From Sipunculus nudus (lineage: Eukaryota; Annelida; Sipuncula; Golfingiida; Sipunculidae), in contig CM049317.1 in assembly GCA_026874595.1 (NCBI GenBank), positions 73,187,118 to 73,251,117 on the forward strand: DNA of 64,000 nucleotides, given 5' to 3'. Numbering within the stretch: position 1 is the first letter of the stretch; each line of letters starts with the position of its first letter. Made by a program: the position numbers and the translations under genes. The notes below the pieces were generated by a model, which did no database searches, was not told the origin of the DNA, and was given only the letters and a program-made list of their open reading frames with translations. Shown here piece by piece: positions 1-64,000 of the stretch.

Positions 1-140
1 AGTAACAATAATTGCAATTACTTTTTCAAGTAAACAAGTAATTTTAATTGTAATTGATTACATGTTTTATTCCTGGAAAGTAATTGTAATTGTAATCGAT
101 TGGTTTTGAAAAGTAATTGTTGTAACAAATACTTTAAAAT
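1..140. repeat. AGTAATTG-rich transposon remnant
   Basis: This AT-rich stretch repeats the words AGTAATTG and TGTAATTG with imperfect spacing. Similar stretches lie at 1903-1996 and 32640-32770. Such words are common in the subterminal parts of non-autonomous hAT elements, so this and the 1903 segment may be the two ends of one 2 kb element. The family assignment is inference; only the sequence similarity is seen. Confidence 0.45.
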
Positions 141-1902
141 TACTTTTGTTGTAGAAATTTAGTGAAGCATACCTGCCTGTTATCTAGGATGAAACTTGCT
201 ACTCACTTTAAGGGCAGATAATGTTTATCACCTCAGACTGCTAGGTCATTTTACCCGAATACAAAGTTTCCCAGCAAAATAATCCCGATGTAAAAACTTC
301 ACATTCCCCCACCCTGATTTTCACTTCAGGTTACTCTCGTTGTAGTCTTATCCTTATTTCAGGGAACCTCCCACCCAACAATTTCAGGTAACCCCTCGCT
401 GTAATCTTAACCTTATTTCAGGTAACCCCAACACTGTTAAGATTAACCCCTCGCTGATTTAATAAAATGACAAATTGTAATGCTTTTATTTCATGGTTTA
501 TTATTTCAATAAATCACGTGAAAGATACAAGATTCAAAAGAAGAAATCAATATGAATAATCTTAATAAACATAATGGAAACTACCGCTTTAAAGCGGCCA
601 ATCTTAGAAGAAACCCATAAGAAACGCTGGTTTGAAGACTGAAAATTCTCGATTTGAGAAGTGCACGGTATGGCCATTAGGTGGCTTGCAAACTATGTAT
701 ATATTCTGCACCACTGAATGCGACCCGTGCAAATTTAATTTACTTCATATAGTTTGCTGAGACCATTGTATTTTAAAGATAACTAACTATACATCATGTA
801 AATTGTTTTTTTACCATGCCTTGTAAGTGAATAGGTCCCTTAAATTATAATTCCAAAAGGTACAAAAAATACCATGTCTCTGTCACCATTAGTTGGTCTG
901 TTTGTAGGCAACTTTTCTATAAAAAAATTAACAAAGGTTTTAATGGCTTTTTAGGTCTAGGGTAAAAAAATGGACATAAGCAGGCCTATGCCTATTATTT
1001 CACCCTATCAGTTCAGTTTTACAAGTGTTTCCCAGCAAAACCATTAGAGCACATCGTCGTAGTTCCTCACAAACAGCTGTTTAACACTTTGTTTTGGCTC
1101 TGCGTGTTGGTAAACACAGTCCACGTGTGTGTGTTGATCATAACAAGGCCGCGTGGCCGGAGTTCCGAATGTGAGCCGCAACACGCGGGGTTTCAGCCAG
1201 CGGGAACATGTATCACATTTTTTGCCAAGTCATTCAAGGCATCTCCTGATTGAAACTTATTGTGGCTCCGCGGTGCTCACGGTCCCTTGTGTTTATGTTG
1301 ACAACTCTGAACATGCCTGGGCCACTGTTTTTAACATTCGTTTACAAAGGAAAGCAAACGGGTTTCAGGGCAATATTTTGGCAGACACATATTTATTTTA
1401 AAGGGAAAAAGCTATTTTTGTGTTTATTCAACATGCTCTATAGGTGAGTGCGCCCCTCTAACTTTGGAGATAATCTAGATAACCATAATGCTTTCTTTCA
1501 AGGATGCCATACTATTTTACGGATAGAGCACTTCAGGCCATTGTCATTTACTAGTTTATCATATGAAACTTATAGTGTCAGTTTCTGAGTTAGGTTTAAG
1601 TTTACTAAATTACGCAAAGTGTAGCCTGATTGGAGCTGCCTTTGTTCCGATGAGCATAGTGACCTGTGATGCAAATACAGATTTGGAATTGTAACACACA
1701 TTTCTTCTTGCCTCTATTAATATATTCCTTGTTAAATGAAGCGTATATGTGCCTAGTTGGAGAGCTTTCCAGTTAAATTCATTCAATTAAAATGGAAATT
1801 GACTCAATTCCTTTATTTAATTGTCACGAATGTTAAGAGCTCACACTTATATCTAACTCAGTTGTTTTTCTTGAAAATAATGTTAATGGGCTTTAAGCAC
1901 AA
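141..1902. other. No gene recognised
   Basis: AT-rich spacer. Short reading frames near 1153-1447 lack splice context, domain signals and coding-like composition. If the two flanking AGTAATTG-rich segments are ends of one element, this stretch is its interior, but no transposase reading frame is visible. Confidence 0.4.
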
Positions 1903-1996
1903 GAAGTAATTGCAATTGTATACAATTTTTTTTTCTGGAAACACAAAAGTAATTGTATATGTAATAGATTACTTTAAAAGTAATTTACGTTACCCA
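1903..1996. repeat. AGTAATTG-rich transposon remnant, second segment
   Basis: Same word content as 1-140 (AAGTAATTGCAATTG, AAAAGTAATTT), ending in TTACCCAGCC, which resembles the outer end of some hAT elements. Decayed; no target-site duplication can be shown because the other end may lie outside the window. Confidence 0.45.
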
Positions 1997-2281
1997 GCCA
2001 GGAGGCACGTGAATACACCCTTTTCTTCACTGTGTGGACAGTTTAGCTGTACGGTCCGCCAGTAATGGTCGCATTAACATTTTCTCTTTCATATTTTCCA
2101 GTAAAGGTTAGTACTTGTTATACTATATTACTAATGTACAATTGGACTTTTATTCCAAGGCTTGTTGAATTAACTAGCTTGACGCCTATTGTCATGTTGT
2201 CTATATATTGCTCAAATAAGGACACATGTTTATAAGTGTAGTCTTATAATTTTTTGTTCATGACTGTGTTGTTCTACTTAC

Positions 2282-2424
2282 CTCATAGACCGTGATATAA
2301 TTGTAATATCTACAGTGTTCCAAACAGTCCCTTATGGAATAAATACTGATTCTGCAGTTTTCATTCATTTCGTATTCTGCCTTGTAGCAGCCTTGGTAGT
2401 ACATTGGTGTTTGATCATAGGAAG
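2282..2424 (-). CDS. Copy A exon 3: WSC-like domain N-half
   Basis: A 143-nt phase 1-0 exon with acceptor CTTGTCAG and donor GAG|GTAAGT. It encodes YYQGCYKA near its start, then spaced cysteines (NENC, RDC, EHC) and a Tyr-rich end. The Y-x-GCY start and Cys spacing match WSC domains (a Cys-rich module found in yeast stress sensors and animal extracellular proteins). Homologous to 6845-6996 and 44358-44503, which have the same phases. The next exon is not visible in the window. Confidence 0.7.
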
Positions 2425-3622
2425 CTGACAAGAAACCACTAAACGTTGACCATCACCGCACGTGTTCACAATCGATGTATTTTGAACAGTCGGTATGTGG
2501 TTAGTAATATAATAATTAAATAATCAATTAATAATGATATAAATAATGATAATGTAACTGAAACGACTGAAATTTCTCTTGAATATGACAAATACGTAAG
2601 ACCCGTATCCTCACATGGGATAATCCAGTTCCAGTAGAGCGGTCCTGTTGTCGCCCCGAGCCATACCGACGTCATCCCGGCATTTTTAAGTAAATCGGTA
2701 ATGGCTTGATGGATGACATCATTGGCATCTCTTGCCAATCTTCCCTGTCTGCTTTGACAAGCATCCTTGGCTTCTTGCCAGTGGTATTGTCCGTTATAAA
2801 GACGATACAACATGCCTTCAGCTATTAAATACACAAGAAATCTTCTATCTCAACTAAATCCTCAACAACATTATAATGAACATTTATATGTTAGGCCATC
2901 TCAGATTCAAGGAAATATTTTAGATGCTATGCTATGCATGCTAGATTTTACCGTGAAATTGGGTTTGCGGGTACTGGTGCAAATAATTGCCTCTCCCAGG
3001 AGGATATGTGTCGATCCCCATTCGTGTGCTTTTTTTTTGTTTTTGCGTTTTTGCTAATAGCATAATGCGCGCAAGTTTGAACGGAGTCTGATGAAGGTTT
3101 CAGACCATTCAGGATCATTATTAGGACATATTCCAAATAATATACACCGGCAAATATGGGCCGGATAAATGAATGCAAACATGATTTTGGGAGCATTGCA
3201 GTGGCCTACATTCCTTAGATGGAGATTTCTCTTAGACATTTAGCCAGCGTTTTCACCACAAGGACCGCTCCCCGACCGAGGATTGAATGGATATTAGTCA
3301 TGGGCGGCAGGCAAATGTTAAATGAAAATCCTTCTAGGGCGTATTATGGTTGCCTGGGTTTTATGCTCCCGGGAACCGGAGAAAGCCTACAATAATGAAC
3401 AGGCTCATACAACCAGGAAGGCAAAGTAAATAGTTAGATAGGACCGACATTGTCGATGATATTATGCTTAAACACCAAGATCCCGTCCCCCCCCCCCCCG
3501 CATATTTACATGTGTGTGAATTATCCTGATAGATATTCCTTACCTTTTACGCAGTTCTCTCGGCAACCTTCAAAGGCCCACGCCATCGATAAAAAATATA
3601 TATGTAGTATTATATAAAGCAT
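2282..3622 (-). CDS. Copy A: CTLD/WSC receptor gene, 5' part (join of three exons)
   Basis: Minus-strand gene built from exons 3622-3544, 2821-2615 and 2424-2282. Phases join cleanly (start-1, 1-1, 1-0) and every exon is open. It encodes a secretory signal, the N-terminal half of a C-type lectin-like domain and the N-terminal half of a WSC-like domain. The paralogous copy C then continues with the WSC C-half, the CTLD C-half, a second CTLD, stalk, membrane helix and tail. No such exons can be found between 2281 and 1, so the gene either continues past the window edge or is truncated. It is head-to-head with copy B, with about 2.9 kb between them. The likely role is a cell-surface or secreted recognition protein; this is inferred from domains only. 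Confidence 0.7.
2615..2821 (-). CDS. Copy A exon 2: CTLD1 N-terminal half
   Basis: A 207-nt symmetrical phase 1-1 exon, acceptor TTTAATAG at 2822-2823 and donor T|GTGAGG after 2615. The protein has the CTLD hallmarks in order: YRLYNGQYHWQEAKDAC (helix 1 start with Trp and Cys), GRLARD, a second helix, then VWLGATTGPLYWNW, which matches the WIGL and W-x-W core strands. Exactly the same length as the copy C exon at 42889-43095. Intact, with Trp at the position where copy C carries a stop. Confidence 0.8.
3544..3622 (-). CDS. Copy A exon 1: signal peptide
   Basis: The ATG at 3622-3620 opens a frame beginning MLYIILHIYFLSMAWA, a hydrophobic segment ending in a good signal-peptidase site (AWA). 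About ten further residues (FEGCRENCVK) follow before the donor AAAAG|GTAAGG at 3544. The donor is phase 1, matching the phase-1 acceptor of the CTLD exon 0.7 kb away. A second in-frame ATG at 3586 would give a much poorer signal, so the upstream one is preferred. Confidence 0.6.
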
Positions 3623-4644
3623 GGTTGTTTGTTGTGGTCTAATTAAAGTTGAACAACCTGCAATTAAATATAAAGATAAATCCTTGATTGTTCAAATGTT
3701 GTTACAGCACGACCTTCCCACCATTTATGCACTGGTACTGGCTCTTCATTGAGCGGTATGGCTCTCACTCAAAGATGAACCTTTCCAAATTTCTTGAACT
3801 GCCAAACCAGTCTTAGTTATTTCAACAGGTCCAGAATGTATCCCCTACGTGTACCGTGTCATTGCACTTTGATAAAAAGGTTTCTATGTAATTAACCATT
3901 TAATGTTAAAGGTCAATATCTTCACAAGAGCTACCTGGATGACCTCTCTTGACAACCTTTGCACGAACAGAGAACAAGGAAGTAACCGTGTAATATCATG
4001 GGACTTGTATACATATGGTTGATACATGATTTAGAAAGGAAAGCGAGGGGGCACTCTTGCATAGGTGAATGGGTGAGCTAGAAGTGATAGTAGGCTTTAC
4101 ACATAGCTCTTGCATGCAAATGTGGAGGGGGGAGGGAGGAACTAGACGAAAATCCGGAGCAGTTTTTTTTGTATAAAGCGTTTATTTTTCTTGCGATAAG
4201 AGGAGGCCTGGAATGCCGTTATACAGGTCACGGAATTTTTTAGTACAGTATTCACTTGACATGATAATGAATCTACATATCAAGCAGTACAAAATATTAT
4301 TTCCCACAGAGCACACTTAAAATGCTTATATAAAGCACCACCATGGGCGATTTCAATGACCTGTAAAATATGTGCTTTGTTTCGTCGATTATTTCGCTCG
4401 AGTATGCCTTTGTTAAGGTCGCAATATATTCCAATGTCTTTTTATCTAATGGAGGCAAGTATGCACAGAAGCAAGTAGCTTATGTGTCCTGACACTTAAC
4501 ATTGGCTCACAACATCATTTTATAATAGTGGAATATCAGGTTTGATTTTGAAATCCTACGGAATTAGGTATACTCGATTTCTCCAAATGTTGGCAAATGA
4601 TTTAGATACGCCCATCATTTTCATCTACTAGTTTATTGCATATA
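3623..4644. other. Spacer between divergent copies A and B
   Basis: No exon recognised. Any promoter of copy A should lie just above 3622. Only AT-rich sequence and a G-rich patch near 4120-4140 are visible. Confidence 0.35.
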
Positions 4645-4822
4645 CAGTGATACCTCGTTGTGTCAAAGTCGAAGGACCCTCAGAAAACTTTGACACATCC
4701 AAGGTTCGACACAAGCGGGTTTCATATGGTTATAATTTAACTAGAGTTGTCCGAAATATATAGTCTGTAAGTTAGACCGAGCGGGTTATTCGACTTAAGA
4801 GAGTTCGACACATGGTATCACT

Positions 4823-4823
<1 letters not shown>
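4645..4823. mobile_element. Short pogo/Tigger-like MITE
   Basis: A 179-bp unit starting CAGTGATACC and ending GGTATCACTG, with further inverted similarity inside (TGTGTC and TTCGAC words near both ends). CAGT ends with a following ATACCTCG are typical of pogo/Tigger elements, which duplicate TA. TA is present on the left flank but the right flank reads TT, so the duplication is not clean. No coding capacity. Confidence 0.5.

Positions 4824-4825
<2 letters not shown>

Positions 4826-4882
<57 letters not shown>
4826..4882. repeat. (TA)n microsatellite
   Basis: Uninterrupted TA dinucleotides directly after the pogo-like element. Confidence 0.95.
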
Positions 4883-4885
<3 letters not shown>

Positions 4886-6526
4886 AATACCGTGAGGCCA
4901 AAGTATTTTTTGTGATGTCATGGGTCACAGTTCCTACAACACGGATCTAAGGATTGATCGACCTCTTGGGCCTTCAAAAACTCGCCCGGACTTAAATCCT
5001 CGATAGGGCTGGTAACGTCGAGGCCCTGTAAGGGATTTTTTCCCGTTTACGTTTAGCAGCCCATGTCTTAACGGCTGATGTTACTTCAATGGGCGTTTCC
5101 GCACTGCGCGCGCCGCGTCCGTAGCCGCTGAACTCCACGAGGGATCCGGATCGTTCGGCTCTTGTGCTCCTGCGACGTTGCCTAGCGCTAAGAAGTAGGT
5201 ACAAAGTATTGTCACGTGTCTCTGGTGACATGCATCCACTTGTTTTAAATTTCTATAATGAAACATGAATATATTGTATTAATAAATTTTGTTAAAATTT
5301 ATTATCAAACTCTGGAATTCAAAATAAAAAGTCCAGTTCACACATTTCGCCGTGACAAGTTCAGATCTCTGAGGTTATTGCCCTTTTAATGTGGCTTTTA
5401 TTGGGAGGCACAAGTTGCACAGTCCACTTTTTCGTTTATACGTGTTTGGTATTTTCATATCCCTTCGTAGTCCGCAATCCTTCCCTTTTTTGGTACTGAA
5501 AGGAGGGTTACAGGTTCCCATTCACACACCTTTTGAAAAAGAATTTATGTAATTTCTGGCTTAACTGTATATATCTATTAATTCTCTAAGGGTAATTTTG
5601 CTTGTGAAAAGTTCTTATAATGCCTTCGTGAAGGATGTATGAATTGATTATCGACAATATGGTCGGAATGTTGACAAAGAGGAAACATGTAACCTAAGGT
5701 GGCAAGTTGCATATATGCGGAGGTAGAAAGGTCACTTGTTGCAGAACGCCAAATGCAATGCTCTGGCTTATATGTCTTGCTGCCAGATGCCCTAGTTGAG
5801 TTTGTTTTTATTATTTTGGCGGGCCCTACATATTATAAACAAGTTGATATAAACAAAACAAGCAGCCTGTGTGCGGTGATATTCTCGTTTTCTGGCCATT
5901 TTTTATAAAAGCTGCAAGGGATTACCTTTAGTTGAAAAAAGTTAGATAGTTGATAGGGCCCCATTAAACAATGTTATTTTTTTCTGTTTTTGTTATGTCT
6001 TTTCTTGTTTTCGGGGAGTTGTTTTTGCGTAATGGATAATATTGTTGTAAGCGCTGTTCCGAAGTCCTTGATTGTTTTGGTGCACCCTACCTGAACACCT
6101 CTTCACTAGATGAAAAATAATGATATTCCTTTGTTGATCACTGAGGGGAGGGGGGGGGGGGGTCGAGTGAGAGTGGAAGTACATCGACATACATCGGTGC
6201 GTTTGTTTTCGGTATGTTTCTTGCGTGTCAGTTTTTAGGTTCAAGGTAACATGGATAATTTTAATGGATGTTTCAACTAGTATTTTTGGCTCACTTCTTG
6301 AGCAACCTTTATCAGATCTTTCTTTGTTTGGTCTGCTCTGCTCTCTGATGACTTCCTGAGTGTGGCTACGCCGGCATCCCTGTATAGGGTAATGCCGTGA
6401 GTACACTGCCGGGGATCCCCGTGTCAGAACATGAGTTGGTCGTGTGATGATCGCCAACATGGATCAAGGCGTGAAAGATAAACGGAATGGAAGAGAAACG
6501 GTTTGATATTACTTTTCTTTATACAG
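4883..6526. other. Spacer upstream of copy B, no exon recognised
   Basis: A signal-peptide exon for copy B would be expected here by analogy with copy A, but none with a phase-1 donor was found. A G-run lies near 6148. Minus-strand frame 5993-6460 looks non-coding. Confidence 0.3.
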
Positions 6527-6716
6527 TTGGTGGTCTAACATATCGCCTGTATACCATTGATACAAACTGGGCAAACGCCCAGGAAGCCTGTTATCGTTAT
6601 CAAGGACGGCTGGCTAGGGACACAGTGCCATTCGGGATCTACTACAGGATAATAATGTGACTTCAGCGTGGTTTGGGGCCAAACAGCACCACTCTATTGG
6701 AACTGGATTGAATCAT
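6527..6716 (+). pseudogene. Copy B CTLD1 N-half exon, frameshifted
   Basis: Acceptor TTTATACAG, then GGLTYRLY, NWANAQEAC and QGRLARD in frame. After that the frame shifts and hits TGA; the core strands reappear in other frames (TSAWFGA, then PLYWNWI). The exon is 190 nt against 207 in copies A and C, a net loss of 17 nt. The donor T|GTAGGG is in the position of the copy A donor. Confidence 0.75.
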
Positions 6717-6771
6717 GTAGGGCTGAATATATGATAGTTTCTTTATTTGTTCTGTATTGTTATTAAATTTG

Positions 6772-6773
<2 letters not shown>

Positions 6774-6830
<57 letters not shown>
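6774..6830. repeat. (TA)n microsatellite in copy B intron
   Basis: Long pure TA run between the CTLD1 and WSC exons. Confidence 0.95.
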
Positions 6831-6833
<3 letters not shown>

Positions 6834-6844
6834 ATGCTCTTCAG

Positions 6845-6996
6845 CTCTACAAGGTCAATATGACCACAAACCGATGTCTTACCAAGGATGCTACCGGGCA
6901 GCGGAGGAAACGAGGGAAAACTGCAGACAGGGTGTCTATAACATGGGGACGTGCTTTGGTCACTGTATGAATTACACTTATGCTTCTATTTATAAG
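6845..6996 (+). pseudogene. Copy B WSC N-half exon (open)
   Basis: A 152-nt phase 1-0 exon, acceptor GCTCTTCAG and donor AAG|GTATGA. Encodes SYQGCYRAAEE, then ENC, GTC and GHC. Open and well preserved, unlike its neighbours. Confidence 0.7.
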
Positions 6997-7104
6997 GTAT
7001 GAATACTACTTATGAATAATCGTTTGCGGAAGTTTAAGCTAAATAAGTCGCAAATATACCAAATGTCTGGATAGGCATGTATTTTAATAATAATGTTTAA
7101 ATAG

Positions 7105-7260
7105 GACACAACAATCTAAAGATGCTGTTGTGGACATTATTTTGGAAGAGCTCGGCCAGCAAAACCTATAAATGCAAACCTTGTAGTGGGATACCGCGAT
7201 GTGCAGAAAGTTCAGCTATTCATGCTGTATATACGGTAGCTATAAGACGAGAGGAGTTAC
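7105..7260 (+). pseudogene. Copy B WSC C-half exon, broken
   Basis: After acceptor AAATAG the phase-0 frame reads four codons, then TAA, where copy C has the Tyr before ECCCGN. The CCCG core follows (RCCCGHYFG). Then the frame shifts, with CSG and SAIHAVYTVA in another frame matching CPGG and NAFEAIYSRV of copy C. Donor C|GTAAGT. Confidence 0.7.
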
Positions 7261-7394
7261 GTAAGTAAAGATCTAGCAATATTAAGCTCTATCAGGATAT
7301 TTATTTACCTGATACCTTTATACCGTGAAACGTTTACAAGTATATTTTTGATGTTCTAATTGAACATATTTTATCTTATGATTATCTTATGATG

Positions 7395-7481
7395 CTCGAT
7401 GGCGGGACAGCTACCCCGACGGCCTGGACGAAGCTTGCACATCGGCCGTGTTCACACGAACTGCGCCACTGTGCATAGTCG
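7395..7481 (+). pseudogene. Copy B CTLD1 C-half remnant
   Basis: Encodes WRDSYPDGLDEAC and later PLCIV, matching WENHYPDRLQDD and AVCIT of copy C, but about twenty residues shorter. The donor G|GTAAGG is kept, but no AG lies at the expected acceptor (the sequence there is GATGCTCGATGG), so the exon could not be spliced normally. Confidence 0.55.
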
Positions 7482-7611
7482 GTAAGGTGGTGATAACCTA
7501 AGCGTGTGTGTTTCATATTTACAAACTAACTGCTTCATGATATAGGACTTATATATACTTAATGAGCTGACTCGTATCTTTATAAAAAAAACTTTAATAA
7601 ACAAATATTCA

Positions 7612-7613
7612 AC

Positions 7614-7648
<35 letters not shown>
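7612..7648. repeat. (CA)n(TA)n microsatellite
   Basis: CA run followed by TA run in copy B intron. Confidence 0.9.
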
Positions 7649-7791
7649 GCGACAGCCTGATACAAAGTTGCCATGGCGCTCAATGTTGTAGGCGGCATTC
7701 TGCGTGCATCGCTGTCAGATCTCTTGGCTGATTTCTTAAAAACGTGTTGCCATCAGGTTAAGGTAACAATTCCTTAAGGTGTGAAGTACAT

Positions 7792-7817
7792 TATAATAAT
7801 AATAATAATAATAATAA
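7792..7817. repeat. (TAA)n microsatellite
   Basis: ATA/TAA trinucleotide run in copy B intron. Confidence 0.85.
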
Positions 7818-8213
7818 CGTTTTATTACAGACCCATGGTCCATACACGAACAGTGAAAGAAATGTTTAATTTAAAGCTCAAATCGTTCATTTAAATATTG
7901 AACATGAGTGGTGACAACGCCCCTCCTAGTGGATGTGAAATAGTCCAACCTGATCGAGTTCCATCCTACCGAGATTCATTGGTGCATATACCAGGAATAC
8001 ACAATTCTGACAAGGTATAGAGGAACACCGTTTCTTAAAAGGTAGTAGAAAAAGTTGTGTGACAAACTCTATCAAAGGCCGATGATGCATCGAGAAAACA
8101 CCCAAACATATGTGATCGCATATTATGGTAAAATCGAAGAATCTCTTTTAGCAACCGTACACAAAGCTCTGTGCCATGACCCGTTATTTAATACATAATT
8201 ATATATAATGCAG

Positions 8214-8483
8214 ATGATATTGGTCAACACGGTCTCTGTTCAGATGGGGAATTTCCAACTGCTGAGTCAGGGAAGTGTTTTGTTGACTTGACCCCGCCTA
8301 CGACGTGGGACGAGGGCATCAAGCGCTGTGCGTCACGCAAATCCAGACAGAAAAGCACATCTGGTGCCTCTGTAAAAACGGCAGATACGCGTGAAAGTCG
8401 AACAAGTTATTCGAAAAATATTTAATGAAAAAGTATAGAATTGTGGGTGTTTTGGTCAAGTAGAAGATGGACTTGGAGCACAG
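8214..8483 (+). pseudogene. Copy B CTLD2 N-half exon, frameshifted
   Basis: Acceptor AATGCAG. The frame gives ESGKCFVD, TTWDEGIKRC (Trp and Cys of CTLD helix 1), then runs to TAA about 70 codons in. The end of the exon in another frame reads VFWSSRRWTWST, equal to FGTSRRWMWKA of copy C. Donor G|GTGAGC. 270 nt against 273 in copy C. Confidence 0.7.
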
Positions 8484-9208
8484 GTGAGCGACAATTTATT
8501 AATGTAGTACATGAGCACACTAACTGAAATTTAAACTGTCATATCATTGGTAGTGGGTTGGTTTTTATTCGAATAATAAAGGGATTTCTTAGTTATGTTA
8601 TATAGCTTCAGTAACTTGTAGCAGCTAGAGGAGTATGGAAAATTATCTGATTTAATGCGTATCGTGCAATGAAAACAGAAAGTAAAACTCATATATTAAG
8701 TATCTGTGACAGATGATTTCTGGAGATGTTTTAAAACAATTAAGACTTCAACACTTGAGACTTGAGATTTCACATGAAAGATTAAGAACAGATTGATTCT
8801 ATATTTGAATAAATCTTATTAATCGTAAGCTCTACCAAATATATTCAGATATCAAATGAATTGTTAAATACCTACATTCAATATATTGTAGTCTTTGCCG
8901 TTCTACGTCTATCAAAAATCAGATCAGAGTTACCTTCTAGTTCTACAGACTTTAAGATTTAATATATTATTCATACAGTTCTTTAATTTGTAACTTATTA
9001 TTACAATTGTTAGTGGAATTCTTGTTCTGTTACAGGGCGAGTTACAATTACCGAAATACCGAAAAAAGCATCAACCCACACCTCCAAACATGCCCACAAT
9101 TTTCTTAATAATTTCCGGTTAATATTGTCTATGCTAATTTCCGTATAATTTTCCTTCTGTTTTCATGTATGTTTCATTAGAATATAAATACATCCACTCC
9201 ATTTGCAG

Positions 9209-9368
9209 GACAAACATCCTTGTGAAAAAGAAGACGTGTCAGCAAACTACTGGTCCTTGTCCAACGAAAGTGTTCCTATACACAACCAGTGTATAACCAT
9301 CCATGATGACGGCACATGGACCGCTTTATCTTGTAATCAGAAATTCGGGGCATACATATGTGAATCAA
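9209..9368 (+). pseudogene. Copy B CTLD2 C-half exon
   Basis: Acceptor TTTGCAG, donor A|GTATGT. Encodes KEDVSANYW, HNQCITI, GTWTALSC and GAYICES, the classical W..C...YIC end of a CTLD. The exon is open, but in phase 0, whereas the preceding exon ends in phase 1, so a one-base indel separates them. It has a normal GT donor where copy C has GC. Confidence 0.75.
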
Positions 9369-9436
9369 GTATGTGTGACATTAGTAAAATATCCATATAT
9401 AATAAAAAGTCATACTTTCAACAAAAGTCAACCTAG

Positions 9437-9493
9437 GTACCACCACAAGACCGATAGATAGTTTCACCTTCATGTCAAGCTGGACTCAACCTG
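9437..9493 (+). pseudogene. Copy B first stalk exon
   Basis: A 57-nt phase 1-1 exon (acceptor CAACCTAG, donor G|GTAAGC) coding a Ser/Thr-rich stretch (STTTRPIDSFTF...). Consistent with a juxtamembrane stalk; no counterpart was found in copy C. Confidence 0.5.
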
Positions 9494-9604
9494 GTAAGCC
9501 TTGATATTTCACGCATATATTTACAGTAAGAAAGAAGATAAATAATAGAACAGTGGAACCGTATTTTATAACACAGAATATTTATTTAATTAATCATTTT
9601 GTAG

Positions 9605-9681
9605 CACATTCCTTGGTGCTACTCAAGGAAAATGACTTCAGCTGCCCATGCGATTCCTTATCGTATAGATTTATACGAAAG
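9605..9681 (+). pseudogene. Copy B possible Cys-containing stalk exon
   Basis: Follows ATTTTGTAG and ends AAAG|GTACAC. The phase-1 frame reads KENDFSCPCDSLSYRFIRK and stays open to a TAA at 9787. The CPC motif with tyrosine is suggestive of a small disulphide module. Its outgoing phase (0) does not fit the next stalk exon, so this could be an alternative or chance exon. Confidence 0.35.
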
Positions 9682-9922
9682 GTACACATAATGCCAGTAG
9701 GAATATTACCCAAAGACGTTTGTACCCAGTGTCGAGGTGAAAAGTATTCCAAAATTACACCTACCTATTATTCTGGACCTGATTGTTAAGGATTCTGAAG
9801 ATATTTTAGACTCGAGTCCTACATCACTGGTGTTTAAGCGTTATCTCTTCATTATGCATTTGCATTGATAACATGTTTCAAGCATGCAGTTACGTAGGTT
9901 TTATGATTTTTTTTTTCATCAG

Positions 9923-10057
9923 GAGTTACAGGAACTATATCGACAGTTTCTTTACCGATCACAAGGTCGCCATCTTCGAATCAACCAACAATGGCAACAT
10001 CATTGTCTTTAAGCGTCCACATTAAAAATTCTCTTCGCAACCAAAGGACATCATAAG
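9923..10057 (+). pseudogene. Copy B Ser/Thr stalk exon with terminal stop
   Basis: Poly-T tract and CATCAG acceptor; a phase-1 frame starts GVTGTISTVSLP, aligning with the copy C stalk exon (GASPTGSLFQST). It is Ser/Thr-rich throughout. The last full codon before donor G|GTATTT is TAA (10054-10056). If transcribed it would end the protein before the membrane helix. Confidence 0.55.
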
Positions 10058-11203
10058 GTATTTTTCTTTTTGTTTGGCTCCTCTATAAAATAATCACAAA
10101 CACTCTCGTTAATTCTATGAAACATCTTGACATGGTCGAACAGTAGTTAAGATGAACGAATGAACGCAGAATCCTGAACTAAACTCTTAAGGCCTCAAGG
10201 GCAGTTTGCCGAAATTTATTCATAGATACCGTGTATGATTTCCTTTGAATAGGTGTCATTAATATATAAGCAATATTAAGCATCATCACTTTAAAAGCGA
10301 AATGTTTATCCTTAGTGACAATTGTAACATGGAATGACTAATGGAAATGCAACTGTTAACATTTTCCATAAAAAGAGGTATCACCTCAAGTTTGACCTCA
10401 AGGTTCACCTCAACGCTTCATGTCACCTAACCAGGTGGGGCTTTATACATGTAACTTTACATATATATTTTTCTTTACAAAGAATTCAAGTTGTATTTAA
10501 CAATGGCACGTATTGGAAGCAATCATGCCACAAAAGAAGCATTTTATTCGGGGAGTGGAAATTTCATTGAGATACGTTTTAATCTCGCAAAACAGTTCAC
10601 AATCCGTTTAATATTTAAAAAGATATACAAAATACCATAAGAGGCATACTGTTTAAAAAACGACATGCTACCATGTACTGACTGTGTTACACTTGTTACT
10701 TCAGTAATAACATGTTTCACGGTTCCTTAAATACATATGTAAATAGTCACATTTTCATAGCGACAATGTTTTATATTTGTAAAGAACATTTTCCAAACAA
10801 TATACGCCAGGCATCCAGTTGATTGTGATGACCGGTTTTAGAAAATAAACACAGAAAGAATCGGTTAAGGAACAATGATAAGCCTCTTCACATAGTTTTG
10901 AAGTGTTATTCTTGTTTTTATTATTTGGAAATATACTTGTACAAAAACGTGATGATTTAAATCACTTGGCTGCTGTCATTCAAAACAAGGCACATATCCA
11001 GGTTTTTGCCGATATTTTTCATATTTCATAATTTTATGTTGAATTTTATTAAACGAAAACATGGAAATACGGGCAGTAATACTCAGAGTAACGGGCAGTA
11101 ACGAAAGCGTGGTGCCTCCTGGTAACGTAACATTATCAAAACAAAATGCAGTTGCAATCGTCTCATAATAACAGAACATATATCGGCTGTCGTCCATTTC
11201 CAG
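10058..11203. other. Copy B intron, nothing recognised
   Basis: AT-rich intronic sequence before the membrane exon. Short frames at 10334-10570 and on the opposite strand lack coding signals. Confidence 0.4.
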
Positions 11204-11303
11204 GGAACCATGTCGGAGCCTCCAAGCATATGAAGGCGGTCATTTGGGGATCTGCTGGGGCCTTCGCAATGCTGATCCTAGTCACGCTGCTTGTGCTTGT
11301 GTG
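11204..11303 (+). pseudogene. Copy B transmembrane exon (open)
   Basis: A 100-nt phase 1-2 exon, identical in length and phases to the copy C exon 47150-47249. Encodes a short linker, then WGSAGAFAMLILVTLLVLVW, a single membrane helix. Acceptor TTTCCAG, donor TG|GTAAAA. Confidence 0.7.
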
Positions 11304-11497
11304 GTAAAAAATGCAACATAATTGACATACACTAGTATATTCTTCTTTTAAATGCCATTATTTACAAACTATTAGACCCGTTTAGGGATTCATCATCACG
11401 CATCACTGGGCGAAAGCTTAGTCACACATATGTAAACAAAAAGTTTAAATAAAAGGATACTAAATTAGACAGTTGACATGTTGTTTAATTGTTATAG

Positions 11498-12652
11498 GGT
11501 TTTCTAAAATTCCGCCGACGTCCTGTAGATAATGACAAGCAGCTCAGTCGGATGAAAAGGGAAAGAACAACAAGAGGGACAGAGAAGGAAGGAAATAGAA
11601 CACCGAAAGCCCCACATTACGAGCCGCACGTGTACGACCCTTTAGATGAAGATGTTCAAACAAAACCTGTGCAAGGGGGGAAACTGCCGCCGCCAAACCT
11701 GCGCGCCTCCTGGCGGGTGACAAGGCCTATGAGGACGTGACTGATTTAAACGACAACAGCGCGTATAAAAGCGCAGGTGATATACACAGTAACGTCCCAT
11801 GTATTATAAAGGACCATATGAGTAAAGGTCGTGCAACTGGACCAGTCATTACGTATTCCATTGTGGCTAACAGGAACGGGATGGATAAATGTGTTTCTCG
11901 TATAGGTGGTAAACCTATCGGTAAGTCAGCTATAGGTGTAAAAAAACTTGTAACTTCTGGACGCAAAACTTTCACACCCACCCGGCGGGTCTGTCCGGAA
12001 TACGATATAGCCGACGATGTTATTCCGGAGGGGATCGAGGGAAGGGAGGCAAATGGCAAAAAAAAAAAAACTGCTGAACAAATTACCTACGTCATACCTA
12101 GTAAAGTTAAGAAAATCCGTGGTACGCTTTCCCAAGACACTTCCTTCCACGATACAAATGCTCTTCCTGATAAAGACAAGAAAGCCTTAAAGCACTTTTC
12201 AAGGAAAGTGAACAATGAAGAAGACTACCAGAGGACTCAATTCATCCAAGCAACGTAATATATGCTCAGCCTAATAAAGACAAAAGGCACCAAAGAATAT
12301 TTCAGAGGAATTGATAAAACAGAGACATTATCCAAACCAGTCGACCTTACCAAGTCACACTATATATGCGCAACCTAATAAGGATAACAAGATAGCCAAG
12401 CATGTTTCGGTTGAACTGTCCAGACAAGGAGGAAACCAAAGCAAGTCACCACGTCCAGAGCATGTGATATATGCCCAGGCCAATAAAGATAAGAAAACAT
12501 CCAAGAATGTGTCTGGGAATATCGTCGGTCATGATCTCCCACATGATTCTTCATATTGTGTTATTGGCAATGACGAACGGCATGAACTATCGTTGATGGA
12601 AGAAGCGGATGGAGAAATTATCAAGATGGACAATGAAATATATAGCAGTTAG
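11498..12652 (+). pseudogene. Copy B cytoplasmic tail exon, frameshifted
   Basis: After acceptor GTTATAG the tail is spread over several frames. One has FLKFRRRPVDNDKQLSRMKR and EPHVYDPLDEDVQT up to 11740. The next has LLAGDKAYEDVTDL and VPCIIKDH to 12258. Another holds the end at 12311-12652. Motifs match copy C: HLYDTLDE, RPYEDVNDL, VPSIIKDH, and the last residues NEIYSS/NEIYNS. A YAQP-NKDK repeat is present about four times (starts near 12150, 12255, 12358, 12472) against once in copy C. An ITIM-like SSYCVI lies at 12548-12565. Confidence 0.75.
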
Positions 12653-14578
12653 GTGCCTGGTCAGTGGTATGTATCTGACGTCACTCCTCAAAAACAAAGT
12701 AATTATAATTGGTACGCGCAATTTTGGGGAGAAGGACAAGAAAAATCATGTACATAGGACAAGGGGGTTAATTTATGATGAACCATTGTTTAGAACTTGT
12801 TATTTATCGCAATGATACCAATCTATATTATACAGAAACCATTCTGTTTTTATGTATACATCTGAAGTCTTTAAATGATTGGGGAAAGTGTAATTTATGA
12901 TGACATTATTTTGGAAAATGCTTCTTTTACATGGTATCTCAGTGGAAAAGAAAAAGGGTAAATAAATGAGGTTTACGCCTTTTCCCAAATATTTTTTTAA
13001 TGCATGCAAAAAGTGCTCATAATTACATGTCATGTTTTGTTATTTGGATGAATCAAACTAATAATGACTCTTCTTATACGTGTGATATTGTAGATGAAAA
13101 TAATTTTCGAAATTGGTCTCCAAAATGTGCATTTGCTTATTTCAAGACCAACAGAAATGTTTACTTTAATGTTTTGAAAACTGACGGGACTTTGGCTAAA
13201 TTTGTATCAGGGATTTTCAATCCTACAAAATAAAGTTATACGGATGGAATAGATGGAGGATACAAATGACCTGTTGTTTTAATAAAAAAAACATGTTTTA
13301 AACTGTCGTGAATAAAAAAATAATTGGAAAGAAAATACAACTTATTTTGAGCCACTCCAATCACACCACGAGATACCGGTTTACAACTAGAGCAAAATAG
13401 TTGCTCCTATTATCATTTCATTTGAATGAAAACTTATTGAATTTTGATCAACATTCTAAGAACATTTGGGCGCTCTTTGATCAATGCCTATGTACATTAT
13501 TTCAAGAACATTTACAAAATGGTAGTCTTTTTTAAATATATATACTGGAAGTCCGGCTTTTCCCTTTTTATTAGACATAGTGAAGCTTGATTTATTTATA
13601 TTCACTACCATAAAAAAGTTCCTTTCACATATCATAATATCATAATATAATTTTTGATAAAGCTAAACATTTAGCACTCTGTTACAATACATCACGTCGA
13701 TAACATAATATGAAAGTGGGTGAAATAATATTGTCTCCAGAGGACTGTGATTTAGTTATTGTATTGTATGTTCAAGTAGGGAGTATAACCAGATGATTTT
13801 TAAAATAATCTATGGTACATTAATATGAAGTATTATGTTTAGATATTAGCGTGAGAACTTTGGCTAGAAAGCAAACGTGTCTCGTTTGTACAATACAGTT
13901 TAATTCCGTGGGAACCGTCTATGTTTGGCAGTAACTATAGTAACGACTGTTTGTTTTAGACTTCAAAGAACGAACACCTGTTTAGTTTGGTTTCTCAGGT
14001 TTGATCTCTAGAGGCGTGTATATTTTCAAATTTATTTTATTATTGAAGCTCGGCATAACAGAAAGTGATGATTGGCCAGAAGACGGTCAGGACTTGAGAC
14101 GACAGCAAGCACAAATAAGATGTGATTAAGAAGAAATTCGCTACAATTGCCTGAGAAGCGAGCCAGTATGATGTAGCCTGACGATTTCTGCAATCTAGAG
14201 GCAGGTCTGCGGTCATCAGAGTCTGGACAGCTGGGTAATGATGTCTATAAGCGTAGATAATCCGTTTCTTAGGAAGGCCACTTTGAATACTCTTTAATGG
14301 AGTTCAGATAGAGTATCGCATTTTGTCGACGGACTGGTAATTAAATCTGGCAATAAATACATGTTGTGAGCGCTTCCAGGAAGAGACCGAGGACATTATT
14401 TTTTTAACGCGTTACTGTAGAGGTACTGGATATCGCTGTGTGGAAGCATATTCAGCTACCTAGAGCTGGATGATTCCAGGAGACTTCAGATGTGAAAGAC
14501 GTTGATTCTGGATCCAGATAGAATAGTCTGTGCGCTAATTACTAAGTGCTGTGTGAACTATGTCTCGAAAGGCAAACG
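12653..14578. other. 3' flank of copy B and spacer
   Basis: AT-rich. A 77-codon frame at 13000-13233 has no recognisable features and could be 3' UTR. Nothing else supported. Confidence 0.35.
13229..13234 (+). promoter_or_regulatory. Candidate polyadenylation signal of copy B
   Basis: AATAAA 0.6 kb after the last copy B stop. First good hexamer downstream; otherwise only AT-rich sequence. Confidence 0.3.
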
Positions 14579-14580
14579 AG

Positions 14581-14584
14581 TATA

Positions 14585-14628
<44 letters not shown>
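14581..14628. repeat. (TA)n microsatellite with TG interruptions
   Basis: Near-pure TA run. Confidence 0.95.
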
Positions 14629-14632
<4 letters not shown>

Positions 14633-14767
14633 GATTGATTGTACTGTGTACACAGCGAGAGCACCGGGTGGGGGGAGCAGCTAAACATTTCGATGCATTT
14701 CATGGGGAACAGTGTAAACAAGGAACTTCTCTGTGCAGCGCGATTAACGGACTTGGTGATGGTTTCC

Positions 14768-15258
14768 TGTATTTATTATCGGACGCTTGTTAACTTCAGT
14801 GTTCATATGTATGGAGCGCCTCTCAAAAGAAGTGTAAATGTATATTTTCTTTAATATATTGACTTGTTTTCGTTATCTCATGCCTTTTTAATCTTTTGGA
14901 GTGTACGTATGTGTGAGTTTTGGCCAGTTGATTTGAAATTTAAAGGAACCTGGTTGTTCACATCTTTAATGGTGTGACAAATATGTGTTGGAATAAGTAA
15001 GTGCTCTTTGTATTGCACAGAGGAACATGTTTTCTGTATTTGTTATCGGACGCCTGTGAACATCAGTGTATATATGTATGGAGCGCCTCTCAAAAGAAAA
15101 GTAAGTGTATGTTTTCTTTAATATGTTGATATGTTTTCGTTATCTCATGCCTTATTTATCTTTTGGAATGTATGTAAGTTTGAGTTTCAGCCAATTGATT
15201 TAACATGTAACCTGGTCGTTCTCATCTTTATTGACAAATATGTGTTGGAGGGGGCATG
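14768..15258. repeat. Tandem duplication, period about 267 bp
   Basis: Two diverged copies share CTGTATTT(A/G)TTATCGGACGC, GTATGGAGCGCCTCTCAAAA (14809 and 15076), TTTTCGTTATCTCATGCC and an AAATATGTGTTGGA end. Non-coding; short frames across it are by-products. Confidence 0.8.
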
Positions 15259-15306
15259 TGCCTCTTTTTATTGCATAGAGGAACATCCGCCAGATTTAAA
15301 CACAGA

Positions 15307-15452
15307 CACTCGCTTCCAGCATTAAAATAGCTATAGAAACCGTAGACACATTGAGTATGGGCGATATCCCGTTACGTTCTTTTATAATGGGTATATCGCC
15401 ATTTCTCAATGTGTCTACGGTTTCTAGGCCATTATAGCGCTGAAAACGAGTG
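15307..15452. repeat. Foldback / inverted repeat (146 bp)
   Basis: Two arms of about 62 bp are inverted copies: the left contains AGAAACCGTAGACACATTGAG and GGCGATAT, the right the reverse complement. Ends are CACTCG and CGAGTG. Both flanks carry ATTTAAACACA, a possible target duplication. Either a small foldback MITE or a strong hairpin. Confidence 0.75.
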
Positions 15453-16910
15453 CCTTTAAATTTAAACACACCATCTGTCGTATCTCACCAAGCTCACTCG
15501 CTACAGCAGTGCTGGCACCTAGTGGCGATTGTATGTTTCGATAAGGTGTGTATGGTAATGGCTATTGTGTTCGTCCCGCTGCCCAGTCTCCTTGATCTGC
15601 AAATACGACACCATCCAAGTTCAATACAAACGAAGGCTCACTTGGATGTAGATTCAGTGCAAGAGAAGATAGTCTTTAAACCCAAAATGTTTTCTTATTG
15701 TAACATGGATTGTTTGCCTTTTTAAGTGGCGTAAACTAAAATGTGCTTATATTATTGCCGTGTTAGTGCGGTAAACTATCTAAATTGTCAACATATTGAA
15801 ATACAGAATTATCCGCGGGTAACATGGGAGAAATTAATAATATGCCGGAATATGGGTATTCATGAAAACTGGTCATTGTATCGGTAGGTTAACGAGTAAC
15901 TTTGGGATGTGATTCGTAAAGTCGCTACGCTAAGTCACGTTATTTAGGTGTAGTGCCACTTTATTCATGTGTATAAATTATACTACCAACTGGCTGGCCT
16001 GGAATATACATAAGTCTCTGCAATTAATTGCAATACTTGATATTGGCGTAGTCGGAGATATTCTGTATAGGGCTGGGTAGTGTAAAATGTTCTACAAAAC
16101 ATTTTTTGAAAATATGTATTCATATTTGGCTGATTTTTAATGTTTACAAAATTATATTGATAACCTGTTAAAGTCAATATGATGTGTTTACTACTGTGTT
16201 TACTACAAATGACTGGCTAATCACAGACTCTGAAAAAAAGCTTTGATTTTGGGAGCCAGTCTTTCCTTGGCTTGGTATTAAATATATGCACATAGGTAAA
16301 GTGAGACCGAACCCTGGGGCATATACGATCTTTCTTTATCAGCAACCTGAGCTCGTCTGTTCTAGTCTTGCAATGTGGATTTATACCGAAAACCTGTTTT
16401 GATATATAAACTTACACGTTTCATAAAAAAAATAACAAACCTACATTTAATAAACTAATCCAACTGGCCTTTATATATTCGCACCTCTACGAACTGGTAA
16501 ACACGTCACGAACCGAGATTCAAGCAACTAAATCCCAGAAAAGGAAACATACGGCGGCTCCGTCCCTCCCGTCACTATCAGCCACAAAGAGACTGTGCAC
16601 GAAGCCTGGAAAAGAACCAAAATACCTTTGCTTCTAAAAAAAACCTTTTTACATGTGCTATATAATGGATTATGTTCCCCTCCACTTTTTATATATGACT
16701 GTGCCTAGATGTGGTGAGTGCTTGAAGCATGTGTTGGTTGTTGTAGGTAATCAATAATATACTGTGCAGACGTGTTCCATTGATATATAGGTTTGATATA
16801 TTAGCGCTTCGCTTCACACACGTTTCGTTTATACAGCTCAATCAAAGATTTACTTCCTTGTAAATTGCACGCTTATGTTTTGGGAAGCCAGCCGAAGCTA
16901 ATAGCTAGGC
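15453..16910. other. Spacer, nothing recognised
   Basis: The promoter of the 16911 exon would lie at its right edge; no convincing TATA or CpG feature seen. Confidence 0.3.
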
Positions 16911-16998
16911 ATGATCATGAACAAAGCGGTTGCAGAATTCTTCATTTTGCTGTCGGTTCTCTATGGCACTGAGGGTAACATCGGACCCTGTGATGAAG
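16911..16998 (+). CDS. Signal-peptide exon, probably copy C exon 1
   Basis: ATG at 16911 (second in-frame ATG at 16917) opens a frame with a strongly hydrophobic core, FFILLSVLYG, followed by TEGNIGPCDE. It ends in phase 1 at G|GTAAGA. Signal exons of this lectin family end in phase 1 (copy A, 3544), and the first CTLD exons start in phase 1. The next such exon on this strand is at 42889, so the intron would be 25.9 kb and hold the satellites and a minus-strand gene. The alternative is a small secreted peptide formed with 18392-18528. Confidence 0.55.
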
Positions 16999-17349
16999 GT
17001 AAGAAATGTACACCAGTTAATCTTAATCCCTGCTGAAAAATACCACCCCCGAGTTAAATAGTACTGATTTTAACCGTTATCTATTAGAATGGTCCAGTTA
17101 AACCCAGTTAAACATGTAAAATGTAGCTTACAATCCGGAAAGGTGGGATGACCAAGGTCCTGTGAGGTAATATTAGCATGGATGTCTGAACAAAACTCGG
17201 CTTAATAAATGTTACAGTATACCACTAATAAATATAAAACAGGTCCATTTTTAAGTATAACGTTATAAAAAAATCTCAAAGACTGACTGATTATTTATTT
17301 TATCATTAAAAAATAATATTGATTATCATTCTTGAACTGATTTTTAGAT

Positions 17350-18080
17350 CAACTGACTTTGTTCGTCTTCTATCTGTCAGTCCATTCACAAGGTACAGAT
17401 CGTAACCGCAAGACTTAGAAACTTCTACCTTAAACCTTGAGACCTGAAATTAGTTCACTGCGTCCTTTGCGTTCTGTGAGCAATGGGGCTGATAAGTTGG
17501 TAAACCCCTCCCCCCCCCCTTGATTGATACAAAAAAAATGGATACAAAAGCTTAATATCTGAATGACTATTGCATTGATTGAAATGATACTGTCCGTGCA
17601 TATTGTTCATCGAGTGTTTCATCAACTCCTAAATACTGCTTGTACCACCTTTTTTTCTAATTGTTTACTCATTTTTGCTTCTATTTTTAAATGAAGCTAT
17701 AAACGTAAGACATAGAAATCTCCTTGGAGAGCTGAAATTAGGTCATTGTGACCTATATTTTACCAACTATGGACAAAAACAGGAATTTGACCACCCAGTG
17801 AGTCATAGATTGTATCCATATGGTCCAGAATCTCCTAACATGACATTCAGTGAGGTCCTAGGTATATCTCAGAGGAAATTTGAGTTAATTAACGTATATT
17901 CTGCAAGCTATGTGCTCTGATTGGAATAAGATGTAGCAGTTGGACGCAGAAACTTCCAACTTAGCATCTAGGGAGTTCCTGGTAAAATTTCTTGGAGACC
18001 ATAAATAAGGTCAATGTAACCTATTTCTCAGGACTATGGACTACATGATCTTGAACACTAAGTCTTTCTACCCATTGTTC
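17350..18080. repeat. Degenerate units of the 330-bp repeat family
   Basis: Shares with 19165-22080 the ordered words GATCGTAACCGC, CTGAAATTAG, GATACAAAAGCT, ATTGCATTGAT, TGTACCACCT and CTATTTTT. About two diverged units, with a C-run near 17505. Confidence 0.7.
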
Positions 18081-18391
18081 ACGGTTCCTTATCAAATATT
18101 TTCCACTAGATCATAACATCAATAATTAATACATACGTCACATGTATGTCAAATTCAGCTTAGCCCATGGGCCAATTGTTACATTTAAATTCATGATGAA
18201 CTTTCATTGATGCATCGTGGGTATGTGGTCAAATGTGCCTTTCTTTACATTTCATTCAGTTAAGTAGTAACTGATTATGAGTGTTCCATAAAGACTTAAA
18301 TTGACATATTACATATGTCCAATTTTAAAATAACTCGATGGCTTATGTTTAGGTTCCCTTGTAACTTTTAACGCCAATTTTTCTTTGATAG

Positions 18392-18528
18392 ACGTATCTG
18401 TTCGCCGATACCAGTGGAATCACAATTATTTCTGTGACGTCGTTGCCTGTCTGTCTGAGCTACACGCTCTTGCACACACACATACACTCAAAGCTTACAG
18501 AAATGACGGAGACCAGCATATAAGATAA
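18392..18528 (+). CDS. Possible terminal exon of a small secreted peptide
   Basis: After acceptor TTTCTTTGATAG a phase-1 frame of 44 codons runs to TAA at 18526. It includes YFCDVVACLSELHALAH. It would join in frame to the signal exon 16911-16998 and give a secreted peptide of about 75 residues. No family recognised, and a frame of this length can arise by chance, so this is only an alternative to the copy C assignment. Confidence 0.2.
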
Positions 18529-19164
18529 ATGTATTGTTAATATGTTTACCCTAACTAATACAAAAATTCCCTACTCTAAACAGTACAATTCGCGTGATCT
18601 AATAGGAATCCGGGAGCGCCCACATGCCCAATGTATACAGTACGTTCAACAAAAGTACGTGATATTATTAACAAGATTTGTGATACCTCGCATATTGACG
18701 TCATGAAAACCTTTTTATCTCACATTAATAATAGAGAGCACGTGACGGATTGAACGACAGCCTATACAAATATTGTCCAATAAAAATTCAAGCTGCCTAC
18801 AGCTTTATAATACATTTCCATAAAAAAAAACCTCTTAACACTGATGTACACTGAATATTACAAATACGTTTAAAAAGTCTACTTAGTGCATTTACAATCT
18901 GTGAATTAAGACTAAGTATCTAGAATTACATTTACAACAAGTAGCAAGTGAGAACAACGGGGCGCCCCCCCCCCCCCCTTTATTATGCTACCACGTACGC
19001 TAGTTAACTACTGGCTAGTGTTATGTTTGTAAACCCACTTTTATTTTATTATCGATTATAAAAATTGGCATGTTAAGTAAATTAATGTAATGTAATGTTA
19101 GTCACAAATCAAAATGCAACGATCAGTTGAATATTCGGATATTTATATATATTATAACGGACCG
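18529..19164. other. Spacer with C-run
   Basis: Nothing coding seen; a C homopolymer of about 15 lies at 18964-18978. Confidence 0.4.
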
Positions 19165-22080
19165 TTTTTAGCTCAGCTGACTGAAAGTCATCTGAGCTAT
19201 AGCGATCAATCTTTGTCCGTCGTCCGTCAGGCCGTTCGTGCGTTAACAGGGCACAAAGCGTAACCACTAGACCTACAATTTTCTAACTTGGAAACCTGAA
19301 ATTAGGTCTCTTTTACCTATATTCTTAGAGCTATTAGGCTCCGAAGTTACCCCAGAATAATGGAAAATTTGATACAAAAGCTCAAGTATCTGAACAACTA
19401 TTGCATTGATCACCATAATTTTTTGCATGGATATTGATCATGGGATGTGTCAACAGTTTCTGCAGTCTTGTGGCGCCACCTGTATTTTCTCGATTTTTAC
19501 GATTTTTTTCTCTATTTTTGAGACTTCTTAAGATGCGGTCATCTGTTAACAGGGCACAAATCGTAACGACTGAAATCTTCACTCTTGACATCGAGAGGTC
19601 CATGAAAAATCTCCTTGAAAACCAGAAATAAGGTCTTTGTTACCAATATTCTTTGAGCTATGGGGCTCCGAAGTACCCCCTAGAGTAATGCATAATCTGA
19701 TTCAAAAGCTCAAGTATCTGAATAACTTCAGGATTTATCACCATGATTCTTTGCATGAATAATGATCATTGGATGTTCAATCCCTACCTGCAGACTGGTG
19801 GCGCCACCTGTATTTTTTTCCAATTTTCATCAATTGTTTTCTCTTTTTTGAGACCTGCAATGAAGCTGTCATCTGTTAACAGGGAACAAATCGTAACAGC
19901 TGAACCTGGAATCTTCTCACTTCAAATCTAGGAAGGTCCATCTTCTTGGAAACCAGAAAAAAAGGTCTCTGTTACCAATATTCTTTGAGCTATGGGGCTG
20001 TGAAGTTCCCCCCCCCCCAGAATAATCAAAATTTTGATACAAAAGCTTAAGTATCTGAATAACTACTGCATTGATCACCATGATTATGTGCATGAACATT
20101 GATCATGGGGTGTTCCATCACCTCCTGCAGGCTGGTAGTGCCACCTGTATTTTTTCTATTATTAACCCAGCTGACTGAAAGTCATCTGAGCTATAGCGAT
20201 CACTCTTTGTCTGTCGTCCGTCCGGCTGTCCGGCCGTCCGTTAACAGGGCACAAATCGTAACCGCTGGACCTGGAATCTTCTTACTTGGCATCCTGGGAG
20301 GTCCATAAAAATCTCCTTGGAAACCTGAAATTAGGTCTCTGTTACCCATATTCTCCGAGAAAAGGGTCTCGTTAGTACCCCCAAGAATTATAAAAAATTT
20401 GATACTAAAGCTCAAGAATCTGTATAGCTACTGCATGGATCATCATAATACTTTGCATGAATATTGATCGTGGAGTGTTCCATCAGTTCCTGCAAACAGA
20501 TGGTGCCACCTGTATTTTTTCTAATTTTTTCGATTTTTTTTTTCTCTATTTTTGAGACCTTCAAAGAAGTTGTCAGTTGTTAACAAGGCACGAATTATAA
20601 CTGCCTGACTTGGAATCTTTTAACTTGACATCAAAGGAGGTCTATGAAAATTCTCTGTGGAAATGTGAAATGAGGTTTCTTTTACGGAGCTATGGGGTTC
20701 ATAAGTACCCCTCAGAATAATTAAAAATTTGATACAAACGCTCCAGTATCTGAATGACTGATACATTGATCACCATGATTTTTTTATGCATATTGGTCAT
20801 GGACCGTTTCTTCATTTCCTGCAGACTGGTGGCACCACCTGTATTTTTTCGAATTTTCACGCATTTTTTCTCTATTTTTGAGACATTCAAATAAAGCCTC
20901 ATCTGTAAACAAGGCACAAATCATCACTGTTTGACCTAGAATCCTTTAACTTATCATCAAAGGCGTCAATGAAAAGTCTTCACTGATACCTAAATAAGTC
21001 TCTGTTAGCTATATCCTCAGAGCTATTGGGCTTGTAAGTACCCCTAGAATAATTAAAAATGTGATACAAAAGCTTCTGTATTTGAATATCTAATTCATTA
21101 ATTGCTATGATTCTTTGCCTGCTTTTTGATCATGCAGTGTTTCATCAGTTCCTTTAGACTAGTGGCCTCACCTGTATTTTAATCGAAATTTTCTCGCATT
21201 TTTTTTCTATTTTTGAGACCTTCAAATGAAGCAGTCATCTGTTTATAAGAAAAAAATCGTCACTGTTTGACCTAGAATCTTCTTACTTGACAACCTTGAC
21301 CAGAATCTTCAAGGTCAAATCAATGGAATTATAGTTATTGTCTTGTGGATGAGATAATTTTTGAAGGGCTGCATATTTTCCTCCAAAATTTGAAACACAA
21401 AATCTTGGACGTGATAGAAATACTGTGACCTTGAACCTTGATCTTCAAGGTCAAAACATATGCAAAAGTCTAATCTGCTGAGATCTAGATTCATTGTTTG
21501 GAGATATTGCATATTTTACCCCTTATGTTTTGGGATGAACCATAGGAGGGAGACACATATCTATTTTGCACTACAAAAACAGAGCCATTCTAGTTTCGAC
21601 TTTTTTTACACAATTTTATGTCTATTTTTGAGAACTTCAAATGAAGCAGTTGTCCATTATCAGGGCAAAAATCATGAGTGTTGGGCCTAGAATCTTCTAA
21701 CTGATATCCTTAGAGTTCCATGAAAAATATCCTTGGAAAATTGAATTTAGATCATGGTTAACTATATTTTGTAAAAAAAAAGGGGGAGAAAACATGAGCA
21801 CCAAGTGAGTCAGGTGGGGCACAAATTGTATCCATTTGGCCTAAAATCCTCATACATGACTATCAGGGAGGTCCCTTAAAATCCTTGGAAACCTGATATA
21901 GGTTTTACTCTGACCCATTTTCAACAAGCTGTGTGAAAGAACTTGATTTTAACACTAAATATGTCAGGAAGGCATAAATGGTAGCAGCTGTATGTAGAGT
22001 AAGGTCACTGTAACCTGTATCTAAGGGCTATCGGCAAAATACATGATTTTGACTCTGGGAGTCTTTTGCCCATTGTTCAT
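19165..22080. repeat. Tandem array, unit about 330 bp
   Basis: Seven or so diverged units, marked by GTTAACAGGGCACAAATCGTAAC-like words near 19243, 19541, 19871, 20238, 20577, 20906 and 21239. Each is followed by a GAAATTAGGTCT stretch, CAAAAGCTCAAGTATCTGAA, TGATCACCAT, GGTGCCACCTGTATTTT and CTCTATTTTTGAGA. Units near 19169 and 20168 begin with AGCTGACTGAAAGTCATCTG, a dispersed repeat end. Small frames here are not genes. Confidence 0.85.
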
Positions 22081-22108
22081 GCCCATTTTTGCCCATTGGC
22101 CCCATATA

Positions 22109-23335
22109 GGCGGGGAACTGTCGGTTTTTCCCTGTTGAAGCATGAGTATCTAGCAAACTTGCGCGAGTGTCTATCAAAGTTTGAATCCTCATTGCAAAAC
22201 TTGCTATACGCAATTATTGCAAACTTGCTAGCAATTTGCTCTCAATTTTGCAACTTTCTCACTCATCCTGTTTTGACCGTCCCCATCACGCAATTTGCTA
22301 GCAATTTAGCAACTTTGCCATCCTCCATGTAAAATCCGTCCCCATAACGCAATTTGCTAGCAATTTGCTCGCAATTTTGCAACTTTCTCACTCATCCTGT
22401 AATGACCGTCCCCATCACGCAATTTGCTAGCAATTTAGCAACTTTGCCATCCTCCATGTAACAGCCGTCTCCATAACGCAATTTGCTAGCAATTTGCTCG
22501 CAATTTTCAGCTTTCTCGCCCTCCCTGTGATGGCCGGCCCCATCACGCTATTTGCTAGCAATTTGCACGCAATTTTGCAACTTATTCATCCTGTTTTGAC
22601 CATCCCCATCACACAATTTGCTAGCAATTTAGCAACTTTGCCATCCTCCATGTAACAGCCGTCTCCATAACGCAATTTGCAAGCAATGTGCTCGAAATTT
22701 TGCCATCCTCCATGTAACAGCCGTCCCCATAACGCAATTTGCTAGCAATTTGCACGCAATTTTCAGCTTTCTCGCCCTCCCTGTGATGGCCGGCCCCATC
22801 ACGCAATTTGCTAGCAATTTAGCAACTTTGCCATCCTTCTTGTAACAGCCATCACTATCACGCAATTTGCTAGCAATTTGCTCGCAATTTTGAAACTTTC
22901 TCACCCTCCCTGTGATGGCCGTCCCCATCACGCAATTTGCTAGCAATTTAGCAATTTTGCCATCCTCCATGTAACAGCCGTCTCCATAACGCAATTTGCT
23001 AGCAATTTTGCAACTTTCTCGCCCTCCCTGTGATGGCCGGCGCCATCACGCAATTTGCTAGCAAATTGCACGCAATTTTGCAACTTTCTCGCCCTCCCTG
23101 TGACGGCCGCCCCAATCACGCAATTTACTAGCAATTTGGCAACTTTGCCGCGAGTGTCTATCAAAGTTTGAATCCTTACTGAAAAAAACTTGCTATGCGC
23201 AATTATTCAAAGTTGCGAGCATTTGGCCAGCAATTATGCAACTTTCTCGCCCTCCCTGTGATTGCCGTTCCCATCACGCAATTTGCTAGCAATTTAGCAA
23301 CTTTACCATCCTCCTTGTAACAGCCGTCCCCATCA
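22109..23335. repeat. Satellite A (dimeric, AATTGCTAGCAATT core)
   Basis: Two unit types alternate: one of about 59 bp with TAGCAACTTTGCCATCCTCC, one of about 70 bp with GCAACTTTCTCGCCCTCCC. Each carries CGCAATTTGCTAGCAATTT and CCGTCCCCAT. The left edge is GGCGGGGAACTGTCGGTTTT, found inverted at the right edge of satellite B (40620). GCGAGTGTCTATCAAAG occurs at 22162 and again at 23152. Frames across it are artefacts. Confidence 0.9.
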
Positions 23336-23878
23336 CGTAGACTGGTACCCCGCTCTATTATGGCACCGCTGCTCTGGGCCAATCATAGAGACGGGCATAC
23401 AACGCAATCTTATGTACTCCCGGCAGACTGGTTCCAACTCCAGTATGTATTGTATATGATAAAAATAAGCATTTCGTTTGCTCAGAGAAGTTACCAAATG
23501 TTGGCTGTACATTACGTGTGTAATTAATGATTAGATTAATAGATATTAACAATAAATCACTGCAACGCACAGTGGAATATCAGAGATCCAGTATATCGTA
23601 TTATCTATACATCCATCATTCATTTTTTTGTGCAACAACTCATTCTTCAATATTTAAAAACTAGAAATAACTAAAGAAAGTTATTTTATAAGAAACCTTC
23701 ATGGATTATCAACCAGGAACGCGTGAACGCCCATGACAACCGGTATGAGGGTGCATTATGGAGCTGGAACAAGTCTTCAGGTAAGTCAGGAGTTGCAACT
23801 GGGAGTACCTAAGATGACGTTGTACGCCTGTCTCTTTGGTTGGCTGAGGGCCATAATAGAGCAGGGTACCTGTCTACG
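23336..23878. mobile_element. Inverted-repeat element, 543 bp
   Basis: Begins CGTAGACTGGTACCCCGCTC and ends with the near reverse complement (GAGCAGGGTACCTGTCTACG). Arms of about 120 bp are inverted copies, including TACTCCC and GTTCCA(A/G)CTCCA words. A third, similar end lies at 25264-25299. Reads as a MITE directly abutting satellite A. Confidence 0.75.
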
Positions 23879-23889
23879 ATCCTGTACAC

Positions 23890-24543
23890 CAGGGGCGTAC
23901 TCGAAAATTCGAAACTGGTTTCGGTTTCGGGAAAACCGGTTCTGTATGGTTTCACCTTTATTTTTAAGTGGACGGTTTCGGTTTTAATAGAAAATATTGA
24001 TACCATCGTAAATTATTTATTATTAATGAAATAAATTAATGATGAAAGTTTTCTCAAACGCTAGAGATCCTTGCCTTGGCACTTTGAGACCCAATGAGAG
24101 CATGATTAATTATGACTGGCAAATATAAATTAAATTATGATGAAAATAGACTGTTTCTCTCCATCTTATAACATGTACATGTGTCAGACGGCATGGACGC
24201 ACAGGATACGTGCGGCTCATCTTTAGCCATACATGGTTATATATATAGTAGGGAATATTGAATTCAAAACATTTCCGAAAGAATGTTTATATCTCAATCA
24301 TTGCTGAATTAACTCTAACAGGCATTAAGAGTATCCATTAATAAAATAATTAACAGAATTGCACTCCTTTGGCCCACCTCCGCCATCTTTCCAGTATAAT
24401 TATCGATTGGGCGATTTTGGAGAAACCGAAACCATCTCCGGAGATGGTTTCGCAGTTTCGCCAAAACCAGTTTCGGTTTCGCTATTAATAAGGGAACGGT
24501 TTCGCTGAACCGAAACCAGTTTCACACTCTCGAGTGGGGCCTA
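23890..24543. mobile_element. hAT-like non-autonomous element
   Basis: Left end CAGGGGCGTACTCGAA; the right end read on the other strand is TAGGCCCCACTCGAG. Both then carry GAAACTGGTTTCGGTT, and the interior repeats GGTTTCG words. CAGGGGCG ends suit hAT elements, but no 8-bp target duplication is visible. Confidence 0.5.
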
Positions 24544-27040
24544 ATAATTTATCGTGTTAGCCCGCTTTCATCGTCCATGCTTCTAAATGGTGCTGATTAA
24601 TAAACACAAAGAAACCGATATGTAGCCAATAAATTAAAAAAAATAATAATTAAATTGTGAGGATAGGTATTCAGTTCCCTCGGGGGGAGCAAACAAACTA
24701 TAAGATTTCATCCGTGTCGGACTTACAAGTGACTGTGTGAATGTGCGTCTGCACCAACACTGGTATATGTGGACTTGCTCTTTATCTCATATTTTCTCGC
24801 TAAAAGTCGTAGGTAAAGGCCATTTTGCCCGACTAATCTTTTTTGATTGTTCGTCTATAAGAATGTCATTATTTAAAAAAAAATAACCGTGCGGCAGAAC
24901 ATCCATGCGGCAGAGTTAACCTAATGCCCCGGCTTGGTGATAAGTTACGGTCAGTTGAGCACTGTTATGAGCTGGAGCCCAGTGTAACTGTAGTCTCTTT
25001 CCCGGGATCTGCAATCAACTAAGGGTTCAAACTGAACGAACGACATACCAAGAAGTGTTAACTCTTTTAATTAATGAATATGCAGAATATAAACTTCCGT
25101 TTGTTCTAATAATTCATAAAATCACAACCAGTATGTCAGTTAATCGGAGGATTTGTTCTCACGATCGCAGACCAAATCGGACCGGGCAATTTCCCCGGGG
25201 GGGGGGGGGGGGAGGGGGGGCGTGTAATTTCCACGGGGAAGTTGAGTAGTCTGGCACCCCATGCTTGGTAAGGGCCATTATAGTGCAGGATACCAGTCTA
25301 GGAAGCGGAGATCAAAAGCCGATCACCGCCGGGACAATACGACTGGGCAATAAAATTCCGAGGACAGCTTGTCGGACTGTCCTTGATTTCAAAGTAGACA
25401 CTCTTTTTTTTCGCCCAACAAATTTCAGATAAGTCAGCCGATATATTTGTCATTTGTGTCACTGAGCCTTTCGCTTGTACCGGGACTGCGTATTTTTTTA
25501 ACATAAGCAAAACACTGATCTTTTGCTCAATTTCACGTCTGTTCACGGCATATTAATTTTGTATACATTGCCTGACTAGGAACTATTAATCCAATAAATT
25601 CTAACTCAACGAATAGTGTTTCAGGTCAAAACCACGAAATTTCAAAACCACGATATTTTCTGAATCCACAGTGTAATATACTGCATGATACTAATGAAAG
25701 GGTAACCCTATATTTTAACGCGCCCCTGGTTTCAAATTTCTGTATGGGCAGCTGCGAATCCTCAGGAAACATGATAATTATTATAGTAATGTATCAGCAT
25801 CAACAAACTTGAAGGCCAGCTGGGATATGTTTATTAATGTTTACATCATTTTTTAGTGGAAACAAGCTGCACAAATACTGATTTTTTTTATGAAATGTTC
25901 TAGTCCTATGTGCACTCAGGTTGTGTATAACTGTGATCATGTATGTAAGTTCCGTCGCAAATGTATTATTAAGATGCTCATGCAGCCATGTTCACTGGTG
26001 CGCCATATACAATGCATGTATTGTATTGAGCCAATACATTTTATTGCATTATATTTGCTGATATTTGGCGCTTGGTTTTGGAAAATGCCGCTTTTTATTT
26101 CTTTTTTTTTTCGGGAAACACAGCTGAAAATGTCATAAATTATTTCTCAGGCACTGACATGGAAATGACAAGTAACGCTAAAATATGAGATAATGTCAAA
26201 ATTGAGGAAGAATGCTCGAAATATGTAACATTTAATATCTTTACGTGTAACATCAACATTCAAAGCATATTACTAAACATAATTTATGGGTGTTAAAATA
26301 TCGCACTGGAAGCCGGAACATGCGGGGCCCGCCGATAGCTAGCCGTTACATGGGGGGGATTCCCCATCGGAATGCATCATGATTATGCGTTACCAGAACA
26401 AGATCCGAGATCGTTTAATAAACAATTACACAAGATATTTCTTTAAGTCCAATATAATCTTTGTTGATATTTCTTATTTCAATTTTAATGCATAAGAAGT
26501 ACAACTTGAGTTTGATTAAAAATCCACTTTTGTCGACCGGCCCCGTTTCAGCCATGTTTTTAATCTGGCCGAACGGTCACGTAGCATGGCAATAGGGGAA
26601 ATACGCATACAATTTCTCTTTTTGGGAAGAAAATTTAACATTCGAATTCTATTACACAGAAATTAGAGCAATTCCAGGTATTGTTTAAAGATTTATAGGC
26701 CTAAACGCTTCTACGGAAAACCGAGCGACGCATCGTGAGCTATGAAGACTGGCGCCGCGTAGCGGCCGTTAAAGAAAAGAGTCCACATAGACGGAAATAT
26801 ACGAGCGAAACATAAATGATTGTGGGGGTCTCATTGGTGAAAAAGTTTTGGGAAAATTTTTAATGTTTTAAGTATTTTCATTGGTAAAATTGGGCACACT
26901 ATGATTCGCAGGTAAACTTGCCGACGCGAGAGTCATGGATTTTTGTTAGTGGGGATCAAGTATGTCACCAGATTACCATGTGACCCTTGGGTAATAAAAA
27001 CGTTTGACGCGGGGGATTTAAAGTGACGCGGGGGGTGCCT
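24544..27040. other. Repeat-poor spacer, no gene recognised
   Basis: Contains a long G-rich run at 25196-25220 and an end of the 23336-type element at 25264-25299. Short frames (25890-26138 and others) lack splice or domain support. Confidence 0.35.
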
Positions 27041-27500
27041 GAATAATTGCGTGGTGGGCACGGCTGATACAAGGAGGGTGACAGAGTTGCTGAATTGCTG
27101 GCAATTTGATAGCAAATTGCCAGATGCGGATGGCTCTGTGTGTGTGGGGGGGGGGGGGGGGGTTAACAAAGTTGCAAAAATGCTAGCGAATTGTAAGATG
27201 GAACGGCTGTGGGGTGGGGGCAATTTTCTAAAATGCTAGCAATTTAGGTGATGGGTTTCGCCTATAAAAATGAATAGGACAAAGTTGCAAAATTGCACGT
27301 AAATTGATAGCAAATTGCGAGATTGAGACGGTAACGTTGTTCGGGGAGGATGAGCAAATTGCTAGCAAAAGGCGTCATGGCGACGGTCGTTACAAGGAGG
27401 ATGGCAAAGTTGCTAAATTGTTAGAGAATTGAGTGATGAGGGCGACCATCACAGGGAGGGTGAGAAAGTTGCAAAATTGCGAGAAAATGCGTGATGGGTA
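27041..27500. repeat. Satellite A, inverted and decayed
   Basis: Reverse-complement version of satellite A: GGAGGATGGCAAAGTTGCTA and GGGAGGGTGAGAAAGTTGCA correspond to the two unit types. Includes a G-run near 27147-27162. Confidence 0.8.
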
Positions 27501-29487
27501 GACTGGTGGGTGTTGATGTGTAGACGGCTATAACATTAATATTTCTTCAAAATTTGGATATTAACTGGAGTGTCTAAACATTCAATCTGTATATGGTAAA
27601 AATGCCCATCCATGCTTATAACCTGCAAAATATCTTTAGTTAAATGTACTCCTCACCGTAATATCATGTTCGATCAAGTGGCATTTAAACGGTGCATTTT
27701 GTATGGGGGAGATGTGGGGGAGCTCGGTGTTTTGACCAAGCAGAGCAGATTTAAGATTCATTCACTCCCTCAGTGTAGAAACATACAGAAGCTATCGTAA
27801 TCACAGGGCTTTTCATTAATATCATCAACTTATGATCTACAATGTATGAAACAAATGTGGATAATTACTTTACTTGTTAGGGGAATAAATATCTAAAAAT
27901 GACAATTCCTAACGAATATCTAGGAACAGATATAAATAACGAGACATGTAACAGTTCACTGGGGGGGGGGGGCATCAATCAGCCACTGGTCCCTCTCAAA
28001 CATACCACCTACACTGACAGTCACACCAAGCGACGTTACTACTGCCCCGGCGAACTACTAGTTCCAGTCTCCATTGTGCCTAGTCAGGTCAGGGTACAAA
28101 TATTAAGCTTCACACCATTCTCAACCGTCTCCTCTCATCAGGGTTGTATTGTAAATGACTAATTCATCTATGTGCATGTACATTTTTGAATTCAAGTGTC
28201 CAAATAGCCTTTGTTGTGCCTAGGTGCAAACACATCACCGCACCATCCACAGCATCTCAACAAAGTAACAATGAAATTGATTAACAGATCTTTTATTCTT
28301 CCATAAGCATGCTTTGTTAACATGAACTAATCCCACTTTATTCTTAAATATGTACACAAACACTATATACATGTATTTATACTCACATGTACATACAATA
28401 GGAATGAGCATTGCCTGTACTTGTCATTCTGCAGCTTAATTGTTATGTTACAGTTTTCACTGTTATTTATAACACTATAAATAATCAGAAATCATGGGGC
28501 AACTGATATTTTACAAATGATTATGGCCATCCATGTTTCAACACGCACAACAAATGTCACATATATCCACACTTTCATATTTGAAACATCGGTACATCTT
28601 AGTCAATTACATATAACTTTTAGTCATGATGGATAAGCGCTGCATAAAATGAAATATGAACATACACTGTTGGTCACTACTCTGTCAAATTCAAACAGTC
28701 TATTTTCGTTCTTAACTTGCTTGCTAACTGGAATGATTTTTTAAAATATATATTAATAACATTTAACCACTGCAGCTTCGGTATAACTTTCTCTACTGCT
28801 TTTCTACTAACAGCCACCTATCAGCATCAAGGGAAACCTTAATTATGCACAATGAATAAAATATCAATTTATACATGAACTAATTATTACAGATCAGTAC
28901 ATTTACGGCTCCCTTGCCTCTTATTCATATAAACAGGTCAGTCAACTAAATATTACCAACATTACCACTGCTTGCAAATGGGGTGATACTAAAGCATTTC
29001 CAACAATAGTCCTAGTCATTAAATGAAAAGTAAAATTACTCCATTCAGGCATTATCAAATGAAATATTATGCATTTCTTGATACAACTTGTTCCCAACTT
29101 TCCTATTAGTAATTATTCATGATCATCATTTCTGATTCATTATTCAGCTTTCCACTAACAAAACTGATTGTTCGTGAACATTGGCCTCAACTACCTTCAC
29201 ACATACGGATTCATCTGTTCTTTTTTATGCCTACACAATGACCATAATATGCAAAAACTTTTCTCCAACAACCAAGACAAATATTTTACACTATTCCATT
29301 AACAATTTGACATATAAGTACAAATCCAACATATTCACAAATAAAAAACATGAAGTTGGCACATACAAAATATAACTCATCATCCTGACCTCCAGTACAT
29401 TATGCAATAGGGCCCAACATTGGCCAAACACAGGTATGCTAAATACACAAAAGTTCAGATTTCCCCATTCCATGAACCACAGCTGCC
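27501..29487. other. Spacer; 3' flank of the minus-strand gene
   Basis: No coding signal. TTTATT at 28338-28343 is a possible polyadenylation hexamer for the minus-strand gene ending at 29488. G-run at 27961-27972. Confidence 0.3.
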
Positions 29488-30368
29488 TCAGTAACGTTCC
29501 AGTTGCAGGCGTTCACGCACTGATTCAGGAATTGAATCAAAATCAACACGCTTCATTTTAATTAAAGTTCTCACACCATTCTGATCTTCAACAACATTTC
29601 CGAGACCTGCACTGGCTACAAGTGTAAAAAAAAGCCTTTGTGTCTTCCTTTCGATAACTTGCCTTACCATTTCTCCTAACTGAGAGAATCAGTTTTCTGG
29701 CACATGCCTCAGATGTAGTTACAGACGGTCCATGTGTTAGCAGTCGTTTAATGCAGGTCGCATACCTATTCACCACATCCCCATCAAATGGAATGGCATT
29801 GGATGGCCCTGCATACACGGCCAAGTCTGGGGTGGCTTCCTCCATTTCCTCACAGCTGCCCAGCAATTTGAAGTAGACTTGCACAAAGTATCTACCCAGC
29901 TGAATGGCACGCTCCACAGTATCCACTGTAATCTGTGTCTGCCAAGATGGATTTCCTTCAGTGACATCTGGCAATGGTTTCTGTAGCTCTTCTGGGGTGG
30001 GTACCAAAACCCAAAATGGGTTTGGCACCTCCGTTGCCGATTCGGACACCACACTCTCCGTGTCATTGCTGTCCTCTGATATTTCCGATAATGCAGGGGT
30101 TATCGAACCATCAACTGACTGGCCACTAGTGGATGGCTGGCGTTCAGTAGGGTGTCTTCCAGTGCCTGTGCTCTCTTGTGAGGAAGCGTCAGGGAGACGT
30201 TCTGGCAGGGCACTTGTGAATTCTCTCCACTGACGTTCCCATGCACCCTGGTCAATCTCCTGATCTTTCAGCTTCGAGGCTATTGTCACTGATGCCGCTT
30301 GACTAAGAGTATGGAGTGCCATCACCAGTCTTCCTAAAATCTCTCTCATCTTTGCCAAATAGCCGTGC
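29488..30368 (-). CDS. Unrecognised gene, main exon
   Basis: Acceptor TATCTTTTAG at 30369-30370. Open from there to the frame break near 29689; the conserved-looking remainder continues in a second frame to TGA at 29488. A consensus-like donor ATG|GTAAGG also lies at the break, so a splice to an unseen exon is an alternative to a frameshift. Composition is clearly coding (Ser/Thr/Glu-rich linker, few rare runs). Confidence 0.6.
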
Positions 30369-32122
30369 CTAAAAGATAAGGACTCTTGTTACAATATGGC
30401 ATACACAATAAATAGATGGATATGGCCCTTAATAAGCCCCTTTAGGGGCTGTACATGCACACCGCTTGCCAGATGTGCAATTCATTTTTTACTCAACTAG
30501 CTTCTCCACTTTTTCCGATTTTTTAATAACTGTCTTGCATTTGTTCATATTGTGCATGGATTTGATTGTTACACACAAACATGCAGGTATAATCATAATG
30601 TTGTTGCCCTGCAGTTGACATGGGAGAACTGAATTTGATACATTAGTGCATATAGAGCCTGAATTGCTACAGCAACTGGTTCATGAGGTCAGAAGATATA
30701 TTTAATATGTATTGACAACAGTTAAAATGCTGTGTTTAGCCTATGGCACAGGGTCAAAGGCAGACTTTAAAATTAACCAAAGTACCCCTCTCCACTAAGG
30801 GAACAAACTGAGATTGTATTTGGAGGTCTGTCAGTATGGGCTTCACATTTAAAGTTTATCACAATAAATAATAAGGGACCCATGGGTCACTGTGCTAAGT
30901 TACAGTCAAAAATAATATCTAATGGAGATAAAGTCTAAGAGGAATAGGTTTTTAAGGTACTGATTTTATTTTTATGCTAATAACTTAAAAAATTTACAAA
31001 ATTCTGATCTAATTGTTGGTAAACAATTGAATCTTAATTTAACATAGTTATATACTTGGGGAAAATAGACTCTAGTTTCAAAATTTTTCATGTTAAGTGA
31101 GAAAATATTTTTCCTGATTTTTTACAAAATCCATAATGTTCGGGCCCATAACTTAAAAACATTATACTTAACAAACTTAATATCTGGCATGTACATAGGA
31201 ACTATCGAGAAATATTTATGGTAAATATGAGGAAAAACAGATGAGTGGTTTTGATATTAGGCAGTCCTTAATTGTGAAAATAGGTTTTTAATAAACAATT
31301 GAGGTTTCTCCTTAATTTCTCAAAGGAACGAAGTCGCAAAGACCCAGTTTTCGGCTTGGTAGGAGATCCTGGGGACATCTAACAAGATGCTGAATTTTGG
31401 ATTTCTAGGTCCTACAGTTTTAAAACGTGCCACATCGACGGACGAACGGACGGACAGACGGACAATGGACCACAACTATAGCTCAGATGTCTTATAGTCT
31501 GCTGAGCTAAAAACCAGCCATGGTTAACATTGGGCAAAAGGTACTGATTTATAATGCTGAGCTTAAAGATCTAGTTTTGGGTTTAAATTCAAATCCTAAT
31601 TGAACAAAATTATATACTCGATTTTTTACAAAGTCCATTATGTTTTGGTCTATAACTTTTGAAATAAATTTTACCTAACAGACTTTATTTCTGGCAAGTA
31701 TACATAGGAAATATATATGAGAATACTTCTGGTAAGTATTAAGAGCAACTGATCAGCGGTTTTGATATTAGGCTGTCCTGAAATGTCATATGGGTTTTCA
31801 ATGGCAATTTGAGGTTGTCCAATAATTTCTCGCAACATATGTCGTTTAAAAACCTGAGAAAACGAAAACCTTACACTATTCGCAAAAGGAGATTTATAAA
31901 GCTCCCTGAATTTCTTAAAAACAAAAACCCCTTGAATTATCATGTTTTATATTGCTCTTATTTTCTTTTTCTTCCAGGCAGTTCATACTTACTTGTCATC
32001 ATCCGTGTAGTAGTAACTTGCACCTTGCAAGGCCAATCTGTTATACTCATGCCCCATGGCCTGGGCAGCCTCAGCATCCATCGTATATTCAATCTTTCCT
32101 CTTTGTGTGCATCCCATATCAT
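29488..32122 (-). CDS. Unrecognised two-exon gene with a frameshift
   Basis: Exons 32122-31993 and 30368-29488 join in frame (GAC AA|G CAC). The product is about 330 residues. It has a charged N-terminus, a helical segment (LAKMREILGRLVMALHTLSQ), then a Ser/Pro/acidic linker (SISED, DTESVVSES type). The C-terminal part is folded-looking, with WQTQITVDTVERAIQLGRYF and, past the break, VRQVIERKTQRLFFTLVASA. One extra base near 29689 puts the last 60 residues into another frame, ending at 29488. A candidate start is the ATG at 32117 (MGCTQRGK); otherwise the first exon is internal. I do not recognise the family. It could be a host gene or a domesticated or mobile-element protein. Confidence 0.6.
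30955..31835. repeat. Tandem duplication in the intron (about 0.58 kb period)
   Basis: GGTACTGATTT, ACAAA(A/G)TCCAT(A/T)ATGTT, TCTGGCA(T/A)GTA, GGTTTTGATATTAGGC and CAATTTGAGGTT words appear in the same order in 30955-31320 and 31540-31835. The copies are separated by a CGGACGGACAGACGGACAA stretch and a TAGCTCAG dispersed-repeat end (31480-31515). Confidence 0.7.
31993..32122 (-). CDS. Unrecognised gene, upstream exon
   Basis: Acceptor CTGCTATTCAG, donor GACAA|GTAAGT. Encodes MGCTQRGKIEYTMDAEAAQA followed by MGHEYNRLALQGASYYYTDD. The ATG at 32117 sits five bases after the acceptor, so this could be the first coding exon behind a 5' UTR intron. Confidence 0.55.
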
Positions 32123-32639
32123 CTGAATAGCAGATCATGAAAACATGTTTACTTGCTGGAAGTAGCCTGTGCTCAGTTGAGTAAAAAACTGTCAAAAACT
32201 AACGGACATGAATTATAATCACACATAGATATATGCTCACAGTACCTTACACTTTGAAAACTTGGGCAGACAATGTTCTCTCCTCATTTTCATCCTTGCT
32301 TTCACAAATGCTCTTATGCACGTACCCTTGCCCATTTATTGTCATTCCACTTTATTAAAGACTAATTCAGCAAATGTTTCAAACCTGATACTATAAAGAA
32401 TACATGCAATGATCATATATGATGAAGACCGCCAGTTTTGCCTTTCCATGAAAGAAAAGTGTAAATTTGAACAATATGCAATGATATATTATCATTAGTA
32501 TTTTGTGCACTTTAATTTATGACACCAGACTGGATATGTTTTGTTTGTAGTTTTTCCTTTTAAAAACTTAATTGGCCTCCACCCTGAATGATACTGTACA
32601 TGAACCATGCCTTTGTATATTATATTTTTTTCAGTAATT

Positions 32640-32770
32640 GAAAGTAATTAATCACTTTTCAAAAGTAATTGTAATTTAATCATTACTTTGTAAAATGTAA
32701 ATAATTTGAAATTGTAATTGGGATTTTTTTTGGAAGTATTTGTTATTGTAATGATTACTTTTCTACCTAA
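32640..32770. repeat. AGTAATTG-rich transposon remnant, third segment
   Basis: Same word family as 1-140 and 1903-1996. Confidence 0.5.
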
Positions 32771-32984
32771 TTGGCCTTGTTCACTTATCACAGCTCTAGG
32801 TCTATTTGGCTTAAATTGCAACAGTGTAGTGTTTACAAGTATTTCGAGAGTTTTTATTGTCTAATTTGTCAATAATAACAAGTGATGAGTGGAATAATAA
32901 ATATTTAAATAAAAAATCAGATCAATCATTACTACCCTGATTTATCAATACCAGAACAGTCAGAACATGCTTGCTAGCTGGTCT

Positions 32985-33190
32985 ATTGAACATCTGCGTT
33001 TAGCAACTTTGACAACCAGGCCCCCTCTCTCCTGGTCTCCCAGGCGTAAATTCCTAGCAATTTGCGGATACCCCCCGGCAATTTTTTTTTTCTGGTAAAT
33101 CCGCAAATTGCTACTTTGACAGCCAGGCCCCCTCTCTCCTGGTCGCTCAGGTCGCAAACTGTTAGCAATTTGCGGATACCCCCCGGCTAA
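32985..33190. repeat. Satellite B, left part
   Basis: About one and a half units of satellite B, cut from the main array by the 33200-34088 insertion. Confidence 0.85.
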
Positions 33191-33199
33191 TTTTTTTTT

Positions 33200-34088
33200 C
33201 AGGGGTGGGGCCAGGTACAAGTGAAAGTACCTAGGTACAGGTACAGGTACTTGTGAATTGGCCAGGTACAGGTACAGGTACAGGTACTTGATTTTCACAG
33301 AGTACCTAGGTACAGGTACAGGTACTTTAGAAAGTCGCTAGGTACAGGTACAGGTACAGGTACATTTATTTTAGGATCACTTCAAAGACGTTTTGAAGGA
33401 TAATAAAAGCGGCATAAATTGACATATATATGCAAGTTGACACGCCTTTTTTTCTGTCAAATAATATTGAAATCATTTGCTAAAATATATTTAATTAGAG
33501 CTTATTATCTGTATGGCACCATACATTCCTAGGTTCCTAGCTCCAAACATTGGATGCCACAACTGGATCTGACACATTACAGAACTAAGTTGTTTGCACT
33601 GACACTGAACTGTGTTCAAATGAGAGAATAAACATTTGCCAGATTTCATACCTTAAATATCACTCAAATTAACAGCTTTAAAGCTCTGTTCAATTAATTT
33701 TTATATCCCCTATGACCAAACTAGTTGTGTGTACCACCTCGAATGATTTGTTCAATTAGTGGTTACAGCTTATTTCACACATGTGACCATTCTGAAGGTT
33801 TGATAACAATTCATCAATTCAGAAGTTTATCACACTGATGGCTTACTGATTATTTTACACTACAGGTAACCATTTTTAATACTAAAAGAGTAAAAAAACT
33901 TTAAAAAAATGAAAATATGAAAATATACCTGGAGTACCTTGTACCAGGTACAGGTACTTTAGTTCCAGGTACAGGTAGAGGTACAAGGTACTTCCTACTC
34001 ATGACTGGCAGGTACAGGTACTGGTAAAGGTATTCTGAAATGTGTACCTAGGTACAGGTACAGGTACAAGTACCTGGCCCCAACCCTG
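33200..34088. mobile_element. Non-autonomous hAT-type element inside satellite B
   Basis: 889 bp. The left end is CAGGGGTGGGGCCAGGTACA; the right end on the other strand is CAGGGTTGGGGCCAGGTACT. Subterminal AGGTACAGGTACAGGTAC repeats fill both ends. It is flanked by eight T on each side, which fits the 8-bp target duplication of hAT elements, although the site is a T-run of the satellite. No transposase frame. Confidence 0.75.
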
Positions 34089-37000
34089 TTTTTTTTCTGG
34101 TAAATCCGCAAATTGCTAGCAAATTGCTACTTTGACAACCAGGCCCCTCTCTGCTGGCCGATCAGGTCGCAAATTGCTACTTTGACAACAGGCCCCTTCT
34201 ATCTTGGGCGCCCAGGTCGCAAATTGCTAGCAATTTCCCGATACCCCCCGGCAAATTTTTTTTCTGGTAAATCCGCAAATTGCTAGCAAATTGCTTCTTT
34301 GACAGCCAGGCCCCCTCTCTCCTAGGCGCCCATATCGCAAATTGCTAGCAATTTGCGGATACCCCCCGGCCAATTTTTTTTTTTCTGGAAATTTCGCAAA
34401 TTGCTAGCAAATTGCTACTTTGACAGCCAGGCCCCTTCTCTTCTGGTCGCTCAGGTCGCAAATTGCTAGCAATTTGCCGATACCCCCCGGCCAATTTTAT
34501 TTTCTGGTAAATCTGCAAATTGCTAGCAAATTGCTACTTTGACAGCCAGGCCCCTCTCAACTGGGCGCCCAGGTCGCAAATTGCTAGCAATTTGCGGATA
34601 ACCCCCGGCCAATTTTTTTCTTCTGGTAAATCCACAAATTGCTAGCAAATTGCTACTTTGACAACCAGGCCCCCTCTGTCCTCGTCGCTCAGGTCGCAAT
34701 TTCTAGCAATTTGCCGAACCCCCCCCCCCCCCCAGCCCAATTTTTTTTTTCTGGTAAATCCGCAAATTGCTAGCAAATTGCTACTTTTACAACCAGTCCC
34801 CCTCTCTCCTGGGCGCCCAGGTTGCAAAATGCTAACAATTTGCGGATACCCCCCCGGCCAATTTTTCTTCTGGCAAATTGCTAACAAATTGCTACTTTGA
34901 AAGCCAGGCCCCTTCTCTCCTGGTCGCTCAGGTCGCAAATTGCTAGGAATTTGCGGATACCCCGCGGCCAATTTTTTGTTCTGGTAAATCCGCAAATTGC
35001 TAGCAAATTGCTACTTTGACAACCAGGCCCCTTCTCTCCTGGGCGTCCAGGTTAAAAATTGCAAGCAATTTGCCGATACCCCCCGGCCAATTTTTTTTTT
35101 TTCTGGAAATCCGCAAATTGCTAGCAAATTGCTACTTTGACAGCAAGGCCCCCTCTCTCCTGGGCGCCCAGGTCGCAAATTGCTAGCAATTTGCGGATAC
35201 CCCCCGACAAATTTGTTTTTTCTGTTAAATCCGCAAATTGCTAGCAAATTGCTACTTTGACAACCAGGCCCCTTCTCCTGGTCGCTCAGGTCGCCAATTT
35301 TTTTTTCTGGTAAATCCGCAAATTGCTAGCAAATTGCTACTTTGACAGCCAGGCCCCTCTTTCCTGGTCGCCCAGGTCGCAAATTGCTAGCAATTTGCGG
35401 ATACCCCCCGACCAATTTTTTTTTTCTGTTAAATCCTCAAATTGCTAGCAAATTGCTACTTTGACAACCAGGCCCCTTCTCCTGGTCGCTCAGGTCGCCA
35501 ATTTTTTTTTCTGGTAAATCCGCAAATTGCTGGCAAATTGCTACTTTGACAGCCAGACCCCCTCTTTCCTGGTCGCCCAGGTCGCAAATTGCTAGCAATT
35601 TGCGGATACCCCCCGACCAATTTTTTTTTTTCTGTTAAATCCTCAAATTGCTAGCAAACTGCTACTTTGACAACCAGGCCTCTTCTCCTGGTCGCTCAGG
35701 TCGCCAATTTTTTTTTTCTGGTAAATCCGCAAATTGCTAGCAAATTGCTACTTTGACAACCAGGCCCCCTCTCTCCTGGTCGCTCAGGTCGCAAATTGCT
35801 AGCAATTTGCGGATACCCCCGACCAATTTTTTTTTCTGTTAAATCCGCAAATTGCTAGCAAATTGCTACTTTGACAACCAGGCCCCCTCTCTCCTGGTCG
35901 CTCAGGTCGCAAATTGCTAGCAATTTGCGGATACCCCCTGGCCAATTTTTTTTTTCTGGTAAATCAGCAAATTGCTAGCAAATTGCTACTTTGACAACGA
36001 GACCCCTTCTCTCCTTGTCTCTCAGGTCGCAAATTGCTAGCAATTTGCGGATACCCCCTGGCCATTTTTTTTTTTTCTGGAAAATCCGCAAATTGCTAGC
36101 AAATTGCTACTTTGACAACCAGGCCCCCTCTCTCATGGGCGCCCAGGTCGCAAATTGCTAGCAATTTGCCGATACCCCCCGGCCATTTTTTTTTTTTCTG
36201 GAAAATCCGCAAATTGCTAGCAAATTGCTACTTTGACAACCAGACCCCCGCTCTCATGGGCGCCCAGATCGCAAATTGCTAGCAATTTGCCGATACCCCC
36301 CGGCCAATTTTTTTTTTTTTCTGGAAAATCCGCAAATTGCTAGCAAATTACTACTTTGACAACCAGGCCCCCTCTATCATGGGCGCCCAGGTCGCAAATT
36401 GCTAGCAATTTGCCGATACCCCCAGGCCAATTTTTTTTTTTTCTTGTAAATCCGCAAATTGTTAGCAAATTGCTACTTTGACAACCAGACCCCTTCTCCT
36501 GGTCGCTCAGGTCGCCAATTTTTTTTTCTGGTAAATCCGCAAATTGCTACTTTGACAGCCGGGCCCCCTCTTTCCTAGTCGCCCAGGTCGCAAATTGCTA
36601 GCAATTTGCGGATACCCCCCGACCAATTTTTTTTTTCTGGAAAATCCGCAAATTGCTAGCAAATTGCTACTTTGACAACCAGGCCCCTTCTCTTCTGGTC
36701 ACTCAGGTCGCAAATTGCTAGCAATTTGCGGATACCCCCCGGCCAATTTTTTTTTTCTGGTAAATCTGCAAATTACTAGCAAATTGCTACTTTGACAGCC
36801 AGGCCCCTCTCAACTGGGCGCCCAGGTCGCAAATTGCTAGCAATTTGCGGATAACCCCCGGCCAATTTTTTTCTTCTGGTAAATCCGCAAATTGCTAGCA
36901 AATTGCTACTTTGACAACCAGGCCCCCTCTGTCCTCGTCGCTCAGGTCGCAATTTCTAGCAATTTGCCGAACCCCCCCCCCCCCCCCCCCCCGCCCAGCC

Positions 37001-40000
37001 CAATTTTTTTTTTCTGGTAAATCCGCAAATTGCTAGCAAATTGCTACTTTTACAACCAGGCCCCCTCTCTCCTGGGCGCCCAGGTTGCAAAATGCTAACA
37101 ATTTGCGGATACCCCCCGGCCAATTTTTCTTCTGGCAAATTGCTAACAAATTGCTACTTTGAAAGCCAGGCCCCTTCTCTCCTGGTCGCTCAGGTCGCAA
37201 ATTGCTAGGAATTTGCGGATACCCCGCGGCCAATTTTTTGTTCTGGTAAATCCGCAAATTGCTAGCAAATTGCTACTTTGACAACCAGGCCCCTTCTCTC
37301 CTGGGCGTCCAGGTTAAAAATTGCAAGCAATTTGCCGATACCCCCCAGACAATTTTTTTTTTTCTGGAAATCCGCAAATTGCTAGCAAATTGCTACTTTG
37401 ACAACCAGGCCCCCTCTCTCCTGGGCGCCCAGGTCGCAAATTGCTAGCAATTTGCCGATACCCCCCGACCAATTTGTTTTTTCTGTTAAATCCGCAAATT
37501 GCTAGCAAATTGCTACTTTGACAACCAGGCCCCTTCTCCTGGTCGCTCACGTCGCCAATTTTTTTTTCTGGTAAATCCGCAAATTGCTAGCAAATTGCTA
37601 CTTTGACAGCCAGGCCCCCTCTTTCCTGGTCGCCCAGGTCGCAAATTGCTAGCAATTTGCGGATACCCCCCGACCAATTTTTTTTTCTGTTAAATCCTCA
37701 AATTGCTAGCAAATTGCTACTTTGACAACCAGGCCCCTTCTCCTGGTCGCTCACGTCGCCAATTTTTTTTTCTGGTAAATCCGCAAATTGCTAGCAAATT
37801 GCAACTTTGACAACCAGGCCCCCTCTCTCCTTGTCGCTCAGGTCGCAAATTGCTAGCAATTTGCGGATACCCCCGACCAATTTTTTTTTCTGTTAAATCC
37901 GCAAATAGCTAGCAAATTGCTACTTTGACAACCAGGCCCCCTCTCTCCTGGGCGCCCAGGTCACACATTGCTAGCCATTTGCCGATACCCCCCGGCCATT
38001 TTTTTTTTTTCTGGAAAATCCGCAAATTGCTAGCAAATTGCTACTTTGACAACCAGGCCCCCGCTCTCATGGGCGCCCAGATCGCAAATTGCTAGCAATT
38101 TGCCGATACCCCCCGGCCAATTTTTTTTTTCTGGAAAATCCGCAAATTGCTAGCAAATTACTACTTTGACAACCAGGCCCCCTCTCTCATGGGCGCCCAG
38201 GTCGCAAATTGCTAGCAATTTGCCGATACCCCCAGGCCAATTTTTTTTTTCTGGTAAATCCGCAAATTGCTAGCAAATTGCTACTTTGACAACCAGGCCC
38301 CTTCTCCTGGTCGCTCAGGTCGCCAATTTTTTTTCTGGTAAATTCGCAAATTGCTACTTTGACAGCCAGGCCCACTCTTTCCTGGTCGCCCAGGTCGCAA
38401 ATTGCTAGCAATTTGCGGATACCCCCCGACCAATTTTTTTTTTCTGGAAAATCCGCAAATTGCTAGCAAATTGCTACTTTGACAACGAGACCCCTTCTCT
38501 CCTTGTCGCTCAGGTCGCAAATTGCTAGCAATTTGCGGATACCCCCTGGCCAATTTTTTTTTTCTGGAAAATCCGCAAATTGCTAGCAAATTGCTACTTT
38601 GACAACCAGGCCACCTCTCTCATGGGCGCCCAGGTCACAAATTGCTAGCCATTTGCCGATACCCCCCGGCCAATTTTTTTTTATTCTGAAAAATCCGCAA
38701 ATTGCTAGCAAATTGCTACTTTGACAACCAGGCCCCCTCTCTCATGGGCGCCCAGGTCGCAAATTGCTAGCAACTTGCCGATACCCCCCGGCCAATTTTT
38801 TTTTTTCTGGAAAATCCGCAAATTGCTAGCAAATTACTACTTTGACAACCAGGCCCCCTCTCTCATTGCGCCCAGGTCGCAAATTGCTAGCAATTTGCCG
38901 ATACCCCCAGGCCAATTTTTTTTTTTTCTGGTAAATCCGCAAATTGCTAGCAAATTGCTACTTTGACAACCAGGCCCCTTCTCCTGGTCGCTCAGGTCGC
39001 CAATTTTTTTTCTGGTAAATCCGCAAATTGCTACTTTGACAGCCAGGCCCCCTCTTTCCTGGTCGCCCAGGTCGCAAATTGCTAGCAATTTGCGGATACC
39101 CCCCGACCAATTTTTTTTTTCTGGTAAATCCACAAATTGCTAGCAAATTGCTACTTTGACAACAAGGCCCCCTCTCTCATGGGCGCCCAGGTCGCAAATT
39201 GCTAGCAACTTGCCGATACCCCCAGGCCAATTTTTGTTTTTTTTTCTGGTAAATCCGCAAATTTTTCTAGCAAATTGCTACTTTGACAACCAGGCCCCTT
39301 CTCCTGGTCGCTCAGGTCGCCAATTTTTTTTTTCTGGTAAATCCGCAAAAGCTAGCAAATTGCTACTTTGACAGCCAGGCCCCCTCTTTCCTAGTCGCCC
39401 AGGTCGCAAATTGCTAGCAATTTGCGGATACCCCCCGACCAATTTTTTTTTCTGTTAAATCCGCAAATTGCTACTTTGACAACCAGTCCCCTTCTCCTGG
39501 TCGCTCAGGTCGCCAATTTTTTTTTTCTGGTAAATCCGCAAATTGCTAGCAAATTGCTACTTTGACAACCAGACCCCTTCTCTCCTTGTCGCTCAGGTCG
39601 CAAATTGCTAGCAACTTGCGGATACCCCCCGGCCAATTTTTTTTTTTTCTGGAAATTCCGCAAATTGCTAGCAAATTGCTAGCAAATTGCAGCTTTGACA
39701 ACCAGGCCCCCTCTCTCATGGGCGCCCAGGTCGCAAATTGCTAGCCATTTGCCGATACCCCCCCGCCAATATTTTTTTTTTCTGGAAAATCCGCAAATTG
39801 CTAGCAAATTGCTACTTTGACAACCAGGCCCCCTCTCTCATTGGCGTCCAGGTCGCAAATTGCTAGCAATTTGCCGATACCCCCCGGCCAATTTTTTTTT
39901 TTTCTGGAAAATCCGCAAATTGCTAGCAAATTGCTACTTTGACAACCAGGCCCCCTCTCTCATGGGCGCCCAGGTTAAAAATTGCTAGCAATTTGCCGAT

Positions 40001-40590
40001 ACCCCCAGGCCAATTTTTTTTCTAGTAAATCCGCAAATTGCTAGCAAATTGCTACTTTGACAGCCAGGCCCCTTCTCTCCTTGTCGCTCAGGTCGCAAAT
40101 TGCTAGCAATTTGCCGATACCCCCAGGCCAATCAGGCCCCTTCTCTCCTTGTCGCTCAGGTCGCAAATTGCTAGCAATTGGCCGATACCCCCAGGCCAAT
40201 TTTTTTTCTAGTAAATCCGCAAATTGCTAGCAAATTGCTACTTTGACAGCCAGGCCCCTTCTCTCCTTGTCGCTCAGGTCGCAAATTGCTAGCAAGTTGC
40301 CGATACCCCCCGGTCATTTTTTTCCCTGGTAAATCCGCAAATTGCTAGCAAATTGCCACTTTGACAGGCAGGCCCCTCTTTCCTGGGCGCCCAGGTCGCA
40401 AATTGCTAGCAATTTGCGGATATTCCCCTGCCAATTTTTTTTTTTCTGGTAAATCCGCAATTTGCTAGCAAATTGCTACTTTGACAACCAGGCCCCTTCT
40501 CTCCTGGTCTCCCAGTTCGCAAATTGCTAGCAATTTGCTGGCACCTCCCGCCATTTTTTTCTCAGGGAAACGTCTCCGCGGAAATCCAAA
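34089..40590. repeat. Satellite B main array, unit about 119 bp
   Basis: Roughly fifty head-to-tail units. Each unit has CGCAAATTGCTAGCAAATTG, CTACTTTGACAACCAGGCCC, CTCCTGGTCGCTCAGGTCG or a GGGCGCCCAGG variant, AATTGCTAGCAATTTGC, GGATACCCCCCGGCCAATT, a T-run and CTGGTAAATC. Each palindromic GCTAGC box occurs twice per unit. Variants with a shortened unit (CTCCTGGTCGCTCAGGTCGCCAATTTT) recur at intervals, giving higher-order structure. The many frames here (AICGFTRKKKL type) are by-products. Confidence 0.95.
34430..35470. repeat. Higher-order block copied at 36685-37735
   Basis: A series of unit variants, including the rare GTCCTCGTCGCTCAGG and GGTTAAAAATTGCAAGC forms, recurs in the same order about 2.25 to 2.26 kb later. 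The copies differ by few substitutions and by the length of a C-run (about 34718 against 36972). Confidence 0.8.
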
Positions 40591-40619
40591 AAATCCCATA
40601 AGCTTAAGTACAGGGCATC

Positions 40620-40642
40620 GGGAAAACCGACAGTTCCCCGCC
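40620..40642. repeat. Inverted copy of the satellite A edge motif
   Basis: Reverse complement of the motif at 22109-22132, again placed at the outer edge of a GCTAGC satellite. Confidence 0.75.
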
Positions 40643-41953
40643 TTGGTTGTAGTTTGAAGAATTCGAGGATTATGGAATTGTAGATTCATGAGAGGTAATT
40701 GTTTCATGGCTATTACGTTTGTAAGATAACAGTAAGCAAGTATGTAAAGATAGTTATTATCTTTTGAAAGTACAGAGATATTCATGGTAATTAAGAAAAG
40801 TGTTGAAATTGGTGATTTTTTGTAAAGAAGGAACAAAGGTTTAGCCAGATATTGTCTGTAATGTAAATAAAAATACATATCTGATATAATAATGTATAAT
40901 TATTTTCAGTTATAAAGTTTCTAATGATCCAAAGAAAAACCATTTTTGTTGTAATTGTTGAAATTTTGCGAAGAAAAATCAAAAGCTTAGCAAGATATAG
41001 TATGCAATGTAAATGTAATGTGTAAGACTTTCAATTTTCTAAAATAAATCTAAACCGTAAAGGTATTATATATTTACACATTTCACTCATGTTTTTTAAC
41101 AATCTCTCTTTTCTATTATGTTTATGTGCAGAAAGTGAAGTCTCAAACCCCTGTGATTGTTTTGTGACATCATAGCGGTGGCCAAAAACTGTCAAACAAT
41201 CCATGTAAGTTATTTGTTCCCTACTGGAGGCTTGCTTTACCTCATTTTGGACATTTACCTTGGAACACTCTGAGGGACCCTACAAAACCTTCAGGTTTCT
41301 TGATTCTCAAGTCATTAAAAGCATCTCTAACTGCCAGGCCACTGTGATTGGAGCTGGATAGCCAGGCTTGATTATTGAATGCATTTTCAAAATAATATAA
41401 ACCTGAAAACGGTAAATTTCAGTAAATCACTATTTTTACTTCTAATATTCTTGTGCTTAAGTACAATAATTACCACAGATGAGAAGATCTTTATAATACT
41501 TGCTCCAGCTCGAACTGAAATGATGCAAAAGTAATTTATCTTTTATAATGAAATTCTATTATCAGAAGCTTCACTCAAAAATTATGCCGTTACTCTTGAC
41601 ATATTTAGGACATAATGGTAAACCTATTTCAGTTCTTTTATATATGCGCTGACCATCTTTTACTTTTAATTACTATTAAGTTACAACATTACACTTATTG
41701 ATGCATGTTTTTTTCTTTTGTTCAAATAATGCGTCATATAAAAATGAGGAACCCAGGGTTAACATTAACCACGTGAATAAGATACCATACAAATATCATA
41801 ACAATATCATAATAATCATGCACGAACTAAAAATATTTAATATGTTTAGTTGGAGCCAATTTTACTGCCACGCAGTGTGTTCAAACAAGTTTAAATATGC
41901 CTTCCTATTAGGGCATTGTAGGAGATCAGTATAATCTTAATAATGATTAATTA

Positions 41954-41994
<41 letters not shown>

Positions 41995-42888
41995 AAACAA
42001 ACATTGTTCATGCAGTTTAAATGTACAAGTTGTTGATGTTTTGAATATTTCAGACGATACTATGTGTGACCATACATCTTTTTCATGCGACCTCCCAATA
42101 TATATAAATATATGACATGTCTTATATACACAGAACAGCACCCGTCACGTCATTAGGGCTGCGCCCCCTATTTTCAAATTCTGGATACGCCACTGACGTT
42201 GGTTGTTGTGGACTGAGTGTGCTTAAACCAGCCTAACCAGCCCATTTATACCCTACCCTGCTGATAGGTACTGAAAATTCACAAGATACAGGAATAACAA
42301 TAAGTGAACAATAAGAAATATGCTTGGTAGCCCTTTGAATATTTATTAACATCGACACGAAAGTTAAACCATTTATACACGTTGTGTTCCCTCACCTCTG
42401 AACTGATGACCTATGAAATACTGACCTGAACGTTTGGTATCAGGAGGTGAACAAAATTCTGTGTTTACACGCGAATGCTGCCGAATTAAAATAAGCGCTC
42501 ACTGAACCAGAACGGCAAAACAAGCGAGTGACAATGTACCTACGTGCCAGTACACAATTTTGTGTGGGGAAAATTTACCGCGTCACAATTTCATTTTCAT
42601 GCATGCATATTGATAATATAGACTGTAAATTAGGAGTCGTATGATAGCATAATTTTATTTGGTCAAAACTGAAAAACCCATATCCATGTCACCAGGCCAA
42701 ATTTTACATAGATTAGAAAATTAATTTGCAAAGATTCGTGAAACTAGCGACAACTAAACATTACCCCCATTTGGTCACTCACTTTAATCACTTGTGTAAC
42801 AATGTATACGAATATATTGAAAACGATATAAGCTATCATAATAGAGCCTTTGCGTAGGTGTAATATTTTTTATAAATGTATGTTACAG
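40643..42888. other. Spacer before copy C
   Basis: AT-rich. Holds a TA microsatellite (41955-41992) and a transposon end near 42140-42194 whose other strand begins CAGTGGCGTATCCAG, a hAT-like terminus; its partner end was not found. No exon recognised. Confidence 0.4.
41955..41992. repeat. (TA)n microsatellite
   Basis: Pure TA run. Confidence 0.95.
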
Positions 42889-43095
42889 TTGGTGGCCTCC
42901 GGTACTGCCTTGTTAATCAAAAAGAAAACTGGACAGATGCTGAGCAAACATGTCAGAGTAAAAATTCAAATCTCGCCAGAGACACAACGATAAGCGTGCA
43001 CGAGGCACTTGTTGACCTCATAAAACACGCAGGGGTTTCCCAGGCTTGAATTGGAGCAACAACGGGACCACTCTATTGGAATTGGATAATACCAG
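42889..43095 (+). CDS. Copy C CTLD1 N-half exon with in-frame TGA
   Basis: A 207-nt phase 1-1 exon; acceptor TATGTTACAG, donor G|GTAAAT. Encodes GGLRYCLVNQKENWTDAEQT, then C, SNLARD, a helix, and SQA-stop-IGATTGPLYWNWIIP. The stop (TGA, 43047-43049) replaces the Trp of the core strand seen in copy A (VWLGATTG) and copy B (AWFGA). A single G to A change explains it. Confidence 0.75.
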
Positions 43096-46000
43096 GTAAA
43101 TCAATGTTATGGAAATTAACATTAGGTTGATCATGATAATATTTCTACATTAGTACACTGTAATCGGCAACGACCGTTTTCCGTTTTTATATGAATTTAA
43201 AGGATTTTAAAAACCATTCAGCTCTATTAAAAACTAATTATATAAAAGGTGACTAATACTCCATTGAAATTCAACTCTCTCTGTTTCTTCTCACCCCCTA
43301 CTCAGTGGCTACAAAAAAGCTGTCTTTTCATATGTAAATAAAATGGAAAGGAATTTGTATAACAATAAGCGCCATACGACATGGTGTATGCTATTAACAA
43401 GATCCGATTTTCAAGTGAGCTGTGCCAATAGTTATAAAGCATTCAAGTAGAGAATTCGAGGTTTTACCAAACTTTATTGCTTGTGAAAGCAAGAACATGG
43501 GAAACTTTGTAAAAAATCGTAAATATGGTTGTTTAGTCTTACATGCCAGAATCCTGTTATTATTAGTGAAAAAATATTCCCCTTTTGTAAATAGTTTGCA
43601 CTTGCCACATCTCAAAATAGTCAGCGAGGATGACGGATACTTTATATAGGTCCTTGAAAAACATATGTGCTTGGTGAAAGTTAATGAATTACTTGAGTGA
43701 ATGATATTTATAAAAGAGTACTTCAAACTAAGGTTTAAAAGTCTTACATGCCAAAATCCTTTTATTATTAGTGACGAATATTCCCCTTCTTGAAAATAGT
43801 TTGCACTTGCCACATCACAGTTTGTCATGTCAAACATAAATATTCGTAAACAATAACTAGCTTTTGCCCATGCAGACCGTGCTCATCGGCAGGGTCTTGT
43901 GTTACTTCCGTAGCCTGTGGTTTTTTTTCTCCCAGCCAGACGGTCGAGTTTCTTTACTTCTGTTTTCTCCCTCCTCTCCTCTCACATTTGTACCAGTACG
44001 ACACTTCTGTTCAGATACTATGGGCCGACATGAAGGATGGGTATCTCTTTTGTCAGAGATATATATTACATTTTTTATATACAAAAAAATATTATCAAAA
44101 TTCACCTAAAGGTTAAGTTACGGAAACATGATCGACCAGATAATATTCCAAATCAGTATAATACTAGACGCAAGATGCATGAACGTATCAGTATAGTACC
44201 AGGGGGAAAGCTACAAGTACTCAGCAATACATCATTGGCTTTTGCCAGGAGCAATACTTAAATACTTGCGTTATATAACATCATATGGAATGAAACTTTG
44301 AATCTGTAAGAATGTCCGTGTATAAATGCTTTATCGTTACTATGCTATTTGTTTCAGAGTGTTCCTCGCATGTGCATGTGTACTATCAAGGATGTTTCAA
44401 AAAGCACCAGGAAAATTGGAATGGCTGCAAATACATGGGTTCTACTAATTTTGGGTCGTGCATTGGTAACTGTGGTGATAACAAATTTTATTCATTTTAC
44501 AAGGTAACTATAAAAAAACATCAAATACTTAAGGTACAATTCAATGATTTTACGTTTTTGATTTGATAAATACCTGACTTTTAACTTGTGCTTACATTTT
44601 TGTTAGCGTTGAAATAAAGGTTTGTCTTATTCCAAATTCAAAATAAACCATTAAAATATTTATTTAACAGAAAGGAAACAAGTACGAATGCTGTTGTGGA
44701 AATCAATTTGAAACCAGCAAAGCTGTATCAACAAAAGAATGTCCTGGCGGGAGTGGAACAAATGCTTTCGAAGCAATATACAGTAGAGTGGCTCATCCTT
44801 TAAATTATAGTACGTACATGTACATTCTATACATGTGTTATCCTATATTTCACTCGTAAATTGTCCCTAAATATATGTTCTTTTGTTGTAACTGGTACCG
44901 TGCAAGCGATTAATTACTGCATTTTCCTTTATATGTAGATGGTATATTTTGGGAAAACCACTATCCCGACAGACTTCAAGATGATTTCCATGAAAGCGAA
45001 TGTATAATTGGCAAAGCAAGCAATCAAAATACAAAAATTGAACATCAAGACTGCGCAGAGAAATTTAAGGCTGTCTGTATTACAAGTGAGTAGAGTGGTA
45101 TGATATTCACTTTTATTAACTTTATGAACTCCGACGTATAACTGTTTATTATTGTTGCACGGGAATTGGGAAACTCAGCGACGTCCTATCAGTTTAAAAG
45201 AGTTCTTTGACGAGCTGTTCAAACGACTGCTCGACTTCATGTGCTTGTATCCCGGACACATTTGAATATTAATAAAAGAAATTTATTTCATTTTCTATCC
45301 AGTTTTTTTTTTTTTTTTCATTACTATTTTGCCACCGAACTATTTTTTTCTTTAGTTTACTTATTCTAAAATTCTTCTTATTATAAGTATTGGTTACTTT
45401 TCAATTTGAAAAATATTCTTTAAACGTAAATTTTTTTATCTACAACGAAGACCATAGGATTGTCAAATTGATTAACACTTTGAAATTCATGTTCAAATGA
45501 TATTTTAAATAGCTTATAATTAAACAAATATAAAAATGCAAAAGTAATGTTTTCAATTCAGAAAAGAATGGTGAATACAACAGGTGTTTGAATGATGAAT
45601 ATGCAATATCGGAAACCGGACAATGTTTGAACAAATCTGAGAAGTTGCTTACCTGGGAGGAAGCCGTTCTGTACTGCAAAGGACTGGACACAAGAGGTGT
45701 CTACTCCTTGACGTCCTTTTATAATCCTGAGATACAAAGGGGAGTGCGAGAGGCAATAAAACCATCAATAAGCGATAAAGAAACACTCCGTTTCTGGACG
45801 TTCGGAACAAGTAGAAGATGGATGTGGAAAGCAAGTAAGCAAAAGAAAATGTCTATTTTACTTACATTCCTAATATATTTAGTTTCATGGCGTACCTTGG
45901 GTGTACCTTTGGAGACTGCGTTAGCTTCCTGTTTAGAAATCATTGTTGCAATACCAATCGGAAGGGCTGCAGAAAATTAGATGTGCATATGTTCACTGGT

Positions 46001-48409
46001 ACTAAATACAAAAAGGTAGGAAACGAGTACAGAGGAATCTTCGGTTCGCACGAAAAATGTTTATAAAATTTAATTTTAGAGAATACTTACTAAGGTTCAC
46101 TGACAGCCTATCAAAATAAGCAGGGTTTTACTTTTAAACATAGGCATTATTTCCATAATATGACTGACATGGATATGCCTTTATTGTAAAGCAATATCAA
46201 CCATAACAACCAGTACAGGAGTTCCTCATTTTTGCAGAGAAGGAAGACATTACCAATAGTCATTGGTTTTCTGATGAAGATAGTATCCCTTTCGAAAATA
46301 AATGTCTAACTGTTGTATCTGGTGGGAAGTGGAAAGCTGAGCCCTGTGCCAAAAATGTATCATACATTTGTGAGACAGGCATGTATTAGTTGATGTGATC
46401 ACTCCTTGAATGCAATTAAGTTTATAAACTGATAATTTCTTGGTCTAAGTCGATGCAGAGAGTAGTATATTGAAAACAGAAAAAGCAGCTGTAATGCAAA
46501 TGGTCACATTTTGGCCAGGTTATTTATGTGTATTCATAATCTGAGAAGTAACCAAACAGTTTAGAAACACGGGATTTTTCACTTTGAAATGCTCCTGTAA
46601 CGTTCGTAACTTTAAAAAAAAGAAGATTAAATACCTGTGCATTATTAGTGTTAAACCTGTGCCTGTTAGATATTGCATTTTACAGAAACAGAAAAGTAAG
46701 ATGTTTCAAACGTGAAATGTCGTATCAATGAATATATTAATTATAGTGTGCCATGGGGAATATGAGAAAAGGAAGTACCGTAGAACCATGCATACACAAA
46801 AATAAGAGGTTAAAGGGAACTAGGGGTTACTTTTAGTTATTTTACGGTTCATTTTTATTCGTTGCACAATCAAATGTACGCAATTAATGCTTTTTTATCC
46901 AAGGAGCCAGTCCAACAGGATCCCTTTTTCAAAGTACGACGCCATACGTAAATGACTCATCGCAAAGCGAGCCATGGACGACCAATGATCGTGCCAGTAA
47001 GCCGATCAGTCTCACTGCTCAGCCGTCAGGTACTTTGCATTGTAAAGCATTTAATTAATATCCAAGATTATCTGTCATTTCATGGATTGCATTTTGAAAA
47101 GTTAATTTAAAAGATAAAAGCAACATTAATATCATTCCATTATTTTAAGAAGACCCTCCGAGATCGTCGGGAAACATAGGAGCCGTTGCCGGGGGCGCTG
47201 CCGGTGCATTACTCTTGATGGTCGCCATCATCCTTTGCTTTATTCTTTGGTGAGTATTATATTTATAATATGTACATATTACCTAATTATGGGGAAGATT
47301 TCTATAAATGTACCGTTGTTTGTTCAAACGTGTATTCAAATTAGGATTATCAAGCGATGAACTATCCCTAAAGCCAACAGGCTCTGTAAGATAAGGTTGC
47401 ATAGGCGCATGGACCCCATGGTAAGTCTTGACTTACTCCTCCCTAAATCTTCATAAACATATTCTCAGCTAGTCCACCCAATAAGATTTTTAGTTCACCG
47501 GAGAACTACGAGGTGTGTCAGAAAAATAACAGGACTGATGTCACAATATATTTCAGTGCCAAACAACAAGCTACATACTTTTCCGTCCTTCTCTGTCACG
47601 AATCTGGGCACACCTGGAAGAATTCTTCTGAGATGCCCCAGCGATGGCATGAATTTGGCTATAATCATTGATGTTGTGATCTTATGAAAAAATATTTATT
47701 TAGGAATCTTGAACGATGGTTAGAATGACGTCCTGAGTGCTCAAAAACATGCCGTTTTCCCATTGACCCAAAAAACAGGATACAGTGACCTTATTTAGGG
47801 TTTCAAAGGATATTACAGGGGCGTTCTGTGTATGAAGTGAGAAGTTTTATATCTAAAAGATACGATTTGTGTCCTGCCAACGAAATGACGGCCTGGCGAA
47901 CAACGCAGAAAGCGTGGTCGCTATAGCTCAGCTGACCTAGAGTCAGCCGAGTTAAAAAATGAAAATGACACAAATGTACATAAACACAACAAAGACCTGC
48001 ACTACCTCGGCTCCATATATATAGTAATATATAACAGGTGACGAATGGGTAATTGCTCTCCGCAAGCGAGCGTTAACGTATTGTAGGCGATATTCACAAA
48101 TTTATCTATTTAAATGTAATTAGGTAAAATTAGACAGTCTAAAAATACTAGTAAAATGCATTAAAAAATGTAGTTGGCACAAATTTCTTTGATTAACTAC
48201 GTTTCACGACAACACATTTACGTACACGTGAGAAAATTCACAAATTGCTATAATTTGATTAAATAGAAGTAAATTGCATGAAACAGATACGCAACTCTAT
48301 TCAGCTCACGAGACTAATCAGATTGGAGAAACCGTTATGAGAATCGGCTTGAATCAACATTTTTTACCAGAGCTGTTGCAAAAGTTCCGTTTTTTTAATA
48401 TACACACAT

Positions 48410-48467
<58 letters not shown>

Positions 48468-49381
48468 AGAGAGAGATTATCAATGTATCCAAATATTTAA
48501 TTTGAAATTACATAGAATATCCTAAATAATTTCTGTATGCATAATATATTTACACATTGGTAATTTTCCTTGTTTTCAGGTGGTTTAAATTCAAAAGAAG
48601 GACAAACAAAAGGAACAATCAACTTTGTTCAATGGTAGAAATAGAAAAAGTAAAGAATGTTCCTGGTTTTTATACTGAGCCTCATTTGTACGACACTTTG
48701 GATGAGAATGTGGAAACTACACGTGGACCAAGAACGGAGAACTCGCAAGCGAAACCACCACGCCTCCTGGCGGACGACAGGCCGTACGAGGACGTGAACG
48801 ATCTGCCGCAGTTCGCGTCACATTTCGGTGGTTGCCATGACAACAACGCATATGAACGCACAGAGGATACAGTCAGCAACGTGCCTAGTATTATAAAGGA
48901 CCATATCAATCCAGATCGAATGACCAGATCAGGTCTCGCACATTCGGTCATGGACTTGGCTGATAGGGATGCTGGGAAAAAAGGTGTTCAATCAAGAATC
49001 AACGTCAGTGTTAAAACTCAAGTAAAACCAAGCATAGGCAGAAAGCCAACAGCCACTGCAGTAAGAGGCGGGTCCCAAACTGAAGATATAGACCCAGTAA
49101 TCGAAACGGCCGATAATGTCCGAGAGACGTTAAAATCATTACAGGGAAGAAATATAAGAGATACAAAGGACGCCAGCCATGATACATACGCTGTGGCGAA
49201 TAAAGACAAGAAAACACAGAGGAATATTTCCGAGGGAAGGGTCATTGACCCAGCGCGCCCAAACTTGGATGTACATCAGGAACATTCATCTACCTACTTT
49301 GTTCTTGGCAGCGACGGACCACAAGAAATGGATGAGGATGCTGAAAGCATCATGGTGAAAAATGAAATATATAACAGTTAA
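42889..49381 (+). CDS. Copy C: CTLD-WSC-CTLD transmembrane receptor gene
   Basis: Exons: 42889-43095, 44358-44503, 44671-44809, 44939-45085, 45562-45834, 46238-46378, 46904-47029, 47150-47249 and 48580-49381, with a likely signal exon at 16911-16998. All phases join (1-1, 1-0, 0-1, 1-1, 1-1, 1-1, 1-1, 1-2, 2-end). Domain order: CTLD1 N-half, WSC-like domain, CTLD1 C-half, CTLD2, Ser/Thr stalk, one membrane helix, then a tail of about 265 residues with tyrosine motifs. No EPN, QPD or WND calcium motif is seen, so classical sugar binding is doubtful. A TGA at 43047 interrupts CTLD1, and the intron after 46378 has a GC donor. The gene is either a young pseudogene, a null allele or an assembly error at one base. 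Confidence 0.8.
43536..43820. repeat. Direct repeat in copy C intron, period about 205 bp
   Basis: GTCTTACATGCCA(G/A)AATCCT, TTATTATTAGTGA, ATATTCCCCTT and ATAGTTTGCACTTGCCACAT occur at about 43536 and 43741. The minus-strand frame 43394-43837 runs through this repeat and is not a gene. Confidence 0.8.
44358..44503 (+). CDS. Copy C WSC N-half exon
   Basis: A 146-nt phase 1-0 exon; acceptor TTTGTTTCAG, donor AAG|GTAACT. Encodes VYYQGCFKKHQENWNGCKY, then GSC, GNC and KFYSFYK. The Y-x-GC-F start and four later cysteines match the copy A and copy B exons. Confidence 0.8.
44671..44809 (+). CDS. Copy C WSC C-half exon
   Basis: A 139-nt phase 0-1 exon; acceptor ATTTAACAG, donor A|GTACGT. Encodes KGNKYECCCGNQFE, then KECPGGSGTNAFEAIYSRV. 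The CxCGN and CxGG...YS pattern is the second half of a WSC domain. Confidence 0.8.
44939..45085 (+). CDS. Copy C CTLD1 C-half exon
   Basis: A 147-nt phase 1-1 exon; acceptor TATATGTAG, donor A|GTGAGT. Encodes GIFWENHYPDRLQDDFHESE, then CIIG, and ends HQDCAEKFKAVCIT. W..YPD, C, C and C are the long-loop and closing cysteines of a CTLD, which here follow the WSC exons rather than the CTLD N-half directly. Confidence 0.75.
45562..45834 (+). CDS. Copy C CTLD2 N-half exon
   Basis: A 273-nt phase 1-1 exon; acceptor TTTCAATTCAG, donor A|GTAAGC. Encodes RCLNDEYAISETGQCLNKSE, LLTWEEAVLYCKG, GVYSLTSF, IQRGVREAI, and ends FGTSRRWMWKA. The helix with W-EA-x-x-C is the standard CTLD helix 1 pattern. Open throughout. 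Confidence 0.8.
46238..46378 (+). CDS. Copy C CTLD2 C-half exon
   Basis: A 141-nt phase 1-1 exon; acceptor ATTTTTGCAG. Encodes NSHWFSDEDSIPFENKCLTV, GGKWKAEPC and VSYICET. The C...W..C...YIC order is a classical CTLD end, with KWKAEP in place of a WND calcium site. The donor reads CAG|GCATGT (46379). Confidence 0.8.
46904..47029 (+). CDS. Copy C stalk exon
   Basis: A 126-nt phase 1-1 exon; acceptor TTATCCAAG, donor G|GTACTT. Encodes a Ser/Thr/Pro-rich stretch (SPTGSLFQSTTPYVNDSSQS, then ISLTAQPS), suitable for O-glycosylation. It aligns at its start with 9923-10057 of copy B. Confidence 0.7.
47150..47249 (+). CDS. Copy C transmembrane exon
   Basis: A 100-nt phase 1-2 exon; acceptor TTATTTTAAG, donor TG|GTGAGT. 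Encodes EDPPRSSGN, then the helix GAVAGGAAGALLLMVAIILC followed by FILW. The Gly/Ala-rich first half resembles many type I receptor helices. Confidence 0.8.
47490..47945. mobile_element. Decayed mariner-like fragment plus dispersed repeat end
   Basis: ACTACGAGGTGTGTCAGAAA at about 47508 resembles the outer end of some mariner elements. The right edge (47925-47945) carries GCTATAGCTCAGCTGACC, the same dispersed end as at 19169, 20168 and 31480. No transposase frame remains. Lies in the last intron of copy C. Confidence 0.35.
48404..48474. repeat. (CA)n(TA)n(GA)n compound microsatellite
   Basis: CACA run, long TA run, then GAGAGA, about 0.1 kb before the tail exon. Confidence 0.9.
48580..49381 (+). 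CDS. Copy C cytoplasmic tail exon
   Basis: Acceptor TTGTTTTCAG, phase 2 entry, open to TAA at 49379-49381. Starts WFKFKRRTNKR (basic stop-transfer anchor). Tyrosine motifs in order: HLYDTLDE, RPYEDVNDL, NAYERTED, DTYAVANKDKK, SSTYFVLG and the terminal NEIYNS. S-T-Y-F-V-L (49289-49306) fits the ITIM consensus. Rich in Asp, Lys and Asn and probably disordered. Likely role: signalling through phosphotyrosine adaptors or phosphatases (inference). Confidence 0.8.
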
Positions 49382-49636
49382 TAATTAATTACATTAGTAT
49401 CTTCTCCAAATAACAAGCCTAGATGGTGATAAAGTAAACTTTACCTTATCTTTTAAGCAGAGAACCACCTAAAACACAGTTGTCTCACAAAAATTATCTC
49501 ACATTGACAGCCGTTCTTATCCAATAATCGTTCTGATTTATTCAACAACATTATATTTATATATATATACATATCTTATTGTTGTCTCTTTGACACAATT
49601 CAAAAACATTACAATTTAAAAAAATGTATATTATAT

Positions 49637-49642
49637 AATAAA
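49637..49642 (+). promoter_or_regulatory. Candidate polyadenylation signal of copy C
   Basis: AATAAA about 260 bases after the copy C stop codon. Confidence 0.4.
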
Positions 49643-51409
49643 CTCAGAAATGGAACAAAAGTGTGTAATTCTAATTATAAATATATTTAATTTTCAATAT
49701 GAATATATTATTCTCTAAATAGCAGGGGCTGATTACTTTCCTCAAAAGTGGGGTGATATATTCATTTTACAATATTTAAAATCATTATATTCTTCCTTGT
49801 AAACAAATGCCGCATCAAAGTTTAACAGAAATTGAGCTCAGGACAGTAAATTCTTTAATGTGCCCAAAAACCACACACATTTACAATATCGCTCATAACA
49901 ACCATCCGCGTCTAGCTGAGAAACTTTGGAATGTTTTGTGTACTTAACCTTTCGGTCGCTCGGAAAGTTTGTTTGCATATTGAGGTCAACAAACAACATA
50001 CCTAAAAAGCCTGGGTCAAAGTCGTGACGGCCTTTTTACTAAGGTTGTCTGAATGTTTACCTAAGCTCCCTAGGGGTCAATAAAATATAAGGATACATGT
50101 TGTTGAATGTCTCTGTCGCTGTGTGTGTTATTTGCAGCGCATTGATAAAGTATTGTGTGCAGTAACACACCAGGGGGATTTAAATGCAGGAAAGCCGTGC
50201 TCTGTAGGCCTGGATAAACTGGATGGCGTTAATTTAATCTTTGTGTTTTTTAGAGTTCGTGTGGTTTGAATATTCGGATTATAAGATAAAAACATAGTTA
50301 AAATAGAAATATTTACGAACAGCAAATGTATAATAAAAATATTTAAAACCATTATATTTAATGTCCATCAAGGTACAAGTGTCAAGCGAGGGTTCTAAAT
50401 TAATTTTATATGACCAGATAATTGAAGTTGCGCACAAAGTGTCATCTGATGACAATCCTGTTACATAGACCTCTGATGACAATCCTGTTATATAGGCCTC
50501 TGTATAAATTTTTTGCGACCTCATGTATTTTGATTTCATAACCTGGCATTTCATGACACTTACACTGCTGAATTTGTGCAATATATATTTTACTGTACTC
50601 TATTGAGTACAGTTTACACGATGAATGTATATTTATACCACAGGGTATTTGTCCGGGATGAGGTTGTTGTCCCGGGTGGGGGGGGGGGGGGCGCGTAATT
50701 GTATTGGGGATAATTGATCGGGGGCGGGGGTTAATTGTCTGGGGGGTAACTTGCCTCGGGGGTAATTGTCTGGAGGTATAATAATCGGGGCGACGGGGGT
50801 ATATTGTCCTGTTGCCGTTGTCGTGAGACACTATAAAGCTGTTTATGGTTTCCCCTGCCTTTTTTTGGCCATCTCTCTTTTTACACATATCATCTCCCGT
50901 GTTAGATAATTCTTGTTATTACAAATGATTGTGAAAAAAGACTGTAACTGTTTATAAATCATATATAGAAAAAAAGGGTCTTTTAGGTTACATATTTCTA
51001 TATGATATTACTCAGCCATCATGCATAAAAGCGAATATATAAATTATAAATATGGCTCGCTCATAAATTATGCGCCCCATCACGTCATTATGGTTCATTC
51101 ATTACAACTCATGCTCTTCCAATACATTCCCTCTATGCTTATTTCAGCTCATGGTCTCTTGAATGCAGACATGTCCCCATGCATATATCCATAGCGGGTA
51201 AATACCTGCACGGATTTCTCACGTATAAAATCATTGTGAACACTATTTACCCCGAACCCCAGAAGCAGATATCAAAATTACAACTCTGGATGAAATTGAA
51301 ATGACTTAATAATGGCCTTTTCAACGGCTGTGCGCGTGGTCTGGACGCCATCTTTAATTTACCTGACATGTGACTACTTGAAAATTTAAACCTATATTGT
51401 ATATATATA
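49643..51409. other. Spacer with a G-rich repeat
   Basis: A G-rich stretch at 50670-50800 repeats TAATTGTC-GGGGG words at irregular spacing and could form G-quadruplexes. No exon recognised. Confidence 0.4.
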
Positions 51410-51715
51410 CACTCTAAAAAATGACGTTTCACAGATGTTTTACATGATGTTTAGCATGTTTTGTATGCAAACATGTTTCAATTTTAAACATGTTTCAAAA
51501 CATGTTTCACCGTTTTTTTTCAAAATTGGGTCCATTGAAACATCATGCTATTTCGTTACATGTGTGAAACATGTGTAACACATGTTTTAAGACATGTCTC
51601 GCGTGGGCAATTACATTTTACTTGTTTTAATCGCCGTTATTTTTTGCCACTGATCACATGACCGGATATTCTTCCAATTCATATGATTAACTGATTGCCA
51701 GTGATCGCGGGAAAG

Positions 51716-51844
51716 ATGAAAACTTCCGAGAAAACGGAACGTGATTTTGAGCAATTACCAGGTCCACCTTTGATGATATTCAGTCTTGGGCGCAGAGAAG
51801 GTTTCCTGTAGCAACCCAAAATATAATTTGCCAGAAATTAAAAG
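51716..51844 (+). CDS. Element-borne gene, first exon (broken frame)
   Basis: The ATG at 51716 begins MKTSEKTERDFEQLPGPP. One base out of frame, the following bases read TFDDIQSWAQRRFPVATQ and NIICQKLK up to donor AAAAG|GTGAGT. That second frame joins in frame to 54198 (G|AA AGA TGT). The first frame instead ends at TAG. A one-base frameshift near 51766, or a different 5' end, explains this. Family not recognised. Confidence 0.4.
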
Positions 51845-52165
51845 GTGAGTCAAACGTTAAGTTTGTGAACAGTATATATATTCATAATATCGCTCATAGA
51901 GAAACAAATATTCATGCTTTAAATAAAGTACAACCACATTTTACCATCACAAGAATTAATATGCATTGTTAAGTACAAACCACCATTCAAATAAAGTAAT
52001 GTCACTTATGAGACAATTCATATACAAGGGTATGTACAGGAATTTGGAAAGGTGGGGGGGATCTAACCTCGGGGGGATTTCCAAAATAAAAGTCCTTACT
52101 TTTCAAAAGCTAATGGGATACAGCCCTCTGAAGGGCCAATAAATCACTGGTTGTCATTGTAAAGG

Positions 52166-52345
52166 GGGGGGGGACTTTCCTGACCCCTTGGAACCCCAAC
52201 CCCACAATGCCGTGCCCCTGAATATAAGACTTTCATGTGCACTTATTCCATGTGAGTCCAGAACACAAGTAAGTAGTAGCGTCAATTTATCTTCGGGAGG
52301 GGGGGGGTTGACCCCCCCCCCCTCCATATTGACGCCCCTGCAAGT
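52166..52345. repeat. Short hAT-like inverted end with G/C runs
   Basis: The right edge on the other strand begins CAGGGGCGTCAATATGG and is preceded by facing G and C runs (52303-52322). Suggests a tiny nested element; the left end is unclear. Confidence 0.3.
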
Positions 52346-52879
52346 AAGTACATTTAATAGAGAGGGCAATCAAGCAAGCAGGAATATTAAAGACTGTAGC
52401 AGTCTTAGAAATTTTGAGTGTTTTTTTTATATTCAAAAAATTGATTTAAAATAGACATGTTTTTATACTTTTTAAAGTAAAACAATTGGTCATTAGCAGC
52501 TTTTTATTAGAAACTACTGTACAACATTCAGTTTGATTCAGCATAACCATGACCCATCTTTGGGTGCATTGTGGACCCAAGTTTACATGTATAGGCTGCT
52601 GAGTAGGTAAGATATTTATTTATCAAATGTGATGCAAGAAGTAGGCTGTGCAAAGATAATTTTGTTAAATTTTTCAAGGCAGTTTTACTGAAACCTTGAA
52701 TTTGAAGATGAATAAGGAAGACATAAGTAATTTGTGATCAGAATGATTAAACTAGCAAATTCAAAATCTGTAATTATGTGCAATATCATATTTGTGTAGA
52801 TTAAAATTTGCAGCATGTAAAAAAATTACCTCATGGGCACATCATAAACAAAATGGTAATTTATGCATCTTATCAATGC

Positions 52880-53545
52880 TGAATGTGTGCACATGGGTGG
52901 TGATGGTGGAATAGGTACCAGAGTAACAAGGCCGGATGTGTGAATGGAGTCCAGGGTACCAATGCTTGATGTGCGGTGCTTGTGGATTTTGGTCAAGGGT
53001 ACCAAGGCTGGGTGTGTGTACATGGGGGTTGGTGGAACTGGGTTGAGAGTACCAAGTCTGGATGTGTGAATACATGACTGGTGGTGAACTTAGGTCCAGG
53101 GTACGAAGGCTGGATGAATGTACATGGGTGTTGGTGGAATGGGGTTCAGGGTACCAAGAATGGATGTGTGCACATTTGTAGTGTTGGGGGAATAGGGTCC
53201 AGGGTACCATTGCTGGATGCATGCATATGGGTGGTGCTTGTGGAATAGGGTTCAGGATACCAAGTCTGGATGGTTGAAAACATGGCTGGTGGTGGTACCA
53301 AGGCTGGTTGTGTACACACGGTGTTGATGGAACTGGGTCTAGGGTATCAAGGTTGGATGTGTGTACATGGGTGTTGGTGGAATGGAGTCCAGGGACCAAG
53401 GCTGGATGTATGTACATGGGTGTTGGTGGTGGGACTGCATTGGATACCAAGGCTGGGTGGGTAAATATTGGTGGTGGGAGGGTTTCCAGGGTACCAAGGT
53501 TGGATGTGGGTATATTGGTGGTAATGGTGGTATAGTGGTTCCAGT
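52880..53545. repeat. Minisatellite, unit about 50 bp
   Basis: About thirteen imperfect units of the form GGTACCAAGGCTGGATGTGT, ACATGGGTGTTGGTGGAA, (T/G)GGGTCCAG; GTACC occurs near 52957, 52999, 53049, 53151 and 53204. Lies in the intron of the element-borne gene. Reading frames through it on both strands are artefacts. Confidence 0.85.
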
Positions 53546-54197
53546 TTTCCCATGTTAGAGTGAATTTGGGGAGAGAGTGAATATTTAATTTAGTAATTCT
53601 TGCTTCACTTTGTCCAATTTTTTTTTATTTTTACACAAGTATGCAAATTTTATCCTCTTGTATAATTTTTGGTAATAGTTGAAGTTTTCTAGTTGAACAT
53701 ATTTGCAGGTAATATATTTTTAGATAATTTTAAATATAAAGTACATGTGATGTTTTATTTTGTTATTGTCAATGCCACTGTATATTAAATGACAGATGCT
53801 AGCAACATATTTTGCTAACCAGCAGCTTTAAATTCCTGAGGGGTCTTTGATTCAATTGTTGTAAACAATCATATTATTCCATTAAAGAGGTATAACGTTT
53901 AGAGGCCTTATTCTTATATATCATCATTATTTTACCAGGTGTAAACAGTATTTGAATAAAATGTAAGAAGTGGACATTTTCATTTTATAAAAAAACTCCA
54001 TATAAATTACTGTTATAAATTCTTCTTGGACTTGTGTCAGTATCTAGCAGATGTCAGTGCATTCAATGCAGCTGCATGCATGTTTAAGAACTGTCAGCTG
54101 TGTTTCTGACAGTAAATACTATTTCACCTTTTTCTCCAAACTGACTATGGAAATAACACAATTTAGCCACTGATAAATTGCTACACATTTTTTTCAG

Positions 54198-54745
54198 AAA
54201 GATGTCAAAGAAGATTCATTTTGTACACAAGAGGGTATAGAACCAACACCTGTTTTATCATAGACAATGGAGAAGTGAGGTCAGGTGCTATTTTGAGTGA
54301 CTCCATGAAAATATGTTTAATTGAGAATGGTTCAGTATGGAAAACCTCGTACCCACTTCGAGGTACTTCTTCACATTCTATTCCTGATAAAACTAACCCA
54401 GTACAATACATGCAACTTCTCAACCCACTTCAGAAAGAGTGTCTTGAAAATAAAGTGCCCAATAAGGACAAGTCAACTTCTTCCAACACATGTTTTATCA
54501 TAGACAATGGAGAAGTGAGGTCAGGTGCTATTTTGAGTGACTCCATGAAAATATGTTTAATTGAGAATGGTTCAGTATGGAAAACCTCGTACCCACTTCG
54601 AGGTACTTCCTCACATTCTATTCTTAATATAACTAACCAAGCACAATACATGCAACTTCTCAACCCACTTCAGGAAGAGTGTCTTGAAAATAAAGTGCCC
54701 GATAAGGACAAGTCAACTTATTCCACAGTTTCTGGCTGCATTTAA
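54198..54745 (+). CDS. Element-borne gene, last exon with 80-residue tandem repeat
   Basis: Acceptor TTTTTTTCAG at 54197. The phase-1 frame reads RCQRRFILYTRGYRT, then two copies of an 80-residue unit, and stops at TAA (54743-54745). The unit contains NTCFIIDNGEVRSGAILSDS, MKICLIENGSVWKTSYPLRG and CLENKVP. Copies differ at only a few positions, mostly in the second half. I do not recognise the fold; the short beta-rich phrases suggest a small barrel-like domain (inference). Confidence 0.5.
54249..54728. repeat. In-frame tandem duplication, 240 bp unit
   Basis: TGTTTTATCATAGACAATGG begins at 54251 and again at 54491, exactly 240 bp apart. The first half of each unit is nearly identical base for base; the period is a multiple of three, so the frame is kept. 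Confidence 0.9.
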
Positions 54746-57050
54746 ATAATTTAGTATTTGATTCTTTTGTTACATCCTTAGTGTTCTACATATTTTCTAA
54801 GAAATCTTTTATGAATTTTACTATTCACATATGTAAAATGTTTCACTCTTTTTTATGGTAATTGGATTTTTCCAACTCTTATAAATGTTTGATGAATCAC
54901 TGTGAACATCCAGCAGTTACTTAATCTTGTATAATCTGGCTGATTTATCATGTATTTCATTATTTGTATGAGGCTTCATTTGCACCAAATTTGTATTTAT
55001 GTTAAAGTTCCAAATGTGATGGTACAGGCTATATATGGCAAATGTGTAATTTGTAGTATTTAATTGTCATGATTGATTGCATAAATGTAACCTTGTAAAG
55101 CTTCAAGTATTTACAAATGGAGGCCTAGTTTTAGGATTCTAATTTTACATTTATATTAAAGTGATACCAACCAAGGATTCGGTATTATGAAAATATTAGG
55201 TGTTTAAATAGGGTGCTTTCAGTATTGCTCTGATAGATTCTTTTGATACACTAATCAAAATAGCAGCTGATGTGCCCCTCAACCATGCTAAATTGCTGAG
55301 AAATCTTCAGTCATGGAAGACTTTGTTGATGACAGCCTTTTCTGTATTTTATATTACCCTTTTTGGCTGTAAAAAATTGGCTGTAGTCAGACTGAAGCCA
55401 GAAATACTGAAAGTAAATATATTGGCATGTTTGAATTATGTAAATGCTCATTCATTTACATAGATCAGTTTTGCTACCTTCTAAAACATATAAATATTAT
55501 ACAGTCAGTTTTATATAATTGCGATACTTGCAATTGTTACACACAGTGCATGCAAAAATTTATAGTATTGGGACATTTAATTTGCAGTTTTTTCATGCTA
55601 GTAAACCTAAGTTGTTTTCTGCTTCAGGATGTGTCAGGTTAGATTGTAGAAAACTGTCCAACAAAACAAAATATCTAAAAGGAGTATACTTCATATAAAA
55701 AAATTAAAACTTGTAAAATATAATTTATTTTTTCTTTTGGAAGAAGAAAGATATTTAATGTTAAGAAAAAGTTGATTCACTTATATGTTCTTATATCTAT
55801 TAGAAAATTCAAGAGCAACTTTTTAAGAGGCTTTTATCAAATAATTATTTAACTTTACAGTTTTATCTCGCTGACTAAGACGCTTTGGCTTTTAAGTGTT
55901 TAGAATTAAATGCAAGCTGTAAATGTTTAGTTGTAAATTGTAATAGGTTTAAACTTATTAATTATATATTAAAGCTATTGGAGCAGATACTTTTAGCCAT
56001 TATTAATACAAATTTTCTCTTTACCAAATCCAGCTGAGCGCCATGACCCACAAGTTCCTTGTTATTCATTGTGCAGCAGATCAGATTTGGTTTGCTAGGT
56101 TTAATTATTGTTGTAATTCATAGTTAATAATATTTGTGTATACAGCTATGGGGAAGACAAAATTGTACCAGTACTGGTACATTCAGTATTGATATGATAA
56201 ATGAATACGTGCAGAAATCAGATATTTAAGTAGATACTAAATATACCTTATCTTATTGCTGTTAATGTGCGTGACTGCATCTATTGTAAAAGAACACTTA
56301 CAGAAAACTGTGTTTTTCAAATATAATATACATGGCCATTTCTGATAAAGGTCTGCACTATGTATTCCACATTTTTATGCCAAGCATTTTTAATCTAACG
56401 AAAATTTTGTAGAAGTCATGAACTGCCATCAAACTATCAGCATTGCCCATTTTAAATATACTGATATATAAAATATTCTTTTTTTCATCTTTTGAGATAA
56501 GAGTTCCTGCTTTTATAATGATATGGGACCAGTTATGAGTCTTAGACTTATACATGGTATTTTAAATCACTTTTAATATGTTTCTATACCCACAACCAAT
56601 AATTCTGTTTTGATATATGTTTCTATTATTATGATGGATAAGATTTCGTCTTCAGCACCTGGCTGTAATGTATTTGATCTGGGAAATTTAAGAAGGCAAT
56701 CAATAATTTAAGGTTCCTGGTAGCTTTATATAATAACCTATTATTGATAACCCATACTGGAAACGTTTCCTGTTCAGTGCATCCTCCAAATAAGAAAGCA
56801 TTGTCTAAGGAATAAATGTTATCTTTCCAGTAAATTTGTGAGTTGTTTCATCAGAAGCACCTCGTCAGGTTTTCATAATGGTTGCAGTGGACATAAAACG
56901 GCAAAGACAAACAACAAAGAACATTTTCTGTGACTTTTAATATTTTTCATCATGTTTTATTTTGTAAACATTTTTGAGACATCATTAAAATGCTAATATG
57001 CCTTCGATGGGTAAATGTTATTTTTTTCTAGGAAAACGAAACTTTCTTTT
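54746..57050. other. Interior of the 6.2 kb element, nothing recognised
   Basis: AT-rich, low in coding signal; possibly long 3' UTR of the element-borne gene or decayed sequence. Confidence 0.35.
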
Positions 57051-57636
57051 GAAACATATTTCATATAAAAACATGAAACACAGTGACATGTTTTACTCTA
57101 AGTTAAAACATGTTTCTTTGGAAAACACATATTTCGAAAAATGGGACAACCACACGTTATAGGCTGAACAGACGTTTTGAATAGTTACATGTTTTATGAA
57201 AGTGAAACATGTCTTAAAACATGTCTTATATGTGACATATTTCATATAAAGACATGTAACACTGAGACATGTTTAACTCTTAGTTAAAAACATGTTTCTT
57301 AGGAGAAAATATATTTCGAAAAATGGGACAATTACATGTTTTAGGCTAAACAAACGTTTTAAATAGTTACATGTTTTATGAAAAATAAGACATGTCATAT
57401 ATGCGACATATTTCATATAAAAACATGTAACACAGAGACATGTTTTATCTTACTGTCCATGAAATTTTCTCTGTGTGTGAAACATGTTTTATATATAAAC
57501 ATGTTTCAAGAGGATTAAAAACATGTTTTCGCAGTTGAAACATCTGTGAGTCATGAAACATGCTGGAAACATGTTTCGAAAAATGGGACAAAATGGTGTT
57601 TTAATAGAAACATGAAACATGTCCTCAGTTTTTAGA

Positions 57637-57639
<3 letters not shown>

Positions 57640-57688
<49 letters not shown>
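57640..57688. repeat. (TA)n microsatellite
   Basis: TA run abutting the right end of the 6.2 kb element. Confidence 0.95.
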
Positions 57689-57690
<2 letters not shown>

Positions 57691-57792
57691 TATTATTCTC
57701 GGTGATTAATGATAGTGAAAACCTTTGGAGAGGTTTTTGTAGCAATCTTGTTAAATGTTAAATGTTAACTGTAAATTGACTTGACCACATTG

Positions 57793-57794
<2 letters not shown>

Positions 57795-57860
<66 letters not shown>
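57795..57860. repeat. (TC)n(TA)n microsatellite
   Basis: TC run 57795-57838, then TA run. Confidence 0.95.
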
Positions 57861-57872
<12 letters not shown>

Positions 57873-58446
57873 ATAGTGTGTGTGTGTAACCCCCTCGGTT
57901 AGTGTCCAAAAAGTATATGTAAGCATACGGGGCTGCTGTAAACACTATAGGCTAAAGGTAACATCCGCCTGTCAGGTTGCGTATGTTTCGGGATGTAACT
58001 TATATTGACCTAGGATTTTATAAATAAATCAGTACCACCCTGTGCACACACTCAATAAATCAAAGCAACCGTACCAAGCACGTCAGTTAACCAAGCGTGG
58101 ATGTTTCAAAATTACCTAATTAGGTTAGTTTCCTTGCTCATGATCTTGACGGAAATGTTCTCGTGAGAGGAAACAGTTGTGTAGGAACAGTGTCACGTGG
58201 TTGAAAGTTGTACTTATACGTTTAACGTTATACTACACAACTGTTCAAATGTTTACACATCTGAACAGAATTATCAAGTTTTTATTTCCTCGTAATTTAC
58301 TCATTAGACATTTTCAATTAAATGGGAACAATGTGTCTCTGATGTGAACTACTGTCATGATATCATTATTATACGTATATATGTTCGGACACGCATAAAC
58401 ACAAACAATCCTATACCGGATTCGTCATTCTGGTTTTTTTTTTCAG

Positions 58447-58571
58447 GTTTAAAAAATAAAGTGTTCAGAGAATACGATTACCTGCACCCGGGTCCTAATC
58501 AAAGTAACTGTTTGGCACAGTTCAACAACTCCATGCATTCGATAGTTCGCTTTAAAAAAGGGCCTCGATAG
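58447..58571 (+). pseudogene. Orphan CTLD1 C-half-like exon (copy D remnant)
   Basis: After a poly-T tract and CAG, the phase-1 frame reads GLKNKVFREYDYLHPGPNQS, then NCLAQFNNSM, and stops at TAG. It resembles GIFWENHYPDRLQDDFHESE-CIIGKASN of copy C in length, Cys position and aromatic pattern. The downstream closing cysteines are not visible, and no neighbouring exon is found, so it is a relic or a chance match. Confidence 0.35.
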
Positions 58572-58959
58572 GGACCAAAGAAATAAGCGTATGTCACAAT
58601 GGAAAAGATACCTTTGAATTGAAAAAAATTGAATTGGTTGTTCCGTTGGTGTTCCTTCACAAAATTCAAACTAGACGACCATAGGTCGAGCGCTTGCCGG
58701 AAATTAAAATGACAGACACACGGACAGACAGAACAAACTGACGGTTTTCTGTCAATTGAGTGACTTTCAGAGTTATTGTTGTAAAGCTGAGCCTGTTAAA
58801 TGACATATATCACACAAAAGAACATGAAAGCAGACATAGCTGACAACAACCAACAAACGGACACATACTGACAAACCGACACATCTGAGATAACAGATGA
58901 CAAGATTATCAATTGGGAAGGTATTTAGAAACAAAATGAGTTATAGTTTATGCAGATAA

Positions 58960-59760
58960 GATTCACAGTTTTTAAGATATGGACAAAAATGACATGTGCT
59001 AGTGGTTCAAGTACAGCAACCCCTATTGGCCATATCCGGAAAATGAAAAAAAAAAGTTTCGAGGTAACAGCGGATGACATAAGATGTACTGGTATCAAAA
59101 GGATTCCTGCAAAACTGTAGTCTGTACAATGCTGTAAGTGAGACGCAAGTACAAGCAAGTAGGCGAAATTGAGGACACCTGACAAACAGACAGACATACT
59201 AACACAAGATTGAGATCAGACGACTTAACCAGGTTATGAAAGGAAAGGGAGAAAATAAGCTAAAATTTATGTGATTAAGTTTTATTGTTTGGGAGATATG
59301 GCTAAAAATTATATGTTGTGGTGTTTCCAGTGCAGCGCCCCCTAGTGGCCATATCCGGAAAGTGAAAAATTGGTTTTGAGATATTAGTGTAAGACAATAG
59401 ATACATCAGTTCACAGGGATTCCTCAAAAACTGCAGCCTGTTTAATGCTATATGTGGTCGCAAGATCAAGCAAGCTGACGAATATGAGGACATCTGACAA
59501 ACAGACAGACATACAAACAAATTGACACAAGATTGAGACCAGATGACTTACTCAGGTTATGGAGAAGACCTGGAGGTTGAAAATAAGCAATAGTTTTGTT
59601 ATTTAGGTGTATAGTTTTGGAGATATGGCAAACAAATGGTATGTTTGGGAGGTTCATGTGCAGCGCCCCCTAGCAGCCATATCCGATAAATGAAAAAGCC
59701 GTTTTGAGATATCACTCTAAGACAAAAAAAAATATATCAGTTTCAAGATAATTCCTGCAT
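58960..59760. repeat. Tandem repeat, period about 320 bp
   Basis: Two and a half units: GGCCATATCCGGAAA near 59028 and 59348 and its variant near 59676; GGATTCCTGCAAAACTG/GGATTCCTCAAAAACTG; ACAAACAGACAGACATAC. Starts at 59016, 59332 and 59660. Confidence 0.8.
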
Positions 59761-61199
59761 TATCGTGGACTCTATGCTATCACGAAGCGATATCTCGAAA
59801 TATCTCGTTTGACAAAATATTGTACGAGATATTGCAAGACTTTTAATAAAATCGAATAACACTACTTGTATGCTTCCTGATGTAAAAAAAAACTAGACCT
59901 CGGTAGCTTTAAAACTGAAAAAGTTAAAATAATAAGACCTCTTATTTTTTATTATGTTTTGCAAGTTTGAAAGTGATCGCTGTAAAACTGTGCAGTTTAG
60001 ACTGGAGACAGACAAACAAACATCGTTACAAACAAACAAACAGACATACAGAACTGACCAACATGCTTGCAGAAATAGAAGATTTCAGGAAAGATTACCT
60101 CTTTGTCATTTTGGGGAGGAATAATAATTCAAACTTCACTCCACAGATGGCAGCAAGGAGTTGCTAAGATGTATCTGACTCTGTCGCCTTTATATTGCTT
60201 ATAATGATATTGGTCCAAGTGATAAGGGGCTGTAAATAAGCAAGTCCTTTTTAGACAGATGATATAAAGTCATAACAAAAAGGACCACTTTAGTGGGATT
60301 AAGATTTTAACTTTATAAATCCGTTCTGAAATAACAGTTCATGTCAATCATACAGTTTTATGGAAATTCCTGTAAAACCTGTGGTAACATTGCATGACCA
60401 TACAAATAGGTAAAAAATTGTTGATCTCATTGGTACGCTTATGTATATAGAATAAATTGGAAAAGAATTGGTATTATCTTTCGAGAATCAGTCGCGTGAT
60501 GTCAGCACTTATACCATTTTGGTTGTTATCACGTGCGAAGTCTCTTTCTATATCATTGCAATAAATAACTGTCTAGTGTTGTGCCCATTGCTTTTCTTTC
60601 TTGGCTGTTCTTGAACTGTGATATCACCCATATCACAGTGTAAAGGCTGTAACAATGTTACGAGACATGGGTAATCATTCCAGGAAGAATGAACCATCCA
60701 ACGGTGCTATTATCTTAATTAAACTGGTAGAGCCAGATTGGAGCAATTTTCACTATGGTACTTTATACAACGTATTGATAGCGGTTATATAAATATTTCA
60801 AACTCGTTAGCGCCCCCTTCAGACGACCACTAACACGAAATGTTCGGGCCCGCATTACGTCCTAGAAAGATTATATTAGCTTTATATTCCAAATGGTAAA
60901 TACCTTAAATGGTCTGTCTTATTGTTCAAGGCAAGGTTAATGCCGTTACCTCTGGCTTGTGATTAATTACCATTTTCAAGTCAAACAACACTGGGTCATT
61001 TGACCCGAACACTGCAGTCGATGATTGCACAATGTTCACGTTCATGGAAAAGGTTTGTTGCTTGGAACATGAAACCAATGAAATATTGGACAGACCGGGT
61101 TTGGAGATAGGATCTGGTTTTTGTGAAAAGAGCTCGAATGCTATATTGAAGTACAAATCATGCATGATCAGATTTTACACCTAATTAATGCCTGCTAGA
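59761..61199. other. Spacer, nothing recognised
   Basis: AT-rich with a short ACAAACAAACA stretch near 60010-60040. No coding support. Confidence 0.35.
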
Positions 61200-62060
61200 G
61201 ATACAACTAGCAGACCTTAAATCCTGCAAACATTCTCCCAAGGGGACTGGTAAGAATGATTGAACCAATAAGAGGCTTCGGGTGGACTGTTCAGAGGAGG
61301 CAGCTAATGGAGGACTCCGACGCGACTGGTTAGAGTTTCCAGAGGGAAGATTAAAACGCCCAAGGGGGCATTTAAGAGACTCGACATGAGTTAATTGCTT
61401 GTAGACTCCAGATGGACAACTAAGGAGCTCCGAGTGGATCCTTAGAGGTTTCAAACTGGTCCCACTGAGCCTCCGAATGTACCGATAAGAGACCCCGAGT
61501 GACCGCTTAGAGGCCCAGAGACTAAGAGATCCAAAATGGAAACTAGATATATGCATTCTCAGTGATGCAGACCTCCGCCATGGGGGCGGTCCTTGATGTG
61601 GGACAATAAGCAACCCGTGTTTTAATTCACTCATTGGCCCATAATAGCAGGTATATTGGTGCATATGTTCAACAGCAAGTGTTTGCATTCACTTATTCGG
61701 CCCATATTCCCATGTTCAGTCGGGCATATGTGACTCCACATTTCTGAATATTATTGGATGTCCTTCCTGGACCCGGTTTAATTGGCCCGTTCCCCAAGGT
61801 GCCCTGAACATTTCTTTGGATTACTTTAAGTAGTGCGTGAGATATCTTGAGAACAAGCACATACATACACACACAAGAAAAGGAATGAACGCATACCCTA
61901 CTTGCGGAAGCATAAATACTAATATAATTGAGAACACATTCTTAAGAGGTTTCCAAGAGACTGTTGAGAGGTTCCTAACGAGAGGCTAGCTCAGAGACAC
62001 AAAGTGGAAGACTGAGACGCTCAGACTGCCCCATTTAGACGGACCAGCTAGATAACAAGC
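61200..62060. repeat. Degenerate minisatellite, unit about 27-30 bp
   Basis: Imperfect repeats of the type GACTCCGAGTGGA, then CTTAGAGG (61300-61540, with weaker copies 61945-62050). The minus-strand 167-codon frame 61185-61688 is a product of this repeat, not a gene. Confidence 0.55.
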
Positions 62061-62186
62061 ATACCGATAACAGCCTAAAGTCACTGCTAACACGATATAC
62101 CATGCTGCTTTACGGAAAATACCTCTTTAACTGTATGTATTTGACAAAATGTAAAGTTTTGAATTGCCGTGCTAGTCTGTTACTTG

Positions 62187-62492
62187 CAGAAAAGTAATGT
62201 AAATGTTTGACACATCTTTTAAGGCTAGCTGCAAGTTTTTCTACATCAGCTTTCGGGTGCTCGGCCTCTAAACTTTACATCGTTCGGAATGACACCGCAA
62301 TTAGCCGAACCATATGGAGCCTCGTTAACATCAGAAGGAAGCAAACCCAGATAGACAGTGACTTCTTCATGAGCTTATGCATAAAGATTCACAACTGAAG
62401 AAGGGGACCGAGCACCCGAAAGCTCCTGTACAAGAACCTGCACAAAGCTAGTCTAGTGAAAGATGTCAAGCATTTACATTACTTTTTTTCTG
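62187..62492. mobile_element. MITE with about 75-bp inverted ends
   Basis: 306 bp. The left end CAGAAAAGTAATGTAAATG and inner AGCTTTCGGGTGCTCGG recur as reverse complement on the right. Very little unique sequence lies between the arms. The frame 62207-62398 is not a gene. Confidence 0.7.
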
Positions 62493-63640
62493 TATGTCTT
62501 TGATATATGCATTAAATTAGAAAATTCTTCGTTCACAAACTCTGGTATCGCCACCTCGTGTCTCTTTTAGAAACTAACCTTATAGAGGAGCATTGAATCG
62601 TATTCACAGTGAATATGTGTTGCGTTCAGTCAGCAGGGCTATTAGATAACCCAAGTCTATTAATGATAGTCTACGCATTAAGCCTGACTGGCGTTGCACA
62701 AAGCCCACGTGTTTTTGTGCAGTATATACTCCGAATCCTACTTGCCCGTAATACAGTACGAAAACGAGGACTCCCAAAACATACAGCATGACTCATACAT
62801 AGCACACGCTCCCCTTGCGGGCCTAATTCATTCTCTATGTGTTTATTTTCTTATAGACTGCTGCTATATATACTGGTTTCTTCTTTATGGATCTAACCTA
62901 TACGTTTCTCATACAGCTCACTGCTCACAGTGTATTTTGTGTATGACTCGGCCATTGCACAGTCACATTTATTTACAGTTGCACGGATATACATTGGAGT
63001 CAATTCTAAATATCACTTGATATTTTAAAATGATCATATAAAATGGTTATTCTTCTATATTCGTTTAACGGATCTAGATACAAAAACTAGCCTAAAACAA
63101 GGTAAGTGTACTATTAACTTTTACAAAACCAGCATTAGACGCTTTGAATACCTTGACTTTCAGGTGAGCTATTCGGAAGATCCGGTACACCGTCACTATA
63201 GTTTTTTTTTTTTTTTTTGGTTTTTAGACAGTTGTATTAGCGCTTAAATCCGGTCGAAAAGCAGAGTCTCGTTTAATAAAGAATAACGTTCGTGAGCCAG
63301 TCCTACGCACAGATGATATAGTTTAATAGTTGATGGGTTTGTTTGAGAATAGAAATAGATTAATATACAAATATTAATAATATCAGGCACCGTCGAAGAT
63401 CCTAAAACTGATGTATTACACGACACAGTTTTATTGACTGTCTAGCTTGCCGCCCGCTTGCATTGGATATATTGGTCTCCGATTACGTGCATTGAGGTTT
63501 GATGTAAAAATCTCGTAAAACGGAGTTTTTAAGGGTCGAAGTTTCATGGGTGAGATTACAGTGGATGCTATAAAGCCTTAGATATATCTACAAGAAAGCA
63601 TGCAAACGTTATTACAATTATTTCAAAACATTTTTTTTTC
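62493..63640. other. Spacer, nothing recognised
   Basis: No exon or repeat supported except a T-run at 63201-63218. Confidence 0.35.
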
Positions 63641-63729
63641 AGTAAGCAAACTCTAAACATGACAATATCGGGGAAGCAATGAGGTAAGTGTATTTCTTGT
63701 ACGCCTTGAAAAAAACCTGTCACACTTAG

Positions 63730-64000
63730 ATGGATGTCAGAGATACCACCGGAGAACGCCGTGCACCAAGTGACGAACAAATGAATCCAAAAGAGTGTTA
63801 CTCCGGGGGAGCAAAGTCTGCTGATACCGCGCCAACTAAACGGTTATCATTCGTGCCACCAGAGGGCGCTACAAATGGAAAAGAAGTAGCACCTGGTGTT
63901 CAAAGGACGCAGTCAGATGCAGACTCAGGTGCTTCAAAAGGTACATATTCACCAAATCAAGACCAGGCTGCTGCTGTTCCACATGTTTCTTTGACTGACG
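63730..64000 (+). CDS. 5' coding exon of an unrecognised gene, runs off the window
   Basis: ATG at 63730 follows directly on acceptor TCACACTTAG. The frame is open to the window end (90 codons) and begins MDVRDTTGERRAPSDEQMNP. It is rich in Ala, Ser, Pro, Gly and Asp, so a disordered N-terminus. A possible upstream non-coding exon lies at 63644-63683, between TTTTTTTTCAG and ATGAG|GTAAGT. Composition is clearly more coding-like than the flanks. Family unknown. Confidence 0.5.
   Translation, partial: MDVRDTTGERRAPSDEQMNPKECYSGGAKSADTAPTKRLSFVPPEGATNGKEVAPGVQRTQSDADSGASKGTYSPNQDQAAAVPHVSLTD

Follow-up and report, generated by a model that had tools for sequence, protein, structure and literature searches.

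The question raised by this locus is whether a C-type lectin domain (CTLD) can be interrupted in its long loop by a second, WSC-like domain and be completed by an exon lying beyond it, as the order of the exons suggests. The window (the whole stretch of DNA analysed, 64 kb long) is a piece of contig C12 in a genome of 1,426,538,692 bases and 153 contigs, and it holds the copies of the gene called here A, B and C. We think it quite probable that they belong to a large family of animal type I receptors, in which the first of two CTLDs (CTLD1) is split in the long loop by a WSC domain and folds with it as a nested CTLD and WSC.

Copy C (locus L012 in our genome-wide survey) lies on the forward strand and spans 42889-49381, extending past the interval 42889..45085 given for it in the preliminary description. 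The N-half exon of CTLD1 (42889..43095) runs up to the WxW motif, is in phase 1 at both ends (boundaries by eye) and contains a single in-frame TGA, at the Trp of its WIG motif. It is followed by the first WSC exon, or WSC-N (44358..44503, GCF ... C ... CxxxC, phase 1 in and phase 0 out), the second, or WSC-C (44671..44809, CCCG ... C ... Y, phase 0 in and phase 1 out), with a phase-0 intron splitting the WSC region internally, and the C-half exon of CTLD1 (44939..45085, phase 1-1), which carries W..YPD, C2, C3 and a closing VC. Then come the N-half exon of a second domain, CTLD2 (45562..45834, boundary by eye), which has no WSC at its intron, and the CTLD2 C-half (46238..46378; Lectin_C positions 69-107, 20.2 bits), which ends at a GC donor. 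A Ser/Thr-rich stalk exon (46904..47029, phase 1-1, by eye), a transmembrane exon with a hydrophobic segment (47150..47249, by eye) and a cytoplasmic tail exon (48580..49381) complete the series; the frame of the tail is open to the stop codon and contains the Tyr motifs YDTL, YEDV and TYAV. Splice sites were chosen by eye among candidates, and where exons are joined a small number of residues is in doubt or omitted.

Copy B, on the same strand, has the same four first steps in a decayed state (6527..7466): the frame shifts twice in CTLD1-N and once in WSC-C, which also contains a TAA, and CTLD1-C is reduced to remnants. The two halves of its CTLD2 follow at 8222..9367, the N-half being broken, and a transmembrane exon and a cytoplasmic tail, the latter interrupted by frame shifts, at 11131..12652 (the transmembrane-like segment at 11218-11301 resembles that of copy C, a weak match with E 0.075). 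Copy A is on the reverse strand, with a candidate signal-peptide exon (3544..3622, phase 1 at its end, by eye), an intact CTLD1 N-half (2615..2821, Lectin_C 25.3 bits), which was the query of our genome search, and a WSC-N exon (2282..2424). It continues outside the window in the adjoining locus L041, which holds its WSC-C (3149-3262, counted on the reverse strand), CTLD1-C (3412-3552, same count), CTLD2-N and CTLD2-C. The order N-half, WSC-N, WSC-C, C-half that the preliminary description had proposed for copies B and C is thus borne out, with only a remnant of the C-half in B; so are the first two steps that it had seen in copy A, and its phase-1 outer boundaries, which in copy C are read by eye in the series 1 / 1-0 / 0-1 / 1-1.

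The same description had taken the exon downstream of the WSC pair to be the missing C-half of the same CTLD, and the profile searches agree with this. The N-half of copy C matches Lectin_C with 27.2 bits over profile positions 1-56 of 107 when the TGA is read as W, and with 19.8 bits when it is given as X; joined natively, with X at the stop, to its own C-half, the score goes from 19.8 to 28.2 bits and the match reaches from position 1 to 105. For copy A, the N-half alone (25.3 bits over 2-56) rises to 35.2 bits over 2-105 with the C-half of copy C, and in a control run on this N-half only, joins to nine shuffled C-halves gave 24.2-28.7 bits (a gain of at most 3.4), none passing position 89. 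Native joins raise the score from 25.3 to 32.5 bits in copy A, from 25.9 to 33.9 in L039, from 23.6 to 35.4 in L045, from 19.9 to 26.7 in L044, from 22.1 to 35.0 in L066 and, the clearest completion of the match, from 16.2 to 40.1 in L071. The gain is within the range of the copy A shuffles in two of the eight native joins, those of L070 (26.6 to 30.0) and L029 (21.2 to 21.6). All eight extend to profile position 105-106 of 107, with 21.6-40.1 bits, and seven are above the Lectin_C cut-off of 22.6.

Exchanging the halves within copy C shows how far such scores can be taken. Its CTLD1-N scores 42.4 bits with the C-half of CTLD2, i.e. above the 28.2 bits obtained with its own, and its CTLD2-N scores 18.6 bits with the C-half of CTLD1 vs 35.3 for the native CTLD2 join. 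By these swaps CTLD1-C is a diverged C-half, and the gain in profile score alone leaves its partner unfixed; the pairing of the CTLD1 halves is supported by the order of the exons in addition to the score. The cysteines C1 to C4 are all present in CTLD1 of copy C. In an alignment of ten C-halves, C4 is kept in all and C2 and C3 in nine, the exception being L022, which lacks C1 as well. With this, the nested order, the phase-1 outer boundaries and the closure of the CTLD across the insert are supported at the level of sequence.

In these features CTLD1 and CTLD2 are like Lectin_C (PF00059): their halves fit the profile once joined, and they share the W..xP motif of the long loop and C2, C3 and C4. 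Unlike a Lectin_C domain, CTLD1 has some 95 residues of another domain inserted where its long loop begins, and the Ca2+ sugar-site motifs are missing in copy C, which has YPD, without EPN/QPD and without WND, and in most of the ten C-halves, a near-canonical motif being found only in L045 (QPD) and L044 (EPD). The Ca2+ sugar site is dispensable for the CTLD fold. Sugar binding by the CTLD1 of copy C itself is unlikely, because YPD stands in place of EPN/QPD and there is no WND.

CTLD2 of the same gene gives a useful comparison. In copy C, its two halves joined without any insert match Lectin_C with 35.3 bits over 3-107, and its WMW aligns on the WHW of lithostathine (1lit). The intron after WxW falls two codons and one base beyond the motif in CTLD2 and three codons and one base beyond it in CTLD1, in the same phase. 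As CTLD2 has an intron at the corresponding place, we infer that exon shuffling brought a phase 1-1 WSC unit into the intron of CTLD1. The two domains of one gene would then offer a before-and-after case of exon shuffling.

How general is this arrangement? The CTLD1-N of copy A has at least 107 matches with E<=1 in the 1.43-Gb genome (150 of 154 candidates scored), mostly clustered on C12, with others on C1, C2, C6, C7, C8, C9, C13 and C15-C17. The best 30 of these 107 matches were taken as 3.2-kb loci. A first WSC-N profile, made of five exons (A, B, C, L032 and L033), detected WSC-N 3' of CTLD1-N in many of them, and in all 22 of the 30 loci have a WSC-N within 1.5 kb downstream with E<=0.01; this figure combines 21 of 29 by an enlarged profile, built with many of the same loci, and copy C by the first profile. 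By the enlarged profile WSC-N was absent within 1.5 kb in L017, L019, L026, L028, L034, L036 and L037 and weak in L027; in longer 8-kb readings of L026 and L028 (there named L044 and L045) the WSC exons are present, lying farther off.

Sixteen longer loci were then considered, a hand-picked and non-random set consisting of the window copies B and C and 14 fetched loci (high-scoring copies, two copies whose first 1.5 kb lacked WSC-N, and seven copies each representing a different contig). All four steps are present in order in 14 of the 16, namely B (C-half remnant only), C and 12 of the 14 fetched loci (L039-L045, L066, L067, L070, L071 and L072, on contigs C1, C2, C7, C12, C13 and C15), although a few exons with an absent or poor profile score were recognised by eye (WSC-C of L044, WSC-N and the C-half of L071, the C-half of L070). 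In L068 the first two steps are followed by the end of the 5 kb sequence, and no WSC was found in the longer locus read for L069. AG and GT sites compatible with phases 1 / 1-0 / 0-1 are found at most junctions (in L072 there is no phase-0 GT within 50 bases after WSC-N). In most of the longer loci, as in copy C, a WSC-like domain of two exons, flanked by phase-1 introns, breaks the CTLD1 coding sequence immediately beyond WxW; the C-half comes next, and after it a CTLD2 that carries no insert. The recurrence of the order in 12 of the 14 fetched loci is more than chance.

One may nevertheless wonder whether the two WSC exons are an optional cassette, mostly skipped to give a plain CTLD, the nested form being a minor isoform or splicing noise. 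The unit runs from phase 1 to phase 1, so that transcripts skipping it stay in frame and isoforms with and without WSC are possible, and the plain form does exist in the same gene as CTLD2. We find this unlikely as an account of the family, however, since both WSC exons persist, with paired Cys changes, in diverged copies on several contigs, and a cassette without use should have decayed: an extra Cys in WSC-N and the middle Cys of CCC are both present in 21 of 23 members and both absent in 2 (L070, with CYC, and L071, with CRC), with no mixed case, in a count that ignores the kinship of the copies. A fifth disulfide across the two WSC exons would explain this pairing. Separately, pairing of the extra Cys at the WSC start of copy C with the YC of CTLD1-N was considered and rejected, since YC or FC is present in most other members and this Cys is not.

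A second point on which one may hesitate is the identity of the insert. Among 15 native joined WSC regions, four have a match to PF01822: copy A (18.8 bits, E 0.002, profile 1-81 of 82), L029 (20.4 bits, E 6.1e-4), L070 (20.0 bits, E 8.4e-4) and L033 (13.7 bits, E 0.073). For A, L029 and L070, the three of the 15 below E 0.01, PF01822 is the sole family reported. None of the 15 reaches the Pfam cut-off of 27.8 bits, and there is no PF01822 match for the other 11 (B, C, L018, L022, L023, L035, L039, L045, L066, L071 and L072), for the single WSC exons of copies B and C, or for four constructed strings, one consensus-like and three of mixed copies. Searches of Protein Data Bank sequences with the WSC insert gave no matches.

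A comparison of profiles supports the homology. With hhalign, an alignment of nine members was compared with one made of yeast Wsc1 and five WSC domains found elsewhere in this genome, giving a probability of 73% and a score of 30.9 (the E of 3e-5 for this comparison refers to a library of one); this score was reached by 0 of 100 full shuffles (best 19.8) and by 0 of 100 shuffles with the cysteines fixed (best 21.0). By eye, at least 16 of the 23 members have the eight canonical WSC cysteines, A, L039, L018, L033, L035 and L070 being among them. One or more of the late cysteines are missing in copy C, L023, L029, L042, L071 and L072, and L040 is blurred by a frame shift. In WSC-C of copy C the cysteines matching C90 and C98 of Wsc1 are both gone, these two forming one of the four disulfides (C27-C86, C49-C69, C53-C71 and C90-C98) given for Wsc1 in the excerpted text of PMC9024836. 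Compared with known WSC domains (PF01822; yeast Wsc1, 7PZ2; Kremen1, 5FWS), the insert has in common the GCY start, CxxxC, CxCG, the late cysteines and the closing Y, and it differs in being nested in another domain, in the extra Cys pair of 21 of the 23 members and in scoring below the Pfam cut-off.

Could it then be an unrelated Cys-rich module of similar pattern? The 11 copies of 15 without a PF01822 match would fit with this, as would weak Cys_knot matches in copy C (E 0.056) and in one mixed string (E 0.013), and so would an earlier and smaller test, with a template of Wsc1 and a Kremen stretch, in which the score was equalled by 1 full shuffle out of 100 and, with the cysteines fixed, by 3 out of 100. 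The idea that three further WSC genes of the genome share the intron within WSC was also rejected, the exons of L005, L007 and L008 starting several residues upstream (by eye), a placement that again suits an unrelated module. We nevertheless regard such a module as very unlikely, since for three members PF01822 is the one family listed, with E below 0.01, no shuffle of either design equalled the larger comparison, and L070 keeps CYCG together with all eight WSC-type cysteines. The insert is best read as a divergent WSC domain, a reading backed by the profile comparison and the paired cysteines, and its WSC-like identity is supported at the profile level, below the Pfam cut-off.

The genes themselves are partly damaged. 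Frameshifts or stops occur in the CTLD1 or WSC exons of 6 of the 16 longer loci (B, with many lesions, C, with one TGA, L040, L042, L043 and L072), and CTLD1-N, WSC-N, WSC-C and CTLD1-C are open where read in A (L041), L039, L044, L045, L066, L070 and L071. For copy A vs L039, dN/dS by simple counts, with no likelihood test, is 0.40 over six exons and 328 codons, and per exon 0.11 (CTLD1-N), 0.59 (WSC-N), 0.60 (WSC-C), 0.47 (CTLD1-C), 0.46 (CTLD2-N) and 0.46 (CTLD2-C). Five of the seven similar DNA blocks of this pair fall on the six exons and two lie farther downstream; one of the five extends from WSC-C across a short intron over CTLD1-C. For the older pairs within the window, synonymous changes have reached saturation in CTLD1-N (A/C, and A/B in part) and CTLD2-C (B/C), and dN/dS is 0.35 for CTLD1-N in part (B/C) and 0.37-0.69 for WSC-N. 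The value of about 0.6 for WSC, from one pair and few codons, is weak evidence of constraint. That the four exons are relics of decayed genes without a protein product is hardly credible, for although disabling changes are found in copies B and C and in 4 of the 14 fetched longer loci, the seven copies just listed are open where read and dN/dS of A vs L039 is 0.40 over 328 codons.

The nested receptor that we favour would have arisen through the shuffling of a WSC unit into the intron of CTLD1, and its product would be a CTLD with a WSC domain of PAN/Apple type in the long loop. The long loop is the usual ligand face of a CTLD. WSC would thus sit at this face and supply or reshape the binding surface, with the CTLD as scaffold. 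According to PMC9024836 the topology of Wsc1 is beta1-5-3-4-2, and the ligands of WSC domains, in fungi and in Kremen, are carbohydrates or proteins. The WSC fold begins and ends with neighbouring strands, so that such a domain is well suited to being placed in a loop. In copy C, copy B and L039, CTLD2 is followed by a transmembrane exon and then a tail bearing Tyr motifs (the segment and tail of L039 being similar to those of copy C), and the tail may signal via phosphotyrosine adaptors. The clustering of the copies and the broken state of 6 of the 16 suggest a family of recognition receptors that would evolve, as these often do, through duplication and decay.

It is tempting to go one step further and to see in the CTLD a fixed holder and in WSC a changeable ligand-binding head, diversification falling mainly on the insert and splicing perhaps toggling the head. 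This proposal, based on dN/dS of 0.11 for CTLD1-N vs about 0.6 for WSC in one pair of copies, is a tentative one, and we would sooner bet against it than for it. Nesting in the long loop would in itself bring a new way of building recognition receptors to a lectin superfamily that is among the largest in animals.

The association of the two domains is not new in itself. In polycystin-1 (PKD1) and the sea urchin REJ proteins, WSC and CTLD are found in one protein as separate, successive domains, and the polycystin-1 family has in addition PKD repeats, a REJ module, PLAT and the polycystin membrane domains. Set against that family, copy C has one hydrophobic transmembrane exon and a last frame of 278 aa. 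Among bivalve CTLD-containing proteins, unique architectures including a WSC domain are mentioned in the available text of PMC10140915, whose main text, figures apart, does not contain the words nested, inserted, intron or discontinuous; these bivalve proteins may belong to the same family. A search for the molluscan haemocyanin domain PF14830 gave no match, and none in 14 control genomes either, which leaves the animal group unproven by this marker. A WSC inside a CTLD was not described in the literature searched, which consisted mostly of titles and the beginnings of abstracts. A protein with both CTLD and WSC is thus already known, and the nested form is without an earlier report among those found. 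In Pfam searches of the joined nested proteins of copy A and L070, Lectin_C takes the N-half and runs into the insert (covering 12-95 in copy A), and this overrun, combined with a WSC score below the cut-off, means that routine annotation would tend to miss the nesting.

The second C-type lectin-like domain (CTLD2) of copy C ends in an exon that is closed by a GC donor (window 46378-46390), the counterpart in copy B having GT at this place. If this exon end were left unspliced, a secreted form of copy C would result, because the frame then stops four residues further (TGMY stop).

At the position of the canonical sugar-binding motif, in the exon that completes the first lectin-like domain (the CTLD1 C-half), the window copies differ from two family loci elsewhere on the same contig (C12 of genome G000), L045 at 3.12 Mb and L044 at 45.34 Mb, which have QPD and EPD, respectively. 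Another locus of this genome, L071 (contig C15, 60.8 Mb), is a diverged branch of the family. Its CTLD C-half looks canonical (GTWNIYPC ... YYVC) and its WSC domain is devoid of the extra Cys pair typical of most members; L071 is possibly near the ancestral state.

The window also contains repetitive sequences. GC-richer repeat units form an array at 34000-40540, with GC up to 0.47 at 36001-40000 and noise matches recurring from 34202 to 39227; the recurring text includes caaattgctagcaa and gccaggccccttctctcc (units read at 40000-40540). An open frame of 260 aa on the minus strand (52842-53624), built of degenerate repeats, is probably a minisatellite and not a gene, and within a frame of 192 aa (54167-54745) some 80 residues are duplicated almost perfectly.
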